NCBI GenBank assembly: GCA_012839815.1
Contig: DUMQ01000070.1
Coordinates: forward strand, 1 to 56,968
DNA: 56,968 nt
Direction of reading: 5' to 3'
Origin: Bacillota bacterium
Lineage (GTDB): Bacteria > Bacillota > SHA-98 > Ch115 > JABLXJ01
The position numbers and the translations under genes are program-made. Below, one piece after another: positions 1-56,968 of this stretch. The first letter of the stretch is position 1; the number at the start of each line of letters is the position of its first letter. Below the pieces are notes generated by a model. That model was not told where the DNA came from, made no database searches, and saw only the letters and a program-made list of their open reading frames with translations.

Positions 1-1390
1 ACACCCTACCCTATATACGAGATATACAAGGGGCTTGAGCGGTATTTTGGACTATTTACGAGAGAGGAAAGTATCTGGTCGCTTTGTCGATACATCGTCG
101 GGCTGCTTGCTGACATTGCTCGCAAGACCTGCCAGGGGATTGCCGATGCGGTCCCGGGAACGTCGTCACAACGGCTTCAAGAGTTTCTAACTAACACCAA
201 ATGGGATCATGATAGCTTCAACCGTCAGAGAGTCGAGTACATGTCGAAGAGGGCAACCTATAAGGACGGGAGCATAATCATAGACGACACCGGACTTGTA
301 AAGCAGGGCAAATGCTCGTGCGGCGTAGCCCGCCAGTATTCCGGAACTCTGGGCAAGGTCGGAAACTGCCAGGTGATAGTCAGCACTCAATATGCTGATG
401 ATAAGTATAACTGGCCTGTTAACGCAAGGTTATACCTACCAGAGGAGTGGGCGAATAACCCAGATAGGCGCAAGAAGTGCCATATCCCTGAGGATGTCCA
501 GTTCATGACCAAGACAGAGATCGCGTTATGTCTTGTTGACGAGGCGGACGAGGCGGGCGTTCCATATGAGACTGTGATATTTGACGCAGGGTATGGCCGC
601 GATCAGAAGTTCCTCGATGGTCTTGAAGAAAGAGGGAAGAAGTTCGTGGGCGGTATCCCTTGCGATTTTCAGGTGAGGGTACCAGGGGAGATAGAGGAAG
701 CAGCGAAGAATGCACCGCCGTATAAGCGGAAGTTGGGCCGTCCCAGGAAGGAGCCGTATCCCAATCAGGTTGCGCCGCGTCACAGGGTAGACGATATCGC
801 GAAGGATTTACCGGAGAGTGCATGGGAGACGATAACCTGGCGCGAGGGAAGCAAGGGTCTGTTAACGAAGCAGTTCGCTTTCATGAGGGTTCACAGGACC
901 ACCGATCGCAGGGGCACAGGGCCCATTGGATGGCTTATATGCGAGCGTCCCCTGCCTGGTCATGAGGGTGAGTGGAAGTGGTATTTTAGCAATTTACCGG
1001 AGGACACGTCTCATGAGCGGCTGGTCCGGCTTGCGCACAGGCGCCATGAAATCGAACGTTATTACGAGGATGCAAAGGATGAACTGGGACTTGACCACTA
1101 CGAAGGGAGGCTCTGGCACGGGCTACACCGGCATCTTATCCTGGTGATGTGGGCGTATTCATGGCTTGCGCTAAGACGGAGACCAAAGGTGGAATACGAA
1201 GCTAATAAGGTGGACGAGAGGATAACGTCGAGCGACGGACCTGTAGAGGGGGGCTTTTCCCCCCTACAGGCTTGTTAGGCTGAGCATTTCTGAGGTCAGG
1301 AGAAAGTTTCTCGCCAAATTGGCCCTGGCCGCAGCAGCCTGGATGTTATACAAACATGAGCAGAGCCTTTATCAGGTATTTCGTATCTAA
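1..1390 (+). pseudogene. IS701-type DDE transposase, 5'-truncated by the window and frameshifted near its 3' end
   Basis: One frame is open from base 1 to the stop at 1276-1278, so the true start lies left of the window; the ATG at 241 is internal. The protein has the DDE layout of IS701/IS4-like transposases: IIIDDTG (first Asp), VIFDAGYG (second Asp), and ERYYEDAKDELGLDHYEGR followed by HGLHRH (catalytic Glu region). Normal C-terminal coding (VRLSISEVRRKFLAKLAL) is found in the next frame and ends at a TAA at 1388-1390. The frame change coincides with a 31-bp palindrome at 1240-1270. Deleting exactly those bases joins SSDG to LVRLSISEVRRK in one frame. The gene would move an insertion sequence by cut-and-paste; here it is probably dead. 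Family assignment is from motif recognition. Confidence 0.85.
1240..1270. repeat. 31-bp palindromic insertion inside the IS701 transposase
   Basis: The arms read CCTGTAG-A-GGGGG and CCCCCCTACAGG: a 12-bp stem with one bulged A (1247) and a loop made of G1253, C and four T. Its length (31) is not a multiple of three and it sits exactly at the transposase frameshift. Removing it restores an uninterrupted frame across the junction. This is best read as an inserted palindromic unit (REP- or small palindromic-element-like) rather than a native part of the gene; a terminator role is unlikely because no T-run follows. Confidence 0.7.
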
Positions 1391-1505
1391 CAGAGTAGTA
1401 TTAGAGGGCCAGTAGGATATTGAAGGAGTCGGGAAAGTGGTGAAATTATTTGGTTAGCCGTTCACCAGTATAGCTTGAATAAATCCGGCTTAGCAAAGAG
1501 GCGAT

Positions 1506-1552
1506 GCCGGCAGTTTCGGAGGTTTTACCTCCGGGCTGCCGGCTTTTCTTTT
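1506..1552 (+). terminator. Rho-independent terminator or attenuator ahead of the prophage late genes
   Basis: An outer stem GCCGGCAG/CTGCCGGC (1506-1513 with 1536-1543) encloses an inner hairpin CGGAGGT/ACCTCCG (1517-1523 with 1527-1533) and is followed by TTTTCTTTT. It lies just upstream of the Shine-Dalgarno sequence of the next gene. It could therefore end leftward-origin transcripts or act as an attenuation point for the late operon. Confidence 0.75.
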
Positions 1553-1564
1553 GGAGGTGGACAG

Positions 1565-1777
1565 GTGATCACAGTGCTTGAGTATCTATGGCAGGAGAAC
1601 CGGATGACGGTATTGAGACTTCTTGGTCTGGCGCTCCTGCGAGAAAGGGTATTCGAGGAGATTATCCATGAAACGGCGCCCAGGATCGTTGCGCCTAGTC
1701 CGTTTGAGAAGCTGATGCTGCACGATGCATACAAGCGGGGTAAAGGTGGTGCCTTAAGGCAGGTGAGGTGGGCGTGA
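1565..1777 (+). CDS. Small hypothetical phage protein (70 aa)
   Basis: I do not recognise a family. The GTG start at 1565 is chosen because GGAGGTGG lies at 1553-1560 with good spacing; an in-frame upstream ATG at 1475 would run through the terminator hairpin. The product is helical, with a hydrophobic stretch VLRLLGLALL near residues 14-23 and a basic C-terminus (KRGKGGALRQVRW). It overlaps the start of the following regulator gene by a few bases, so the two are probably translated together. A role in late-gene control or a small accessory is possible but not shown. Confidence 0.55.
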   Translation: MITVLEYLWQENRMTVLRLLGLALLRERVFEEIIHETAPRIVAPSPFEKLMLHDAYKRGKGGALRQVRWA

Positions 1778-2346
1778 GGGTCAATGAGCCGTGGTACCCT
1801 GAGACGGAGAGGTTGATCGCTCGCTATTGGCACACGAAGGAACGCATCGAGAGGTTGCGGGCGAAAGAAGAAACCTTGCTCGCCGCGTTGAAGCGACTCG
1901 ATCTTAAGCTCCAGGAGATTAAACGCATCCCAGGGCTAACGGCAAAGTACGGGCTTGTTCCCGGTCACCTGCGGAGCGGTGATTCTGACTATGCTGACTT
2001 GATGGAAGAATATGAGAGGCAGGTAGACGCAATAACGAAGGAGATCTTGGAGAAGCATAAGAAGCTTGCCAGCATCCAGCACAGGTTGCATGAGCTCCAG
2101 GAGTGGATAGCGCCGATTGAGGCTGCAATGGCCAGGCTGACGGAAGAGGAACGCACCTTGACGGAGCAGCGCTATCTGTATCATAGGAGCAACTACCAGA
2201 TTGCGGCCATGTTGTACTGCAGTGAGAAGCGGGTCAGGAACATGCTTAGGAGGATCATCTCTCGTGTGGCGGAGTGGCTTGGCAAGAAAAGGGTCCGCAA
2301 TATTGCCGCACCGGAGGCCATAAATCATGATATTATGGTATCGTGA
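1768..2346 (+). CDS. Phage late transcription regulator, ArpU/RinA-like (sigma-factor-like HTH)
   Basis: The 192-aa product has a long helical N-terminus (about residues 15-120, coiled-coil-like, rich in K/E/L) and a C-terminal helix-turn-helix of the sigma-70 region 4 kind: LTEQRYLYHRSNYQIAAMLYCSEKRVRNM at roughly 130-160. That layout is typical of ArpU/RinA-type activators, which switch on the packaging and structural operon of Gram-positive phages. Its position directly before the packaging genes fits. The start is GTG at 1768, with another GTG at 1774. It is followed immediately by a strong terminator, so it is the last gene of its transcript. The exact family (ArpU, RinA or a generic late regulator) is uncertain. 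Confidence 0.7.
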   Translation: MGVRVNEPWYPETERLIARYWHTKERIERLRAKEETLLAALKRLDLKLQEIKRIPGLTAKYGLVPGHLRSGDSDYADLMEEYERQVDAITKEILEKHKKLASIQHRLHELQEWIAPIEAAMARLTEEERTLTEQRYLYHRSNYQIAAMLYCSEKRVRNMLRRIISRVAEWLGKKRVRNIAAPEAINHDIMVS

Positions 2347-2351
2347 GAATT

Positions 2352-2373
2352 AAGCGGCGTAGGCCGCTTTTTT
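2352..2373 (+). terminator. Rho-independent terminator after the late regulator
   Basis: The hairpin AAGCGGC/GCCGCTT with a short loop is followed by a T-rich run (TTTTTTG), six bases after the regulator stop codon. It separates the regulator transcript from the minus-strand island that follows. Confidence 0.85.
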
Positions 2374-2400
2374 GTTTTGGATGGGCCCAGGACTTTAATC

Positions 2401-2610
2401 TTAGCTTATGTTCTTTGAAATAGGAGGTACTTCCGAAGTTAGGGATGGGTGAGTAACAGTTTGAAAGATTGCTCTATAAAAATCGCAGATTATCTGTGTT
2501 TGAGTTTTGCCGGTATGTTTTGCGATTGCTTCAAGATTGTTATAGCCCAAGGTATTGATCCAGGCGATAGTAATTTCAGTCGCCGCGTCGATTGGGATTC
2601 TTCCCATCAT
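2401..2610 (-). CDS. Small hypothetical protein (69 aa) on the minus strand
   Basis: The minus-strand ATG is preceded by AGAGGAGG at good spacing (SD around 2617-2624), which supports a real gene. The protein, with MGRIPIDAATEITIAWINTL at its N-terminus, looks helical and has no membrane segment or clear motif. I do not recognise the family. It faces the same way as hicAB and against the phage genes, so it looks like part of a cargo (moron) island. A DNA-binding accessory role is possible from its size and helicity, but nothing in the sequence proves it. Confidence 0.55.
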   Translation of the reverse strand: MMGRIPIDAATEITIAWINTLGYNNLEAIAKHTGKTQTQIICDFYRAIFQTVTHPSLTSEVPPISKNIS

Positions 2611-2970
2611 GATAGCGCCTCCTCTTTATGCCTGGGCCCTCGGAATTATTCGAGACCGGTGCAACATTTCCTTTCTGGGGAGCGATAGGAATAGGCTCTA
2701 GCAATTACCTGGACCTTGCTTGTATCGGGCAGTAGCTTTAGGTGAACAATTTGTCTCAAGGTTAGTCGATAGGTGAAAAGCGTCAATAGCAGGGAATTAG
2801 AGCCACTTTTTGTTTGGTATGGGATGCTGGCTATGCAAGGGATGCTGGAAAATTAGCAGTCACGGTTGGGGCTTATGGACTGGCAGGCCCGGCTATACAC
2901 CGCATGAAGGAGCCCCCATGGCGGCCTGATCGAGATCAGCGCAGCATCGCTTGTGAGAGGGAGCAGCCTG
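2611..2970. other. Intergenic stretch between the small minus-strand gene and hicB
   Basis: About 360 bases without a convincing gene on either strand. There is no clear tRNA, hairpin-plus-T-run or repeated motif. It presumably contains the promoter region for the small gene at 2401-2610, but no good -35/-10 pair stands out. Confidence 0.5.
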
Positions 2971-3384
2971 CTAAGACTGCTTTTCGATAATTCCAAGACG
3001 CTCTTTTAAGGCGCTCTGTAGGATTTGAGAAAAGTTCATCCCTTTTTCGACGGCTATCTTTTCAAGCCACGCTGGTAGAGTAACGTTTTTCCTGACGTAG
3101 TTGTTTTCTATGGCTTCACGATACATAGGCATATAGACCTCAATCAAGATAGGTATCTGGTTCGATTCTAACTTGAGCTTATCAACCGGCGTTGGCTCTG
3201 GAATGGGATCATTGTCCTGTTCCATGCTGTAAAGATGAAGGGCCATGGCCTCCTTGGCATTACGGATGGCTTCCTCGGTCGTATGGGCGCAAGGTAGACA
3301 ACCAGGCAAGTCAGGGAAAAAGATTGAAATGCCGTCGTCTGCATAGTCAAATATTGCAGGATAGACATAGTGGTCTTTCCTCAT
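2971..3384 (-). CDS. hicB: HicB-type antitoxin
   Basis: The 137-aa product starts MRKDHYVYPAIFDYADDGIS and continues FFPDLPGCLPCAHTTEEAI, the hallmark HicB partial RNase H-like fold. The C-terminus (VRKNVTLPAWLEKIAVEKGM, then FSQILQSALKERLG) is a ribbon-helix-helix-like DNA-binding domain used for autoregulation. The start is set by AAAGGAG upstream of the ATG; longer in-frame extensions through hicA are not credible. It lies 23 bases after hicA in the same operon. It should bind and neutralise HicA and repress the shared promoter together with it. HicAB pairs are common prophage cargo for plasmid-like maintenance or phage defence; that role is inferred. Confidence 0.9.
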   Translation of the reverse strand: MRKDHYVYPAIFDYADDGISIFFPDLPGCLPCAHTTEEAIRNAKEAMALHLYSMEQDNDPIPEPTPVDKLKLESNQIPILIEVYMPMYREAIENNYVRKNVTLPAWLEKIAVEKGMNFSQILQSALKERLGIIEKQS

Positions 3385-3407
3385 ATGATCAGCTCCTTTC
3401 AGGAGGG

Positions 3408-3605
3408 CTATTTCAGCTTTATCCCTGCTTGTTTTAAGATGCTTTTCAGGGTTTTTACGGGTACATCTTTTACCGGGTGCGTTACGGTGACCTTGCCGGG
3501 TTTTGTCGGGTGCTTGAAGTGCCAATGGTCGCCTACGCTGTTTACGTAGTACCAACCATCTTCTTCGAGCAACCTGATTATCTCCCTTGATGAGTAGGAC
3601 TTCAT
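3408..3605 (-). CDS. hicA: HicA-type mRNA interferase toxin
   Basis: The 65-aa product has the normal HicA length and a double-stranded-RNA-binding-like fold. It begins MKSYSSREIIRLLEEDGWYY and carries the key motif GDHWHFKHPTKPGKVTVTHP, where the HxH histidine region is catalytic for mRNA cleavage in the family. GGGGGAG precedes the ATG. It is the first gene of the operon and is followed by hicB. Transcription probably starts at the consensus promoter at 3628-3656. All key residues appear intact, so the toxin should be active unless bound by HicB. Confidence 0.9.
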   Translation of the reverse strand: MKSYSSREIIRLLEEDGWYYVNSVGDHWHFKHPTKPGKVTVTHPVKDVPVKTLKSILKQAGIKLK

Positions 3606-3627
3606 CCCGGCTCCCCCTCGTAATCAT

Positions 3628-3656
3628 ATTGTAATACGCATTGCGATGCGTGTCAA
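3628..3656 (-). promoter_or_regulatory. hicAB promoter with an overlapping palindromic operator
   Basis: Read on the minus strand there is TTGACA (3651-3656), a 17-base spacer and TACAAT (3628-3633), a near-perfect sigma-70/sigma-A promoter 23 bases before the hicA start codon. The spacer holds the palindrome ACGCAT-TGCG-ATGCGT (3636-3651). That is the expected place for a HicB (or HicAB complex) operator giving autorepression. Promoter elements are read directly; the binding protein is inferred. Confidence 0.85.
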
Positions 3657-3758
3657 GGGGCGCATAAAATACCTCTCCGTGCGTTGCGCGGTGGCCTGGG
3701 GCCGGGTTCGCCTCCTTGATGGCCCGGGAAGGTAAGCTGAAATTGAGGTGTCCAGCGT

Positions 3759-4451
3759 ATGAGCATCGACAGAATCGAGCCGAAAGCTGTGGCGAGCGGG
3801 ATTCCGGTTTACTGCGCATTTGACGAGCTTGTGGATATAGATGCTCTGATTCCTAATCCCCGGAACCCGAACCGGCATCCTGATAAGCAGATTGAACTCT
3901 TGGCCAAGATCATCAAAACTCAAGGATGGCGTGCCCCTATCACCGTCAGCACGCGGTCAGGATTCATCGTTCGGGGACACGCGCGGCTCCAGGCATCTCG
4001 ACTTTTAGGAGTCTCTGAAGTTCCGGTGGACTACCAAGATTATGAGAACGAGGCGTCGGAATGGGCGGATTTGGTGGCTGACAACAGGATCGCAGAGCTC
4101 GCCACGCGGGACAACGACTTGCTTGTAGATTTGCTGAAAGACTTGCCCTCAGACTTCGACTGGGAGATAACCGGTTTCACTGGTGAAGAGATCGACAGGT
4201 TGATCGTTGATTGGGGAAATGTGGAGTTTCCCGAGTATGATGAGAGCATCGCCAATGACCCAGAACTCCAATGGGTTCCCCTGAAGGAGATCTTCGGTAC
4301 AGATAAAGTTCCACAGGATGTGGCGGAGCTTCTCAAGGCCGAAGTGGAACGGATCTCCTCTTATGTTGGTCTAACGGAAAAGAACAGGTGGCAGACGCTG
4401 AAATATATGTGCGCCAACAGCGCGAAAACGCCCCTGGGGGAGAAGCTATGA
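3759..4451 (+). CDS. ParB/Spo0J N-terminal domain protein (phage ParB-like, paired with a methyltransferase)
   Basis: The 230-aa product starts with a ParB-type domain (about residues 25-95): LVDIDALIPNPRNPNRHPDK, then IKTQGWRAPITVS and the conserved box VRGHARLQASRLLG. The C-terminal half (130-230) is unfamiliar and acidic. Phage proteins of this type usually sit beside DNA methyltransferases, and here the stop overlaps the methyltransferase start (ATGA at 4448). GAGGTG lies before the ATG. The domain is a CTPase/nuclease-like fold in the family; an exact activity cannot be read here. It may direct or modulate the methyltransferase or act in phage DNA metabolism. It opens the + strand packaging operon. 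Confidence 0.75.
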   Translation: MSIDRIEPKAVASGIPVYCAFDELVDIDALIPNPRNPNRHPDKQIELLAKIIKTQGWRAPITVSTRSGFIVRGHARLQASRLLGVSEVPVDYQDYENEASEWADLVADNRIAELATRDNDLLVDLLKDLPSDFDWEITGFTGEEIDRLIVDWGNVEFPEYDESIANDPELQWVPLKEIFGTDKVPQDVAELLKAEVERISSYVGLTEKNRWQTLKYMCANSAKTPLGEKL

Positions 4452-5440
4452 GCTTTACGGTCATCTCGACTTTCTCGGGATGTGGTGGTTCGTCACTGGG
4501 GTACAAGCTGGCCGGCGGCAAGGTCCTGCTGGCGGTTGAATGGGACGATAACGCTGTGGAAACCTACCGCCTGAACTTCCCGGATACCCCGATCTACCAC
4601 GGGGACATTGCTGAGTTGACGGTCGAAGAGGCCTGCAACTTGGCAGGCGTCCGTCCTGGCGGGCTGGACATTCTCGACGGGTCGCCCCCTTGCCAAGGGT
4701 TCAGCACGGCGGGCAGACGTAAGCTGGACGATCCCAGGAACCAGCTCTTCCGGGAATACGTCAGGCTCTTGCGGGGACTCAAGCCCAAAGTTTTCGTTAT
4801 GGAGAACGTCTCGGGCATGGTCAAAGGGCGGATGAAACTGATCTTCGCCGAGATCATGCGCGAGCTGAAAGCCTCGGGGTATCGGGTTAAGGCCAGATTG
4901 ATGAATGCCATGTACTTCGGAGTTCCTCAAGACAGACAGCGACTCATCTTCATCGGCGTCCGCAAGGACCTGGGGATCGAGCCGAGCCATCCGAAACCTC
5001 AGATGAGACCGGTCACCGTTCGCGAGGCCTTGAGAGGCTGCCCGGTCGGAATGGTGCCGCGATTCGATGACAAGTATGCGCGTCTTTGGCCGAAGGTCCC
5101 GATGGGTGGCAACGCGTCCGACGTGATCGGCAAAGGCTTCAACAGTTGCGTCAAGATCAATCCCGACAGGCCTGCTCCGACTTTGCCGAAGACGCAGACC
5201 GGCCGGGGGTTTGCAACAGTATGTCACTGGGCGGAGCCCAGGGCGTTGAGCATTCCGGAGGCTAAACGCCTTGCTTCATTTCCGGACGAGTTTCGATTCA
5301 TCGGAACGTATCAGGAACAATGGGCGCGGATCGGGAACGCTGTGCCCCCGCTCTTCATGAAAGCAATCGCGGAGCACATACGGGACAACATTCTCACTCA
5401 CTGTGCCGGGCGTCGAGGCGGGGCTTCAAGCGTCGCGTAA
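4448..5440 (+). CDS. DNA (cytosine-5)-methyltransferase
   Basis: The 330-aa product carries the ordered C5-MTase motifs: I FSGCGGSSLGY (9-19), IV GSPPCQGFS with catalytic Cys at about residue 82, VI MENV (about 118-121), VIII QDRQRLIFIG, and X ARIGNAVPPLF near the end. It methylates a specific cytosine-containing DNA site using S-adenosylmethionine. The start chosen (4448) overlaps the parB-like stop and follows GGGGGAGAAGCT; an upstream in-frame ATG (4388) would overlap the previous gene by 64 bases. There is no restriction enzyme nearby, so it is probably an orphan phage enzyme protecting DNA from host restriction. The target recognition sequence cannot be predicted. Confidence 0.93.
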   Translation: MSFTVISTFSGCGGSSLGYKLAGGKVLLAVEWDDNAVETYRLNFPDTPIYHGDIAELTVEEACNLAGVRPGGLDILDGSPPCQGFSTAGRRKLDDPRNQLFREYVRLLRGLKPKVFVMENVSGMVKGRMKLIFAEIMRELKASGYRVKARLMNAMYFGVPQDRQRLIFIGVRKDLGIEPSHPKPQMRPVTVREALRGCPVGMVPRFDDKYARLWPKVPMGGNASDVIGKGFNSCVKINPDRPAPTLPKTQTGRGFATVCHWAEPRALSIPEAKRLASFPDEFRFIGTYQEQWARIGNAVPPLFMKAIAEHIRDNILTHCAGRRGGASSVA

Positions 5441-5480
5441 GGCGGGCTGTCATGTGGCAATTAGGCGGATGGTGATACTT

Positions 5481-5969
5481 ATGGGAAGGCCGACTAGATT
5501 GACGCCTGAGATGGCCGACAAGATAGCGAACCTCATATCGACGGGGAATTATGATGTTGTTGTCTGCGGGCTTGTAGGCATTCACCCATCGACATATTAT
5601 AACTGGCTCTCTAAGGGAGAAAAGGCCAAGAGTGGGATTTATAGAGAGTTTTTCGATAAGGTAAAAAAGGCTGAAGCAGCCAGGGAAGCCAAGTGGGTCA
5701 AGGATATCGAGGGAGATCCCTCGTGGCAGTCCAAGGCTTGGCTTCTTGAGCGCCGGTACCCTGACCGCTGGGGCCGTCGCGAGGTGAACGTGAACATGAA
5801 TCAGGACGTGAGGGTGACCACTCACCATGAATATGACGTCGTTCACAGGGTCATCATGGACCCTAAGGCGCGGGAGCTTGCCCGGCAGCTTTATGAAAGG
5901 GTCGCTCTTGGACGAAAGGACGCTTGTCAGGGCGGACCTTGTGAACTTCTGCCGGAAGGTGACTCGTGA
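5481..5969 (+). CDS. Terminase small subunit-like DNA-binding protein
   Basis: The 162-aa product begins MGRPTRLTPEMADKIANLIS, continues NYDVVVCGLVGIHPSTYYNW, then EFFDKVKKAEAAREAKWVKD and WLLERRYPDRWGRR. This is the usual N-terminal helix-turn-helix plus linker of small terminase subunits (homeodomain phBC6A51-like). It recognises the phage packaging site and delivers DNA to the large subunit. The start at 5481 fits the MGRP-type N-terminus; an in-frame ATG at 5469 is an alternative. It overlaps the large subunit gene by about 75 bases in another frame. Confidence 0.8.
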   Translation: MGRPTRLTPEMADKIANLISTGNYDVVVCGLVGIHPSTYYNWLSKGEKAKSGIYREFFDKVKKAEAAREAKWVKDIEGDPSWQSKAWLLERRYPDRWGRREVNVNMNQDVRVTTHHEYDVVHRVIMDPKARELARQLYERVALGRKDACQGGPCELLPEGDS

Positions 5970-7332
5970 GAAGTGGCAGCCGGTGCGGCACCTCGTGATG
6001 CTTGCGGACAAGCTCATGGACCTCGCCTGCGGGCGGACGTCCCGACTCATAGTGTGCCTTCCGCCACGGCACGGGAAGAGCTATCTCTGCTCGCAGCTTT
6101 TCCCGGCATGGTACCTTATAAACAATCCTGATAAGCGTATCATCCTCTGTAGCTACGGAGCATCCCTGGCATTCACCTTTAGTCGGCGCATCCGGGAGAT
6201 CGTGCGGGAGCATGGCCCGTGGCTTGCGGGAATACGGCTTGCCGATGATTCAAGCGCCGTTGACCGGTGGGACATCAAGGGTCATGAAGGGGGCCTTGTG
6301 GCTGCGGGTGTCGGGGGGCCGATCACGGGCTACGGCGGCGACATAGTGCTTATTGACGACGTGATAAAGAACATCGCGGAGGCGAACTCCCGCACCTACC
6401 GGGAATCGGTGTGGGAGTGGTACCTCTCCACCTTGAGGACACGGCTTGAACCCGGGGCGGGCCTGGCGTTGGTTTCAACCAGGTGGCACCACGATGACCT
6501 TGCAGGCCGGCTCCTTGAGGAGATGGAGGCAGGCGGTGAGCGGTGGGAGGTCTTGAAGCTTCCGGCTCTAGCCGAAGAGGGTGATCCCCTGGGCAGGGCG
6601 CCGGGAGAGCCGCTCTGGCCCGAGCGTTATGACAAGAGAGCCCTGGAGGACCTCAGGAACACCCTGGGGTCCTTCCTTTTCAGCGCGATATACCAGCAGT
6701 CTCCGCGCCGGGCGGGAGGCAACATGTTCCGGCGGGAGTGGTTCAGGTACTTCAGGGATGAAGGTGAGTTCTACGTCTTGCTTAAGCCTAGCGGGGAGCA
6801 CAGGGTGAAGAAGTCCGACTGCTGGCTCTTTCAGACCGTGGACCCGGCGGCCACGGAGAAGGAGACATCGGACTACTTCGCCTGCGGGACCTGGGTTGTG
6901 ACGCCGGAAGCGGACCTTCTTCTCTATGACATGTTCCGGGAGAGGCTTGAGACCCCGAAGCACAAGGCCCTCATGAGGGCGATGTATGAGAGGTACCGGC
7001 CCTCATTCCAGGGTGTTGAGGACAGGACCTTCGGCCTTGTGCTTCTCCAGGAAGCGAGGCTCGAGGGGCTCCCTGTGGTGCCCCTCAAGGCGGACACAGA
7101 TAAGGTGTCGCGCGCGTACCCCATTGCAGCGAGGTATGAGATGGGCGGGGTTTACCACCGCTCGGGTGCGCCATGGTTACAGGCATATGAGGATGAGCTC
7201 GAGGACTTCCCCAATGGGGAGCATGATGATATGGTTGACTGTGCTTCCTATGCGGCAATAGTCCTCGCGTTGGATAGGGCTAAAAGACAGAGGGAGAATA
7301 TGGGGATCGGTAGGCTGACTGTTATCGGTTAG
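5893..7332 (+). CDS. Terminase large subunit (packaging ATPase/nuclease)
   Basis: The 479-aa product has Walker A PPRHGKS (about 57-63), Walker B DIVLIDD (about 150-156), a coupling motif VSTRWHHDDL, and a C-terminal RNase H-like nuclease with Asp residues in FQTVDPA and GEHDDMVDCASYA. It drives ATP-powered DNA translocation into the prohead and cuts the concatemer. Both the ATPase and nuclease domains look intact. The ATG at 5893 gives an overlap with the small subunit gene; a TTG at 5911 is a possible alternative start. The gene is followed by a structured 330-base gap rather than directly by portal. Confidence 0.93.
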   Translation: MKGSLLDERTLVRADLVNFCRKVTREKWQPVRHLVMLADKLMDLACGRTSRLIVCLPPRHGKSYLCSQLFPAWYLINNPDKRIILCSYGASLAFTFSRRIREIVREHGPWLAGIRLADDSSAVDRWDIKGHEGGLVAAGVGGPITGYGGDIVLIDDVIKNIAEANSRTYRESVWEWYLSTLRTRLEPGAGLALVSTRWHHDDLAGRLLEEMEAGGERWEVLKLPALAEEGDPLGRAPGEPLWPERYDKRALEDLRNTLGSFLFSAIYQQSPRRAGGNMFRREWFRYFRDEGEFYVLLKPSGEHRVKKSDCWLFQTVDPAATEKETSDYFACGTWVVTPEADLLLYDMFRERLETPKHKALMRAMYERYRPSFQGVEDRTFGLVLLQEARLEGLPVVPLKADTDKVSRAYPIAARYEMGGVYHRSGAPWLQAYEDELEDFPNGEHDDMVDCASYAAIVLALDRAKRQRENMGIGRLTVIG

Positions 7333-7417
7333 TTCAGGATACGGCCGCCGAGGCGGGCATTGCTTGGGCGGCCTTCACATATGCAAAGCTTCCCCGCTCC
7401 GGCGGCGGGGATTATAT

Positions 7418-7459
7418 GAGGCCACAGCTTTCCTCCGTGGGCTGTGGCCTCTTGTTTTT
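7418..7459 (+). terminator. Strong hairpin terminator downstream of the large terminase gene
   Basis: GAGGCCACAGC (7418-7428) pairs with GCTGTGGCCTC (7441-7451) over an 11-bp perfect stem with a 12-base loop, followed by TTGTTTTT. It would stop or attenuate transcription between packaging and capsid genes. Confidence 0.8.
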
Positions 7460-7550
7460 CGCCGGCACGGAGGGGATCAAACACCATGTGGAGGGATTGC
7501 CGTGCAGACAGTATTGTCGACCGGTTTACAGGGTACGGGGGCCGATTCGC

Positions 7551-7574
7551 AATACTGACAGTTCCAGTATTTTT
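7551..7574 (+). terminator. Weak terminator-like hairpin
   Basis: The 7-bp stem AATACTG/CAGTATT with a 7-base loop is followed by a short T-run. The left arm also resembles the inverse of CAGTATTG at 7510-7517, so alternative pairing is possible, as in an attenuator. Functional evidence is lacking. Confidence 0.35.
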
Positions 7575-7662
7575 GTGGCCTTTGATCTATGCGAATTGCA
7601 GGATAAGCGCTTGATCTGGAAGAGCGCGGTTCTTGCAGAGCCTGATAGGCAGGTGGAACGTC

Positions 7663-9234
7663 TTGCCTGAGCTCATAGCGAAGGTTACACCGATCGGGAC
7701 AAGTGATGACGCAATCCCCATTTCCCAGAGGATCGAGGAGGACCCTTTCGCCGGGAAGTACGGCGCTGAGATAATAGAGCCCCCGTATGACCTTATGAAG
7801 CTTGCCTCCATGCTTGAGACCTCGAACATCCTCGCCCAGTGTGTCGAGGCCATGGAGACGAACATAGACGGGTTCGGGTTCACCCTGGAGCCCCTCGTCA
7901 CCCCCGAAAAGGGCGGGGAGTACCCGGAGGAGGCGAAAGAGGAGAAGGCTAAGATCCTCAACTTCTTCAAGTTCTGTAACCCCGAGGAATCCTTCGTCTC
8001 CATCAGGAGGAAGACCCGGAGGGACCTCGAGACCACGGGGAACGCCTACTGGGAGCTTCTTAGAAACGGCAGGGGCGAGCTTGCCGGGATAGTCCACGTG
8101 CCATCATACACCGTGAGGCTCACGAGGCTCGATGAAGACTTCACAGATGTGAAGGTCCCGGTGAGGGCGGACGATCTCGAGTACGAGGAGATCCCCTACA
8201 GGAAAAGATTCAGGAGGTACGTCCAGATACAGGGCGGGCGTAAGACCTACTGGAAGGAGCTCGGGGACCCGAGGACGATAGACTCGAGGACGGGAAGAAT
8301 TGCCGACCCCGCTGACCCGAAGGTGGTCCCTGCAAACGAGATGCTCCACTTTAGGATATACTCTCCCCGGAGCCCCTACGGCATCCCCAGGTGGATAGGG
8401 AACCTGCTCTCCATACTGGGCTCGAGGGCTGCTGAGGAGATAAACTACCTGTACTTTGACAATAAGTCCGTGCCGCCTTTCGTGGTGCTCGTATCCGGGG
8501 GACGCCTCGCCGATGGGGTGAGGGAGAGGCTAGAAGCATACGTCGAGGAGAACCTCAAGGGCCGGACGAACTTCCACAAGGCGCTCATCCTCGAGGCCGA
8601 GCCTGCAGGATCTGGGCCGGTCTCCATAGGACCAACAGGCCAGGTGAGGATGGACATAAAGCCCCTCACCGAGCTCATCCAGAAGGACGCACTCTTCATG
8701 AGATACGATGAGATGAACCGGGAGAAGGTGAGGTCGGCATTCAGGCTCCCTCCTCTCTATGTAGGTTTATCCCGGGACTACACCAGGGCGACTGCGGAGG
8801 AGTCGAGGGACGTTGCGGAGGCGCAGGTCTTCGGCCCCGAGAGGGACGAGTTCGACTTCATGATAAACCGGCGCATCCTTGCCGACATGCGGGTGAAGTA
8901 CTGGGAGTTCAAGACGCTCTCAGCGCCCCAGGAGAACGCCGACAAGCAGGCGGAGATGCTCTCGAAGCTTGCTAGGATCGGGCTCACCACGAGGGAGGTC
9001 AGGCGATTCATAGAGCAGATAATGAACGTGGACCTCAAGGTGGATGAACTCGAGGGGGACTGGCTCGATGAGCCCCTGGAGGTGTACCTTGCGAAGCTGA
9101 GGGCTGGAGTGGCCGGACCTGGAGAAGCCGTGGCAGTGAGCAAAGGGGAAAGATCAGCGGTGGATCTGGCGGAAGCTTTTGTTGAAACCCTGCTTAAGAT
9201 ACGTGAGGCGTTAAGACGTGATAGCGCTGATTAA
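7663..9234 (+). CDS. Phage portal protein (PBSX-type)
   Basis: The 523-aa product matches the PBSX/HK97-like portal layout. There is an N-terminal region with LMKLASMLETSNILAQCVEA, a central core with ETTGNAYWELLRNGRGE, FRIYSPRSPYGIPRW and SILGSRAAEEINYLYFDNKS, and a C-terminal part with FRLPPLYVGLSRDYTRATA. Portals form the dodecameric ring through which DNA enters and leaves the head. The TTG at 7663 is chosen because AGGTGG lies seven bases before it; an in-frame TTG at 7633 is the alternative. The 3' end overlaps the MuF gene by 17 bases, typical of translational coupling. Confidence 0.88.
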   Translation: MPELIAKVTPIGTSDDAIPISQRIEEDPFAGKYGAEIIEPPYDLMKLASMLETSNILAQCVEAMETNIDGFGFTLEPLVTPEKGGEYPEEAKEEKAKILNFFKFCNPEESFVSIRRKTRRDLETTGNAYWELLRNGRGELAGIVHVPSYTVRLTRLDEDFTDVKVPVRADDLEYEEIPYRKRFRRYVQIQGGRKTYWKELGDPRTIDSRTGRIADPADPKVVPANEMLHFRIYSPRSPYGIPRWIGNLLSILGSRAAEEINYLYFDNKSVPPFVVLVSGGRLADGVRERLEAYVEENLKGRTNFHKALILEAEPAGSGPVSIGPTGQVRMDIKPLTELIQKDALFMRYDEMNREKVRSAFRLPPLYVGLSRDYTRATAEESRDVAEAQVFGPERDEFDFMINRRILADMRVKYWEFKTLSAPQENADKQAEMLSKLARIGLTTREVRRFIEQIMNVDLKVDELEGDWLDEPLEVYLAKLRAGVAGPGEAVAVSKGERSAVDLAEAFVETLLKIREALRRDSAD

Positions 9235-10936
9235 AAGGCTTGTGGAGACGACGTTAGAAGAGCTGGGTCTGGTTCAAAAACAGGAGCCGGAGTACAAACA
9301 TGTCCGGTTGGAGCTGGGACTCGCTGAGTTATTGAAGTCTATATGGGAAGAGCATGTAGTGCGAGCTTTGGGGAAAGCCATAGAAAGGGTAAGAGCGGCG
9401 AGGGAGAACCTTGAGAATGAAGTCATAGCAGCAATGGAGGTCTTCCGGGAGGAGCTCGGGGAATCTTTCGCGTCGAAGTCAAGGAGCGGAGTCGAAAAGC
9501 TCCTGTACACTGCCTACAGGCTCGGGCGCGAGGAGATCGCGCGGGAAGTATTACTCGAGGTAGTGTTTGATCAGAAAGACCGGTGGGCTCTCGATGCCCT
9601 CAACAACCACAGTGTCTACTGGATAGGGTCGTACTATGACAGGTTCCTCGGTTCCAAGATAACCGGGATCGCAGAGGGCCTTCTGGAACAGGGTCTCGGT
9701 AGAAGAGAGCTCGCGGATGCATTGAGAGCCCAACTCGGGGAAACACTCGCTGAGGGGTATTTCTACTGGGATGTCCTGGCTTCTTCAGTCATCCAGCGGA
9801 GCAGGACTATAGGCGGGGTGAATTCTCTAATTGCAGCTGACGTTAAGTCATATCGCATCCTCGCCATGATGGACGAGAGGTCGTGCCCTGTATGCAGGGC
9901 TATGGACGGCAAGGTATTTACAATATCCCATGCGGTCAAGCTCAGGGATAAACTGCTTCAGGCGATGAACCCTGAGGATGTGAAGGCTATAGCCCCCTGG
10001 ATTCCCGGGGACCGGTTGACTCTGGACTGGCTTACACGTGCGGCACCGGATGAGATAGCCGCGAAGGGCATGAACCTGCCGCCATTCCACGGCAGGTGCA
10101 GGTGCACCTTCGTGGTCGAAGAGTTTGTGGGGCCTGCAAGCCCTCCCGAAAACTACAGCGAGTTGCAGGCGAGGGTGGAGGGCTGGGGCAGGAGGCTTGC
10201 AGGCTTTGAATGGAAAGGCAACAGCTGGAGGATAGGACCCCACAAGGAAATGGTACTGAAAGAAGCTGCGGGATATTGGGACCCCGTTAAGAAAGAAATA
10301 GTGATTGACGAGGAATACGTGGAACGACTGAAGAACTTCTTTGCAAGCCCGGGATCAATAAGCTCCGATAGAGAGAAGGAAGAGGTCAAATTCTCCTTGG
10401 GCGTGCTGATTCATGAAGCGGTGCATGCCTGCGAGGACGGGTTTTTGGTCCACCTCTATCGCCACGACTGGGGCAAGGCGCTTGTGGAAGGCCTGGTTCA
10501 GGGGCTTGTGGAAGGAGTTTATCAGGACGTCGTTACAGATATGAAACTTACACGCAAGGCCAAGTGGATAGCCTCGCGCTGTTCGTTTTGGGATGACCCG
10601 AACTGGAAATACTCCGGATATACAGGGATTGTGAACACTATTACAAGATTCTGCCTGTCTTTGGCTGATGATCCGAGGCTTACTCCGACATTGAAATTAT
10701 ACCAGTGGGCAATACGAACCCGTGCTGAAGACCTGCTCCAGGAGATATGTGACGATATCCTCCGTAATGCGTTTAGATACACCGGCATGCCCTCGCCTGA
10801 TTTATCCGAACAGATGAGGCAGGAGTTGCATGACTTTATCATGGAGGCATTGCAGACTGCCACATCCGACCCTGATGCAGCGAAAAAGCTCGGGGTTAAA
10901 TTGCAGCGCTGGAGAAGGAAGATTCAAAGGCTTTAG
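9218..10936 (+). CDS. MuF-type minor head protein with a C-terminal HExxH metallopeptidase-like domain (candidate polymorphic toxin)
   Basis: The 572-aa product is about twice the length of a plain SPP1 gp7/Mu gpF protein. Residues about 100-305 form the MuF domain, ending in its zinc-ligand pattern: CPVC (223-226), then PPFHGRC and CRC (H291, C294, C296). A linker follows, and residues about 330-572 form a separate domain with HEAVH at 399-403 and a glutamate-containing helix LVEGLVQGLVEG about 20-30 residues later, the arrangement expected of a gluzincin zinc peptidase. MuF proteins are packaged in or on the capsid and are known in temperate Firmicutes phages to carry variable C-terminal toxin domains. 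Protease activity and toxicity are inferred. The start is GTG 9218, inside the portal 3' end. Confidence 0.8.
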   Translation: MIALIKRLVETTLEELGLVQKQEPEYKHVRLELGLAELLKSIWEEHVVRALGKAIERVRAARENLENEVIAAMEVFREELGESFASKSRSGVEKLLYTAYRLGREEIAREVLLEVVFDQKDRWALDALNNHSVYWIGSYYDRFLGSKITGIAEGLLEQGLGRRELADALRAQLGETLAEGYFYWDVLASSVIQRSRTIGGVNSLIAADVKSYRILAMMDERSCPVCRAMDGKVFTISHAVKLRDKLLQAMNPEDVKAIAPWIPGDRLTLDWLTRAAPDEIAAKGMNLPPFHGRCRCTFVVEEFVGPASPPENYSELQARVEGWGRRLAGFEWKGNSWRIGPHKEMVLKEAAGYWDPVKKEIVIDEEYVERLKNFFASPGSISSDREKEEVKFSLGVLIHEAVHACEDGFLVHLYRHDWGKALVEGLVQGLVEGVYQDVVTDMKLTRKAKWIASRCSFWDDPNWKYSGYTGIVNTITRFCLSLADDPRLTPTLKLYQWAIRTRAEDLLQEICDDILRNAFRYTGMPSPDLSEQMRQELHDFIMEALQTATSDPDAAKKLGVKLQRWRRKIQRL

Positions 10937-10951
10937 GTGTTGAGTATCCGC

Positions 10952-10960
10952 TGGTATAAT
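10952..10960 (+). promoter_or_regulatory. Extended -10 promoter candidate before the small gene downstream of MuF
   Basis: TGGTATAAT matches the extended -10 consensus (TGnTATAAT) and sits 16 bases after the MuF stop and 20 bases before the next start. The -35 region is poor (TTTAGG), as often tolerated with an extended -10. It could give expression of the downstream small gene independently of late transcription, as expected for an immunity gene. Confidence 0.5.
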
Positions 10961-10979
10961 TATCACCGGGGGCATGGTT

Positions 10980-11225
10980 ATGGACTGGTGGAGGAAGGAA
11001 TGCAAGAGGCTTGAGATAAGAGAGCGTCAATTACATAGATGGGGGGCGACCCTGGAACAGGTCGAAGAGCTTCTGGAGGAGTACGGGAAACTCCGGATCG
11101 CCCTGGAAAAACAGAATATGCACTGGGCGTCCATGATTGTGGGGATGAATGCAGAGCCGATTCTTTACTGGAGGATGGCCCTGGAGGATGAACGCAGAAA
11201 ACAGCAAGAACAGAATCCTGTGTAA
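10980..11225 (+). CDS. Small helical protein, candidate immunity protein for the MuF toxin domain
   Basis: The 81-aa product (MDWWRKECKRLEIRERQLHR...) is rich in charged residues and predicted to be mostly helix; no family is recognised. The ATG at 10980 is seven bases from GGGGG, while the ATG at 10974 is too close to it. It is the first gene after the toxin-like MuF gene and has its own promoter candidate. In MuF toxin systems the immunity gene occupies this place, so the immunity role is inferred from position only. A structural head accessory is the main alternative. Confidence 0.6.
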   Translation: MDWWRKECKRLEIRERQLHRWGATLEQVEELLEEYGKLRIALEKQNMHWASMIVGMNAEPILYWRMALEDERRKQQEQNPV

Positions 11226-11255
11226 GGAGAACGCTTTGAAACACGCCCAAGGACA

Positions 11256-11315
11256 ATGAGTGGATCTCATTTAAGCGTGGATGGGATCGACGAGGTCGAG
11301 GCGCAGGAAGGGTGA
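11256..11315 (+). pseudogene. Remnant: C-terminal end of a duplicated small gene
   Basis: This short frame encodes GIDEVEAQ just before a stop. The same end (AAGIDEVEAQGER) closes the frameshifted gene at 11936-12181. DNA around it is near-identical to 12144-12180. It is the leftover 3' end of a duplicate whose 5' part is lost. Confidence 0.55.
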
Positions 11316-11345
11316 TATTGGATGGTTTCTATGAAGGTGAACCGC
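11276..11345. repeat. Duplicated block, left copy (right copy near 12144-12213)
   Basis: The stretch GGGATCGACGAGGTCGAGGC and the following start of the zinc-ribbon gene recur as GGGATCGATGAGGTTGAGGC at about 12149. Differences are mostly at third codon positions, so both copies were once under coding selection. The copies flank the 31-aa ORF and the 135-aa gene. Confidence 0.65.
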
Positions 11346-11426
11346 ATTAACCTTTTGGAGATCAATCGTACCACGTTTCTATGTGAGAAGTGTGGCTATG
11401 GAAATCATACCCCAAATTGGACTTGA
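11322..11426 (+). pseudogene. Truncated duplicate of the zinc-ribbon gene
   Basis: The 34-aa product MVSMKVNRINLLEINRTTFL followed by CEKCGYG is clearly related to the N-terminus of the protein at 12189-12449 (MVAMKINRVDFLEVAQVTIR, CRKCG). It stops early, losing the second CxxC pair. It also has the same preceding gene end, so the two genes were duplicated as a block. Confidence 0.65.
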
Positions 11427-11493
11427 GAATGCGGACCTGCTCACGGTGATAAAGGAGATCGCGAAGTATGACAAGATAGAAAGCTTGCGCTAG
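11398..11493 (+). CDS. Very small ORF (31 aa), uncertain
   Basis: The frame MEIIPQIGLENADLLTVIKE plus 11 residues overlaps the truncated zinc-ribbon remnant. Its sequence looks protein-like and amphipathic, with GAGAAG upstream. It may be a real small protein or the 5' part of a damaged gene; no family is recognised. Confidence 0.3.
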   Translation: MEIIPQIGLENADLLTVIKEIAKYDKIESLR

Positions 11494-11509
11494 CCAGGAG
11501 GGAGATTCC

Positions 11510-11917
11510 GTGGAGGGAAATGAGATCAAGTTGGTCAACCTTCTTGAGATAGACCTTGAGAACATAGAAAAAGACAATAGTTTCCCGGCTGCATATGCCT
11601 TCTATCTCTTACTTGATAGGACGCCTGACCCTAAATGGGTGGAGTTTTTTAATGCAGAGTTTGAAGGTGACCCTTATGTCATGAAGAGGACGGTCACAGT
11701 GAAGGGGAACAGGCTCCGCGTGGTCACTGCTGACAGTGACGATCTGCAGGGACATGTGGATTTTGTAAAGCGGATGGTCAATGAAGCGAACAGGAGGGCG
11801 GCTGAATACAACCAGAAGCTTTCCTGGGAGCGAAGGCGTGAGGAACTCCGCCTTGAGGAGGAAAGAAGAACCGTGGAAGAGCTAAGGAGAAGGCTCTTGA
11901 AGGTCCGCCTGGATTGA
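11510..11917 (+). CDS. Hypothetical phage protein with a C-terminal coiled coil (135 aa)
   Basis: The GTG start at 11510 follows AGGAGGG at ideal spacing. The N-terminus (IKLVNLLEIDLENI) resembles the start of the two zinc-ribbon paralogues (K-x-N-R-I/V-x-L/F-LE-I/V). The middle is a compact domain (FPAAYAFYLLLDRTPDPKWV), and residues about 95-135 form a highly charged coiled coil. I do not recognise the family. It lies between the duplicated blocks downstream of MuF, so an immunity or accessory role is possible. Confidence 0.6.
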   Translation: MEGNEIKLVNLLEIDLENIEKDNSFPAAYAFYLLLDRTPDPKWVEFFNAEFEGDPYVMKRTVTVKGNRLRVVTADSDDLQGHVDFVKRMVNEANRRAAEYNQKLSWERRREELRLEEERRTVEELRRRLLKVRLD

Positions 11918-11935
11918 GGGGGCGGGTGAGGCTGT

Positions 11936-12181
11936 GTGAGCAACGCCGCTATACGCAGCCAGATACTGAACTACGAGGTTTTCCGCACAAAGGGTCCGAC
12001 GGGGACCGTCCACCGGGACGAACTGATGGAGCCCTTCCACCTCGCCCCGGTGCAGGTTGATGCTGCCGTGGGAGAAAGGTTTCGTTAAGACGGGGCGGTA
12101 TGCAGGCGAGAACTCATATTTCGATACTGTTCTCATCACTGCGGCTGGGATCGATGAGGTTGAGGCGCAGGGAGAAAGGTG
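11936..12181 (+). pseudogene. Small phage gene broken by a single-base frameshift
   Basis: A GTG-initiated frame (VSNAAIRSQILNYEVFRTKG...) runs to a stop at 12086-12088. The next frame continues with GFVKTGRYAGENSYFDTVLI and ends AAGIDEVEAQGER at 12181. The junction VGERF/FVKTG falls in a TTT run at about 12080-12082, and removing one T gives an 81-aa protein. The 3' end is duplicated at 11256-11315. No function is recognised; the beta-rich sequence suggests a small structural or adaptor protein. Sequencing error cannot be excluded. Confidence 0.65.
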
Positions 12182-12188
12182 ATCTTGA

Positions 12189-12449
12189 ATGGTTGCGATG
12201 AAGATTAATCGGGTCGATTTTCTGGAGGTTGCTCAAGTCACCATCAGGTGTCGGAAATGCGGCTCTGGCCTAATTCTGGACATAGAGCAGGCAGGTTCAG
12301 TTGCAAGGCGCTGCCCTTCGTGCGGCTTTGATTTCGGGGGCAATGTCGAAGAGTGCTTCCGCAGGCTGCAGGACGCCCACTTTGCAGCTAAGGCCACCAG
12401 CGACAGGTTCAAGGTTGAGTTTGACATAACTGAGGACGGAGGCCAATAG
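12189..12449 (+). CDS. Zinc-ribbon small protein (86 aa)
   Basis: The product MVAMKINRVDFLEVAQVTIR is followed by CRKCGSGLIL, then RRCPSCGFDFGG: two CxxC knuckles about 20 residues apart, a zinc ribbon. The C-terminal half is helix then strand (FAAKATSDRFKVEFDITEDG). Short phage zinc ribbons of this size include Com-like RNA-binding regulators, but similarity beyond the knuckles is not evident. It is the intact member of a pair, the other being the remnant at 11322-11426. AAAGGTGA precedes the start. It is the last gene before a terminator. Confidence 0.65.
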   Translation: MVAMKINRVDFLEVAQVTIRCRKCGSGLILDIEQAGSVARRCPSCGFDFGGNVEECFRRLQDAHFAAKATSDRFKVEFDITEDGGQ

Positions 12450-12481
12450 GGCTCAGGATAAGATACTGAATGGTAGTTTCG

Positions 12482-12509
12482 ACCGTCTCTCTCTGCAGAG
12501 GCGGTTTTT
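12482..12509 (+). terminator. Terminator after the zinc-ribbon gene
   Basis: The stem CCGTCTC/GAGGCGG (one G-U pair) is followed by TTTTT. It closes the MuF-downstream gene cluster and separates it from the protease-scaffold-capsid genes. Confidence 0.7.
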
Positions 12510-12555
12510 ATGTACACGGCATAGCGTATCGCAGACCGACGAGGGGGTGGTTCAT

Positions 12556-13290
12556 GTGAAGGCGGCGATCGGGGAGGTTACGAAGGCTAGATGGACTACC
12601 GCCTTCATTTGAAGGCTCAATGATTTACCCGACGCGGCTTTTGCCGTGATTGAACCGGCATATAAAGACGGCGAAACGAAAGACAAGAGGGCAAGACACT
12701 TGCCCCACCATGGGGCGGGGGTAACCGGCCCGGATGACGATGGGAGCGTCGACCTCCCGCATCTTCGGAATGCCCTTGCAAGGGCGAACCAGATACAGCC
12801 CGTCACGGACAGTATATCTACGGAGGAGCTGCGGAGGAAGGCCCTTATGCACCTTCAAGCCCATGCCAGGAGGCTTGGGGTAGGGGAAGCCGGGAAGGTG
12901 GAAAAGGAGATCGCCTTCAAGAAGGCGGACTTCGAGAAGCACATAGTCTACGGCGAGGTCTATGTCCCGGGCGACCCTGACCATCGTGACGCTCACGGCC
13001 AGTGGATGACGGCGGAAGAGATCGAGAAGATGGCCCACAGATTCATGGAGAACCTGCGGCTTACTCAGATTGACAAGCAACATGATGCTGAGCCCGATGA
13101 AGGGGTTGTGGTTGAGAGCTTCATAGCTCGCGAGGGGGATCCTGACTTCACTCCCGGGGCCTGGGTGGTCGGGACGAAGATACTCAACGAGAAGACGTGG
13201 GAAGCGATCATGAAGGGTGAGATAACCGGGTACAGCATGGCAGGGTGGGCTGAGATCATACCTGACGGGGAAGGTGGGGACTCAGTATGA
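12556..13290 (+). pseudogene. XkdF-like phage prohead protease with an in-frame TGA near its start
   Basis: From GTG 12556 the frame reads VKAAIGEVTKARWTTAFI, then TGA (12610-12612), then RLNDLPDAAFAVIEPAYKDG and the conserved KRARHLPHH and VDLPHLRNALARANQI. The second half holds IVYGEVYVPGDPDHRDAHGQ and SFIAREGDPDFTPGAWVVG, typical of XkdF-type (peptidase S78-like) proteases. These mature the prohead by cleaving scaffold and capsid. All codons on both sides of the TGA are in one frame, so this is a nonsense change or a nine-base insertion carrying a stop. Initiation at the internal GTG (12646) lacks a good ribosome site and would drop conserved residues. The 3' end overlaps the scaffold start (ATGA). 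Confidence 0.75.
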
Positions 13291-14021
13291 AGGAGAAGCC
13301 TACGCCTGGCGAACTTAGGAACGTGGATGTGAGGTTCATAAGCCTGGTCGATAGAGGCGCCAACAGGCGAAAGTTCAAGATCTTCAAGAGCGCGGACTGG
13401 CCTGAAAACGAAGACGGCATCAAAACCAATGCGGATGAGCCGGACGGCAAAAGCGCCCCGGAGGGTGACAAAGCAGAAGAAGCCGGTACCGTGGAAGTGG
13501 TCAAGGAAGAAGACCAGGAAATGAAGGGTTTCTTCCAGGCGGTGAAGGAGTTCTTCTTGAAACGGTTTGGGGCTCTAAAGGCTTTGGAGGAATGCCGCGT
13601 TGAGGAAGTCGAGAAGTCAGGACGCAAGATAAGCGCGGCACGCCTGGCCGCTCTCAAGGAGGCCCATTCGCTTTTGGGCCGGATCATAGCCGAGGCGGAA
13701 ACCGATGGTGAGAATGGGGAGGGGGGAACCGACGTGACCAAAGAGGAATTTGACAAGGCGCTTGGCGATGTGCTGAAGCAGGTGGAGGAGTCCATAAAGA
13801 GAAGCATCGGACCGATAGAAGAGAGGGTATCGAGACTTGAACAGGCCGAAGGGGAGTTGCGGAAAACGCTTGAGGAATCGGTGAAGAAAGCAGTCGAGTC
13901 TTTATCCCAGAGGGTCGAGACAGTGGAGAAGGCCCGGAGCATCTCCCAATCCATCCTGGCCGAAGGGACCCAGGATAAGCCCAAGGGCACGTTCACCGGC
14001 GTGATATTCGGGAAACGCTGA
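13287..14021 (+). CDS. Phage prohead scaffold-like protein
   Basis: The 244-aa product starts MKEKPTPGELRNVDVRFISL and VDRGANRRKFKIFKS, a motif common in proteins just after XkdF-type proteases. It then turns highly charged (E/K-rich) with long coiled-coil segments (about 140-225: VLKQVEESIKRSIGPIEERV). Scaffolds guide capsid assembly and are then degraded by the protease encoded upstream. Order protease-scaffold-capsid supports the call. It overlaps the upstream gene by four bases. Confidence 0.75.
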   Translation: MKEKPTPGELRNVDVRFISLVDRGANRRKFKIFKSADWPENEDGIKTNADEPDGKSAPEGDKAEEAGTVEVVKEEDQEMKGFFQAVKEFFLKRFGALKALEECRVEEVEKSGRKISAARLAALKEAHSLLGRIIAEAETDGENGEGGTDVTKEEFDKALGDVLKQVEESIKRSIGPIEERVSRLEQAEGELRKTLEESVKKAVESLSQRVETVEKARSISQSILAEGTQDKPKGTFTGVIFGKR

Positions 14022-14107
14022 GGAGATTCAGATTTATGTGAGCAAGCAGTAGAGAAGGCAAGAGACGCGGCATTTTCACTTCATCTTTCTAAGGAGGTCT
14101 TGATTGC

Positions 14108-15046
14108 ATGGACAACAAGGAGCTTTTGCAGAAGGCCGACATGGTGCTTGCCGACCTTTCCGCCGGGGGCCTGCTTCAGCCTGAGCAGGCGAACAAGTTC
14201 ATAGATATGGTGATAGACACCCCGACCATCTTCAAGAACGCCAGGATGGAGAGGCTTGCGGCCCACAAGAGGGTCATAGACAAGATAGGGTTCGACCGGA
14301 GGATACTGAGGCCTGCTGTGGAGAATACGCCGCTTGCTGAGGCTGACAGGTCCAAGCCCACGACCGGCAAGGTGGAGATAGACACGAAGGAGCTCATCGC
14401 CGAGGTCAGGCTGGGCTACCAGGTCCTCGAGGACAACATCGAGGGCAGGAACCTGGAAGACCACATCATGAAACTCATCGCTGACAGGGTGGCTCTCGAC
14501 CTCGAGGAGCTCATAATCCAGGGCGATACTTCAAGTACTGATCCCTACCTCAAGGTGATGGACGGGCTCCTCAAGAGGATAACCTCCCACGTCGTGGACG
14601 CGCAGAAGGCGGCGATCTCCAAAGCCTTGTGGAAGGAGCTCTTCAAGGCCGTGCCCACGAAGTACATCAGGAACAAGAAGGAGTGGGGCTTCTTCACGAG
14701 CCACAATGTGGAGGTCGACTGGCGCGACTACCTTGCCGACAGGGCGACCGGTGCCGGTGACAGGTTCCTTTTGGAGGACGTTCCTGCCGTGGCCTATGGT
14801 GTGCCTGTGTACGGCTGCGCCATGATGCCGGAGGCGCAGGACACCGCTACGCCGCCCAACACGCTGACTTCAGCGATCTTCACTCATCCTCAGAACATCA
14901 TCATCGGCTTCCACAGGGAGATATCCGTGGAGACCGACAAGGACATCACGGCAAGGCAGTTCATCATCGTGGTGACCTGCCGTGTGGGTCTTGCGCTCGA
15001 GGAAGAGGACGCCACTGCGAAGATGATCAACATCAAGGTGGCGTAA
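14108..15046 (+). CDS. Major capsid protein (HK97 fold)
   Basis: The 312-aa product follows AAGGAGGTC. It shows typical capsid features: an N-terminal helical part (LLQPEQANKFIDMVIDTPTI), the E-loop/spine region (VEIDTKELIAEVRLGYQVLE), the A-domain segment FFTSHNVEVDWRDYLADRAT, and the C-terminal HPQNIIIGFHREISVETDKD followed by VVTCRVGLALEEEDA. It forms the icosahedral shell. Position after the scaffold gene supports the call. No obvious defect is seen. Confidence 0.88.
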   Translation: MDNKELLQKADMVLADLSAGGLLQPEQANKFIDMVIDTPTIFKNARMERLAAHKRVIDKIGFDRRILRPAVENTPLAEADRSKPTTGKVEIDTKELIAEVRLGYQVLEDNIEGRNLEDHIMKLIADRVALDLEELIIQGDTSSTDPYLKVMDGLLKRITSHVVDAQKAAISKALWKELFKAVPTKYIRNKKEWGFFTSHNVEVDWRDYLADRATGAGDRFLLEDVPAVAYGVPVYGCAMMPEAQDTATPPNTLTSAIFTHPQNIIIGFHREISVETDKDITARQFIIVVTCRVGLALEEEDATAKMINIKVA

Positions 15047-15059
15047 GGGGAAACAGGCC

Positions 15060-15356
15060 ATGTATAGGGCGACATTGAGAAGAGGGAAGACCTACCACGT
15101 GGGCGGGGTCACGTTCAGATACGGGGCCCCGCACCTGGTTTCTGAGGAGCTTGGGGAGTATCTTGAGACTCTGGACGTCTTCGAGGTTGAGCCAGTGTCT
15201 ACAGTGGAGCTGCAAGCTTCGACAGAGGGGGCGACAGAATATGGTGAAGGTTCCATCGGACTTCAGCGGGGCGAGGAACATAACCTCAGGGGAGCTGAGA
15301 GCGGTGTTGGAGAGCATCGCGGACGATCTCGCAAGTATAAAGGCGGTGCTCAGTGA
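15060..15356 (+). CDS. Small phage head protein (98 aa as read, C-terminus doubtful)
   Basis: The N-terminal two thirds (YRATLRRGKTYHVGGVTFRY, then EELGEYLETLDVFEV) resemble small conserved proteins found just after capsid genes in Firmicutes phages. After about residue 60 the sequence (HNLRGAESGVGEHRGRSRKY) is low-quality and overlaps the next gene by 116 bases out of frame. A lost stop or a small frameshift near 15230 is likely. Function is unknown. Confidence 0.6.
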   Translation: MYRATLRRGKTYHVGGVTFRYGAPHLVSEELGEYLETLDVFEVEPVSTVELQASTEGATEYGEGSIGLQRGEEHNLRGAESGVGEHRGRSRKYKGGAQ

Positions 15357-15477
15357 CTTTATCGCGAAGTACAACGCTCACTTGGGAGCTACCGGCCTTC
15401 ACTATAACGGTACAGCCGGTGTGACCGACCAGGCGAATACGGCCACAGACTCGCTGGTGATCAAGACTACAAAGTGA
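15241..15477 (+). CDS. Small hypothetical phage protein (78 aa)
   Basis: The ATG at 15241 follows GAGGGGG. The product has one amphipathic helix (SGELRAVLESIADDLASIKA) and a C-terminal tail LHYNGTAGVTDQANTATDSL. Similar short proteins occur between capsid and connector genes; possible roles are decoration or head fibre. No family name is claimed. Confidence 0.6.
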   Translation: MVKVPSDFSGARNITSGELRAVLESIADDLASIKAVLSDFIAKYNAHLGATGLHYNGTAGVTDQANTATDSLVIKTTK

Positions 15478-15489
15478 GGGTAAATAACT

Positions 15490-15726
15490 ATGGCTGAAAA
15501 AGAGAAGAAGGAAACGAGGACAACTGACCTAGCCCTCGCGGCTTATCTCAAGCTGCGGGGGCTTCGTTTACTCAGGACGGAGAAGGACGAGTTCGACAGG
15601 ACCGCCTTCGTCTTCGACGATTCCATGGATGTGGCTGAGCTCTTGAAGGTGGAGTTTGCGAATTCGGAGTGCTGTAAGTTCGACGGGGAGCTTAGACACT
15701 TGAAGAAGCTCATTTTCAGGTCGTAG
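15490..15726 (+). CDS. DUF5659-like small phage protein
   Basis: The 78-aa product has the pattern of DUF5659 proteins: TTDLALAAYLKLRGLRLLRT, FVFDD near the middle, and a C-terminal LRHLKKLIF. These proteins are common in phage head gene clusters and their role is unknown. A clear start with spaced SD-like GGGTAA is present, and it lies in the same operon as its neighbours. Confidence 0.65.
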   Translation: MAEKEKKETRTTDLALAAYLKLRGLRLLRTEKDEFDRTAFVFDDSMDVAELLKVEFANSECCKFDGELRHLKKLIFRS

Positions 15727-15753
15727 ACGCGGACCTGGAGGTTATGATGTCCC

Positions 15754-16359
15754 ATGTATGCGACTGTCCAAGAGATACGCGAAGAAGGGGTGGCGCCGGA
15801 AGAGGCTTCCGACGCGAGGATAGAGGCTGCGATAAAGAGGGCGAGCGACCTCATAGAAAGACTTACGGGCCAGTGGTTCGAGCCGAGGGAGAAGACCCTC
15901 ATCCTGGATGGGAACGGGGGTTTCACGCTGTTCCTCGGAGTGCCGGTTATCTCCCTTTCTGGGGTTAAAATAGACGGCCGGGCAGTCGACCTTGCGCTTT
16001 TGAGGGTATATAACTCCCCCGAGGACAGGAAGAACCCCAGGATACACTTCTCGTGGGGCTTCCCCAAGGGAAAGCGCAACGTGGAGGTCACAGGCACCTT
16101 CGGCTACGTCGAGGAGGACGGGTCCACGCCGGAGCTCATAAGATACGCCTGCCGGAGGCTCGTGGTGAAAGACCTTGCGCCCTTATCGGATATGGATGCC
16201 CAGGAGGAGCGGAAACGGGCCAGGGTGATCAGTGAGACTACAGACAGACACTCCTACACCCTGGCGCAGGATCAGAGGTTTTCAGGCCTCACAGGCGACC
16301 CCGAAGTGGACGGCATCCTGGTTGAGTTCATGGCGCCTCCGGGCGTGGGGAGTGTGTAG
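15754..16359 (+). CDS. Head-tail connector (adaptor) protein, gp6-like
   Basis: The 201-aa product starts YATVQEIREEGV with IKRASDLIERLTGQWFEPRE, the helical pattern of gp6/gp15-like connector proteins that dock under the portal. The centre is beta-rich (LFLGVPVISLSGVKIDG) and the C-terminus has RYACRRLVVKDLAPL. Position between capsid genes and the tail completion genes fits. Exact family is inferred. Confidence 0.7.
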   Translation: MYATVQEIREEGVAPEEASDARIEAAIKRASDLIERLTGQWFEPREKTLILDGNGGFTLFLGVPVISLSGVKIDGRAVDLALLRVYNSPEDRKNPRIHFSWGFPKGKRNVEVTGTFGYVEEDGSTPELIRYACRRLVVKDLAPLSDMDAQEERKRARVISETTDRHSYTLAQDQRFSGLTGDPEVDGILVEFMAPPGVGSV

Positions 16360-16361
16360 AG

Positions 16362-16745
16362 ATGAGACCGAAGCTTGTCCACCCCACCACGGCCAAGATA
16401 GCAAGGCTTGACAGGTCATCCACCGAATGGGACCCCGTCTTCCGGATGCCCAAAGGGCAGGTCGCCTACAGCGAACCCGTAGAGGTCTGGGCTCAGGTGG
16501 AGTACAGCAGGGTAAACGAATTTGCGATGACCCCTGCCGGGGAAATGCCCTTTACCATGGGCCACCTTACCATGACGAAGGGGGACTTTGAGAAAGCAGG
16601 GGGATTCTCAGAAGGCGATAGGATCGTAGAGATAGGGAACCTGCCCGTTGAAGCCTACATTGTCGAAATTCGCCCTGCAGGGCACTATTTCGGTAAGCCC
16701 GAGCTCATTGTGCTCATGTTCGAGTCCCGGAGGAAGGGGCCATGA
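16362..16745 (+). CDS. Probable head closure (stopper) protein
   Basis: The 127-aa product is beta-rich (VEVWAQVEYSRV, GHLTMTKGDFEK, ELIVLMFESRRKG) and lies between the connector and the virion morphogenesis gene, the usual slot for head closure protein. Its stop overlaps the next start by four bases. The role rests on gene order rather than on a recognised domain. Confidence 0.55.
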   Translation: MRPKLVHPTTAKIARLDRSSTEWDPVFRMPKGQVAYSEPVEVWAQVEYSRVNEFAMTPAGEMPFTMGHLTMTKGDFEKAGGFSEGDRIVEIGNLPVEAYIVEIRPAGHYFGKPELIVLMFESRRKGP

Positions 16746-17281
16746 TACACAAGTACGGAGACTGGGATAAGGCCATCAGGATATTCACCGGCCTCGATCT
16801 CAAGTACCGGCAGGCCATAAAGAGGGCCCTCAACCGGGTGGGGGTCTACGTCAGGGACAAGATCAAGCGCGGCATACGCGATCAGGCGCCCGGGGGGCGA
16901 GAGTTCTCTCCGCTTTCGGAGCTAACGATAAGGCGGAAGGGTAGCTCGAAGGCGTTAATTGAAACAGGCGACTTCATCGGGGCTGTCACCTTCAAGGTCG
17001 TGGGAGGTGACGCGGTCTTCGTCGGGCTGCTCCGGAGCGCCCGGGGCAAGGACGGCCAGAGTCTAGTCAATATCGGCGAGGTCCACGAGTTCGGGTGCGT
17101 CATCCCGGTGACACCCAAAATGAGGGGCTTCTTCCGCGGGGTCTTCGGGGTGAACCTGAAGCCCTCCACAACTGCGATAAGGATACCACCAAGGCCCTAC
17201 TTGCGACCGGTCCTGGAGGCGGAGGCGGATAATGTGATCCGAATATTCCAAGAGGAGCTTGCAAAGTTATTCAAGGTTTGA
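16742..17281 (+). CDS. Phage virion morphogenesis/tail completion protein (Mu gpG or HK97 gp10-like)
   Basis: The 179-aa product carries ALNRVGVYVRDKIKRGI near the N-terminus, LSELTIRRKGSSKALIETGD in the middle, and the family-typical VHEFGCVIPVTPKMRGFF followed by IRIPPRPYLRPVLE. Such proteins act in head completion or head-tail joining. It overlaps the preceding gene (ATGA). No defect seen. Confidence 0.75.
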   Translation: MIHKYGDWDKAIRIFTGLDLKYRQAIKRALNRVGVYVRDKIKRGIRDQAPGGREFSPLSELTIRRKGSSKALIETGDFIGAVTFKVVGGDAVFVGLLRSARGKDGQSLVNIGEVHEFGCVIPVTPKMRGFFRGVFGVNLKPSTTAIRIPPRPYLRPVLEAEADNVIRIFQEELAKLFKV

Positions 17282-17291
17282 GGTGAGTGTC

Positions 17292-17885
17292 ATGGCCCTT
17301 TCTGAGCACATAGAGAACACGATCCGGGCCGTGATCATGCTCCTGAAAGGGAGCGTGCTTGATAACGTGGTGCAGGCTACCCACGCCGACTACGGGGAGA
17401 TAGCCAGGCTTCCGGCCCTGATACTGTATTTTCCGAGGATCACCGAGGTCAGGACCGAAGCCTCCAACGAGCAGGTTGTGGAGCGGAAAAGGGACACAGG
17501 CGAGTTCAGGGTTTTCCCTCCTCCGAGGTTCTATGACCTCGAGTTCGACTATGAGCTTGTAACCGCCACGATGGTCGGGGCTCAGGGGTTATCGCAGTTG
17601 AGCCAGAAGTGCCTCACATTCTTTGCGGAGCATCCGGCTATCACGGTCAACCTCACGGATGAGCAGGGTAACGTCTACGGGGCTGACACATATGAGATAG
17701 CTCCGACACTTGCCCTGTCCCCGGGGGCTGTGTCGGCATATTACTTTACGGTTAGAGGCTCTTTCGTTGTGAGGGAGGTCAGGGTCGAGGACAGGAGGTC
17801 GATCACCGGTCCTCTTGTGAGGGGCTTTGAGGTGGCGTATAGGGACGAGAGAAAGGAGATCGAGGAGGCATACAGGCATCTTTAG
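17292..17885 (+). CDS. Probable tail terminator/completion protein
   Basis: The 197-aa product begins MALSEHIENTIRAVIMLLKG after GAGGTGAGTGTC. It contains beta-rich segments (FYDLEFDYELVTATMV; YYFTVRGSFVVREVRV). By position, just before the sheath gene, it should be the tail terminator or completion protein. No family signature is recognised with certainty. Confidence 0.55.
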   Translation: MALSEHIENTIRAVIMLLKGSVLDNVVQATHADYGEIARLPALILYFPRITEVRTEASNEQVVERKRDTGEFRVFPPPRFYDLEFDYELVTATMVGAQGLSQLSQKCLTFFAEHPAITVNLTDEQGNVYGADTYEIAPTLALSPGAVSAYYFTVRGSFVVREVRVEDRRSITGPLVRGFEVAYRDERKEIEEAYRHL

Positions 17886-17901
17886 ATGGAGGTGGATGTA
17901 A

Positions 17902-18135
17902 ATGCCCAGGCTCAAGAACAAGCGGAACTTGCCGCTTGTGGTCCCTGTGAAAGACCAGGGACCTATTTATTTCGCCCCCCTTGAGATCAAGACCGTAACA
18001 GAGAAGGTGCTAAAAGACCCACTCATGGAGGCGAACGTGAGAAAAGGGAATCTCCAGATACTGCCTGAAGGGCCGGTTCCGATAGAGCCTCCGGAGGCCC
18101 AGGAGAGACCGAAGAGGAAAGGGGGCAGTGAGTGA
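17902..18135 (+). CDS. Small hypothetical protein before the sheath gene (77 aa)
   Basis: A basic, proline-rich product (MPRLKNKRNLPLVVPVKDQG; C-terminal PEAQERPKRKGGSE). GGAGGTGGATGTAA precedes the ATG. A short protein in this slot is common in contractile phages, immediately upstream of the sheath. The stop overlaps the sheath start (TGATG). Function unknown. Confidence 0.6.
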   Translation: MPRLKNKRNLPLVVPVKDQGPIYFAPLEIKTVTEKVLKDPLMEANVRKGNLQILPEGPVPIEPPEAQERPKRKGGSE

Positions 18136-19682
18136 TGGCTGAGTTTCTTTCGCCTGGACACTACAAGTCCGAGAGTCCTCCCCAGGTCATGACGCTTGCC
18201 GGCGTGAGCGTATCAACGGGCGCGATCGTGGGGGTATTCGAGAAGGGGCCGATTGGGGCTCCGAGGCTTGTTACGAGCCTTACGGAGTTCCAGAAGGTTT
18301 TCGGCGGGTACACCCCCGATAGCTATGCGCCTTATGCTGTCGAAGGGGCTTTTAGGAACAAGCCCGGCATGAGGCTGTATATCGTGAGGACCGCCCACTA
18401 CACCGACCCAACCAACCCGGCAACCTGCACCGCCAAGAAGGCTGCTGTTGTCTTAAAGGATAGGAATACAGTTAACCCTGCCGACACCCTCAAGGTGGAG
18501 GCTATAAACGAAGGGACCTGGGGCGAGAAGATAGCTATCGAGATAACGGATGCGACCAAAGACCCGCCTAACAAGTTCCGCATAGTGGTGAAATATGACG
18601 GTGTGGTCAAGGAGGTCTTCGACGAGCTCTCCATGGACGATAACTCCGCGGATTATGTGGAGTCCAAGATCAACGGCACGTCCGAGTACATCCGGGTCAC
18701 GGACATGGACACGCTGACCGCACCTCCGAATGACAGGCCGGCTGTCGGCACCTTCACCCTCGCAGGCGGGGACGACGGGATCGCCGGTATCGGAGACAAC
18801 GACTACTTGGGCTCCGCTGCAGGGGGCACCGGGCTCCATGCACTTGACAGCGTGGAGGACGCGCTTCTGATCGCGGTTCCTGGGATTGTGACTTCCGCAG
18901 TACATAACGGCGTCCTCGAGTACTGCGCAAGCCGTATGGATAGCTTTGCGATCCTCGATCCGCCGATGGCCGCAAGCTACCAGGACGTGAAGGAGTACGT
19001 GGAAACCACAGCCCAGCTCAACAGCGAATACGGCGCGATCTACTGGCCCAATGTGGGGGTATCGGACCCTTTGACAGGGGTGTACAAGATCATACCCCCG
19101 TCCGGCCATGCGATGGGAGCTTACGCACGAGTTGATGCAGCTCCAGGCAAGGGCCCGTGGAAGGTCGCGGCCGGCATAGAGGACGGCCAGCTTTACGGGG
19201 TGCTGGGTGTGGAGGATAACTCCGTCAACAACAAGGCCGTGAGGGACGTCCTCTACCCCGCCAGGATAAACCCGATCCGGGCCATGTCGAGGTACGGCCG
19301 GGTGCTCTACGGCGCAAGGACGCTCTCAGGAACCGGCAAGATGACCTACATCAACGAGCGCAGGACGTTCATCTACGTCGAAAAGACGGTCGACGACGGC
19401 ACCCAGTGGGTCGAGTTCGAGAACAACGACCCCAAGCTCTGGGCGAGGCTCACAAGGACGATCTCCGCCTTCCTCCTCAGGGTCTGGAGGGCAGGAGGTT
19501 TAAGGGGCGAGACCCCGGAGGAGGCGTTCATCGTGAAGATAGACGCTGAGACGAACCCTGAGCCGGGGCCTATACTCTACGGCAAGATCGGGCTTGCAAC
19601 CCACACGCCTGCCGAGTTCGTGTGGTTCGACTACATGAAGCATACACTGGAAGCTCAGGCTACCCAAGCTCCTGCTGCGTAG
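18135..19682 (+). CDS. Contractile tail sheath protein
   Basis: The 515-aa product has the sheath N-terminus FLSPGHYKSESPPQ, with IVGVFEKGPIGAPRLVTSLT and FQKVFGGYTPDSYAPYAVEG. The C-terminal sheath domain shows NPIRAMSRYGRVLYGARTLS, YINERRTFIYVEKTV and LRRV-like RVWRAGGLRGETPEEAFIVK. It contracts to drive the tube through the host envelope. The start is ATG 18135, overlapping the previous stop. It defines the phage as myovirus-like. Confidence 0.92.
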   Translation: MAEFLSPGHYKSESPPQVMTLAGVSVSTGAIVGVFEKGPIGAPRLVTSLTEFQKVFGGYTPDSYAPYAVEGAFRNKPGMRLYIVRTAHYTDPTNPATCTAKKAAVVLKDRNTVNPADTLKVEAINEGTWGEKIAIEITDATKDPPNKFRIVVKYDGVVKEVFDELSMDDNSADYVESKINGTSEYIRVTDMDTLTAPPNDRPAVGTFTLAGGDDGIAGIGDNDYLGSAAGGTGLHALDSVEDALLIAVPGIVTSAVHNGVLEYCASRMDSFAILDPPMAASYQDVKEYVETTAQLNSEYGAIYWPNVGVSDPLTGVYKIIPPSGHAMGAYARVDAAPGKGPWKVAAGIEDGQLYGVLGVEDNSVNNKAVRDVLYPARINPIRAMSRYGRVLYGARTLSGTGKMTYINERRTFIYVEKTVDDGTQWVEFENNDPKLWARLTRTISAFLLRVWRAGGLRGETPEEAFIVKIDAETNPEPGPILYGKIGLATHTPAEFVWFDYMKHTLEAQATQAPAA

Positions 19683-19695
19683 GAGGTGAGCCGGG

Positions 19696-20148
19696 ATGGG
19701 AGAGCAGGTCAAGTTCTATAACCGTTTCAGGTTCGTCGTGGAGATAGACGGGTTCGCGAGGGCCGGCTTTCAGAAGGTGTCAGGCCTCGAGCAGGGCATA
19801 GAGGTGATAAAGCACCGGGAGAGCGACTCCATAAGACCGTATAAGAGCCCGGGGCTGTTCGATACTGAAGACCTGACCCTGGAATTCGGGGCCACCGAAG
19901 ATACCGGGGCCTGGGACTGGTTTACCCAGTGCGTTGCCGTGGCTGAGGGAAGGCTTGCCGCGGATGAATCCGAATACAAGAAGGACATCGCCCTCGTCCA
20001 GCAGGACGGGGACGGGAGTGAGCTTGAGCGCTGGAACATCTACGGAGCCTTCCCGTTCAAGATGAGCCCTGGAGAATTTGACGCCACAAGCTCTGAGAAG
20101 ACCATCCGCAGGCTCCAGATAACATATGATTACTTCGACAGGGGCTAG
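19696..20148 (+). CDS. Tail tube protein (TIGR02241/T4 gp19-like)
   Basis: The 150-aa product has the tube signature FYNRFRFVVEIDGFARAGFQ with KVSGLEQGIEVIKHRES and a C-terminal EFDATSSEKTIRRLQITYDY. This tube type is shared by T4-like phages and contractile injection systems. AGGAGGTGAGCC precedes the ATG. It builds the inner tube inside the sheath. Confidence 0.88.
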   Translation: MGEQVKFYNRFRFVVEIDGFARAGFQKVSGLEQGIEVIKHRESDSIRPYKSPGLFDTEDLTLEFGATEDTGAWDWFTQCVAVAEGRLAADESEYKKDIALVQQDGDGSELERWNIYGAFPFKMSPGEFDATSSEKTIRRLQITYDYFDRG

Positions 20149-20234
20149 GCGCCGTAGATGAGCTGACAAAACACGGCTAAAAAGTCGTGGAGAGTCGTCA
20201 CGGATAGCTTGACGGAAGGGGAGAATAGAAGAGA

Positions 20235-20930
20235 ATGTTTAGGATACCATCATGCGGCGACGAGATCGAAGTCCGAAAGCTCAAGGTGAAGGAGCAGAGC
20301 CTCCTTGTGGATAGAAAGAGACAGCGGGACGGGAGCGCCTTGAACGAGGTGCTCCAGTCCTGCATCTTGACTCCGGGTTACGATGTGAAGGAGCTCTTGG
20401 TCGGCGATAGACTTGCCCTCCTGATCCACCTTAGGGCCGTGACATATGGTTCGGAGTTTGTATTCCGTGTGACATGCGACTGCGGGGAGTCCTTCATGTG
20501 GAAAGAAGACCTCTCCGCCCTGCCGGTGAAGTATCTCGATCCGCCGCTACCCTATGGCGAGGACCGGATAATCGAGCGCGTGCTGCCGAGTCTTGGTAAG
20601 AAGATCAAGGTGAGGCTCCTTAAGGGCAAGGACGAACCCCGCATGCGGGCGATACGTAATAACGAGAACTCGCTTTCGGGCCTCCTTAGGCTGATCACCG
20701 TGGAGGTGGAAGGTGAGAAGGTGCTCTCCGCGAAGTGGTTCGACGACCTGGACGCCGACGACATGGACTACATCATCGGCGAGTGGCGGGCGAGTGACTG
20801 CGGTGTCGATACCACGGTCCAGGTCGAATGCCCCGCATGCGGTAGAACCCAGGAGATGGAGCTACCCATAGGGGACCCTGCTTTTTTCATGCCGAAAGCT
20901 TCGAAGAAGAGTTTCTTGCAGGCGGTGTAA
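20235..20930 (+). CDS. T4-type baseplate hub assembly chaperone with zinc-binding cysteines
   Basis: The 231-aa product begins FRIPSCGDEIEVRKLKVKEQ and has VLQSCILTPGYDVKELLVGD and LLIHLRAVTYGSEFVFRVTC, the pattern of T4-family baseplate hub assembly chaperones. Cys pairs CDCG (near 77-80) and CPACG (near 199-203) suggest a zinc ribbon. It sits directly before the tape measure, the tail-chaperone position. Near the 3' end a T-TTT-TTC slippery heptamer (20882-20888) allows a -1 shift into the overlapping frame of the next small gene, giving a product of about 295 aa. Confidence 0.75.
   Translation: MFRIPSCGDEIEVRKLKVKEQSLLVDRKRQRDGSALNEVLQSCILTPGYDVKELLVGDRLALLIHLRAVTYGSEFVFRVTCDCGESFMWKEDLSALPVKYLDPPLPYGEDRIIERVLPSLGKKIKVRLLKGKDEPRMRAIRNNENSLSGLLRLITVEVEGEKVLSAKWFDDLDADDMDYIIGEWRASDCGVDTTVQVECPACGRTQEMELPIGDPAFFMPKASKKSFLQAV
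20882..20888 (+). promoter_or_regulatory. Candidate -1 ribosomal frameshift site (U UUU UUC)
   Basis: In the zero frame the bases are GCT TTT TTC, so the heptamer T-TTT-TTC fits X XXY YYZ. An SD-like AGGGGA lies about 10 bases upstream. The -1 frame is open from the heptamer through the 58-aa ORF to 21121 with no stop (HAESFEEEFLAGGVTEEELM...). Tail chaperone genes upstream of tape measures classically use such shifts. Confidence 0.6.
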
Positions 20931-20944
20931 CAGAGGAAGAGCTC

Positions 20945-21121
20945 ATGGAGGAGGTTTTCGCTCTCATGTTCACATGCGAGGGCACGGGGCTTGGCATGGG
21001 GTACCACGACGTAATGGAGCTCGAGGTGCCGGTGAAGGACCGGCTCTATGCCTTGCTTTGCGAGAAGTTGAGTGAAATCGAGGCGAGGTACGAAAGCTTT
21101 ACTTCAGGCGGTGAGCCTTGA
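20945..21121 (+). CDS. Small tail assembly protein or frameshift extension of the hub chaperone (58 aa)
   Basis: Reads MEEVFALMFTCEGTGLGMGY and ends EARYESFTSGGEP, with GAGG spaced before the ATG, so independent initiation is possible. The same frame is open upstream to the slippery site, so it may mainly be made as the C-terminal extension of the chaperone by -1 frameshifting. The stop overlaps the tape-measure start (TGATG). It is too short for many gene callers. Function: tail assembly, by position. Confidence 0.65.
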   Translation: MEEVFALMFTCEGTGLGMGYHDVMELEVPVKDRLYALLCEKLSEIEARYESFTSGGEP

Positions 21122-24100
21122 TGCTGAACTATGGTGGCCTTGGGCTTGGGCTCTTGTTCGAAGCGAGGGACCTTGCGTCCGGCGTGATGCAAAATGTCGA
21201 GCGCAACCTGCGGTCGGTGAGCGATGCGGCAGGTTCAGCCGCGCGCAGGTGGGATGATTCCATGAGGCTCATGAGGACGGGGCTTACGGGCCTCGGCATA
21301 GGCGGTTCAATTGCAGGCTCGCTTGCGCTCGTCGGCCGGGCGGCATTTAGAGCTGCAAGCGAGTTTGAGGTCTACCAGATGCAGTTTGCGACCATGTTCG
21401 GATCTCTTGAAAAGGCGAGGGCTGCTATGGCAGACCTTGCGAAGTTCGCTGCTGTAACCCCATACGAGATACCCGAGATCGTGCAGGCGGGCAAGCTCCT
21501 TACCACGTTCGGGATGGACTACACGAGGTACCTGCGCGATGTAGGGGATCTTGCCGCAGCATTCGGCGGAAGCGGCGAGAGGCTTCTTGAGGTCGTCATG
21601 GCCCTGGGCCGCCTGAAGGCCGGACAGTTCGGCGAGGCGTTCGAGTCGTTCAGGAGGTTCGGCATAAGCTACGAGGACTGGGAGAAAGCGGGCCTCAGGT
21701 TCAACGAGAAGAACAAGCAGTTCCTCGGGACTGCTGAAGAGGCTGTCGCAGCGTTCGCGAAGGTAGTGCAGCTGAAGGGCTTCTCCGGCATGATGGAGAA
21801 GCTCTCCAAGACAACTCAAGGCATAATCAGCAACATAAAAGACGCCTGGGGATCTCTCATCCGCGGCATAGGCGCTGGTTTCCTGGAGAGGGCAAAAGAC
21901 GCGCTTCGGGGAGTCTTGAATGCCCTAAACGCGATCGACCCTCAAAGGGTCGGGGAGGCGATAGGCCGGGGATTTCGTGACCTCATCGTCGTTCTCACCC
22001 CGGTCTTCAAGCTACTCATGGCGATAGCGGGCGGGATCGCGAAGTTCGTCGAGGCGCGCCCCAAGGTTGCGTCTTTCATCATAACCCTCTCGGGCGTCTC
22101 TGCAGTTGTGCTCACAATCGTGAGCAGCATCTTGGTCCTGAAGGGGCTCTTGGGGCTTCTCCCGCTTTGGCTAGGCAGGGTAGGTCTTGCCGGCAGAATC
22201 ACCTTAGCATCTCTTCTGGGGCCCATATTCCTTGTGGTTTCAGCAATACAGCTCTTCAGGTACGCATATGAGAGGAACCTTGGGGGTTTTGCGGCCTTCG
22301 TCAACCGGGTGGCCCTCCTCTGGCGGGGGGTTATTGCCCTTGTGGCATCCACCCGGTTCTCCCCGAAAGAGGGATGGAAGGGGTTTCTACCTGAGAACCT
22401 GAGGAATGAACTCAAGAAAGCGGGGTTGCTCGATATCACGGTAGAGATATGGATGATCACCGTGAGGATCAGAAGCTTCCTCAAGGGGCTTTCCGAAGGG
22501 GTTAAGTCGGCCTTTGAGGGGATCCATGAGGCTATAGAACCGTTCGGGAAGATTATAAAGGGTGCCCTGGATGTTTTGATCCCCATCTTGGAGAAGTTGG
22601 GACTCGATTTTACGAAAGCAGGGGCATCGATGCCAATAGAGAAGTTCGAAGCCTTCGGCCGGGCCATAGGGAAGGTCCTCGTCCCGCTCCTGGGTTTTGG
22701 GGGTGTCGCCAAGGGGATGAGACTCACCAGGATGGTCTTCTCAGTAGGCGTGGAGGGTGTTGGAAGGCTTGCCGGGGCGGAGAAAGCCGTCCGAGGATTT
22801 GTGGGAGGCGACCTCCCGACGCGCATAAGGATGTTTGGTGCAGAGGTCAAGTACCTGACGATGCGGCTGAACGAGTTCCAGCCCGAGAGGGCATTCGAGG
22901 GTCTAAGGAGGGTGCCCGGTCTTTTCCGTGGCCTTGTGGTCAAGATACCTGACTACTTCAGGAGGTTTGGCGAGAACGCGAAATTTGCAGCAGTCCAGGT
23001 AGGGCAGTTCAGCGTGGCTCTGATCCGCGCTGCAGGTAGGACGGCGGTCTTCGGGGCGAAGCTGGTTTGGACAGGGATAAAGGCTTTTGCCTCATTTACT
23101 GCAGGTCTTGTGAAGAGCGCGGTCGCAGCGATAACTTCGTTTGTCCCTGCGATATCGACTGCTACAGCTTCGGCATGGTCTTTTGCAGCTGCCCTCCTTG
23201 CAAACCCTGTCACGTGGGTCGTTGCGGGAGTGATAGCTCTCGGGACGGCCCTTTATTTCTTGATAAAGAACTGGGACAAGGTGACCGGGGCAGTGAGCAG
23301 GGCGTGGGCCGGGATTTGGGCTTTCGCAAGGGGGCTATCGCCTGTGGGGACGGCTTTGCTCACGGTGTTCTTGCCCTTTATGGGGGTTCCGCTTCTGATC
23401 ATTCGCAACTGGGATAGGATCAGGGGGTTCTTTGCAGGCCTCTCGGCATCCATAGTGCGAAGTGGGACGGTATTCCTCACATGGACTTTTTCGCTTCCCG
23501 GCCGGATGTGGGGCTTGTTTATGGGACTTCCGGGCCGGATAAGCTCCGCCCTTACAGTAGCGTGGGGGGCTGTCACGGGCTGGATGGCCGACATCGCAAG
23601 GTCGCTATCGGCCTGGATAACGGGCTTCCCGTCCCAGGTCGGCGCGGGCATCTTGAGTGCATGGAATGTGCTCATCGGGAGCTTGCCCAGTCTCTTGAGA
23701 CAGGTCGCAGCATTCTTTTCATCCTTGCCTAGCCAGGCGCTAGAGTGGGGCAGAAACCTGATAGTCTCCTTTGTTGAAGGGATCAAAAGCGCCCTTGGAG
23801 CGGTGGGTGACATCGCAAAACAGGTAGCAGGCACGGTGAAGAGGTTCCTCGGGATCGAGTCTCCTGCAAAAACAGGGCCCCTTGCGACATCTCACCTATG
23901 GGGTCCGAATCTGGTTACGATGTTTGCAGAGGGGATAAGAAAGGGTATACCGCTCATTACTGCTGCAAGCATGGAACTCGCTTCTGTCTTGGCAGGTGGG
24001 ATGGCGGCGGAGGTTCCGGCTCCAAGGTTGCCTGAGGTTGCTCCGATACAGCTGAGGATGCCTGCGCCTGAGGTCCCAAGGTTGGGGCCATACGGGCTAT

Positions 24101-24348
24101 ACAAGGTAGAACCGGTATGGGTTAGAGCAGCGGCGCCGGAAACAGGAGTCCGGGCCGGAAGGCCTGTTCCAACTGTGCCCTTGAGACCTGTCATAACCCC
24201 GAGGGCTGAAGGGGAAAAGAAAATCTCAGTCATACCAAAACAATCTGAGAAGCCTGAGATAATCCAGCTTGTAGTGGACGGCAGAACCCTGGCGGAGGTC
24301 GTTCGCAGGGTCGAAAGGGAAGACCTAGCCCGAAGCGCCCCCTGGTGA
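21121..24348 (+). CDS. Tail tape measure protein
   Basis: The 1075-aa product is the longest in the window. The N-terminus (GLGLGLLFEARDLASGVMQN, then SEFEVYQMQFATMFGSLEKA and AAVTPYEIPEIVQAGKLL) is the standard tape-measure domain. The centre has several hydrophobic helices (VASFIITLSGVSAVVLTIVS; AALLANPVTWVVAGVIALGT), and near the C-terminus WAIA-like tail segments end in FLGIESPAKTGPLATSHLWG. Its length sets tail length. Overlaps the upstream small gene by one base. Confidence 0.92.
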   Translation: MLNYGGLGLGLLFEARDLASGVMQNVERNLRSVSDAAGSAARRWDDSMRLMRTGLTGLGIGGSIAGSLALVGRAAFRAASEFEVYQMQFATMFGSLEKARAAMADLAKFAAVTPYEIPEIVQAGKLLTTFGMDYTRYLRDVGDLAAAFGGSGERLLEVVMALGRLKAGQFGEAFESFRRFGISYEDWEKAGLRFNEKNKQFLGTAEEAVAAFAKVVQLKGFSGMMEKLSKTTQGIISNIKDAWGSLIRGIGAGFLERAKDALRGVLNALNAIDPQRVGEAIGRGFRDLIVVLTPVFKLLMAIAGGIAKFVEARPKVASFIITLSGVSAVVLTIVSSILVLKGLLGLLPLWLGRVGLAGRITLASLLGPIFLVVSAIQLFRYAYERNLGGFAAFVNRVALLWRGVIALVASTRFSPKEGWKGFLPENLRNELKKAGLLDITVEIWMITVRIRSFLKGLSEGVKSAFEGIHEAIEPFGKIIKGALDVLIPILEKLGLDFTKAGASMPIEKFEAFGRAIGKVLVPLLGFGGVAKGMRLTRMVFSVGVEGVGRLAGAEKAVRGFVGGDLPTRIRMFGAEVKYLTMRLNEFQPERAFEGLRRVPGLFRGLVVKIPDYFRRFGENAKFAAVQVGQFSVALIRAAGRTAVFGAKLVWTGIKAFASFTAGLVKSAVAAITSFVPAISTATASAWSFAAALLANPVTWVVAGVIALGTALYFLIKNWDKVTGAVSRAWAGIWAFARGLSPVGTALLTVFLPFMGVPLLIIRNWDRIRGFFAGLSASIVRSGTVFLTWTFSLPGRMWGLFMGLPGRISSALTVAWGAVTGWMADIARSLSAWITGFPSQVGAGILSAWNVLIGSLPSLLRQVAAFFSSLPSQALEWGRNLIVSFVEGIKSALGAVGDIAKQVAGTVKRFLGIESPAKTGPLATSHLWGPNLVTMFAEGIRKGIPLITAASMELASVLAGGMAAEVPAPRLPEVAPIQLRMPAPEVPRLGPYGLYKVEPVWVRAAAPETGVRAGRPVPTVPLRPVITPRAEGEKKISVIPKQSEKPEIIQLVVDGRTLAEVVRRVEREDLARSAPW

Positions 24349-24363
24349 GGGAGGGAGGTCCAA

Positions 24364-24939
24364 GTGTACGATGCGCTCAGGGATGGCGGCGCGGTAGCGC
24401 GTAAATCCAAGCACCTCACCTTTGGCCCTATTGCCAAGGGTTTTCTCATAAATGAGGTGACCTTGGAGAAGCTCATATTTCAGTTCAACCCTGCGGAGAT
24501 AACAGATTCACGGACTGTGGCTTTCGAGAAGGTGCAGGTCCCTGGGCTATCGCATCCGTTTTTGCAGTTTGCGGCAGGCGACGGCAGGATCTTGTCGTTT
24601 GTCCTGGAGTTCTCCTCAGTGGGTTACAAGAGGGACATCATGGCCGATATACGCTGGCTACAGAGCCTAGAGTATCCCCAGTGGGGCCAGGGGGTCTTGA
24701 AGAGCGCGCCTCCCAGGGTGATCTTCGCGTTCGGGAAGCTCCTCAGGCTTCGCGGGGTAATAACCTCGTGCCAGGTGACCTACAAGCGCTGGAACCCGGA
24801 TCTTACGAGGCTCCTCGAGGCCTCTGTTAACCTTGACCTCGAGGAGTACGTCCTGAAGAGCGTCGACATGTGGAGGGTCAAGCGCGGGGATGTGGACCCC
24901 GCCATAGCTGACCTCGTGAGGAGGGCGAAGGCAAGGTGA
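24364..24939 (+). CDS. CIS_tube-type baseplate hub protein
   Basis: The 191-aa product has KLIFQFNPAEITDSRTVAFE, VQVPGLSHPFLQFAAGDGRI and the C-terminal YKRWNPDLTRLLEASVNLDL, matching tube/hub adaptor proteins of contractile injection systems and phages (CIS_tube family). The GTG start at 24364 follows GGGAGGGAGG. It is followed by a LysM protein, the usual pair, and likely joins the tube to the baseplate hub. Confidence 0.7.
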   Translation: MYDALRDGGAVARKSKHLTFGPIAKGFLINEVTLEKLIFQFNPAEITDSRTVAFEKVQVPGLSHPFLQFAAGDGRILSFVLEFSSVGYKRDIMADIRWLQSLEYPQWGQGVLKSAPPRVIFAFGKLLRLRGVITSCQVTYKRWNPDLTRLLEASVNLDLEEYVLKSVDMWRVKRGDVDPAIADLVRRAKAR

Positions 24940-25232
24940 TCTATGAGGACAGCCGCTATGCGAAGATGGAGGTGGCCCTCGATGCTGAAGGCCGGCCCTA
25001 CATCGTGGGAAGGCGTAGGATGCCTAAGACGGATTGGCCCGACAACAGGGCGCACACGGTGAAGGACGGAGACACCTTGTGGATGCTCGCCTGGCAGTAT
25101 CTCGGGGATGCAGAGTACTGGTGGGTCATAGCGGACTTCAACAACATAAAGGACCCGTGGGAGCCGCTCGAGGCAGGTAGAATCCTGATCATACCGAGCG
25201 AGCGGACACTGAGGGAGGAGATTTTGTCTTGA
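24936..25232 (+). CDS. LysM-domain baseplate protein
   Basis: The 98-aa product contains HTVKDGDTLWMLAWQYLGDA, WWVIADFNNIKDPWEPLEAG and RILIIPSE: one LysM repeat, as in T4 gp53-like and P2 gpX-like baseplate proteins. It probably helps anchor hub to wedge or binds peptidoglycan. GTG 24936 overlaps the previous stop, and its own stop overlaps the next TTG start, showing tight coupling. Confidence 0.8.
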   Translation: MIYEDSRYAKMEVALDAEGRPYIVGRRRMPKTDWPDNRAHTVKDGDTLWMLAWQYLGDAEYWWVIADFNNIKDPWEPLEAGRILIIPSERTLREEILS

Positions 25233-26419
25233 GGAACCTCAGGGATACTTATGCTCCGGTCTACTATATCAAGGTTGACGGCAAGAGGCTCCCTGAGGAT
25301 TTGGCTCAGCGGGTCACAGGCATAGAGTTTGAAGATGACGCGGAGAAGCTTCCGAAGCTCACGGTGAGATTCAACAACGCCGACCTTGAGATCACCGATC
25401 ACCCCTTGTTCTCTATGGGCAAGAAGGTGCAAATCCAGTGGGGGTATATCGACGGCAAGCTTACGCAGCCGTTCACCTTTACGGTGAAGGCGATACAGGG
25501 CTTCAAAGTCCGGGAGCTTATTGCCTATGGAGGAGGGCACAGGCTTTCGTCAAAGGCCAAGTCACGTATCTGGAAGGGCATCAGCTACTCCGATATAGCT
25601 TCGAGGATAGCCCGGGAATACGGGTTGAAGCCCGTTGTGGAAGACACGAAGATAGCCCATGAGCAGGTGGCCCAGTCGAATCAGACCGATCTCAACTTCC
25701 TGAAGGAGTTAGCCGGGAAGGTGGGCTTCGAGTGTTATGAGGAAAACGGGGAGCTTCACTTCCACCCCAAAAGGCTTGACTCAAAGCCCGCCCTGGCGTT
25801 TGCGTATTACAACGGCGAATATGGGAACCTCATAAGCTTCGAGCCGGTGGAAAAGACCCTCGCTGAGCCTAACGAGGTCACGGTCACAGGTATTGACCCT
25901 CTGGAAAAGAAGCCCTACATTGCGAAAGCAAACGACGCAAACGTGGAACGGAATGCTGTAGCTGAGGGCACATACCTTTACGACGGGGCCTCCGGCACAG
26001 AGACGTTCAGGCCGGGGGAGACGGGAAAGAAGGTTGCGTCTACCGCCAGGACCCCAAGTGAGGCAAAGCAGCAAGCCGACGCCAACTTCAGGAAGGCCGA
26101 GGAAGAGACTGTTGAAGCGAGCATAGAGACCGTGGGGGAACCGGGGCTGCTCGCCAAGCGCGTCGTTACCCTCTACGGGCTTGGCAAGCGGTACTCCGGG
26201 AACTGGTACGTGAAGAACGTGAGGCACGTGATAGGTCAGGGCTACCGGTGCTTTGCGACTCTGGAGAGGAATGCGACAGGGGCCCCCGATGCAGCTGGGG
26301 CGAAAAAGACCAGCGCAAAGGTCAATAAAGAGAAAGCCTCTCTTGAGACGGAAGCTAAGAAGAAGGTCGTCTACGAATATTCAGGCGAAACCGGGGCTGA
26401 AAGGAAGATCATCCGGTGA
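25229..26419 (+). CDS. Phage late control D-like baseplate hub protein (gpD/gp27)
   Basis: The 396-aa product shows VTGIEFEDDAEKLPKLTVRF near the start, MGKKVQIQWGYIDGKLTQPF, then IASRIAREYGLKPVVEDTKI with QSNQTDLNFLKELAGKVGFE and CYEENGELHFHPKR, the gpD/VgrG-like hub pattern. The C-terminus (TLYGLGKRYSGNWYVKNVRH) is typical. The C-terminal tail is charged and repetitive. The TTG start has GGGAGGAG upstream. It forms the hub on which the spike sits. Confidence 0.88.
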   Translation: MRNLRDTYAPVYYIKVDGKRLPEDLAQRVTGIEFEDDAEKLPKLTVRFNNADLEITDHPLFSMGKKVQIQWGYIDGKLTQPFTFTVKAIQGFKVRELIAYGGGHRLSSKAKSRIWKGISYSDIASRIAREYGLKPVVEDTKIAHEQVAQSNQTDLNFLKELAGKVGFECYEENGELHFHPKRLDSKPALAFAYYNGEYGNLISFEPVEKTLAEPNEVTVTGIDPLEKKPYIAKANDANVERNAVAEGTYLYDGASGTETFRPGETGKKVASTARTPSEAKQQADANFRKAEEETVEASIETVGEPGLLAKRVVTLYGLGKRYSGNWYVKNVRHVIGQGYRCFATLERNATGAPDAAGAKKTSAKVNKEKASLETEAKKKVVYEYSGETGAERKIIR

Positions 26420-27051
26420 GGATATTCGGAAAATACCGGGGATTTGTGGTAGACAATAATGACCCAAAGAAACTGAGGCGCCTTTGCGTGAAGGTGCCTT
26501 CTTTATTCGGCGACGAAGTCCTGGAGTGGGCCTGGCCCTGCGAGCCGTACGGCGGGCTGGGGGAAACGGGTTTTACCATGGTGCCTGAGGTCGGGGCTGG
26601 CGTATGGATTGAGTTTGAGGGTGGCGACGTGGACTACCCCATATGGTCCGGCTGCTGGAGCGGGGCTCCGGGCGGGACACCGGAGGTGCCAACCGAGGCC
26701 GAGAATCTGTATCCTGCGAACAAGGTGCTCAAGACGAAATCTGGGCATGTGGTTGAGCTTGACGACACGCAAGGCGCCGAGAGAATCAAGGTCACGTGCA
26801 AGGATGGCGCTTACGTGCTCATTGACGCAAAGAGCGGGCAGCGCAGGATTGAGCTTGTCGAGAACACGCTGAAGCTGAAGTTGGATCGTGAAACTGGAGA
26901 GATGACACTTGAGAGCCCGGGGCGGGTCAAGGTCGTGGCGCCCGAGGTTCTGCTCGGCACGGGCGGCTATCAGGGCGTGACGACGCAGGCTCACCCGTGC
27001 TTGTTCCTTGGGGCGCCGCATCCGGGCTCATCGGCGGTGAAGGCAAGTTAA
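26416..27051 (+). CDS. Baseplate spike protein (gpV/gp5-like)
   Basis: The 211-aa product begins VRIFGKYRGFVVDNNDPKKL with an OB-fold (RRLCVKVPSLFGDEVLEWAW), then a glycine-rich GAGVWIEFEGGDVDYPIWSG, typical of gpV/gp5. The C-terminal part (LKLKLDRETGEMTLESPGRV) has the repeated beta-helix character of spike needles and a GTGGYQGVTT tip region. GTG start overlaps the hub gene. No lysozyme domain is present. Confidence 0.82.
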   Translation: MRIFGKYRGFVVDNNDPKKLRRLCVKVPSLFGDEVLEWAWPCEPYGGLGETGFTMVPEVGAGVWIEFEGGDVDYPIWSGCWSGAPGGTPEVPTEAENLYPANKVLKTKSGHVVELDDTQGAERIKVTCKDGAYVLIDAKSGQRRIELVENTLKLKLDRETGEMTLESPGRVKVVAPEVLLGTGGYQGVTTQAHPCLFLGAPHPGSSAVKAS

Positions 27052-27052
27052 T

Positions 27053-29635
27053 ATGGCCACAAGGGACGAGATCAAACAGACCATGGTAGATAGGGTTATC
27101 GCAGAAGGCCTTGTGGGACCGGACGGCCAGCCCATGCCGGCGATGGACTCTGTCTTGGATGCCGTGGCTGACGGGATCATCTTGGGCGGGGCAAGCCCCC
27201 ATGCAGGGTCGCACATCACCGGCGGAAGTGACCTAATCCCCAATGCGGTTCCCAATGGAGCCTCAGGCCTCATGTCCGGCATGGACAAAGCCAAGCTGGA
27301 CGGGATAGAACCAGGCGCCCAGGTGAACCAGAATGCTTTCTCATACGTGAAGGTCGGGGCCACGACAATTGAGGCCGACAGCAAAACCGACACCTTAGAG
27401 CTTGCAGCAGGGAGCAATATCGCACTCACCCCTGATGCGGCAAACGATAAAGTGACGATAGCCCTGACCGGGACCGTGCCCTCAGCCCAGAATGCCGATA
27501 CCGTGGATAACAAGCATGCTTCTGACTTTGCGCTTCTCGGCCACGGCCATACCGGGGGGACTGACGGGAACCAAATAGGAACGTCCGGGCTCCAGGACGG
27601 GGCCGTCACGGATGCTAAAGTCGGGAATAGGACTGTGGATCAGGCGCAGGCGCCTACCGGGAACACGGGCGCTCTCACCCAGCTATTCTCCTGGATCGTG
27701 AACAGGATCAAGGCCATCACCGGGGCTACCAACTGGTTTGACAACCCCGTGGCCTCTTTGGCCTCGATATGGGCTAAATTCAACGCGAGCACGGGGCATA
27801 AGCACACAGGGGCGGCAGATGACGGGCCCCAGATAGATTATGCGAGCATAACCGGTAAGCCCAATTCGTTTGTGCCGTCTGCGCATAAGTCCACGCATGC
27901 ATCCGGAGGCTCTGATGCGCTTACACCAGGGGACATAGGGGCGGTAAATAAATCTGGAGATACAATAAGTGGAAATCTAACATTAAACGCTCTTACCAAA
28001 CTAAAGACTGTTAGGCAGGGTTGTAGGGACAGCGAATCCTATTATCCGAATGTTGTATCTGATGCCCAGAACACTACGGTAAATGGTGCATGGATTATAC
28101 ATACCCCGATACCGAGAGCTGCAAACATAATGTTTACAATCCATGTTCATGGGTATGCTTATGGCATTGGCGCAGTAGTGGATTTTACCATATCGGGGTA
28201 TGCATACTCCGGTTCTAATGGTAGTGTGGATGGCCAACCTGGGGCTGTTATAAGCTATGAATTAAGTGATAACGGTACTGACGGCTGGAATAAATATATC
28301 GGCATAGACGCGAACGGTAAAGTTGCAGTCGCGTTCGGAGACTATAATGACAGCGCTTACTACTTCAGGATATCAGTTGATGCTTGGATCACCAACACTA
28401 CAACAGATTATTCAACCGGGTGGAGTATTGATCGTAGCACAGTTCAAGGTTTTGGCTGGTTAGACATAAAAGGTCCTCTAACATCACAGCACCCAGCGAT
28501 GGATTTCCTTGGGTCGATTAAGGTAAGTGGTAACACTGTCTGGCACGCAGGTAACGACGGCGCAGGAAGCGGGATGGATGCTGACCTGGTGCGGGGGAGA
28601 AATCTAGCAGGAGAATTCGATACACATAAATCATCGAGGCAAGATCATGGTGTTGGTTCCTCTTATATAGCCAAAACTTCGCGTTCCGACCAACTTCCAT
28701 CGTGGAATGATATACCGGATAAGCCAACTAGTTTTACGCCTTCAACTCATAAAAGCACTCATGCTTCCGGCGGAAGCGACGCACTGACACCTGGGGATAT
28801 AGGAGCTATCCCCTCTAGTGAAAAGGGCCAGCCCAATGGTGTTGCTACTCTTGACAGCGGTGGCAGAGTGCCTGAAAGCCAGCTTCCATCAACAGCAGGT
28901 ATGGTAGTTCATGGGAATGAGTGGCATGATCCTGATTTCGTCAGCAAGGCCGGGGACACGATGACGGGCATACTTGAAATACAGGTGCCAGGGGGTCCGG
29001 TATTAAGATTAAAGTCTGTTGACTCAGCAAGCGATCATCTTTACATTGAATTCTATGCTGATGCACATAATCCAAACTCTAGATCGGCTTGGTTTGGTTT
29101 TGGTAGTGTCGGAACTAATGTATTAAGCTTGCAGAACCAGATGGGTGGTCCGATTAACCTGATTCCAGGTTCAGGTCAGCCTCTGCAAGTAAGCGGCAAC
29201 ACCGTCTGGCACGCGGGCAACGCGAAATCTTTGCGATGGTTTCAGCCTGGGGATACGATTCTACTTGAAGCGTTGACTGAACGCTCAGTATATTCTAAGA
29301 GCTATGTAACAGTCAAGCGTTTTCGTGTTATGGGAAGAGGCAGGTACAGAGTTACAGGGGAATTAAAAACCAGCGGTCCGACTGCATATATGGCAGTTGG
29401 TACATCCGGTAATATATCCAATACGGGTGGCTCTAGTGGATTTAGTACAACATCTACGACTTACGTTGCATTTACCATTGATACACCAGTTGAGGCACTT
29501 CCGGGAGAAGAGATTTATGTTTCTATTTATGCATGTAATACTGGTGCTGCTACCCCTGGTACAGCATATATTCGCAACGTAAGACTTAGATATGCCGAAA
29601 TGGCAGAGCCCACCGATGCCGTCCTTCAAAATTAA
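27053..29635 (+). CDS. Modular tail fibre protein 1
   Basis: The 860-aa product starts MATRDEIKQTMVDRVIAEGL and then has one fibre module (GLMSGMDKAKLDGIEPGAQV with NQNAFSYVKVGATTIEADSK) nearly identical to modules of the second fibre. Later parts contain THASGGSDALTPGDIGAV twice and SGNTVWHAGN twice, common in fibre shafts and tips. The C-terminal region is beta-rich. DNA from about 27950 onward is clearly more A+T-rich than the 5' part, so the distal receptor-binding part looks acquired separately. The gene is placed between the spike and gp25 genes, an unusual site for a fibre. Confidence 0.8.
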   Translation: MATRDEIKQTMVDRVIAEGLVGPDGQPMPAMDSVLDAVADGIILGGASPHAGSHITGGSDLIPNAVPNGASGLMSGMDKAKLDGIEPGAQVNQNAFSYVKVGATTIEADSKTDTLELAAGSNIALTPDAANDKVTIALTGTVPSAQNADTVDNKHASDFALLGHGHTGGTDGNQIGTSGLQDGAVTDAKVGNRTVDQAQAPTGNTGALTQLFSWIVNRIKAITGATNWFDNPVASLASIWAKFNASTGHKHTGAADDGPQIDYASITGKPNSFVPSAHKSTHASGGSDALTPGDIGAVNKSGDTISGNLTLNALTKLKTVRQGCRDSESYYPNVVSDAQNTTVNGAWIIHTPIPRAANIMFTIHVHGYAYGIGAVVDFTISGYAYSGSNGSVDGQPGAVISYELSDNGTDGWNKYIGIDANGKVAVAFGDYNDSAYYFRISVDAWITNTTTDYSTGWSIDRSTVQGFGWLDIKGPLTSQHPAMDFLGSIKVSGNTVWHAGNDGAGSGMDADLVRGRNLAGEFDTHKSSRQDHGVGSSYIAKTSRSDQLPSWNDIPDKPTSFTPSTHKSTHASGGSDALTPGDIGAIPSSEKGQPNGVATLDSGGRVPESQLPSTAGMVVHGNEWHDPDFVSKAGDTMTGILEIQVPGGPVLRLKSVDSASDHLYIEFYADAHNPNSRSAWFGFGSVGTNVLSLQNQMGGPINLIPGSGQPLQVSGNTVWHAGNAKSLRWFQPGDTILLEALTERSVYSKSYVTVKRFRVMGRGRYRVTGELKTSGPTAYMAVGTSGNISNTGGSSGFSTTSTTYVAFTIDTPVEALPGEEIYVSIYACNTGAATPGTAYIRNVRLRYAEMAEPTDAVLQN

Positions 29636-29653
29636 TTGATGGTGGTGGTTTTC

Positions 29654-29917
29654 GTGCTCATTATCTATAAAATCGACGACGGTAGCATTGTTAGTATAAG
29701 CGGCTTCGGCAAAGGTAGCGTTATCACTCCAGAACTTGTTGATGCTATCAAGCTTGTTGATCCCTTGCCAGAAGGTCAAGCTGAGTATAGAATCTATGAT
29801 CCCATGTTGATGGATAAAATTTGGGAAGCCAATGATAGGGGGGCAGTTCTCACAGTAGCTCTCGATGGAAACGGCAACCCTATCGGCGTGATGGCTGACG
29901 GAACTATGATCGTATAG
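29654..29917 (+). CDS. Small tail-fibre-associated protein (87 aa)
   Basis: Begins VLIIYKIDDGSIVSISGFGK; GTG 29654 is chosen for GGTGGTGG just upstream. The start resembles that of the small gene after the second fibre (MLVIYSKTTGDILGVAS), suggesting related proteins that each accompany a fibre. Possible fibre chaperone or tip accessory. Like the fibre's distal part, it is relatively A+T-rich, so the two probably moved together. Confidence 0.6.
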   Translation: MLIIYKIDDGSIVSISGFGKGSVITPELVDAIKLVDPLPEGQAEYRIYDPMLMDKIWEANDRGAVLTVALDGNGNPIGVMADGTMIV

Positions 29918-29955
29918 CGGTAGCATTGAGGCTTACACAGTTGAAGGTGATAGCT

Positions 29956-30339
29956 ATGTCACTTGACTTCCTCGGCAGAGGTCCGGCATTTCCTTTCCGT
30001 CTCACCCTCGGTCCTGACGATATGGCCGGGGGTGAAGCTTTAGTTGAGATGAGTATAGACCAAATCCTCGGCACGGCTGAAGGGGAGAGGCTCATGAGGC
30101 CTGATTTCGGCTCAAAGCTTCCCTATCTCCTGTTTGAGAATACCACAGAAGTCATAGAGGCTATGGCTGCCACATACGTGGAGGATGCGCTGGAGAGATG
30201 GGAGCCGAGGATAACGGTGCTTGGTGTAGATGCGCAGGCTGATAGTAATAAGCTTGAGATTCACCTCCACTACATGATAAATGCCACCAACAACGTAAGG
30301 AACAGAGTCTACGTCTATGACCTTAAGGGGGTGTCGTAG
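29956..30339 (+). CDS. Baseplate wedge protein gp25-like
   Basis: The 127-aa product contains LVEMSIDQILGTAEGERLMR then PDFGSKLPYLLFEN and the C-terminal LHYMINATNNVRNRVYVYDL, the signature of GpW/gp25. It joins the sheath to the wedge. The ATG at 29956 follows GAAGGTGATAGCT; an upstream in-frame start at 29926 lacks an SD. Confidence 0.88.
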   Translation: MSLDFLGRGPAFPFRLTLGPDDMAGGEALVEMSIDQILGTAEGERLMRPDFGSKLPYLLFENTTEVIEAMAATYVEDALERWEPRITVLGVDAQADSNKLEIHLHYMINATNNVRNRVYVYDLKGVS

Positions 30340-30341
30340 GT

Positions 30342-31766
30342 TTGCCCTACGTTGACTATACCTCCAGGGATTTCGCAGGCCTTGGAGTAGCCCTTGAGCA
30401 GTATATCCGGCAGAGGTTCCCCCAATGGACGGACTTCAACGTCTCGAACATGGGGAACGTCCTCAAAGAGCTTTTTCAATATGTCGGGGATACCTTGCAC
30501 TACTACCTTGATAAACAGGCGAATGAGTGCTTTTTCGATACTGTAACCGAAAGGGAGAACATGCTTTCACTGTGCCGTTGGCTTGGGTACACCCCAAGGG
30601 GCTATGTGGCAGCGACAGCCAACCTTACGGTAACCCTGGCCTCCCCTGCCGCCTTTGATGTTGTCATCCCGAAAGGGACGCAGGTAAAGACGAAGGATCT
30701 CCTGAACCCACTTGTCTTCGAATTCCAGTCTGACTGTGTCATAAAGCAGGGCCAGACCGTCGGGGTTGCAGTGGTAAAGCACGCCCAAACCCGGAGGGAG
30801 ACCTTTGAGGCGGACGGCTCCCCGAATCAGGCTTTCAAGCTGTATCATCAGCCCTACCTGGGAGGGGCTACTCTAGTCAAGGTGAACGGCACGCCGTGGA
30901 TGCAGGTGGAGGACTTCTTGGACGCAAGAGCTGACACCCCTGCTTACACCGTATCAGTTGACGCGAACTTCAGGGCTACAGTGCTCTTTGGAGACGGCAC
31001 GAACGGTATGGCTCCTTCAGGTGTAGTGGAGATTATCTACGAAACGGGAGGGGGCATGATCGGGAATGTCCCGGCAGGCCATATATCTGTAATTGAAGGG
31101 GTGTTCACCGATCTTGCCGGAAACCCGGTGTCGCTATCAGTCATAAACCTTGAGCAGGCATCCGGCGGTATGGACCCGGAAACCCTGGACGAAATCAGGT
31201 GGAAGGCTCCGCGTTCCATAAAGACGAACTACAGGACAGTGACAAGGGAAGACTTCGAGATAAACGCCGAGGGGGTCCCTGGTGTCGTGCGCGCTCTGGC
31301 CCAGACCAGAAACGAAGACCCGACCCTGCAGGAGAACTTCACGAGGGTGTACATAGTGCCAAGCGGAGGGGGGACGCCATCGCTTGAGCTGATCCAGCAG
31401 GTTGAAGCGGAGCTTCGCTACAACAAGCCCGTAATGCTGACCCATGAGTTCGAGGTTACGGGCGCCAACTATGTGCCGGTGGACATAACGGGAACGATTT
31501 ACGCTAGACCAGGCTATGATGCATCCCAGGTTCAAACAGCAGCGCTTGAGGCGATAGACAGATTCTTTGACTATACAGCTCTCGACCCGGCAGGCGAGCA
31601 CGTGATCGATTTCGGGAAGGCCGTCTATATGTCCCAGATCATGGCCTTGATCCAAAACGTGCAGGGCGTGAAAAGCGTAAATCTTACAAGTCCCACGGGA
31701 GATGTAACGGTAGGGGCAAACCAAATCCCGGCTAAAGGGGCGGTAAACCTCACGGTGGTGGTCTAG
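30342..31766 (+). CDS. Baseplate J-like protein (gpJ/gp6)
   Basis: The 474-aa product starts LPYVDYTSRDFAGLGVALEQ and has YYLDKQANECFFDTVTEREN followed by MLSLCRWLGYTPRG, then ATVLFGDGTNGMAPSGVVEI and a C-terminal EAIDRFFDYTALDP with VIDFGKAVYMSQIMALIQNV, all typical baseplate J features. It forms the wedge arms of the baseplate. TTG start with AAGGGGGTG upstream. Two bases separate it from gp25. Confidence 0.9.
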   Translation: MPYVDYTSRDFAGLGVALEQYIRQRFPQWTDFNVSNMGNVLKELFQYVGDTLHYYLDKQANECFFDTVTERENMLSLCRWLGYTPRGYVAATANLTVTLASPAAFDVVIPKGTQVKTKDLLNPLVFEFQSDCVIKQGQTVGVAVVKHAQTRRETFEADGSPNQAFKLYHQPYLGGATLVKVNGTPWMQVEDFLDARADTPAYTVSVDANFRATVLFGDGTNGMAPSGVVEIIYETGGGMIGNVPAGHISVIEGVFTDLAGNPVSLSVINLEQASGGMDPETLDEIRWKAPRSIKTNYRTVTREDFEINAEGVPGVVRALAQTRNEDPTLQENFTRVYIVPSGGGTPSLELIQQVEAELRYNKPVMLTHEFEVTGANYVPVDITGTIYARPGYDASQVQTAALEAIDRFFDYTALDPAGEHVIDFGKAVYMSQIMALIQNVQGVKSVNLTSPTGDVTVGANQIPAKGAVNLTVVV

Positions 31767-31768
31767 GG

Positions 31769-32311
31769 ATGCTGATGGAGCTATTACCTGAGATATACCA
31801 GGATAACGACGATCTGAAGCATTTCCTTTGGGCTATTGAACAGGCAGTCGACTTGATAAGAGAGGACATCCGGAAATTGCCCGATGTAATATCGCCGGGA
31901 AGGTGCCCTCCTGAATTCGTGGATAGAATCCTGAATAACATCGGCTGGACACTTCGAATTCCGGAAGGGATGAAGCGCAGATTGATAAAGTCTGCGCTTA
32001 TTGTTTACAGGCAAAGAGGCACGGCAAAGGGGATACAGAACCTCATCAGGCTCCTTGCCGGGATAGAGTGCGAGGTGTATAACGCCTACAGGAGCCCGGA
32101 GCTTCCTCCGAAAGACCCGGGGTTCTATACGTTCGAGATCACGCCGGTCAACCCGGCAAGAGCGCTTACGAGCGATGAAGAGATAGCGGTCATTGAGATT
32201 GCAAACTACATGAAGCCGAGCCACACGCACTTCAGGATCACAGAGCCTTATGACCACTGGCAGATGGATATCTCGGAGCTCGGGGAGACGACCATACTCC
32301 ACGAGGCATGA
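31769..32311 (+). CDS. Phage tail protein I-like (baseplate wedge)
   Basis: The 180-aa product has LLPEIYQDNDDLKHFLWAIE, PPEFVDRILNNIGWTLRIPE and VYRQRGTAKGIQNLIRLLAG, the gpI pattern. It links the wedge to fibres. It follows gpJ by two bases and overlaps the next fibre start (ATGA). No irregularity seen. Confidence 0.85.
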   Translation: MLMELLPEIYQDNDDLKHFLWAIEQAVDLIREDIRKLPDVISPGRCPPEFVDRILNNIGWTLRIPEGMKRRLIKSALIVYRQRGTAKGIQNLIRLLAGIECEVYNAYRSPELPPKDPGFYTFEITPVNPARALTSDEEIAVIEIANYMKPSHTHFRITEPYDHWQMDISELGETTILHEA

Positions 32312-35001
32312 GGACGGTGGGTCTTTTGAATCGCCAGAACTACTACTACAGGCAGAAGGTCACCGAGGCCGATCTCGACAATCTCGAGAACAACCTCGAG
32401 TCGGCCCTGAGGAACAGCATAATCGACCTCTTCGGCGTCGGCATGGTCGCAGGAGGGGACGTCCAGCAGAACTCCCCCACACCCGACATGTCGGTCATAG
32501 TAACCCCGGGTAAGGGGTACGACTTTCTGGGCCAGAGGATAGCCTGGTCGACTTCGCAGAACGTGGACTGCTCCAAGGACAAGGATGGAACCCCCACAGC
32601 AGTAACAACACAAGGAAACGAGAAGTGGATCACGGTGCTTGCTTATTTCACGAGGTTCTATTCTGACCCCAGGGTAGACGGGCACGGGAATGTGGTCTAT
32701 TTCAAGGAAGATGAAGGCTACACCTTCAAGGTAATCCAGGGGGCAGAGGCTCCCATAGGCCAGGCCCAGAGGCCGGCGCACCCCACAGACGGAGGGCTCA
32801 TACTCGCAGACATCAGGCTGACTTATGGAGTCACCGCCATAACCAATAGCATGATCGATAAGACCCGGTATGAGGACATAGTCACCCATACGGCTAGCGA
32901 AATTCAAGTGGTGGATGCTCAGGGGCGTTTTGCAGGGAATGATGTCGAGAGCGTCCTTGCGGAGATAGACCAGGCTCTGGATAACCATGCCGCCCTTATG
33001 GCTACTGCCCATGGAGGCATTGTGCCCTCGAGCGACGTGGTGACGTCGCCCCAGGCGAACAAGATTTTGCGACTCGATAGCCAAGCGAAACTCCCTGCGA
33101 GCATCACCGGGGACTCCGATACCGTGGACAATAAGCACGCATCTGATTTCGCTCCGGCAAGCCATGTAGGTGCTACGGGCTCCGCGCACGGGCTTGCCAC
33201 CCCCTCTGTAGCAGGGTTCATGAGCGCATCCGACAAGACCAAGCTTGACTCTGTGCAATCCGGGGCTGAGCCGAATCAGAACGCATTTTCGCAGATCAAG
33301 ATCGGGGCCACCACGGTCGATGCCGATTCAAAGACGGACTCTGTGGAATTCGTGGCAGGCCCCGGTATGAGTCTTATTCCTGATGCTGTGAATGACAAGG
33401 TCACCTTCGCCGTAGCCATGGACGATACGGTTCACGGGAATAGGGGAGGGGGAAGCCTCCACTCAGTAGCCACCAGCAGCATAGCAGGGTTCATGTCGGC
33501 CTTTGACAAGGCCAAGCTGGACGGCATAGCATCCGGGGCGGAGGTGAACCAGAACGCTTTCTCTTTTGTCAAGGCAGTCGATTCCACAGGGGCTTCCAAG
33601 GGCCAGGCGGATGCGGACGCTAAGACCGACATCCTCACCCTGAAGGAAGGTAACAACGTCACCCTTGCCGTAGACCCTGCCACTGATACTGTCACAATAT
33701 CTGCTCTAGTCGGAGCACACGCCTCGACCCATATAACCGGGGGCATAGATGTGATCCCCAATGCAGTAGCCGGGGGTGCGTCCGGCCTCATGAGTGGGGC
33801 TGATAAGCAGAAGCTCGACAGCATCCAAGCCGGGGCGGAAGTGAACCAGAATGCCTTCTCGAGCGTGGCTGTTGCGGACTCTGCCGGAAACCCGAAGGCT
33901 GGTAGCCCTTGTGCTGCCGACTCCAAGACGGATACCCTGACACTGAAGGAAGGACCGGGCATAGCGCTAAGTATAGACTCCACTACCGACACCGTCACCA
34001 TCACGGCCACGGGCGGTGTCGCTCCGGCTGCGCATGCTTCTACGCACGTTATGGGCGGCTCTGACGTGATCCCGAATGCCGTGGCCGGGGGTGCGTCGGG
34101 CCTCATGAGCGGGGCCGACAAGGCAAAATTGGACGGGATCCAGGCTGGGGCTGAAGTCAACCAGAACGCGTTCAGCCAGATCAAAGTGGGCGCCACGACC
34201 ATAGATGCCGACTCGAAGACGGACACGCTCGAACTCGTGGCCGGCGCCAACATAGCCCTGACGCCGGATGCCACAAACGATAGGCTGACCATTGCAGTGA
34301 CCGGGACCGTGCCCCAGGCAGGGAACGCGGATACCGTAGACAATCTCCATGCAAGCGACTTCGCCCCTGCAGGCCACGTGGGCGCAGGAGGGTCTGCCCA
34401 TGCTTCGGCTACTTCTTCTATAGCAGGGTTCATGTCACCGTCTGACAAGGCCAAGCTCGACGGGATACAGACAGGAGCGGAGGTAAACCAGAATGCATTC
34501 AGCCAGATAAAGGTCGGACCTACGACAATAGACGCAGACTCCAAGACGGATATCCTGGAGCTTGCGGCAGGGGACAGCATCACGCTCACTCCAGATCCGG
34601 CGAATGACAAGGTCACTATATCGGTTCAGTCTTCTAATTTTGCACCAGCCTCACATATGGGTTCCGGGGGCTCTGCCCACGCTGAGGCTACAACCTCAGT
34701 AGCGGGATTCATGAGCGCGGCTGACAAGGCCAAGTTGAATGGGCTTGGCAAGGTCTCAGTCATCATGGGCACGATTTCACACGGGGCGGTTCTACCCCTG
34801 CCGAGCGGGTACGCTCAAAGCGAATGCTGGTGGATCGTCTCTAATAATAATTCGGATACCGGTGGAGATGCGATAGGAGGTCTACGGATTTGGGTTGATC
34901 CTTCGACCAGGGTGGTGACAGCCCAGAGGCGGATGGAATACAACTTGTCGCTTCAGAACATAACTGCAAACTACCTGGTGATAGGCGTGAAGCCTTCATA
35001 A
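32308..35001 (+). CDS. Modular tail fibre protein 2 with tandem repeats
   Basis: The 897-aa product starts MRTVGLLNRQNYYYRQKVTE, an anchor for the baseplate (about 1-200). From residue about 300 to 810 it has at least five repeats of a 90-110-residue module with GLMSGADKAKLDGIQAGAEV, NQNAFSQIKVGATTIDADSK and LTPDATNDRLTIAV. A sixth copy is partial. A short C-terminal tip (GTISHGAVLPLPSGYAQSEC) follows. Repeats probably form a trimeric beta shaft whose length changes by recombination. The start overlaps gpI; a TTG at 32326 is an alternative. Confidence 0.85.
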   Translation: MRTVGLLNRQNYYYRQKVTEADLDNLENNLESALRNSIIDLFGVGMVAGGDVQQNSPTPDMSVIVTPGKGYDFLGQRIAWSTSQNVDCSKDKDGTPTAVTTQGNEKWITVLAYFTRFYSDPRVDGHGNVVYFKEDEGYTFKVIQGAEAPIGQAQRPAHPTDGGLILADIRLTYGVTAITNSMIDKTRYEDIVTHTASEIQVVDAQGRFAGNDVESVLAEIDQALDNHAALMATAHGGIVPSSDVVTSPQANKILRLDSQAKLPASITGDSDTVDNKHASDFAPASHVGATGSAHGLATPSVAGFMSASDKTKLDSVQSGAEPNQNAFSQIKIGATTVDADSKTDSVEFVAGPGMSLIPDAVNDKVTFAVAMDDTVHGNRGGGSLHSVATSSIAGFMSAFDKAKLDGIASGAEVNQNAFSFVKAVDSTGASKGQADADAKTDILTLKEGNNVTLAVDPATDTVTISALVGAHASTHITGGIDVIPNAVAGGASGLMSGADKQKLDSIQAGAEVNQNAFSSVAVADSAGNPKAGSPCAADSKTDTLTLKEGPGIALSIDSTTDTVTITATGGVAPAAHASTHVMGGSDVIPNAVAGGASGLMSGADKAKLDGIQAGAEVNQNAFSQIKVGATTIDADSKTDTLELVAGANIALTPDATNDRLTIAVTGTVPQAGNADTVDNLHASDFAPAGHVGAGGSAHASATSSIAGFMSPSDKAKLDGIQTGAEVNQNAFSQIKVGPTTIDADSKTDILELAAGDSITLTPDPANDKVTISVQSSNFAPASHMGSGGSAHAEATTSVAGFMSAADKAKLNGLGKVSVIMGTISHGAVLPLPSGYAQSECWWIVSNNNSDTGGDAIGGLRIWVDPSTRVVTAQRRMEYNLSLQNITANYLVIGVKPS
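33205..34740 (+). repeat. Tandem coding repeats in tail fibre 2
   Basis: Starts of the GFMS/GLMSG-type module lie near 33211, 33484, 33783, 34099, 34423 and 34702, spaced about 270-325 bases. A related copy occurs in tail fibre 1 near 27265. Two of the copies carry an extra loop (ADSAGNPKAGSP; VDSTGASKGQAD). Confidence 0.8.
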
Positions 35002-35017
35002 TGGGAGGGGTAAGGCT

Positions 35018-35392
35018 ATGCTGGTGATATATAGCAAAACCACGGGCGATATCCTGGGTGTGGCGAGCAAAGCCATAGAAAACGGCAGACCCCGGGAACT
35101 CAAGAGGGAAGAGGTGTTCCCGGACGCTTCACTTGAGGTGTTGGGTGTAGACCCCGCGGATGTCGGTGAGATGATAGTGGATGATGATCATGAAGTCCTG
35201 GGCTGTCATGAGAATTTCAAGGTTGACCTAAAGAGCCATGCGATCACAAGGAAGGAAGTGAAAGCAAACAGGGCCTCATATATGAGGATCTTAAGGAGCG
35301 AAACGCCGCCTAGTACGAAAGACGACCTCTGGTATGACACCAAGAGCAATAAGGTGAAGTATTGGAACGGCACCGGTTGGGTGAGCATGTAG
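35018..35392 (+). CDS. Tail-fibre-linked small protein (124 aa)
   Basis: Starts MLVIYSKTTGDILGVASKAI, similar to the product at 29654-29917. The C-terminus (PSTKDDLWYDTKSNKVKYWN then GTGWVSM) resembles phage tip or hinge motifs with the pattern W-Y-D-x-x-x-N-K-x-x-W-N-G-x-x-W. It may be a fibre tip or assembly factor. A terminator follows. Confidence 0.6.
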   Translation: MLVIYSKTTGDILGVASKAIENGRPRELKREEVFPDASLEVLGVDPADVGEMIVDDDHEVLGCHENFKVDLKSHAITRKEVKANRASYMRILRSETPPSTKDDLWYDTKSNKVKYWNGTGWVSM

Positions 35393-35414
35393 GAAGTGGC
35401 CTCTATATATGAAC

Positions 35415-35443
35415 AAAACCGTCTTGAGACGGCTTTTTATTTT
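35415..35443 (+). terminator. Terminator between the tail and lysis genes
   Basis: CCGTC-TTGA-GACGG with A-rich left flank and CTTTTTATTTT right flank. It splits structural genes from the holin-endolysin module. Confidence 0.8.
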
Positions 35444-35462
35444 GGGAAGGCGGTGGTGTCTT

Positions 35463-35711
35463 TTGGAAGACGTTCTTTTCAAGGCTGTGGCCCAGTATGT
35501 GTTCGGGGTGCTGTTCGTAGCGCTCCTTTTTTATGTGCTCAAGGCGAATGAGAAGCGGGAGGAGAGGTTGGTTGAGCATAATCGCATCATGCAGTCGGCC
35601 TTGCAGGAGATGATGCAGACTCTCAAACTCATGCAGGCTGAGATAAGGGAGTCCATAAGCTCCCTGAAAGAGGATATATGCGATATCAAGGGCATCATCA
35701 TGAGGCGGTGA
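35463..35711 (+). CDS. BhlA/UviB-like holin
   Basis: The 82-aa product has one N-terminal membrane helix (YVFGVLFVALLFYVLKANEK, about residues 10-29), then a charged coiled coil (REERLVEHNRIMQSALQEMM). This matches BhlA/UviB-type holins of Firmicutes phages and bacteriocins. The TTG at 35463 is chosen because GGTGGTG precedes it; the ATG at 35409 lies in the terminator. It should permeabilise the membrane so the amidase can act. Confidence 0.8.
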   Translation: MEDVLFKAVAQYVFGVLFVALLFYVLKANEKREERLVEHNRIMQSALQEMMQTLKLMQAEIRESISSLKEDICDIKGIIMRR

Positions 35712-35737
35712 CAGGGTGATTTTGGAGGTGGTGCCGT

Positions 35738-36304
35738 ATGCCGGGGATGAAAAGGCTAATCTGCCTTGATCCCGGCCATTAGCATGGCGGGGTAGACCCC
35801 GGAGCTATAGGCCAGGCCGGGACCAAAGAAGCGGATATCAACCTGGCCGTGGTGATGAAGCTCAAGACGGAGCTAGCTAAACGGGGCATCCCTGCCGTAA
35901 CGACCAGGGATGACGATACGTTCGTGTCGCTCCAGGACCGCGCAATGAAGGCTAACCATGCCGGTGCGATAGCTTTCGTTTCGGTGCACTGCAACTCCGC
36001 GAACAACCGGGAGGCAAGCGGCACGGAGGTTTTCCATTGCATAGGAAGCCGTCCCGGGGAGGTCTTGGCAAGGGCTGTACATGATCCCCTGGTTAGAAGC
36101 ATCGGGCTTGTGGATAGAGGCGTAAAGGGAGCAGGGTTCTATGTCCTCCGGCACACGAAGATGCCGGCTGTTCTCATAGAGCTTGCGTTCATTTCAAACA
36201 CAGGAGAGGAGGAATTGCTCACAAGTGATGGATTCCAACTGAAAGCGGCGAGGGCGATTGCAGAAGGGGTCACTAACTATCTGAAGGGGGCGAAGAGACT
36301 GTGA
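35738..36304 (+). pseudogene. N-acetylmuramoyl-L-alanine amidase (Amidase_3) with an in-frame TAG
   Basis: From ATG 35738 the frame reads MPGMKRLICLDPGH, then TAG (35780-35782), then HGGVDPGAIGQAGTKEADIN. The stop lies inside the zinc-binding LDPGHGG-DPGA motif of Amidase_3. Later motifs are intact: VSVHCNSANNREASGTEVFH and PAVLIELAFISNTGEEELL with the catalytic Glu. The context CAT-TAG-CAT suggests a six-base insertion or duplication. This is the phage endolysin, following the holin. A restart at 35849 would lack the first zinc ligand. Either nonsense or a sequencing artefact. Confidence 0.8.
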
Positions 36305-36588
36305 GCATTCTGAAAGTCCTGAATTACATCCGTATCGCGTTCGCTATCGTGATGCCGTTTACGGTCTTGGCTGAGGATTCCGGCAAGCCCGGGGAGGACA
36401 AGAAGAAGCTTGTGGTGGACAGGCTCAAAGATGAGCTAACCAAGCTTGGGTTCACCCTGCCTGAGTGGGTGCAGAAGTATCAGGACTTCATCCTGGGGGC
36501 GGTGGTGGATGTAGTAGTGGCGATCTTGAACCGTATAGGTTTTTTCGAGCATACAGGGACTCAAGAGCCCGATTCGAAACCAGCATAG
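36301..36588 (+). CDS. Hypothetical lysis-module protein (95 aa)
   Basis: The GTG start overlaps the amidase stop. An N-terminal hydrophobic stretch (YIRIAFAIVMPFTVLAE) resembles a signal or membrane segment; the C-terminal helix (FILGAVVDVVVAILNRIGFF) is hydrophobic too. Possible second holin or spanin-like factor, but no family is recognised. Confidence 0.55.
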   Translation: MSILKVLNYIRIAFAIVMPFTVLAEDSGKPGEDKKKLVVDRLKDELTKLGFTLPEWVQKYQDFILGAVVDVVVAILNRIGFFEHTGTQEPDSKPA

Positions 36589-36594
36589 GGCTTG

Positions 36595-36740
36595 ACCCCT
36601 TTTCGGTCAAGGTTGAATATCATGTACCGGCTGGTAGGCTTCCCGGGGAGAATCCGGGGAAGCTGAATGATTCGGCAAGGGAACAAGCGTTGAAGGACGC
36701 TATCGGTCATATCCCACAGGTGCGATTTTTTGAACGTTGA
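36595..36740 (+). other. Possible small gene fragment at the end of the lysis module
   Basis: One frame reads protein-like LDPFSVKVEYHVPAGRLPGE and ends IGHIPQVRFFER at 36740, but has no start codon with a ribosome site; an upstream GTG at 36465 would overlap the previous gene for 120 bases. It may be a damaged gene. Confidence 0.25.
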
Positions 36741-36747
36741 TTCTTTA

Positions 36748-36780
36748 TCGCCCGGCCCTTTCGATGGCCGGGCTTTTTTG
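36748..36780 (+). terminator. Terminator closing the prophage late operon
   Basis: GCCCGGCC (36750-36757) pairs with GGCCGGGC (36766-36773) over an 8-base loop, followed by TTTTTT. It is the last phage-like signal on the right. Confidence 0.9.
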
Positions 36781-37301
36781 AGTATCGGAGCAGGAATACG
36801 ACCGTGACATAGACTTTTGTGTGGCGAGGCGGCAGAAGTTGGTGGGGATGAGTTGGTTAAGAGAGGGTGCTGATGATACGCCTTGCGCTCTTATGGTGCT
36901 TTGATTAATGGCGAATGGGATAGGTATTGGGCTAATCAAGTAGTAGCCTAACCAACCTGGTTCATCCTTAACCTCTCGATCTACGTCGGGTCTCTCTGAA
37001 GTTTCACTAAAGGGCGCCAGAAAAATAACCCGAAGGCTTGGTAAAGGGTGCGGAAGATAGGATTTATCTGCGATATAGCGCTGATGGCGCTAAAGGGGTG
37101 ACGGGGTAGGACATGATATGCAGCAAAAAATTTTCATTGAAAAGAAGGAAATCCATCGCTTGTGTAGAAGAATTTATCGTCCGGAATAGATAGATATTAG
37201 TATGTTGAAATCCAGCGAAACGATTAGCTAACTGGTCCGCGAACCTGTAATATTTCATTCCTCTTGAGCTTGAATTTGAGGAAGACGGGCAGAGAAGAGA
37301 G
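36781..37301. other. Intergenic region between prophage end and lacI
   Basis: About 520 bases with no convincing gene, tRNA or att-like repeat that I can identify. The 14-bp operator candidate at 37219-37232 lies in its last part. The prophage right border probably falls here, but its left partner is outside the window or lost. Confidence 0.5.
37219..37232. promoter_or_regulatory. Candidate LacI-family operator upstream of lacI
   Basis: AACGATTAGCTAAC, centred on the palindrome TTAGCTAA, is repeated exactly at 38424-38437 before the GH42 gene, with further matching bases after it (G-x-TCC). Two copies at regulated starts suggest a binding site for the LacI protein encoded between them; autorepression is implied. 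Confidence 0.6.
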
Positions 37302-38354
37302 ATGACGATTAGGGACGTCGCAAGGCGCGCAGGTGTTTCTGTGGCTACGGTATCTGCGGTGCTCAACCAGAACAAATATGTAAGCGAGCAGTTGAAGGAG
37401 CGGGTCCAAAGGGCTGTGGAGGAGCTCGGTTATCAGCCGAATCGCCTGGCGCGTAGCTTGCGCAGGAAAAAGAGCTCAATGGTTGCATACATAGTGCCAA
37501 CCATCACCAACCCTATCTTCTCGCAGGTTGCGCGAGGCGTCCAGGACGTGATGTCCCAGGCGAGCCACAGCGTAATCCTATGCAATAGCGACCTCGACCC
37601 GAAGAAATTCGAAGATTACCGCAGCATCTTGCTGGAAAGCCAGATCGATGGCCTTATCCTGAGCGCAGCGCATGATCCTGCAACCGGGCGCGTGGTCGAG
37701 GCTTTTAATTCGAAGGGGGTTCCGGTGGTTATCGTTCATTCCCCGCGAGATCTGGAGGATGTCGACTCCATCCTGCCGGACGATCATGGCGGGGCCGTCA
37801 AAGCTGTTGAACATCTGGTTGCGCTAGGGCACAGGCGAATCGGGATTGTCGGGGTGAAGAACAGCACCAGCTCGAGGCTCAGGGTTGAAGGCTACAAGGA
37901 GGCTCTTGAGAAAGCCGGTATCCCTTTGGACGATAGATTGATCTACCTGGGGGAGTCGTATGCTGATGAATATGGGTACAAAGGCTGCCAGGCCCTGCTC
38001 CAGGTTGACCCGCCCCCGACTGCGATATTTGCCGTAAGCGACCTGCTAGGGATAAAAGTATTATCTGCTGCCGCTGATATGGGGCTGCGGGTCCCGGAGG
38101 ACATCTCTATCGTGGCGTTTGATAATACCTTCGCGGCCTATTCAAGGCCGCAGCTGACATCGGTCTCTGTGCCCAACTATGAAATGGGCCAGGTGGCTGC
38201 GCGTCTGCTCCTTGGCCGCCTGCGGCGGTCTGAATCAGAATTGAAGCGGGCGGGTAAGGCGGGTAGTCCTTCCAGAGGGGATAGGGCCGTACGGAAGCTG
38301 TTTGACGAGGAACTGGTGGTGAGGGCCTCGACGGGGCCCTGCAGGGCGAGTTAG
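37302..38354 (+). CDS. LacI-family transcriptional repressor
   Basis: The 350-aa product has the LacI HTH (MTIRDVARRAGVSVATVSAV with LNQNKYVSEQLKERVQRAVE), the hinge helix region (RLARSLRRKKSS), and the periplasmic-binding-like core: IVPTITNPIFSQVARGVQDV, DGLILSAAH, LGHRRIGIVG, AVSDLLGIKVLSAAADMGLR and ISIVAFDNTFAAYSRPQLTS. An insertion rich in charged residues lies near the C-terminus. It probably controls the downstream galactosidase and transporter genes in response to a galactoside or derived sugar. It is transcribed in the same direction as its targets. Confidence 0.92.
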   Translation: MTIRDVARRAGVSVATVSAVLNQNKYVSEQLKERVQRAVEELGYQPNRLARSLRRKKSSMVAYIVPTITNPIFSQVARGVQDVMSQASHSVILCNSDLDPKKFEDYRSILLESQIDGLILSAAHDPATGRVVEAFNSKGVPVVIVHSPRDLEDVDSILPDDHGGAVKAVEHLVALGHRRIGIVGVKNSTSSRLRVEGYKEALEKAGIPLDDRLIYLGESYADEYGYKGCQALLQVDPPPTAIFAVSDLLGIKVLSAAADMGLRVPEDISIVAFDNTFAAYSRPQLTSVSVPNYEMGQVAARLLLGRLRRSESELKRAGKAGSPSRGDRAVRKLFDEELVVRASTGPCRAS

Positions 38355-38423
38355 GTGCGGACCATCCACCTAACTCCGAGAGAATCTAGTAGAGGGTGAG
38401 TCTCAAGCAATTAATGTTAGATG

Positions 38424-38437
38424 AACGATTAGCTAAC
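38424..38437. promoter_or_regulatory. Candidate LacI-family operator upstream of the GH42 gene
   Basis: Second exact copy of AACGATTAGCTAAC, here continuing CGATCC. It lies 46 bases before the ATG at 38483, where a repressor would block transcription. Its presence supports the ATG at 38483 over the in-frame upstream start at 38396, which would place the operator in coding sequence. Confidence 0.6.
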
Positions 38438-38482
38438 CGATCCAGGAATAGCCGATATAACTTGCTGGGGGGCTCGAACGGT

Positions 38483-40567
38483 ATGAACGGTAACAGGGGT
38501 TCTGGCAACATATACTATGGTGTGGACTACTACCCCGAACATTGTTCCAGGGATTGTTTGCATACCGACGCCAGATTGATGCAGGAAGCGGGTTTCAATA
38601 TAGTGCGAATGGCCGAATTCGCATGGAGCAAACTCGAACCCTCCGAGGGCGATTTCGAGTTCGAATGGCTTGATGAGAGCATCGACATCCTCGGTGCTCA
38701 TGGTATCAAGGTTGTCCTCGGCACGCCTACTGCGGCCCCGCCTGCCTGGATCATCAAGAAGGACCCTGATATCCTTCCCGTTGACCAGGGCGGGTCGCGC
38801 ATGAGTTTCGGGGGACGGAGACACTATTGCCCCAATAACCCGAAGTATCATGAGCATACCAGGAGAATCGTTGAAGCCATGGCGCGCCATTACAGCGGCA
38901 ATCCCAATGTAATCGGGTGGCAGATTGACAACGAATTCGGGGGCGAGGGGCTTGGCGGCAGGTGTTACTGCGAGCATTGCCGTCGCGAATTCATTGAATG
39001 GCTGAAGAGGAAGTATAGCTCTCTCGAGAGGCTGAATGAGGCGTGGGGTACGATATTTTGGAGCCAGACATACACGGAGTGGGACGAGATCCCGCTCCCG
39101 CGAAGGAATTCGACAGCGCATAATCCCAGCATGGTATTGGATTTCTACAGGTTTTGCTCAGATAGCTGGGTAAGGTACCAGGATCTACAGGTCCAGGTGC
39201 TCCGGGCCCATGCAGACGGGAAGTTCATAACCCACAATTTTATGGGGTTATTCAATAAGATAGATTATGTGAAGCTAGCTAGGCCGCTGGATTTTGTGGC
39301 CTGGGATAATTACCCGAGGCTCAAGGGGGAAGTTGACTCGGCGGCGGTGGCCATGGCGCATGATGTTACCCGGAGCCTTAAAGGCCAGCCTTTCTGGGTC
39401 ATGGAGGAGCAGAGCGGGCCCGCTGGATGGGATATTGTATCGTCAAGCCCCAAGCCCGGGGAGATGCGCCTCTGGGTCTATCAGGCTATAGCGCACGGGG
39501 CCCGTGGTATTCTTTACTTCCGTTGGGATTCCTGCCGCTATGGGACGGAGCAATACTGGCACGGGATTCTTGGGCACGATCGCATCCCTGGTGCACGCTA
39601 TAATGAGGTCAAGCAGGTCGGGGAGGAGATTAGGCGTATCCGTCATTTGGTAGATTTTGAGATTCCTGTGGAGACTGCGATCCTCAGATCCTATGATATA
39701 GCGTGGGCGTTTGATATTCAACAAAACAGTATCCAATTCTCCTATGATGGGGAGATCCTGAAGTACTATAGAGCCCTCTTTGACTTGAATATCCCTGTCG
39801 ATGTCGTGGACCCGTGCGACGCGGATCTATCAAAATATAAATTGGTTGTGGCGCCGTGTCTTTATCTCCTCTCAGAGGAGCTAGCCAGGAAGCTTGAAGA
39901 GTTTGTGGAGGCAGGAGGCACGCTCATCTTAACTTACAGGTCAGGGGTGAAGAATTGGAACAATGTGGTAACGAGCAAACCGCTCCCGGGCAGGCTCTCC
40001 AGATTGGTCGGTGCCAGGGTGGAGGATTATGTCTCACTCGGCGGGAATCACAAGTTTATTGGATTCGGTGATAAGTCTTCAATAGAGGATGAGCACAGGA
40101 GTGTGGAATTCCTCGCCCAGGAATTGCCTAAATTCAAGGCTAGGGCTACTGTTTGGTGTGACATACTCAAACCCTCGACCGCCCGGCCTCTGGCATTTTA
40201 TGACTCTGACTACTTTGCGGGCATGCCCGCAGTAACATTCAATGCATTTGGGCGTGGTGGCACCCTCTACGTCGGGACCAGCCTGGACAAGATCGCCCTC
40301 GCGGTCCTGGTGAAATGGCTCACCCTGCAGGCGCAATTATCTCCGCCAGTCATTACTCCACACGGTGTTGAGGCAGTAAGACGTAGACATGGCGAGAGGG
40401 ATTGCTATTGGTTCATGAATCACAATCCCCATGAGGTAACCATCCGGCCGCCGGTGAATGGCACAAACATAATTGATGGTAGAGAGGTAGGTAGCATCCT
40501 GTCTTTGGCTCCGTATGGAGTAGCCATAGTTGAGGAAGAAGCCTCTCCCGGTCTAAACCGGCGGTAG
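38483..40567 (+). CDS. Beta-galactosidase, GH42 family
   Basis: The product (694 aa from this start) has the GH42 plan: YYGVDYYPEH, then the TIM barrel with IGWQIDNEFGGEG (acid/base Glu at about 151), the zinc Cys set HYCPNN and CYCEHC (about 116, 161, 163, 166), and QPFWVMEEQSGPAGW with the nucleophile Glu at about 308-309. A trimerisation/Rossmann-like domain (residues about 390-600) and a small beta C-terminal domain follow. No signal peptide, so it acts in the cytoplasm on imported galactosides. A start at 38396 is possible but would include the operator copy. GGGGGG lies upstream of the ATG. Confidence 0.9.
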   Translation: MNGNRGSGNIYYGVDYYPEHCSRDCLHTDARLMQEAGFNIVRMAEFAWSKLEPSEGDFEFEWLDESIDILGAHGIKVVLGTPTAAPPAWIIKKDPDILPVDQGGSRMSFGGRRHYCPNNPKYHEHTRRIVEAMARHYSGNPNVIGWQIDNEFGGEGLGGRCYCEHCRREFIEWLKRKYSSLERLNEAWGTIFWSQTYTEWDEIPLPRRNSTAHNPSMVLDFYRFCSDSWVRYQDLQVQVLRAHADGKFITHNFMGLFNKIDYVKLARPLDFVAWDNYPRLKGEVDSAAVAMAHDVTRSLKGQPFWVMEEQSGPAGWDIVSSSPKPGEMRLWVYQAIAHGARGILYFRWDSCRYGTEQYWHGILGHDRIPGARYNEVKQVGEEIRRIRHLVDFEIPVETAILRSYDIAWAFDIQQNSIQFSYDGEILKYYRALFDLNIPVDVVDPCDADLSKYKLVVAPCLYLLSEELARKLEEFVEAGGTLILTYRSGVKNWNNVVTSKPLPGRLSRLVGARVEDYVSLGGNHKFIGFGDKSSIEDEHRSVEFLAQELPKFKARATVWCDILKPSTARPLAFYDSDYFAGMPAVTFNAFGRGGTLYVGTSLDKIALAVLVKWLTLQAQLSPPVITPHGVEAVRRRHGERDCYWFMNHNPHEVTIRPPVNGTNIIDGREVGSILSLAPYGVAIVEEEASPGLNRR

Positions 40568-40659
40568 GATCGTGAGGGGATTAGAGAATAGCTGATGGTG
40601 CCTCCTATCGTGTTATGAAGGAAGAGGTACCATGGTGATATAGATAGGAGGAATCTACG

Positions 40660-42909
40660 ATGCGAACCGTTCTAAACTTTAACACAGAGTGGTTGTTTAT
40701 ACCTTCGGATATTCCGGGTACGGAAGGGCCTCTGGTGGATGAGTCGCAGTTTCTAAATGTTAACCTGCCGCATACCAACAAGATCTTCCCGCACCACTAT
40801 TTTGATGAAAACGAGTACAGGTTCGTATCTTGGTATAGAAGGCATTTCGCCCTGCCTGAAGAATATCGCGGCAAGCGCATCTGGGTTGACTTCGAAGGTG
40901 TCATGACCGTAGCACAGGTATATATTAATGGGGTTTTCGTTGCAGAACATAAAGGAGGGTTTACACCGTTTTCTGTTGATATCACGGATTACGTGAATTA
41001 CGGTGGAGCGTCAAACTTAATTGCCGTGAGAGTAGATTCCTCGGCCAGGCCGGACATACCGCCCGAAGGATACGTCGTCGATTATATGCAGTTCGGCGGG
41101 ATATATCGAAATGTTCGTCTCAGGATAGTTGATCCCCTGCATATAGACTGGGTTTTTGTCACATCGTCCAATGTATCCCGGGAAGCTGCCTGTTTAAGGC
41201 TTTTAGCCCACGTCGTCAACGCCGGCGCATCGCCCGCGGACTTCAATTTGAAGATCGAGATTCTGGATGCGGATGGGGAATCCGTAGCCAGCACCAACAA
41301 GAATGCCTTCATAGAGCCTGGACGGGAGATGGAGCTCGAACAATTGATAGATCCGATTGAAAGGCCCCGACTGTGGGATATTGATAATCCATACCTCTAT
41401 GTTGCTCAGTTTACAGTAATATCTCAGGGCCGGGTGGTAGACCAGTACTCGGTTCGTTTCGGAATAAGGACCGCGGTATTTGCTGAGGACGGTAAGTTTT
41501 ACCTGAACGGGGAACCTCTCAAGCTACGAGGGCTGAACAGACATCAGACCTATCCATACCTTGGGGCGGCCATGCCCGATCGCGGCCAGAGGAAAGATGC
41601 TGATATACTCCGCTATGAGCTCGGCCTCAATATTGTTCGAACCTCACATTACCCTCAGGCGCCTGCTTTTCTTGACCGCTGCGATGAGATCGGACTCCTT
41701 GTGTTTGAAGAGATCCCTGGATGGCAGCATATAGGCAATGATGCCTGGAAGTCGATTGTCAAAGAAAACCTGCGCTCCATGATCATCCGGGATAGGAATC
41801 ACCCATCGATAGTATTATGGGGGGTCCGGATCAATGAGTCAGAGGACGATCATGATCTCTATCTTGAAACGAATCGCATTGCTCACGAACTCGATCCTTC
41901 AAGGCAGACAGGAGGGGTCAGGAACTTTCGGGAGAGCGAGTTTTTGGAAGACGTTTATACGTTCAATGATTTCAGCGGCGGCATATTGGAGCCAAACCAT
42001 CCGAGGTATCTGGTTACCGAGTTTGGCGGCCACACTTTTCCGACGAAATCTTATGATAACGAAGATCGCCTAATTGAACACGCGAAGTTGCACGCATCCA
42101 TCCAGAACGCTCAATACGCGCGACCTGACGTGGCAGGGGCTATTGGGTGGTGTGCCTTTGATTACAATACTACTATCGATTTCGGGTCAGGAGACGGGAT
42201 ATGCTATCATGGCGTATGTGATATTTTTAGATTGCCCAAGTTCGCCGCCTACTTCTACAGGAGTCAGATGGATCCTAAAGATGCCCCCATGGTGTTTGCC
42301 GTCACGCATTATACGCCGGGCGACCGGTCGGGTGGAGGAATTGACCCGCTACTGGTCTTCAGTAACTGCGAAGAGGTGGAGGTTGTGATAGATGGGGAGT
42401 CCCAGGGAATCAAGCTCCCGAACCGAGAGGCGTATCCTAGCCTCCCTCATCCACCTTTCGAGTTTAGGGGTATATCATTCCCCCGGGGCAGAGGCCGAAG
42501 TGAGATAAGAGTGATCGGGAGGATCGGTGGGGTCGAGGTCACGTCCCAGACCATCCGCCTGGCTGGCCCCCCAGCCCGCTTGGCTCTAAGGGTGGACGAT
42601 GAGTCGCTTATAGCTGACGGAACCGATTGTACTCGTCTTGTCTTTGAGGTGCAGGATGTAAACGGGCAGAGGTTGCCTTATGCCTCCCTGCCGGTTAGCT
42701 TTGAACTCGATGGCCCGGGCGAGCTCATTGGGGAAAATCCTTTTTGCACGGAGGCCGGGCGTGGGGCTGTCTATGTAAGGACAACCCGGGAGCCAGGTGA
42801 GATTCGAGTGAGGGCGAAATGTGGGGTGCTTCCCCCAGTGTCGGTCACAATACGCTCGATGCCCATGGTCGAGCCTATAGTGCCCGAGACCCTCGCGGGA
42901 AATGCTTAA
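40660..42909 (+). CDS. GH2-family glycoside hydrolase (beta-galactosidase or beta-glucuronidase-like)
   Basis: The 749-aa product has an N-terminal sugar-binding domain (about 1-160), an immunoglobulin-like domain (about 160-270), the barrel with LNRHQTYPYLGAAMPDRGQR, HPSIVLWGVRINESEDD (acid/base Glu at about 393) and YLVTEFGGH (nucleophile Glu at about 454). C-terminal beta domains (VTSQTIRLAGPPARLALRVD and GELIGENPFCTEAG) resemble the DUF4982/invasin-like end of many bacterial GH2 enzymes. The start follows ATAGGAGG. No signal peptide. Exact sugar cannot be read; the GH42 neighbour favours galactosides. Confidence 0.88.
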   Translation: MRTVLNFNTEWLFIPSDIPGTEGPLVDESQFLNVNLPHTNKIFPHHYFDENEYRFVSWYRRHFALPEEYRGKRIWVDFEGVMTVAQVYINGVFVAEHKGGFTPFSVDITDYVNYGGASNLIAVRVDSSARPDIPPEGYVVDYMQFGGIYRNVRLRIVDPLHIDWVFVTSSNVSREAACLRLLAHVVNAGASPADFNLKIEILDADGESVASTNKNAFIEPGREMELEQLIDPIERPRLWDIDNPYLYVAQFTVISQGRVVDQYSVRFGIRTAVFAEDGKFYLNGEPLKLRGLNRHQTYPYLGAAMPDRGQRKDADILRYELGLNIVRTSHYPQAPAFLDRCDEIGLLVFEEIPGWQHIGNDAWKSIVKENLRSMIIRDRNHPSIVLWGVRINESEDDHDLYLETNRIAHELDPSRQTGGVRNFRESEFLEDVYTFNDFSGGILEPNHPRYLVTEFGGHTFPTKSYDNEDRLIEHAKLHASIQNAQYARPDVAGAIGWCAFDYNTTIDFGSGDGICYHGVCDIFRLPKFAAYFYRSQMDPKDAPMVFAVTHYTPGDRSGGGIDPLLVFSNCEEVEVVIDGESQGIKLPNREAYPSLPHPPFEFRGISFPRGRGRSEIRVIGRIGGVEVTSQTIRLAGPPARLALRVDDESLIADGTDCTRLVFEVQDVNGQRLPYASLPVSFELDGPGELIGENPFCTEAGRGAVYVRTTREPGEIRVRAKCGVLPPVSVTIRSMPMVEPIVPETLAGNA

Positions 42910-43151
42910 ATATATATTAGACCCTTATGTCGCCTGCGACGACACCATCACTATTCTGAGGGTGGCTGATGTGGTATTCCCAAATGTGGTCGACTTATTC
43001 TGGATTCTGGGGATGAGATGGGGGTGAGACGTGGATAGAGAATCTTTTCAGCGGGTCCCAACAAAAAATAATCTGCTGAGGGAGAGGAAAAGGGTCTTAC
43101 GGTACAATGGTAGTAATTTAAGACTAGGGAAAAAACAAGGAGGGTATCAAG

Positions 43152-44414
43152 ATGAGAAACCGGGTGTTGTCGGCTTTAATTATAGTTTTCGTTTTAGTCT
43201 CAGGAATAGCTGAAGTGGAAGCGGCAAAGAACATCAAGTTAACTCTCTGGGGTTGGAACATCGGGATTGATGCTTTGAAGGCCGTAGCTTCTAAATTCAA
43301 AGAGACTCATCCAAACGTAGATTTTGACTTCGTAGAAATGAATGTTCAGGATGTCCATGATAAACTCAAGGCATCGCTGATGGCCGGAGTTGGAGCGCCT
43401 GACATATGCACAGTGGAGCAGTATTATGTGCAGCAGATAGCATCAAAAGGGGGATTGGTGGACCTAACTAAAGAACTACAAGGGTTAGAAAATAAATTCG
43501 CTAGACATGCTTGGGTGGCATCAAAGTTCCGTGGTTCCCTCTATGCGATTCCTTGGGATATTGGCCCGTGTGCGCTGTATTACCGAAAGGATATCTTCGA
43601 TTCCCTTGGAGTTAAACCCCCTAGGACATGGGCTGACTTTGTAACAGTAGGGAAGAAGGTCGCTGCCGACCTGAATGGGGATGGCACGCTCGATCGCTAT
43701 ATGCTCAACATTCCATTAAATGACCCCTATGGGTACTTCATGTTCATTTGGTCGAAGAAGCTCAAAATATTTGATGAAAATGGAAATCTGGTCGTCGATA
43801 ATCCTGAGGCTTTCGAGGTTATGAAATGGTATACCGACCTCTATCTCGTTCATCATGTGGCACTTCCACAGAATTACTGGGAGCCCGCATGGTTTAACGC
43901 TATCAAGGAAGGACGCTTGGCAACGATCCCTATGGCGGTTTGGTTTGCTGGTCAACTCAAGACGCAGGCCCCGGAGCTCTCCGGCAAGTGGCGCGTATCT
44001 GATTGGCCATCCGCGACTGGCGAGAAGACCGGAACTAACTGGGGTGGATCTACCCTGGTCATTCCTGTTCAATCAAAACATAAGAAAGAGGCCATAGAGT
44101 TCGCCAAGTTTATGCTGGCCACTACAGAGGGACAAATACTCTCCTACAAGGCCAGCAACATCTTCCCAGCCTATCTCCCTGCTCTAAATTCCCCTGTATT
44201 CAAAGAACCAGATCCGTATTTCGGAGGTCAGGTTATTGGGAAGATATTTGTAGATAGCGTCCCTTATATTTCTGAATGGTACTATCCTGTTCACATGCAA
44301 GCGGCGGAACAAGCGTTTAATACTCTGCTAGCTAAGGTTCTCAACAGGAAAGCAACACTTAAGGAGGCCTGGGATGAGGCAATCCGGGCCATAAAGAAGG
44401 AAATGGCTCGCTGA
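43152..44414 (+). CDS. Sugar ABC transporter substrate-binding protein (CUT1)
   Basis: The 420-aa product follows AAGGAGG. It has a signal peptide (MRNRVLSALIIVFVLVSGIA, cleavage near EVEA-AKN), then the extracellular solute-binding family 1 fold: KLTLWGWNIGIDALKAVASK, KASLMAGVGAPDICTVEQYY, ALYYRKDIFDSLGVKPPRTW and TNWGGSTLVIPVQSKHKKEA. There is no Cys after the signal region, so it is not a lipoprotein: it should be soluble in a periplasm, or released. Binds a sugar, probably a galactoside oligosaccharide, for the permeases downstream. Confidence 0.9.
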   Translation: MRNRVLSALIIVFVLVSGIAEVEAAKNIKLTLWGWNIGIDALKAVASKFKETHPNVDFDFVEMNVQDVHDKLKASLMAGVGAPDICTVEQYYVQQIASKGGLVDLTKELQGLENKFARHAWVASKFRGSLYAIPWDIGPCALYYRKDIFDSLGVKPPRTWADFVTVGKKVAADLNGDGTLDRYMLNIPLNDPYGYFMFIWSKKLKIFDENGNLVVDNPEAFEVMKWYTDLYLVHHVALPQNYWEPAWFNAIKEGRLATIPMAVWFAGQLKTQAPELSGKWRVSDWPSATGEKTGTNWGGSTLVIPVQSKHKKEAIEFAKFMLATTEGQILSYKASNIFPAYLPALNSPVFKEPDPYFGGQVIGKIFVDSVPYISEWYYPVHMQAAEQAFNTLLAKVLNRKATLKEAWDEAIRAIKKEMAR

Positions 44415-44427
44415 GATAATGCTAATG

Positions 44428-44518
44428 TAACGAGGATATGCGGTAAATATCATGCCGCCCCCAAGTGGCGCAGGGCAGGCGTGTTCCTGCCCTCGCCACC
44501 CCAATACGTTCCTCGTTA
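44428..44518 (+). promoter_or_regulatory. Intercistronic RNA structure between binding protein and permease
   Basis: A long inner stem (GTGGCG + AGGGCAGG with CCTGCCCT + CGCCAC, 44465-44479 with 44486-44499) is flanked by an outer stem TAACGAGGA/TCCTCGTTA (44428-44436 with 44510-44518). A weak T-run follows. Such hairpins protect the upstream mRNA or reduce read-through so that the binding protein exceeds the permeases. Confidence 0.7.
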
Positions 44519-44558
44519 TTAATCCTTTTTAGCAACGGTTGGCCAAGGGGGTGTTCAA

Positions 44559-45464
44559 ATGGTCAAAGATCCGGGGAAAAACAAGCGACTCTTGTGGCGC
44601 GAAGTTCGAAGGAACAAGGTAGCCTATCTCTTTATCTCCCCCTTCTATATTATGTTTTTACTCTTTATGGTGTTACCGGTAGTTTATTCATTTTATCTTA
44701 GCCTCACGGACGTACAGGGCATAGGAATGGTGAAGTGGGTCGGCTTAAGAAACTATATTAATCTTTTCCAGGATGAGAGGTTTTTGCAAGCTATCAAAAA
44801 TACATCATTGTTTGCGGTGGTTCAGATACCTATAATGCTAACCTTAGCTGTGATTCTCGCGCTTATCTTAAATTCCAAGAGGGTCTTCCTTAGAAATCTT
44901 TTTCGATCAGTCTACTTTCTCCCCGTAGTAATGTCCCTCGCGGTAGCAGCATTGGCCTTTTCAATGATATTAAACAAAGATATCGGACTCTTAAATTTAG
45001 TATTGTCGCGGATGGGATTCTCACCTCGGGACTGGTTAAACGATCCTGATCTTGCCTTATGGTCTATTGTGGGACTCGTGACGTGGAGATGGACTGGATA
45101 CAATATGGTGATTATTCTTGCCGGATTACAAAATATTCCACAAGAATTGCTTGAAGCAGCCCAAATAGATGGAGCGGGTCCCTGGCAGCGTCTTCGCCAC
45201 ATAACCCTTCCACTGATTTGGCCCGTGGTATTCTTCTGTCTCATATTGTCTATGATAGGTGCATATCAGCTTTTTGAAGAACCGATGATCTTAACAAAGG
45301 GCGGCCCAATGGATCGTACCTTGACAATTGTACTCTATCTTTACCAGACAGGATTCCAGAAGTTTCAGTTTGGGTATGCATCTGCGATAGCATATAGTCT
45401 CGTTATAATCCTGCTGGTAGTCTCGGGTCTCCAGATGAAGCTTTCCGGAGGGTTAAAGGATTAG
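44559..45464 (+). CDS. Sugar ABC transporter permease (MalF/UgpA-type)
   Basis: The 301-aa product has six predicted membrane helices, starting YLFISPFYIMFLLFMVLPVV, and the EAA motif ELLEAAQIDGAGPWQRLRHI then TLPLIWPVVFFC in the cytoplasmic loop that docks the ATPase. Start ATG 44559 follows AAGGGGGTG. It pairs with the next gene. No ATPase gene is in the window, so a shared MsmK-type ATPase elsewhere is likely. Confidence 0.92.
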   Translation: MVKDPGKNKRLLWREVRRNKVAYLFISPFYIMFLLFMVLPVVYSFYLSLTDVQGIGMVKWVGLRNYINLFQDERFLQAIKNTSLFAVVQIPIMLTLAVILALILNSKRVFLRNLFRSVYFLPVVMSLAVAALAFSMILNKDIGLLNLVLSRMGFSPRDWLNDPDLALWSIVGLVTWRWTGYNMVIILAGLQNIPQELLEAAQIDGAGPWQRLRHITLPLIWPVVFFCLILSMIGAYQLFEEPMILTKGGPMDRTLTIVLYLYQTGFQKFQFGYASAIAYSLVIILLVVSGLQMKLSGGLKD

Positions 45465-45492
45465 TGAACTATGCGAAGGAGAGGGATGTTTT

Positions 45493-46350
45493 GTGCGCCC
45501 TAGATCTTCTCATATACGTGAGCTTAGCCTCCCTATGAGCGTTGCTGCGCAGATAGCCACATATGCATTTCTCATTTTCTTTCTAATACTAGCGGCGGCT
45601 CCGTTCTACTGGACTTTAGTTTCGTCATTCCGAAGCATGGGGGAGATCTTTAGTCGACCTACTTTTTTACCTTCCCGGTTCACGCTTGAGAACTACGTCT
45701 CCTTGAGTGGGAAGACCTTATTTTGGCGCTGGACCTTCAATAGTTTTTTCGTCGCAATAGGTTACACATTACTGGGCCTATTCTTTTGTTCCCTTGGGGG
45801 GTTCGGTTTTGCCAAATACACCTTCCCCTTCAGGGACATATTATTTTGGATCTTGCTCGGCTCGATGATGATACCATACCATGTTACCATTGTCCCTCTA
45901 TTTAGCGTATTTTCAAAGTTGGGACTGGTCAACACTTACTGGTCTCTAATCGTTCCTGGGTCGGCAAACGCTTTCGGGATCTTCTTTATGCGACAATACA
46001 TCTCAGGAATCCCCACTGATCTAATGGACGCGGCCAGAATCGATGGCTGTTCTGATTTCGTCATATACCATAGGATAATTCTTCCTATTATCAAGCCAGG
46101 TATAGGAGCTCTGGCTATTTTCCTGTTTTTAGGCTCGTGGAACAATTTCCTATCCCCCTTGATTTTCATGAGAACATCTGAAATGTTCACCCTCCCTGTG
46201 GGACTCGCAGCCCTTTTTGGGCAATGGAAGGTCGAATACGGCCAGATAATGGCTGGAAGTGTATTCACGGTCTTACCAGTGGTAGTTGTCTTCCTCAGCC
46301 TCCAGCGTCAGTTTATTGAAGGCTTGACCGTTGGGTCGCTAAAGGGGTAA
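45493..46350 (+). CDS. Sugar ABC transporter permease (MalG/UgpE-type)
   Basis: The 285-aa product has an N-terminal helix (IATYAFLIFFLILAAAPFYW), LVSSFRSMGEIFSRPTFLPS, and the EAA loop DLMDAARIDGCSDFVIYHRI then ILPIIKPG. The GTG start at 45493 follows AAGGAGAGGG. It forms the heterodimeric channel with the upstream permease. It ends with the usual QRQFIEGLTVGSLKG. Confidence 0.92.
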   Translation: MRPRSSHIRELSLPMSVAAQIATYAFLIFFLILAAAPFYWTLVSSFRSMGEIFSRPTFLPSRFTLENYVSLSGKTLFWRWTFNSFFVAIGYTLLGLFFCSLGGFGFAKYTFPFRDILFWILLGSMMIPYHVTIVPLFSVFSKLGLVNTYWSLIVPGSANAFGIFFMRQYISGIPTDLMDAARIDGCSDFVIYHRIILPIIKPGIGALAIFLFLGSWNNFLSPLIFMRTSEMFTLPVGLAALFGQWKVEYGQIMAGSVFTVLPVVVVFLSLQRQFIEGLTVGSLKG

Positions 46351-46435
46351 ATCGATTAAGGAAAGTGACGCCGACGAAAGTTATGGACGGTGTCCTGGGT
46401 CTATAAAATTATGTGTTAAGGAAGGCGTATTCGCG

Positions 46436-47374
46436 GTGCAGTATAAGAAAGACTGGGATAGAGCCCTGGAAAGACATAAGGCATGGTGGGGGAGGAAAAT
46501 AATAGATAGAGTCTGCATTTCGGTCACTGCACCTCGGGAAGAGCCATCTTTTCCAGAACCACCGGCTACCCTCACAAAAAATGGACTGATATTGAGTATG
46601 TTCTTACATGTGCAGAGGAAAGAATCAAATGCACATACTTTGGCGGAGACGCCCTGCCGCTATTCTGGCCCAACCTGGGACCTGATGTATTCTCCGCGTT
46701 TTTCGGTTGTCCCCTCACGTTTGCCGAGAATACCTCATGGGTGTCGCCGATCATCCGGGACTGGGATGAAGATATGCCAAAAGTGAGGTTTGACGAGGAA
46801 AACCGTTGGTGGAAGCTGGTTAAGGCTCTCACTGCCGCCGCTGTGGAATGGGGAAGGGGTAAGTTCTTTGTAGAGCTTATTGATTGCATACAGGCGGCGA
46901 TGCTATCTCCGCCATGAGGGGTCCTCAGAATCTATGCGTGGATCTAGTAGAGCGCCCCGACAAGATTAGGGAGCTTATGGGGTACATAAAGCCCGCGACC
47001 TATCATGTGTATGGGGAACTTTACAGCATCATACAGACAAGAATGCAAGGATCCAGTTTGACGGGCCGGGCGCTATAAGGCATCTGGATCTCCTTCTTGA
47101 TATATCGGAGCTGAATGCTATTCAGTGGGTGCCTGGTGCCGGGGCGCCACCTATCTCCCATTGGATACCGCTTTTGAAAAGGGTTCAAAAGGCCAATAAG
47201 GGTGTGCATATATCGGTGGCTCCGGAGGAAGTCGAGATCATTCTCGAGGAGTTAGCTCCTGAGAGACTTTTCATACAGACGCACGCCAATACAGTTGAAG
47301 AGGCGGATCGAATAGTGGATCTGGCGGCGAAAATGAGCTGCAAGAAGACACTCATAACCTCATGTATAAATTAA
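46436..47374 (+). pseudogene. Uroporphyrinogen decarboxylase-family protein, pseudogene 1
   Basis: Fragments in different frames together match the family: YKKDWDRALERHKAWWGRKI at the start, then KWTDIEYVLTCAEERIKCTY with FGGDALPLFWPNLGPDVFSA in another frame, then AISAMRGPQNLCVDLVERPD, then FDGPGAIRHLDLLLDISELN and NAIQWVPGAGAPPISHWIPL through KKTLITSCIN. Lesions: a frameshift at the A6 run (46576-46581), another near 46884-46890, and a deletion plus frameshift near 47040-47062 that removes the middle of the protein. Relatives of this family transfer methyl groups or decarboxylate corrin-type substrates and often accompany sugar genes. This copy should be non-functional. Confidence 0.85.
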
Positions 47375-47400
47375 CACTATCTAGGGGGCTAAACGCGAAC

Positions 47401-47751
47401 GTGGAATTCGATAGGATTTTCAAGTGAATCGCCGTCTGGTGGGAAGGAGAGATGCTCGATAGAGCATGCATCGCCTTCTCCTTGCCCAGGACGGGTGATA
47501 TGGATACGGGAGGCATTAGAGACCCCAACGACCTGTGAGCGTCTCCCGAGGTAGAGCCGGACTTCGAAAATATCGTGGATGCGCTCATAGCGGGCGCTGA
47601 TTCCAGGATATATTATGGAGAAGCACTCCCCATTATCCCGCATACCTACGGCAATCGAGGCACACCAATGACTACGGCCCATTATCTCGGTGGTGAAGTA
47701 AGATTTACACCGGCGAGGGTTTGGGTAGACCCAGGAACTCTCTCGGATTAA
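47401..47751 (+). pseudogene. Uroporphyrinogen decarboxylase-family protein, pseudogene 2 (N-terminal fragment)
   Basis: A single frame from GTG 47401 reads VEFDRIFK, TGA (47425), IAVWWEGEMLDRACIAFSLP, TGA (47536), then ASPEVEPDFENIVDALIAGA and YGEALPIIPHTYGNRGTPMT to a TAA at 47749. It resembles the start of pseudogene 1 (KAWWGRKIIDRVCISVTAPR). Only the N-terminal third is left. Two stops and truncation mark it as dead; the pair are decayed paralogues. Confidence 0.8.
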
Positions 47752-47915
47752 TTGGTAGATAACTGGTAAACAGGATTTTCTGCCATCCTAAGGAAAGATC
47801 TCAATATTGTTTTGGTCTAGACTCCCTTAGACTTCCTTGTACATTGATAATCGACATGGGACTTCGGAATTTCCGAGAGTCTAATAAAAAAATAAATGGA
47901 AAGGAGGAGCAAAGC

Positions 47916-50153
47916 ATGTTTTTCGAAGGTGAAAACATAGCAAAACTGGATAGTTTAATAAATGCTCTTAAACAAAAAGAAAAAACTGCCTTCAGCATAA
48001 ATACATACCATCAGCGTGCTAAGATATTTAAAGAGGCATTCGATGAGGAAGAAAATAAAAAAATACCTAGAATTATAACGGTTTCCCATGCTCTTTCGTC
48101 TTTTTTAAAGAATAAAGACATAGTCCTATTTGAAGAAGAGCTATTTGCTGGGCATACACAACCCTGTGACTTTACATTTTCCCTTCCAAGAACAGTGGAG
48201 GAAGAAATAGAGTGTCTTGAAAGTAAGACACACCTTACCTGTGAACAGGTCAACATCCTTGAAACCTTCAAAACTGGTTTTGAAATAGGTATGTTTTCTA
48301 GAGGCGCTTCCGGGCATATAATTTCAGGCTATGAGAATGTCCTTAAGATTGGATTGGATGGTATATTAAAGAAAGCAATCGACGGCCTTAAAAGGTCTGA
48401 TGATAGTAAAAAAGAATTTTATATTGCGTTATTAGAAGTATGTATGGCGGCTTCAGAATATATATTACGTTACGCTTCCAAGGCTCTTGAGATGTCAAAA
48501 ACTGTTGAGGATAAATATCGTTCAAAACATTTAAGGAGGATAGCGGAGGCTTGCGAATGGGTATCCCATAATCCACCACGTACTTTCTTTGAAGCCTTGC
48601 AACTTTTATGGCTAACACACGAAATTATTACGTTAGAGCAGCCTTCAGGAGCACTTTCATTGGGGAGAATAGATAAATATCTATATCCATATTATAAGAA
48701 AGACTTAGAAAGCGGAGTTATAACAAAAGAAGAGGCAGAGAGGCTAATACAAGCATTTTGGATAAAACTAGGCGCGCTCCGAAACGGATTTCAAAATGTG
48801 ACATTAGGTGGCCTTTTACCAGATGGAACATATCTTGCGAATGATATTACTTATATGTGCCTCAATGCCAGCCTTGTGATAAAATTTGATCAGCCTCTTG
48901 TTTCTCTACGATGGGCTCCTCAAATCCCTAAAGACCTTTGGAATAAAGCTTTCGAAGTACTTTTATCAGGCCTAGGGTTTCCCGCGATATTTAACGATGA
49001 CGTCTGTATAGCCGCAAAAGTAAAAAGGGGTGTAGCTTATGAAGATGCAGTGAATTATGGAATTGTTGGTTGTGTGGAGATGACTGTGCCTGAAAAAGAA
49101 TTTTCAAATACCGAAGCCGTTCGTATAAATTGGGCTAAGGTTTTAGAGTTGATGTTAAACGGTGGGCGATGCACTATAACAGGTAAAACAATCCCTCTAA
49201 AGAATGTTAATGCCCTTGGTAATGTTAGGTCATTTGATGAATTCTATGAATGGTTTAAATCAGAACTAGAATATTTTACTGAAATCGCGGCAAAGAGTAT
49301 AGTCCTCCTAGATAGAAATTTCTGGCAAGAATGGCCACGTCCTTTTCTCTCTTCTACAATACCTGGTTGTCTTGATAAAGGTTGTGATATAGGCTGTGGA
49401 GGTACAGAAATAAGGTTTTTACCTATAAACACTTGCGGTATAGCAAGTACAATAGATTCACTTGTAGTTATAAAGAAAGCTGTATTCGAAGAGAATAGAC
49501 TTTCATTACAGGAGCTTGCCGATATTTTACGGAAGGATTATGAAAATATGGAGGTAATGCGCCAGGAATTTGCAAATAGATATCCAAAGTATGGTAATGA
49601 TAATGAAGAAGTTGATTCATTAATGAGGGATATAGTGAACTTTTTCTGTAGTAAAGTGTTATCTTTTAAAACTGACTACGGCTGGGGTTTTCAACCTGGA
49701 TTTTATACGGTATATTGGCATGCAACGTTAGGTAAGGCAACAGGAGCCCTACCAGACGGGAGACATAAAGGTGTTGCGCTCTCAAATGGGTTTTCACCTT
49801 CACAGGGTCGGGACATTTCAGGGCCAACTGCGGTAATAAGGTCGTGTACAAAAGTAGATCACACCCTTTTTGGAAATGGAATGGTATTAGATCTTAAGTT
49901 TAGCCCTTCTTTTTTCAAAGACGATACGCATAGGACAGCGTTTAAATATCTTATAGAGACATATTTTGAAATGGGTGGCGCAGAGGTACAATTTAATATT
50001 GTAAGTAGAGAAACACTAAGGAAAGCCCAGTTAAAGCCTGATGAATACCGTGACCTCATAGTACGAGTATCCGGCTTTAGTGCGTATTTTGTTGATCTCG
50101 ATAAAGTATTGCAGGATGAAATAATTGCAAGGACGGAGTATTCGGATATATAA
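47916..50153 (+). CDS. Glycyl radical enzyme (PFL2/dehydratase-like), orphan
   Basis: The 745-aa product has the catalytic Cys motif IVGCVEM (Cys about 386, Glu about 388) and the C-terminal glycyl radical motif RVSGFSAYF (Gly about 720) followed by QDEIIART. GCVE rather than the double Cys of true PFL points to the dehydratase/C-N or C-C lyase group. Substrate is unknown. AAAGGAGG precedes ATG 47916. The gene is far more A+T-rich than its neighbours and uses different codons, implying transfer. It needs a radical SAM activase; none is nearby, and an IS110 element begins about 20 bases downstream. Strictly anaerobic lifestyle is implied. Confidence 0.88.
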   Translation: MFFEGENIAKLDSLINALKQKEKTAFSINTYHQRAKIFKEAFDEEENKKIPRIITVSHALSSFLKNKDIVLFEEELFAGHTQPCDFTFSLPRTVEEEIECLESKTHLTCEQVNILETFKTGFEIGMFSRGASGHIISGYENVLKIGLDGILKKAIDGLKRSDDSKKEFYIALLEVCMAASEYILRYASKALEMSKTVEDKYRSKHLRRIAEACEWVSHNPPRTFFEALQLLWLTHEIITLEQPSGALSLGRIDKYLYPYYKKDLESGVITKEEAERLIQAFWIKLGALRNGFQNVTLGGLLPDGTYLANDITYMCLNASLVIKFDQPLVSLRWAPQIPKDLWNKAFEVLLSGLGFPAIFNDDVCIAAKVKRGVAYEDAVNYGIVGCVEMTVPEKEFSNTEAVRINWAKVLELMLNGGRCTITGKTIPLKNVNALGNVRSFDEFYEWFKSELEYFTEIAAKSIVLLDRNFWQEWPRPFLSSTIPGCLDKGCDIGCGGTEIRFLPINTCGIASTIDSLVVIKKAVFEENRLSLQELADILRKDYENMEVMRQEFANRYPKYGNDNEEVDSLMRDIVNFFCSKVLSFKTDYGWGFQPGFYTVYWHATLGKATGALPDGRHKGVALSNGFSPSQGRDISGPTAVIRSCTKVDHTLFGNGMVLDLKFSPSFFKDDTHRTAFKYLIETYFEMGGAEVQFNIVSRETLRKAQLKPDEYRDLIVRVSGFSAYFVDLDKVLQDEIIARTEYSDI

Positions 50154-50227
50154 CTTTAACTTGTTGGCATGATAAAACCGCAACCATATCGAATATAACA
50201 CCCAAGGGGTTGAGGACAGATAAAAGG

Positions 50228-50362
50228 CGGTGCAGGCAAGGGTGGCCGTGCAAAACTATGGGCTACTCTAAGCCCGAGAACTTGTTTGGCTGCCCCCTCG
50301 ACCCGCTAAAGTGGGTTACACAGCCCGGATAGGTAAGTGTCGGAATAGCTTTGCCTGCACCG
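50228..50362 (+). ncRNA. Candidate IS110 bridge RNA (seekRNA)
   Basis: A 12-bp closing stem CGGTGCAGGCAA/TTGCCTGCACCG (50228-50239 with 50351-50362) encloses two further hairpins: GGGCT/AGCCC (50260-50264 with 50271-50275) and ACCCGC/GTGGGT (50301-50306 with 50311-50316, one G-U pair). This is where IS110 elements encode the RNA that guides donor and target recognition. The structure is read from the sequence; function is inferred from the family. Confidence 0.65.
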
Positions 50363-50385
50363 TAAAATCCCTGGAGGTGTTGGGG

Positions 50386-51525
50386 ATGCGGTTTTTCGGG
50401 ATCGATGTCCACCGCAAGTATTGCGAAGGCGCGGAGCTTTTGCCAAACAACACAATTAGGCACTTCCGATTTCCTAATGAGCGTAAGGCCCGGGAGAAGT
50501 TTGCTCGAGGGCTTGATGACCAGTGTAAGGTAGCCCTGGAGGCTACGGGTAACGCCCTAATGATCTATGATATCCTCTCCGCCCATGGAGCAAAGGTTGT
50601 GTTGGTTAACCCCATGAAGACCAGGGCCATTGCTGAAGCCAGGATAAAAACGGACAAGATCGATGCAGAAATCCTTGTAAGGCTTCTTGCCGCAGATTTT
50701 GTCTGTGAGTGTTGGGTAGCTCCGAAGGAAGAACGAGATTTGAGGACATTACTTCACCACCGTGTTGCTCTAAAGAAACAAGTTGTTAGCATAAAGAACC
50801 GGGTTCACGCCATATTAATGCGGCATAGCATACCTGTTCCTGTAAGTGACCTGTTCGGCGTCAAGGGGCGCAGATTCCTTTTCTCCCTTGAGGGGCTTCC
50901 GGAGGTGGAGAAGATAGTCATGGCTTCAAACCTCAAGGCCTTGGAGGGTTTGGAGGCCGAGGTCAAGGCTATAGAAAAGGAGCTATACCTTAGGGCGAAA
51001 GCGTTACCCGGGGTTGAGCTTCTCTTGGGCATCCCTGGTATAGACGTCTTAGCAGCCCTGACCATCCTGGCTGAAGTAGGAGACATTAGACGGTTTGCCT
51101 CAGCAAAGAAGCTGGCTAGCTTTGCCGGAGTAGTCCCCTCAGTTCACCAATCTGGCAAGGTACGTTATACTGGCCATATAACCAAGGGAGGGCGCAGCAT
51201 GTTGAGATGGATAATGATTCAAGTGGCCCTGCAGGTAGTGAGGCATCCTGGATCTCTTAGGGATTTCTATCTACGGCTTCGGGGGCGGAAGGGGCATAAG
51301 ATTGCGATTGTGGCAACAGCCAGGAAGTTACTCACTATCATCTGGGTAATGTTAACCAGAAACGTAAGCTATGAATATTCCAGGGATGATCTCAAGGAAA
51401 AGAAGATAAAGAGGATGGAGAAGAGAGCAATGCCATATACGGTTGGAAGCGATATGCCCCAAAAGATTACGTCCTATTTGGCTACTGAGGATGATATACT
51501 CAAAATACCCGAATCGGCGGCTTAA
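50386..51525 (+). CDS. IS110-family transposase (DEDD recombinase)
   Basis: The 379-aa product has the RuvC-like N-terminus: FFGIDVHRKY (Asp about 7), VALEATGNALM (Glu about 52) and ARIKTDKIDAEILVRLL (Asp about 90 and 93). The C-terminal Tnp domain has LLLGIPGIDVLAALTILAEV, IRRFASAKKLASFAGVVPSV and GGRSMLRWIMIQVA with the serine region HQSGK. It uses a bridge RNA for target choice. The start at 50386 follows GGAGGTG. The gene looks intact. IS110 enzymes leave no standard target duplication. Confidence 0.92.
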   Translation: MRFFGIDVHRKYCEGAELLPNNTIRHFRFPNERKAREKFARGLDDQCKVALEATGNALMIYDILSAHGAKVVLVNPMKTRAIAEARIKTDKIDAEILVRLLAADFVCECWVAPKEERDLRTLLHHRVALKKQVVSIKNRVHAILMRHSIPVPVSDLFGVKGRRFLFSLEGLPEVEKIVMASNLKALEGLEAEVKAIEKELYLRAKALPGVELLLGIPGIDVLAALTILAEVGDIRRFASAKKLASFAGVVPSVHQSGKVRYTGHITKGGRSMLRWIMIQVALQVVRHPGSLRDFYLRLRGRKGHKIAIVATARKLLTIIWVMLTRNVSYEYSRDDLKEKKIKRMEKRAMPYTVGSDMPQKITSYLATEDDILKIPESAA

Positions 51526-51563
51526 AACGCCCCACATCGAGGTTGCGGTTTTTCATAGGTGAG

Positions 51564-52201
51564 TTTTGCAGAATCTAATCCAGGAAACTGGAAATTGGCA
51601 TAAGGAATAAAAAGGAAGCAGACAAGGCTGCACTTCTGTGGTATAAAGGAATTAACACATCTACCTTTACCTGACAGGAGTGACAACACATGTCTGCACC
51701 ACTTATTACAAAAAGACCGGCGCTTAGTCAAGTTCCTTTATACCATGGGTTTACAGATTCTTTTATCCAGGCCTCAATTCACGCACTTTCTACAAATCGT
51801 AGCGGGTATAATCGGTGGTGGTTACCGCCTTACCATAGCCAATATCCATAGGACTACCGCTGCTAAAAGAGCTCTTTGTAGTATGACACGGTTTCTTTCC
51901 AAGTCTCCATGGGATGAGGCCATGACCATTACCAGGTTCGGTCACTAAAAGCGATCCAAAGGTTCTGGTGTGCGGTGTATATGGACTACACTTATCTTGA
52001 ACTATACAGGGCCGAGAATAAGGGCAAGTTTCGAAACCTTGGAGAAGCGATAGACGCTTATCGTCAAGGTAACGCTCACAGGCTTATCAAATTCGCCTAC
52101 GAAGCAGCCCTTAATGGCCAGTCTTTATTAGGCGTATACCAGAACCTCGGATTGGCTGCGTAAAATGAGATTCCCAGTTTCCTGGATGTGTTTCTGCAAA
52201 A
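51564..52201 (+). mobile_element. Internally deleted IS remnant with long inverted repeats (MITE-like)
   Basis: The ends match as imperfect inverted repeats of 28 bases: TTTTGCAGAA-nnnn-ATCCAGGAAACTGG at 51564-51591 and its inverse at 52174-52201. The 638-bp interior keeps only the two ends of a DDE transposase gene. Ends are intact, so it could still be moved by a related transposase acting in trans. Confidence 0.8.
51745..52163 (+). pseudogene. Transposase remnant, N- and C-terminal parts only
   Basis: The left part reads LLSRPQFTHFLQIVAGIIGG and RALCSMTRFLSKSPWDEAMT, a typical DDE transposase N-terminus (IS701/IS4-like). After a frame break near 51940, the right part reads VYMDYTYLELYRAENKGKFR and LGEAIDAYRQGNAHRLIKFA, ending LLGVYQNLGLAA. 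The catalytic centre is missing. Confidence 0.75.
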
Positions 52202-52370
52202 TTCAAGTTAGTAACTCAGGACATTAGTAGCTCACACACAGAACTCAGACACAGAATAAATGCTACCAGGTTATGGTTCACCAGGTTTGTTATGATCAAT
52301 CGTCCGGGCGGCTATAGCATGATTAACCTGTAGATTAATGATTGGCCTATAACATGAGAAGGGGAAAGCC

Positions 52371-53900
52371 ATGCGTAGGAGACTACTATTGGGGATAGAT
52401 ATTGGGACCTCCGGCTGTAAGCTGGCTGCATTTGACTTTGAGGGTCAGGTTGCCGGCACAGTTACAATGAAATACAAGACATATTATCCTCACTTTGGCT
52501 ATGTGGAGCAGGATGCGGGGGAATGGTGGCGAGCTACCTGCGATGGTATCCAAGCGATGATACGGGACTATGGAATTGACCCTGGTGAGATTGCCGCAGT
52601 TGGGGTGGCGGGCCAGAGCTGGTCCTGCCTCCCCGTGGATGAGGCGGGGGTTCCCCTCCGCAATACCATGATCTGGCTGGACAGGAGGGCGGTCGAGCAG
52701 GCCAGGTGGATGAAGGAGAAGCTTGGCGAGGATAGGCTTATCGCCCTGAACGGCAACCCGGTGGACCCTGCCTATATCGTTCCCAAGATGCTGTGGCTTA
52801 AGGAAAATGAGCCCGAGGTATATAACAGGGCTCATAAATTCCTACAGAGCAATGCCTTTATAGTTTTCAAACTCACAGGGATATACTCGCAAGACTACTC
52901 GCAGGGATACGGGTTTCATTTCTTCAATATCTCAAAAGGCGCCTGGGATGAAGGAGTAGCTGGTGAATTGGGCCTCTCCCCGGAGAAGGTTGCACCGATT
53001 TATAATTGCCATGAGGTGGTAGGGGAGGTCACCCGCCAGGCTGCAGGAGAAACGGGCCTATGCGAGGGAACGCCGGTGGTGGCAGGGGGGCTTGACGCGG
53101 CTTGTTGCACTTTAGGCGCAGGGGTTATCAGGCCTGGCCAGACTCAAGAGCAGGGAGGCCAGGCTGGCGGCATGAGCATCCAGGTCGACCAGCCCCTAAT
53201 CCACCCCAAACTCATCCTGAGCTATCATGTGCTCCCGGACCAGTGGCTTCTCCAGGGGGGCACAGTGGGGGGCGCGGGAACGCTCAAGTGGTTCGACGAA
53301 CGTCTTGGGGCCGGTGCCCGGCAGGTGGCCAAGGAGCGGGGGATCAGCTCATTTGAGGTCATGAGCGAGGAGGCGGGCCAAATCAAGCCCGGGAGCGACG
53401 GACTCATCTTCCTCCCCTACATGGCAGGGGAACGGTCCCCAATATGGAACAGCAAAGCCCGCGGGGTCTTCTTCGGGCTTTCCTACGACAAAACAGAGGC
53501 TCACATCATCCGCTCCATCATGGAAGGAGTCGGCTATTCACTCCTCCATAACCTTGATACCGCGGAGGAGGTAAAAGCCTATGCCAGGGAGCTCGTCAGC
53601 GTGGGCGGTGCATCCAATAGCCGGGTATGGACCCAGATCAAGGCCGATATCACCGGGAGGCCTATCCACGTGCCCTCTTCTGATCATGCCACCACCCTCG
53701 GGGCTGCCATGTTAGCCGGGATGGGTGTGGGGGTTTACAAGGATTTCGAGGAAGCTGTGAATCGAACAGTGCATATCCAGCGGACCCACATCCCCGATGA
53801 GTCGAATCACCGCATCTACCGGAGGTATTATGAACTATACATTGAACTATACAATAGGCTAAAAGATTGTTTCGATGTTCTTCATGAACTAAGCGTGTAA
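52371..53900 (+). CDS. FGGY-family carbohydrate kinase (xylulokinase-like)
   Basis: The 509-aa product has the FGGY N-terminus LLLGIDIGTSGCKLAAFDFE, VGVAGQSWSCLPVDEAGVPL, MIWLDRRA, and GGLDAACCTLGAGVIRPGQT with the catalytic Asp. C-terminal signatures are FLPYMAGERSPIWNSKARGV and SVGGASNSRVWTQIKADITG. FGGY kinases phosphorylate sugars or polyols with ATP. The substrate-loop motif is AGQSW rather than the SGQMHG typical of classical xylulokinase, so specificity is open. GAGAAGGGGAAAG precedes the start. The next gene, GatD-like, is about 30 bases away, suggesting a polyol or ketose route. Confidence 0.85.
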   Translation: MRRRLLLGIDIGTSGCKLAAFDFEGQVAGTVTMKYKTYYPHFGYVEQDAGEWWRATCDGIQAMIRDYGIDPGEIAAVGVAGQSWSCLPVDEAGVPLRNTMIWLDRRAVEQARWMKEKLGEDRLIALNGNPVDPAYIVPKMLWLKENEPEVYNRAHKFLQSNAFIVFKLTGIYSQDYSQGYGFHFFNISKGAWDEGVAGELGLSPEKVAPIYNCHEVVGEVTRQAAGETGLCEGTPVVAGGLDAACCTLGAGVIRPGQTQEQGGQAGGMSIQVDQPLIHPKLILSYHVLPDQWLLQGGTVGGAGTLKWFDERLGAGARQVAKERGISSFEVMSEEAGQIKPGSDGLIFLPYMAGERSPIWNSKARGVFFGLSYDKTEAHIIRSIMEGVGYSLLHNLDTAEEVKAYARELVSVGGASNSRVWTQIKADITGRPIHVPSSDHATTLGAAMLAGMGVGVYKDFEEAVNRTVHIQRTHIPDESNHRIYRRYYELYIELYNRLKDCFDVLHELSV

Positions 53901-53930
53901 GCCGAACGCTGAGGGAGACTGTGATTAACA

Positions 53931-54968
53931 ATGAAAGCTGCAGTATTGTACGGTCAAAGCGATATTCGCTATGAAGAGATAGAGATGCCTAAAATCAATG
54001 ACGATGAGATCCTGGTGAACGTAAAAGCCACCGGGGTTTGTGGATCCGACATACCGCGCGTATTGGGGGATGTGGCTCACTATTACCCGATTGTGCTGGG
54101 CCATGAATTCTCGGGAGAGGTTGTGGAGGTAGGGAAACGGGTAAGAGGTATATCAATGGGTGATCGTGTCACCGGCGCCCCTCTCATTCCCTGTCACAGG
54201 TGCGTAGACTGCGTCCAGGGAAACTACGCCCAGTGCAAGAACTATACGTTCATAGGTTCTAGGGTTTTTGGGAGCTGGGCTGAGTATGTAAAGCTCCCTG
54301 GCATCAATGGCGTTAAGCTCCCCGAGGGAGTATCCTATGAACAGGGCGCGTTCTTCGAGCCTGCCACTGTAGCGTTTCACGGGTTATTCTGCATGGACTT
54401 CCGGGGAGGCTCAGATGTGGCGATCATCGGCATGGGAACGATCGGGTTGCTCGTTCTCCAGTGTGCGAGAATCCTGGGGGCCAAACGGATTTTCGCCTTT
54501 GATATCGATAATGACAAGTTGGAAGTGGCGAGGGAATATGGGGCGGACATATGCTTAAACACGCGAGACGAGGGGTTTCAGGAGATCATCAGACAAGAGA
54601 CGAACGGCCGGGGTTTTGAGCTTGTGGTGGAGGCGGCGGGGGTAGAATCCACGGAGAAGCTCAGTCTCGAGATCGCCTCCAACAAGGGGAAGATAATGTT
54701 CATCGGGACGCCTTCAAGAGACGTCTCTCTCACCCGCAGGGAATTTGAGAACATAAACAGAAAAGAACTTACTATTCGTGGCTCCTGGATGTCATACTCG
54801 GCTCCCTTCCCGGGTAAAGAATGGGAATTGACGAGTTATTATTTTCAGAAGGGACGACTCGATTGCGATAGATTGGTAGATAGAGTCATCCCCCTTGGGC
54901 AGATCTCCAAAGCCTTCGAGGATTTGATGTCGGGGAAAGTAAAAGGGAAGATTCTGCTGAAACCATGA
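53931..54968 (+). CDS. gatD: Zinc-dependent polyol dehydrogenase, galactitol-1-phosphate 5-dehydrogenase-like
   Basis: The 345-aa product is a medium-chain zinc dehydrogenase. Catalytic zinc residues are in ATGVCGSDIPRV (Cys about 37) and LGHEFSGEV (His about 58, Glu about 59); structural zinc Cys lie in PCHRCVDCVQGNYAQC (about 88, 91, 94, 102). The cofactor fold has VAIIGMGTIGLLVLQ. Particular likeness to GatD: AHYYPIVLGHEFSG, NYTFIGSR and RKELTIRGSWMSYSAPFPGK. It would oxidise a polyol phosphate or polyol with NAD+. It forms a likely operon with the FGGY kinase. The exact substrate is inferred. Confidence 0.75.
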   Translation: MKAAVLYGQSDIRYEEIEMPKINDDEILVNVKATGVCGSDIPRVLGDVAHYYPIVLGHEFSGEVVEVGKRVRGISMGDRVTGAPLIPCHRCVDCVQGNYAQCKNYTFIGSRVFGSWAEYVKLPGINGVKLPEGVSYEQGAFFEPATVAFHGLFCMDFRGGSDVAIIGMGTIGLLVLQCARILGAKRIFAFDIDNDKLEVAREYGADICLNTRDEGFQEIIRQETNGRGFELVVEAAGVESTEKLSLEIASNKGKIMFIGTPSRDVSLTRREFENINRKELTIRGSWMSYSAPFPGKEWELTSYYFQKGRLDCDRLVDRVIPLGQISKAFEDLMSGKVKGKILLKP

Positions 54969-55208
54969 AGAACATGTTATTATGAATAAGACCTAAATGT
55001 GACAGCAATGAGCCGACACCAACCACTGCCGGTCAAAATATGACCTAGTACACGAGTTCTTCAGTCTGAGAGGACGTTCAGGCTGTTACCTGAACTGGCA
55101 TCAAGGAGTAATTTCGCCAAGTTGGAGTGATGAAATATGCAACTACTAGAGTGGCTATTACTTGAGCAGGTGGTTCGCGATGAATTCATCCAAGCTCGCG
55201 AGGTATAA
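54969..55208. other. Intergenic region between gatD-like gene and IS3
   Basis: About 240 bases with no gene I can support. A 23-residue frame at about 55139 (MQLLEWLLLEQVVRDEFIQA...) has no recognised relatives. Possibly a degraded mobile element end, but there is no clear evidence. Confidence 0.4.
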
Positions 55209-55261
55209 TGGACCCAGAAATTTAGACACAGAAACGACGGGTTTTAAGCTATAATGGAACC

Positions 55262-55534
55262 ATGAAAACATACTCGCCAACCTTTAAAGCGCAGGTCGTC
55301 CTTGAACTGCTCAAGGAAGAAAAAAGCATAGCCCAGATATCGTCTGAGTATGGGGTTCATCCGTCCCAGCTTCATAAATGGAAGAAGCAGGCAGTCGAGA
55401 ATCTACCCCAGCTAGAGGATGATAAAAAGGCTATTGACAAAGTCAGGAACGAATACGAAGCAAAGCTGGATGAACTCTACGCCGAGATTGGCCGCCTCAC
55501 TACGCAGATCGCGTGGTTCAAAAAAAGTTTCTGA
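55262..55534 (+). CDS. IS3 transposase OrfA (HTH)
   Basis: The 90-aa product MKTYSPTFKAQVVLELLKEE with IAQISSEYGVHPSQLHKWKK is a classic IS3 OrfA helix-turn-helix, followed by a leucine-zipper-like helix (VRNEYEAKLDELYAEIGRLT). It overlaps orfB in the -1 frame; an A6 run (55519-55524: AAAAAAG) just before its stop is the usual place for the programmed shift giving OrfAB. Confidence 0.85.
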   Translation: MKTYSPTFKAQVVLELLKEEKSIAQISSEYGVHPSQLHKWKKQAVENLPQLEDDKKAIDKVRNEYEAKLDELYAEIGRLTTQIAWFKKSF

Positions 55535-56393
55535 GTTACCTCGCTCAGAGCGGCTTGCATTGCTAGATATGAGCGAGGACCGGGAGCTGCCTATTAGAAC
55601 ACAAGCAGAGCTTTTAGGTCTAAACCGTTCTAGCCTTTACTATAAGCCGGTTAAGCCCTCGGCTGAGGAGATTGCCCTCAAGCACCGGATAGATGAGATT
55701 TATACTGACCATCCCTACTATGGCTCGCGGCGGATAACGGCTCAATTACGTAGAGAAGGATTTACAGTTAACCGTAAGGCGGTCCAACGGCATATGCGTG
55801 AGATGGGGATTCAGGGCATCTGCCTGGCCCCAATCTCAGTAAACGAAACAGCGAACATTGGGTTTACCCCTATCTATTGCGAGGTGTTACGATAGATCAT
55901 CCCAATCACGTGTGGGGCATTGATATCACTTACATTCGTCTGAAGCAAGGCAGGATGTACCTTGTTGCTATTATAGATTGGCATTCCCGTTACGTGTGGC
56001 CTGGGAGCTGGATCAGACTCTCGAAACCCCGTTTGTTTTAGGTGTGGTTCGCAAGGCTCTAATCCAGGCCTGGCCGGAGATTTTAAACAGTGACCAGGGA
56101 AGCCAGTTTACGAGTCCCCAGTATATAAACCTCTTACAGGAGGCCGGGATACAAATCAGCATGGATGGCAAGGGCATGCCATTGACAATATCTTCACTGA
56201 GCGCTTCTGGCGGACCATAAAGTATGAAGAAGTCTATCTGCATGAATATGGAAGTCCACGGGAAGCACGCCAGGGGATCGGCCAGTACATAGATTACTAT
56301 AACAACCGGAGGCCACACCAAGCTTTGGGTTATCGAACCCCAGCGGAAATGTATTTTGGCAGCCCTCAGGGGATGATAAACGGTCAAAAATGA
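55490..56393 (+). pseudogene. IS3 transposase OrfB with three single-base frameshifts
   Basis: Pieces in successive frames form an rve-type OrfB: VSELPRSERLALLDMSEDRE, IDEIYTDHPYYGSRRITAQL; then HWVYPYLLRGVTIDHPNHVW and GIDITYIRLKQGRMYLVAII (first Asp); then ELDQTLETPFVLGVVRKALI and NSDQGSQFTSPQYINLLQEA (second Asp); then NIFTERFWRTIKYEEVYLHE (Glu) and YYNNRRPHQALGYRTPAEMY. Breaks lie near 55822-55826, 55994-56000 and 56183-56185, each explained by one missing base next to a G or C pair. The start of the open orfB frame overlaps orfA. Confidence 0.82.
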
Positions 56394-56456
56394 TATGTGC
56401 CTGATATTTACGACTAAGCTTAGGGCTTACCAAGGGGCTCTGAGCGGGCCTCGGCA

Positions 56457-56894
56457 CTACCACCGGGTACCCCTCTTCCAGAGGGTGTTTCCCTCCCTGG
56501 GGCCCTCTCCCGGTGGTACTTCCCGCTCCCGCAAATACAGTAGGGCTAAGGGGTCGGCCATAAGAGCATCGGAGCCTGGTTTAACTTCGGGGATTTCGCG
56601 TACGAGGCGCGGTACTGGGGGCTTGTGGCGATAGCTAAATATGCTGTCATAGATCGTACTAAGCTCATTTTCCGCAGTAGGGGCCTGTTCAATTAAGAGG
56701 TCATGGAGGATAGCTTTTGAAGATGGGAGTATCAAGGGTTGTTGATATCCCTTGAGAAGCAGACCTGGGTATCTTGAGATATTTTCGCCCGTCGTGGCGA
56801 ATATCGTGCAGTCTCCTGATACCCACGAGATAGAAAAGGGATGACACTCTCTTTTATAGCATATGATAGCGAAATTCGCGCTCCTGGTCAACAC
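56457..56894 (-). other. Open frame of 145 codons on the minus strand, doubtful
   Basis: The product (MLTRSANFAIICYKRECHPF..., C-terminal PREGNTLWKRGTRW) has no recognised motif. The left inverted repeat copy lies inside it, and no good ribosome site is seen. It may be a decayed transposase piece or a chance frame. The remaining sequence from 56394 to the window end holds no other gene that I can support. Confidence 0.25.
56458..56518. repeat. 10-bp inverted repeat in a G+C-rich stretch
   Basis: TACCACCGGG (56458-56467) is mirrored by CCCGGTGGTA (56509-56518), enclosing a smaller CCCTC/GAGGG hairpin. No T-run follows, so it is not a clear terminator. Possible remnant of a repeat or element end. 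Confidence 0.5.
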
Positions 56895-56965
56895 AGTAGT
56901 CGCAACATCCCGTAACGAGTGCTTGGGATCATTTATATATACTTTTCTACTGCGGAAAATGAGCT
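56662..56965. repeat. 19-bp perfect inverted repeat pair at the right edge
   Basis: AGCTCATTTTCCGCAGTAG (56662-56680) recurs inverted at 56947-56965. The two copies enclose 266 bases with no intact transposase gene. This is the shape of a small nonautonomous element, or of one element end facing another beyond the window. Confidence 0.65.
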
Positions 56966-56968
56966 AAG

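What the first reader, a model, noticed from the sequence alone, without database searches (positions are those of the whole stretch)
50228..50362. Candidate bridge RNA of an IS110-family element
A 12-bp closing stem and two inner hairpins sit between the left end and the recombinase. IS110 elements are guided by such RNAs, and the asymmetry of noncoding DNA (long left, short right) fits the IS110 group even though inverted ends are present, a trait more usual for the IS1111 group.
Basis: partly seen in the sequence, partly recalled or inferred. Interest (0 to 1): 0.6.

Follow-up and report, generated by a model that had tools for sequence, protein, structure and literature searches.

The report
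Bridge RNA with mirrored guide order
This is a real guide RNA of a jumping gene of the IS110 family: its first loop spells out the exact DNA site where the element sits, but the guide strands are in the opposite order to the best-studied IS110 RNA, so the element mixes features that were thought to separate the two groups of the family.

Summary
Window 50226-50362 encodes a two-lobed RNA between the left end and an intact IS110-family recombinase (50386-51525). It folds better than all 200 shuffles (z -5.4), and its stems covary across 14 relatives (23 compensatory cells against 6.9 in shuffles). The element is 50162-51559 (1398 bp), core TG. Loop 1 spells the target: 3' strand AACUUG equals left flank plus core; 5' strand UGCAAAACU is the reverse complement of the right flank. 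The composite 15-mer AACTTGAGTTTTGCA occurs exactly three times in the assembly (0.004 expected), each time at an unoccupied terminal repeat of the DDE insertion sequence that this element has interrupted. In nine relatives, guides match their own flanks far better than swapped flanks (1-2 of 362,880 permutations). The guide order is the reverse of IS621/ISEc21 and matches the published IS1111 order. The ends carry 12-bp subterminal repeats (IS1111-like), yet the RNA lies upstream of the recombinase (IS110-like) and the recombinase branches with ISMch4, not IS5075/IS5708. So: a bridge-RNA element of hybrid architecture. RNA expression and transposition are inferred, not shown. Two core-position bases of the window's RNA deviate, so it may be weakened.

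The parts
50162..51559 (+). the IS element, 1398 bp, one core copy counted inside at the left
   Evidence: ends set by comparison with orthologues and with unoccupied target sites in the same genome
50162..50163 (.). left core dinucleotide TG
   Evidence: shared by left junction, right junction and unoccupied sites AACTTGAGTTTTGCA; the L010 insertion gives the same core
50158..50161 (+). left half of the target (AACT)
   Evidence: matches bridge RNA 50279-50282; same bases in the unoccupied sites
50169..50185 (+). left subterminal inverted repeat ATGATAAAACCGCAACC (perfect 12-nt part 50174-50185)
50226..50362 (+). bridge RNA (predicted transcript body)
   Evidence: fold z -5.4; covariance model 129.7 bits (the window is one of the training sequences); compensatory changes
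50228..50239 (+). closing stem, 5' arm (pairs with 50351-50362)
50249..50257 (+). [quoted passage not shown]
   Evidence: 9 of 9 to the reverse complement of 51562-51570; permutation test
50260..50275 (+). apical hairpin of the target lobe
50279..50284 (+). target guide, 3' strand of loop 1 (AACUUG), identical to left flank plus core
   Evidence: 6 of 6 to 50158-50163; permutation test
50305..50309 (+). candidate donor guide, 5' strand of loop 2 (GCUAA), pairs with left-end TTGGC with one G-U
   Evidence: covaries in L012 and L014; read by eye, not tested statistically
50313..50326 (+). apical hairpin of the donor lobe
   Evidence: compensatory pairs in relatives
50329..50334 (+). donor guide, 3' strand of loop 2 (AUAGGU), identical to right end ATAGG plus T of the core
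   Evidence: right end 51555-51560; L014 covaries as ACAGGTGA
50351..50362 (+). closing stem, 3' arm
50371..50377 (+). probable ribosome-binding site GGAGGTG, just after the RNA
   Evidence: sequence upstream of ATG 50386
50386..51525 (+). IS110-family DEDD recombinase, 379 aa; D7, E52, D90, D93 and S256 present
   Evidence: PF01548, PF02371, NF033542; alignment with IS621 and ISCro4
51541..51556 (-). right subterminal inverted repeat GGTTGCGGTTTTTCAT
51557..51559 (+). right terminal extension AGG
51560..51561 (.). right core dinucleotide TG
51562..51570 (+). right half of the target (AGTTTTGCA)
   Evidence: reverse complement equals bridge RNA 50249-50257; same bases in the unoccupied sites

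Best explanation
50226-50362 encodes the bridge RNA (seekRNA) of an RNA-guided IS110-family element at 50162-51559. The RNA is presumably transcribed with the recombinase and bound by it. Loop 1 pairs with the target: its 5' strand with the top strand right of the core, its 3' strand with the bottom strand left of the core. Loop 2 pairs with the abutted element ends in the same mirrored sense: 5' strand with the left end, 3' strand with the right end. The recombinase then exchanges strands at the TG core, so the element inserts in one orientation at AACT-TG-AGTTTTGCA, the tip of the terminal repeat of a DDE insertion sequence. Shown here: the conserved fold, the guide-flank matching, the core, the ends, the target and the mirrored order. 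Inferred: transcription, RNP formation, the circular intermediate and recombination.
For: Fold z -5.4. On 14 bridge RNAs, 90% of cells are paired, 11 pairs have changes on both sides, and the covariation score is 0.257 against 0.158 in shuffles (0 of 500) and at most 0.10 for slid partners. In nine distinct relatives the 3' guide matches its own left flank at 42 of 54 bases (1 of 362,880 permutations as good, the true pairing included) and the 5' guide its own right flank at 55 of 72 (2 of 362,880). The IS621 order shows no signal (41% and 53% of shuffles as good). Ten further copies, eight with guides not used before and two (L024, L020) sharing guides with that set: 40 of 60, 7 of 200,000 permutations. 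The predicted 15-mer is found exactly three times in the assembly, each at an unoccupied terminal repeat of the DDE insertion sequence, and once with one change at the repeat next to this element; reversed-pattern control 0; expected 0.004. The recombinase keeps all catalytic residues and matches IS621 and ISCro4. The model finds the RNA just upstream of the recombinase in the ISMch4 clade and not at IS5075, ISSso6, ISEc45 or IS5708.
Against: No RNA or transposition data. In the window RNA the core position of the 5' target guide reads UA where CA is expected, and the donor 3' guide reads AUAGGUA where relatives and the right end have ATAGGTG. The 5' donor guide is only five pairs with one G-U. 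Some relatives (L013, L086, L087, L032) match their flanks poorly, perhaps because they are decayed. Guide and flank windows were placed partly by eye; the permutations used the same windows throughout.
Confidence: 0.88

Rival explanations
1. An IS110 bridge RNA with the IS621 order: 5' strand of loop 1 reads the left flank, 3' strand the right flank.
For: The RNA lies upstream of the recombinase as in IS621 and ISEc21.
Against: No match above chance in that order across nine relatives (40,569 and 53,055 of 100,000 shuffles as good), while the mirrored order gives 0-1 of 100,000.
Confidence: 0.02
2. A structured leader or attenuator that regulates the recombinase gene, not a guide RNA.
For: It lies directly before the ribosome-binding site and folds stably.
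Against: The variable loop positions track the insertion site of each copy; a leader would have no reason to. The predicted target recurs at unoccupied sites.
Confidence: 0.03
3. A true bridge RNA, but the window copy is now inactive: it served the past insertion and has since lost core pairing. This does not exclude the best explanation; it concerns present activity.
For: Single copy; core-position deviations in two guide strands (alignment A2); exact target sites elsewhere remain unoccupied.
Against: Recombinase open and catalytic residues intact; both target guides still match perfectly outside the core.
Confidence: 0.3

Closest known systems
IS621 / ISCro4 (IS110 group; Durrant 2024, PMC11208160)
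   Same: DEDD recombinase plus two-loop bridge RNA in the left end, core dinucleotide, long left and short right noncoding end
   Different: guide strands mirrored; 12-bp subterminal repeats instead of 2-3 bp; recombinase about 30% identical, 379 aa
IS1111-group elements with seekRNA (ISEc11, ISKpn4, ISPa11; Siddiquee 2024, PMC11187229)
   Same: top-strand complement precedes bottom-strand match; subterminal repeats; 7-bp and 3-bp terminal extensions if a one-base bulge is allowed; insertion into terminal repeats of other elements, as the IS1111-group IS4321/IS5075 do (title in the reference list of PMC11208160)
   Different: RNA upstream instead of downstream of the recombinase; recombinase 379 aa and in another clade
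ISMch4 clade of the IS110 family (L028; also actinobacterial relatives)
   Same: sister group in the tree; homologous RNA just upstream of the recombinase (35-51 bits)
   Different: about 38% identical; no long subterminal repeats seen by eye; core appears to be GT; mirrored order only weakly supported
ISMtsp17
   Same: reported as an IS1111-type element with upstream noncoding region (PMC11187229)
   Different: guide order not stated in the text I could read; sequence not available here

Membership tests
IS110 family, broad sense | DEDD (RuvC-like) recombinase with C-terminal Tnp_20 domain and serine | tested here: met
IS110 family, broad sense | noncoding RNA with loops that read target and element ends | tested here: met
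   computational only; target statistically, donor by eye
IS110 family, broad sense | insertion without target duplication beyond a shared core | tested here: met
   unoccupied sites in the same genome
IS110 family, broad sense | circular intermediate with a junction promoter | tested here: inconclusive
   TTGCGG-17-CATGAT across the junction, 7 of 12; not above background in the element; the circle itself cannot be tested here
IS110 group (IS621/ISEc21 type) | RNA in the long left end | tested here: met
   224 bp left, 34 bp right
IS110 group (IS621/ISEc21 type) | subterminal repeats absent or short | tested here: not met
   12 of 12 bp
IS110 group (IS621/ISEc21 type) | bottom-strand guide before top-strand guide | tested here: not met
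IS1111 group | subterminal repeats of 11-13 bp, extensions 7 and 3 bp | tested here: met
   extensions TGTTGGC and AGG only if a one-base bulge is allowed in the repeat
IS1111 group | top-strand guide before bottom-strand guide | tested here: met
IS1111 group | noncoding RNA downstream of the recombinase | tested here: not met
   upstream in the window and in the relatives read
IS1111 group | recombinase of 330-350 aa in the IS1111 clade | tested here: not met
   379 aa; tree places it apart from IS5075 and IS5708
TIGR-Tas | Tas protein above the family cut-off | tested here: not met
   29.9 bits against cut-off 100; TIGR array not searched for

The most novel reading that the evidence does not exclude
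A lineage of IS110 elements reads DNA with mirrored guides while keeping the RNA upstream of the recombinase. Guide order would then be independent of RNA location and of recombinase group, and a third arrangement would exist besides IS621 and IS1111. If the ISMch4 sister clade shares it, the published contrast of IS110 order with IS1111 order would hold only for part of the IS110 group.
Probability: 0.55. Interest if true: 0.5.

Novelty: new variant of a known kind. Interest (0 to 1): 0.42.

Why it matters
The two groups of bridge-RNA elements have been separated by RNA position, end repeats and guide order. This lineage shows that these traits come apart. That bears on how the RNA moved between the ends during evolution and on how target sites should be predicted: with the wrong order, no target would be found. 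It also adds a natural system whose target and unoccupied sites lie in one genome.

Tried and rejected
Rfam search of the window: nothing. IS621 guide order: no signal. Junction promoter: a conserved TTGC...ATGA spacing, but scores not above background. Mirrored order in the ISMch4 clade: only weak support (5' strand 2% of permutations, 3' strand 16%). Viral contigs: no relatives. TIGR-Tas membership rejected on score. Two early searches failed because I gave the frame one base off; one automatic extraction of guides was mis-anchored for five copies and was replaced by hand-anchored windows.

Full report
Observation. The RNA folds 5.4 standard deviations better than shuffles.

The element. The gene at 50386-51525 is an IS110-family recombinase with the DEDD residues (D7, E52, D90, D93) and the serine (S256) in place, by alignment with IS621 and ISCro4. 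An ATG with a probable ribosome-binding site GGAGGTG begins just after the RNA, so the longer GTG ORF from 50311 is not needed. It is the only copy in the assembly; a second, distant IS110-type gene (24-29% identical) lies on contig 63.

Ends and target. Relatives with recombinases about 71-76% identical (L006, L007, L022, L023, L013, L011) have the same ends, TGTTGGCATGATAAAACCGCAACC on the left (nearly so in L024) and GGTTGCGGTTTTTCATAGGTG on the right. The window element has interrupted the left terminal repeat of a decayed DDE insertion sequence that runs on to about 52209. The other repeat of that sequence, and repeats of further copies on contigs 149 and 11, show the unoccupied site AACTTGAGTTTTGCA or AACTTGAATTTTGCA. 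This fixes the core as TG and the element as 50162-51559. The same core follows from L010, which is inserted in the left end of another IS110-type element whose unoccupied form is seen in L014.

Guides. Loop 1 carries UGCAAAACU on its 5' strand and AACUUG on its 3' strand. Together they spell the 15-base target, on the top strand AACT-TG-AGTTTTGCA. In nine distinct relatives, with guides that differ from each other, each guide was compared with its own flank: 3' strand with left flank 42 of 54, 5' strand with right flank 55 of 72; permuting flanks among relatives reaches this in 1 and 2 of 362,880 permutations, the true pairing included. Tested the other way round, as in IS621, there is no signal. 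Ten further copies, most of them found by the RNA model, give 40 of 60 for the 3' strand (7 of 200,000 permutations). Loop 2 matches the element ends in the same sense: its 3' strand AUAGGU equals the right end, and its 5' strand GCUAA pairs with TTGGC of the left end. Changes in L012 and L014 follow their own ends, but this was read by eye.

Structure. On 14 RNAs a structure that I wrote down from the window fold and the alignment before counting has 90% of cells paired, 11 pairs with changes on both sides, 23 such cells (6.9 in shuffles), and a score well above that of slid partners. It was named from one of these sequences, so the percentage paired leans towards it; the compensatory counts are the stronger part. 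Stem 4 (base of the donor lobe) never shows a change on both sides and is the least supported.

Place in the family. Durrant (PMC11208160) and Siddiquee (PMC11187229) separate IS110 from IS1111 by RNA location and subterminal repeats, and Siddiquee also by guide order, tested in one IS110-type element, ISEc21. Here the RNA is upstream (IS110-like), the repeats are long and the order is top strand first (both IS1111-like). The recombinase tree puts the window with relatives whose RNA also lies upstream, next to ISMch4 and actinobacterial elements, and apart from IS5075/IS5708, from IS621/ISCro4 and from ISEc45/ISSso6. The covariance model finds the homologous RNA just upstream of the recombinase in the ISMch4 clade and in 17 of 398 sampled genomes of the phylum, and not at the other named elements.

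Mechanism. Most likely the transcript from the left end folds, binds the recombinase, and bridges target and abutted ends, with strand exchange at TG. In the frame of the RNA the element is reversed relative to IS621: the RNA reads the right flank and the left end with its 5' strands. What is shown is sequence pairing and conservation; transcription, binding and recombination are inferred from the family.

Limits. The window RNA departs from the expected core pairing at two places, and other perfect target sites are unoccupied, so the copy may be weak or inactive. The ISMch4 clade test was underpowered. I could not read the figure of Durrant that shows loop pairings for six more elements, so earlier notice of a mirrored upstream RNA cannot be excluded.

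Noticed in passing
window 50158-50161 and 51562-52209: Decayed DDE-type insertion sequence (weak DDE_5 match, below cut-off) with long terminal repeats, interrupted by the IS110 element; partial copies on contigs 149, 10, 11 and 102.
   Followed up: partly
L010 (G069): A related element is inserted in the left end of another IS110-type element, so one bridge-RNA element targets the end of another.
   Followed up: partly
L008, L009, L018, L084: Related elements appear to sit in the 3' part of group II introns (target GGTGGTG-TG-AGAGGACG), with guides matching that sequence; intron identity recognised by eye, not tested.
   Followed up: partly
L018, after the right end: The right end of the element (about 42 bp) is repeated in tandem.
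   Followed up: no
L022 recombinase: The last D of the DEDD set reads S (KTDKIS), so this copy may be inactive although its guides match its flanks very well.
   Followed up: no
window 37302-54968: The element sits in what looks like a sugar-use cluster: LacI regulator, GH42 and GH2 enzymes, ABC sugar transporter, glycyl radical enzyme (47844-50153), FGGY kinase, zinc alcohol dehydrogenase.
   Followed up: partly
window 55419-55895: HTH_21 fragment, typical of IS3-type transposases.
   Followed up: no
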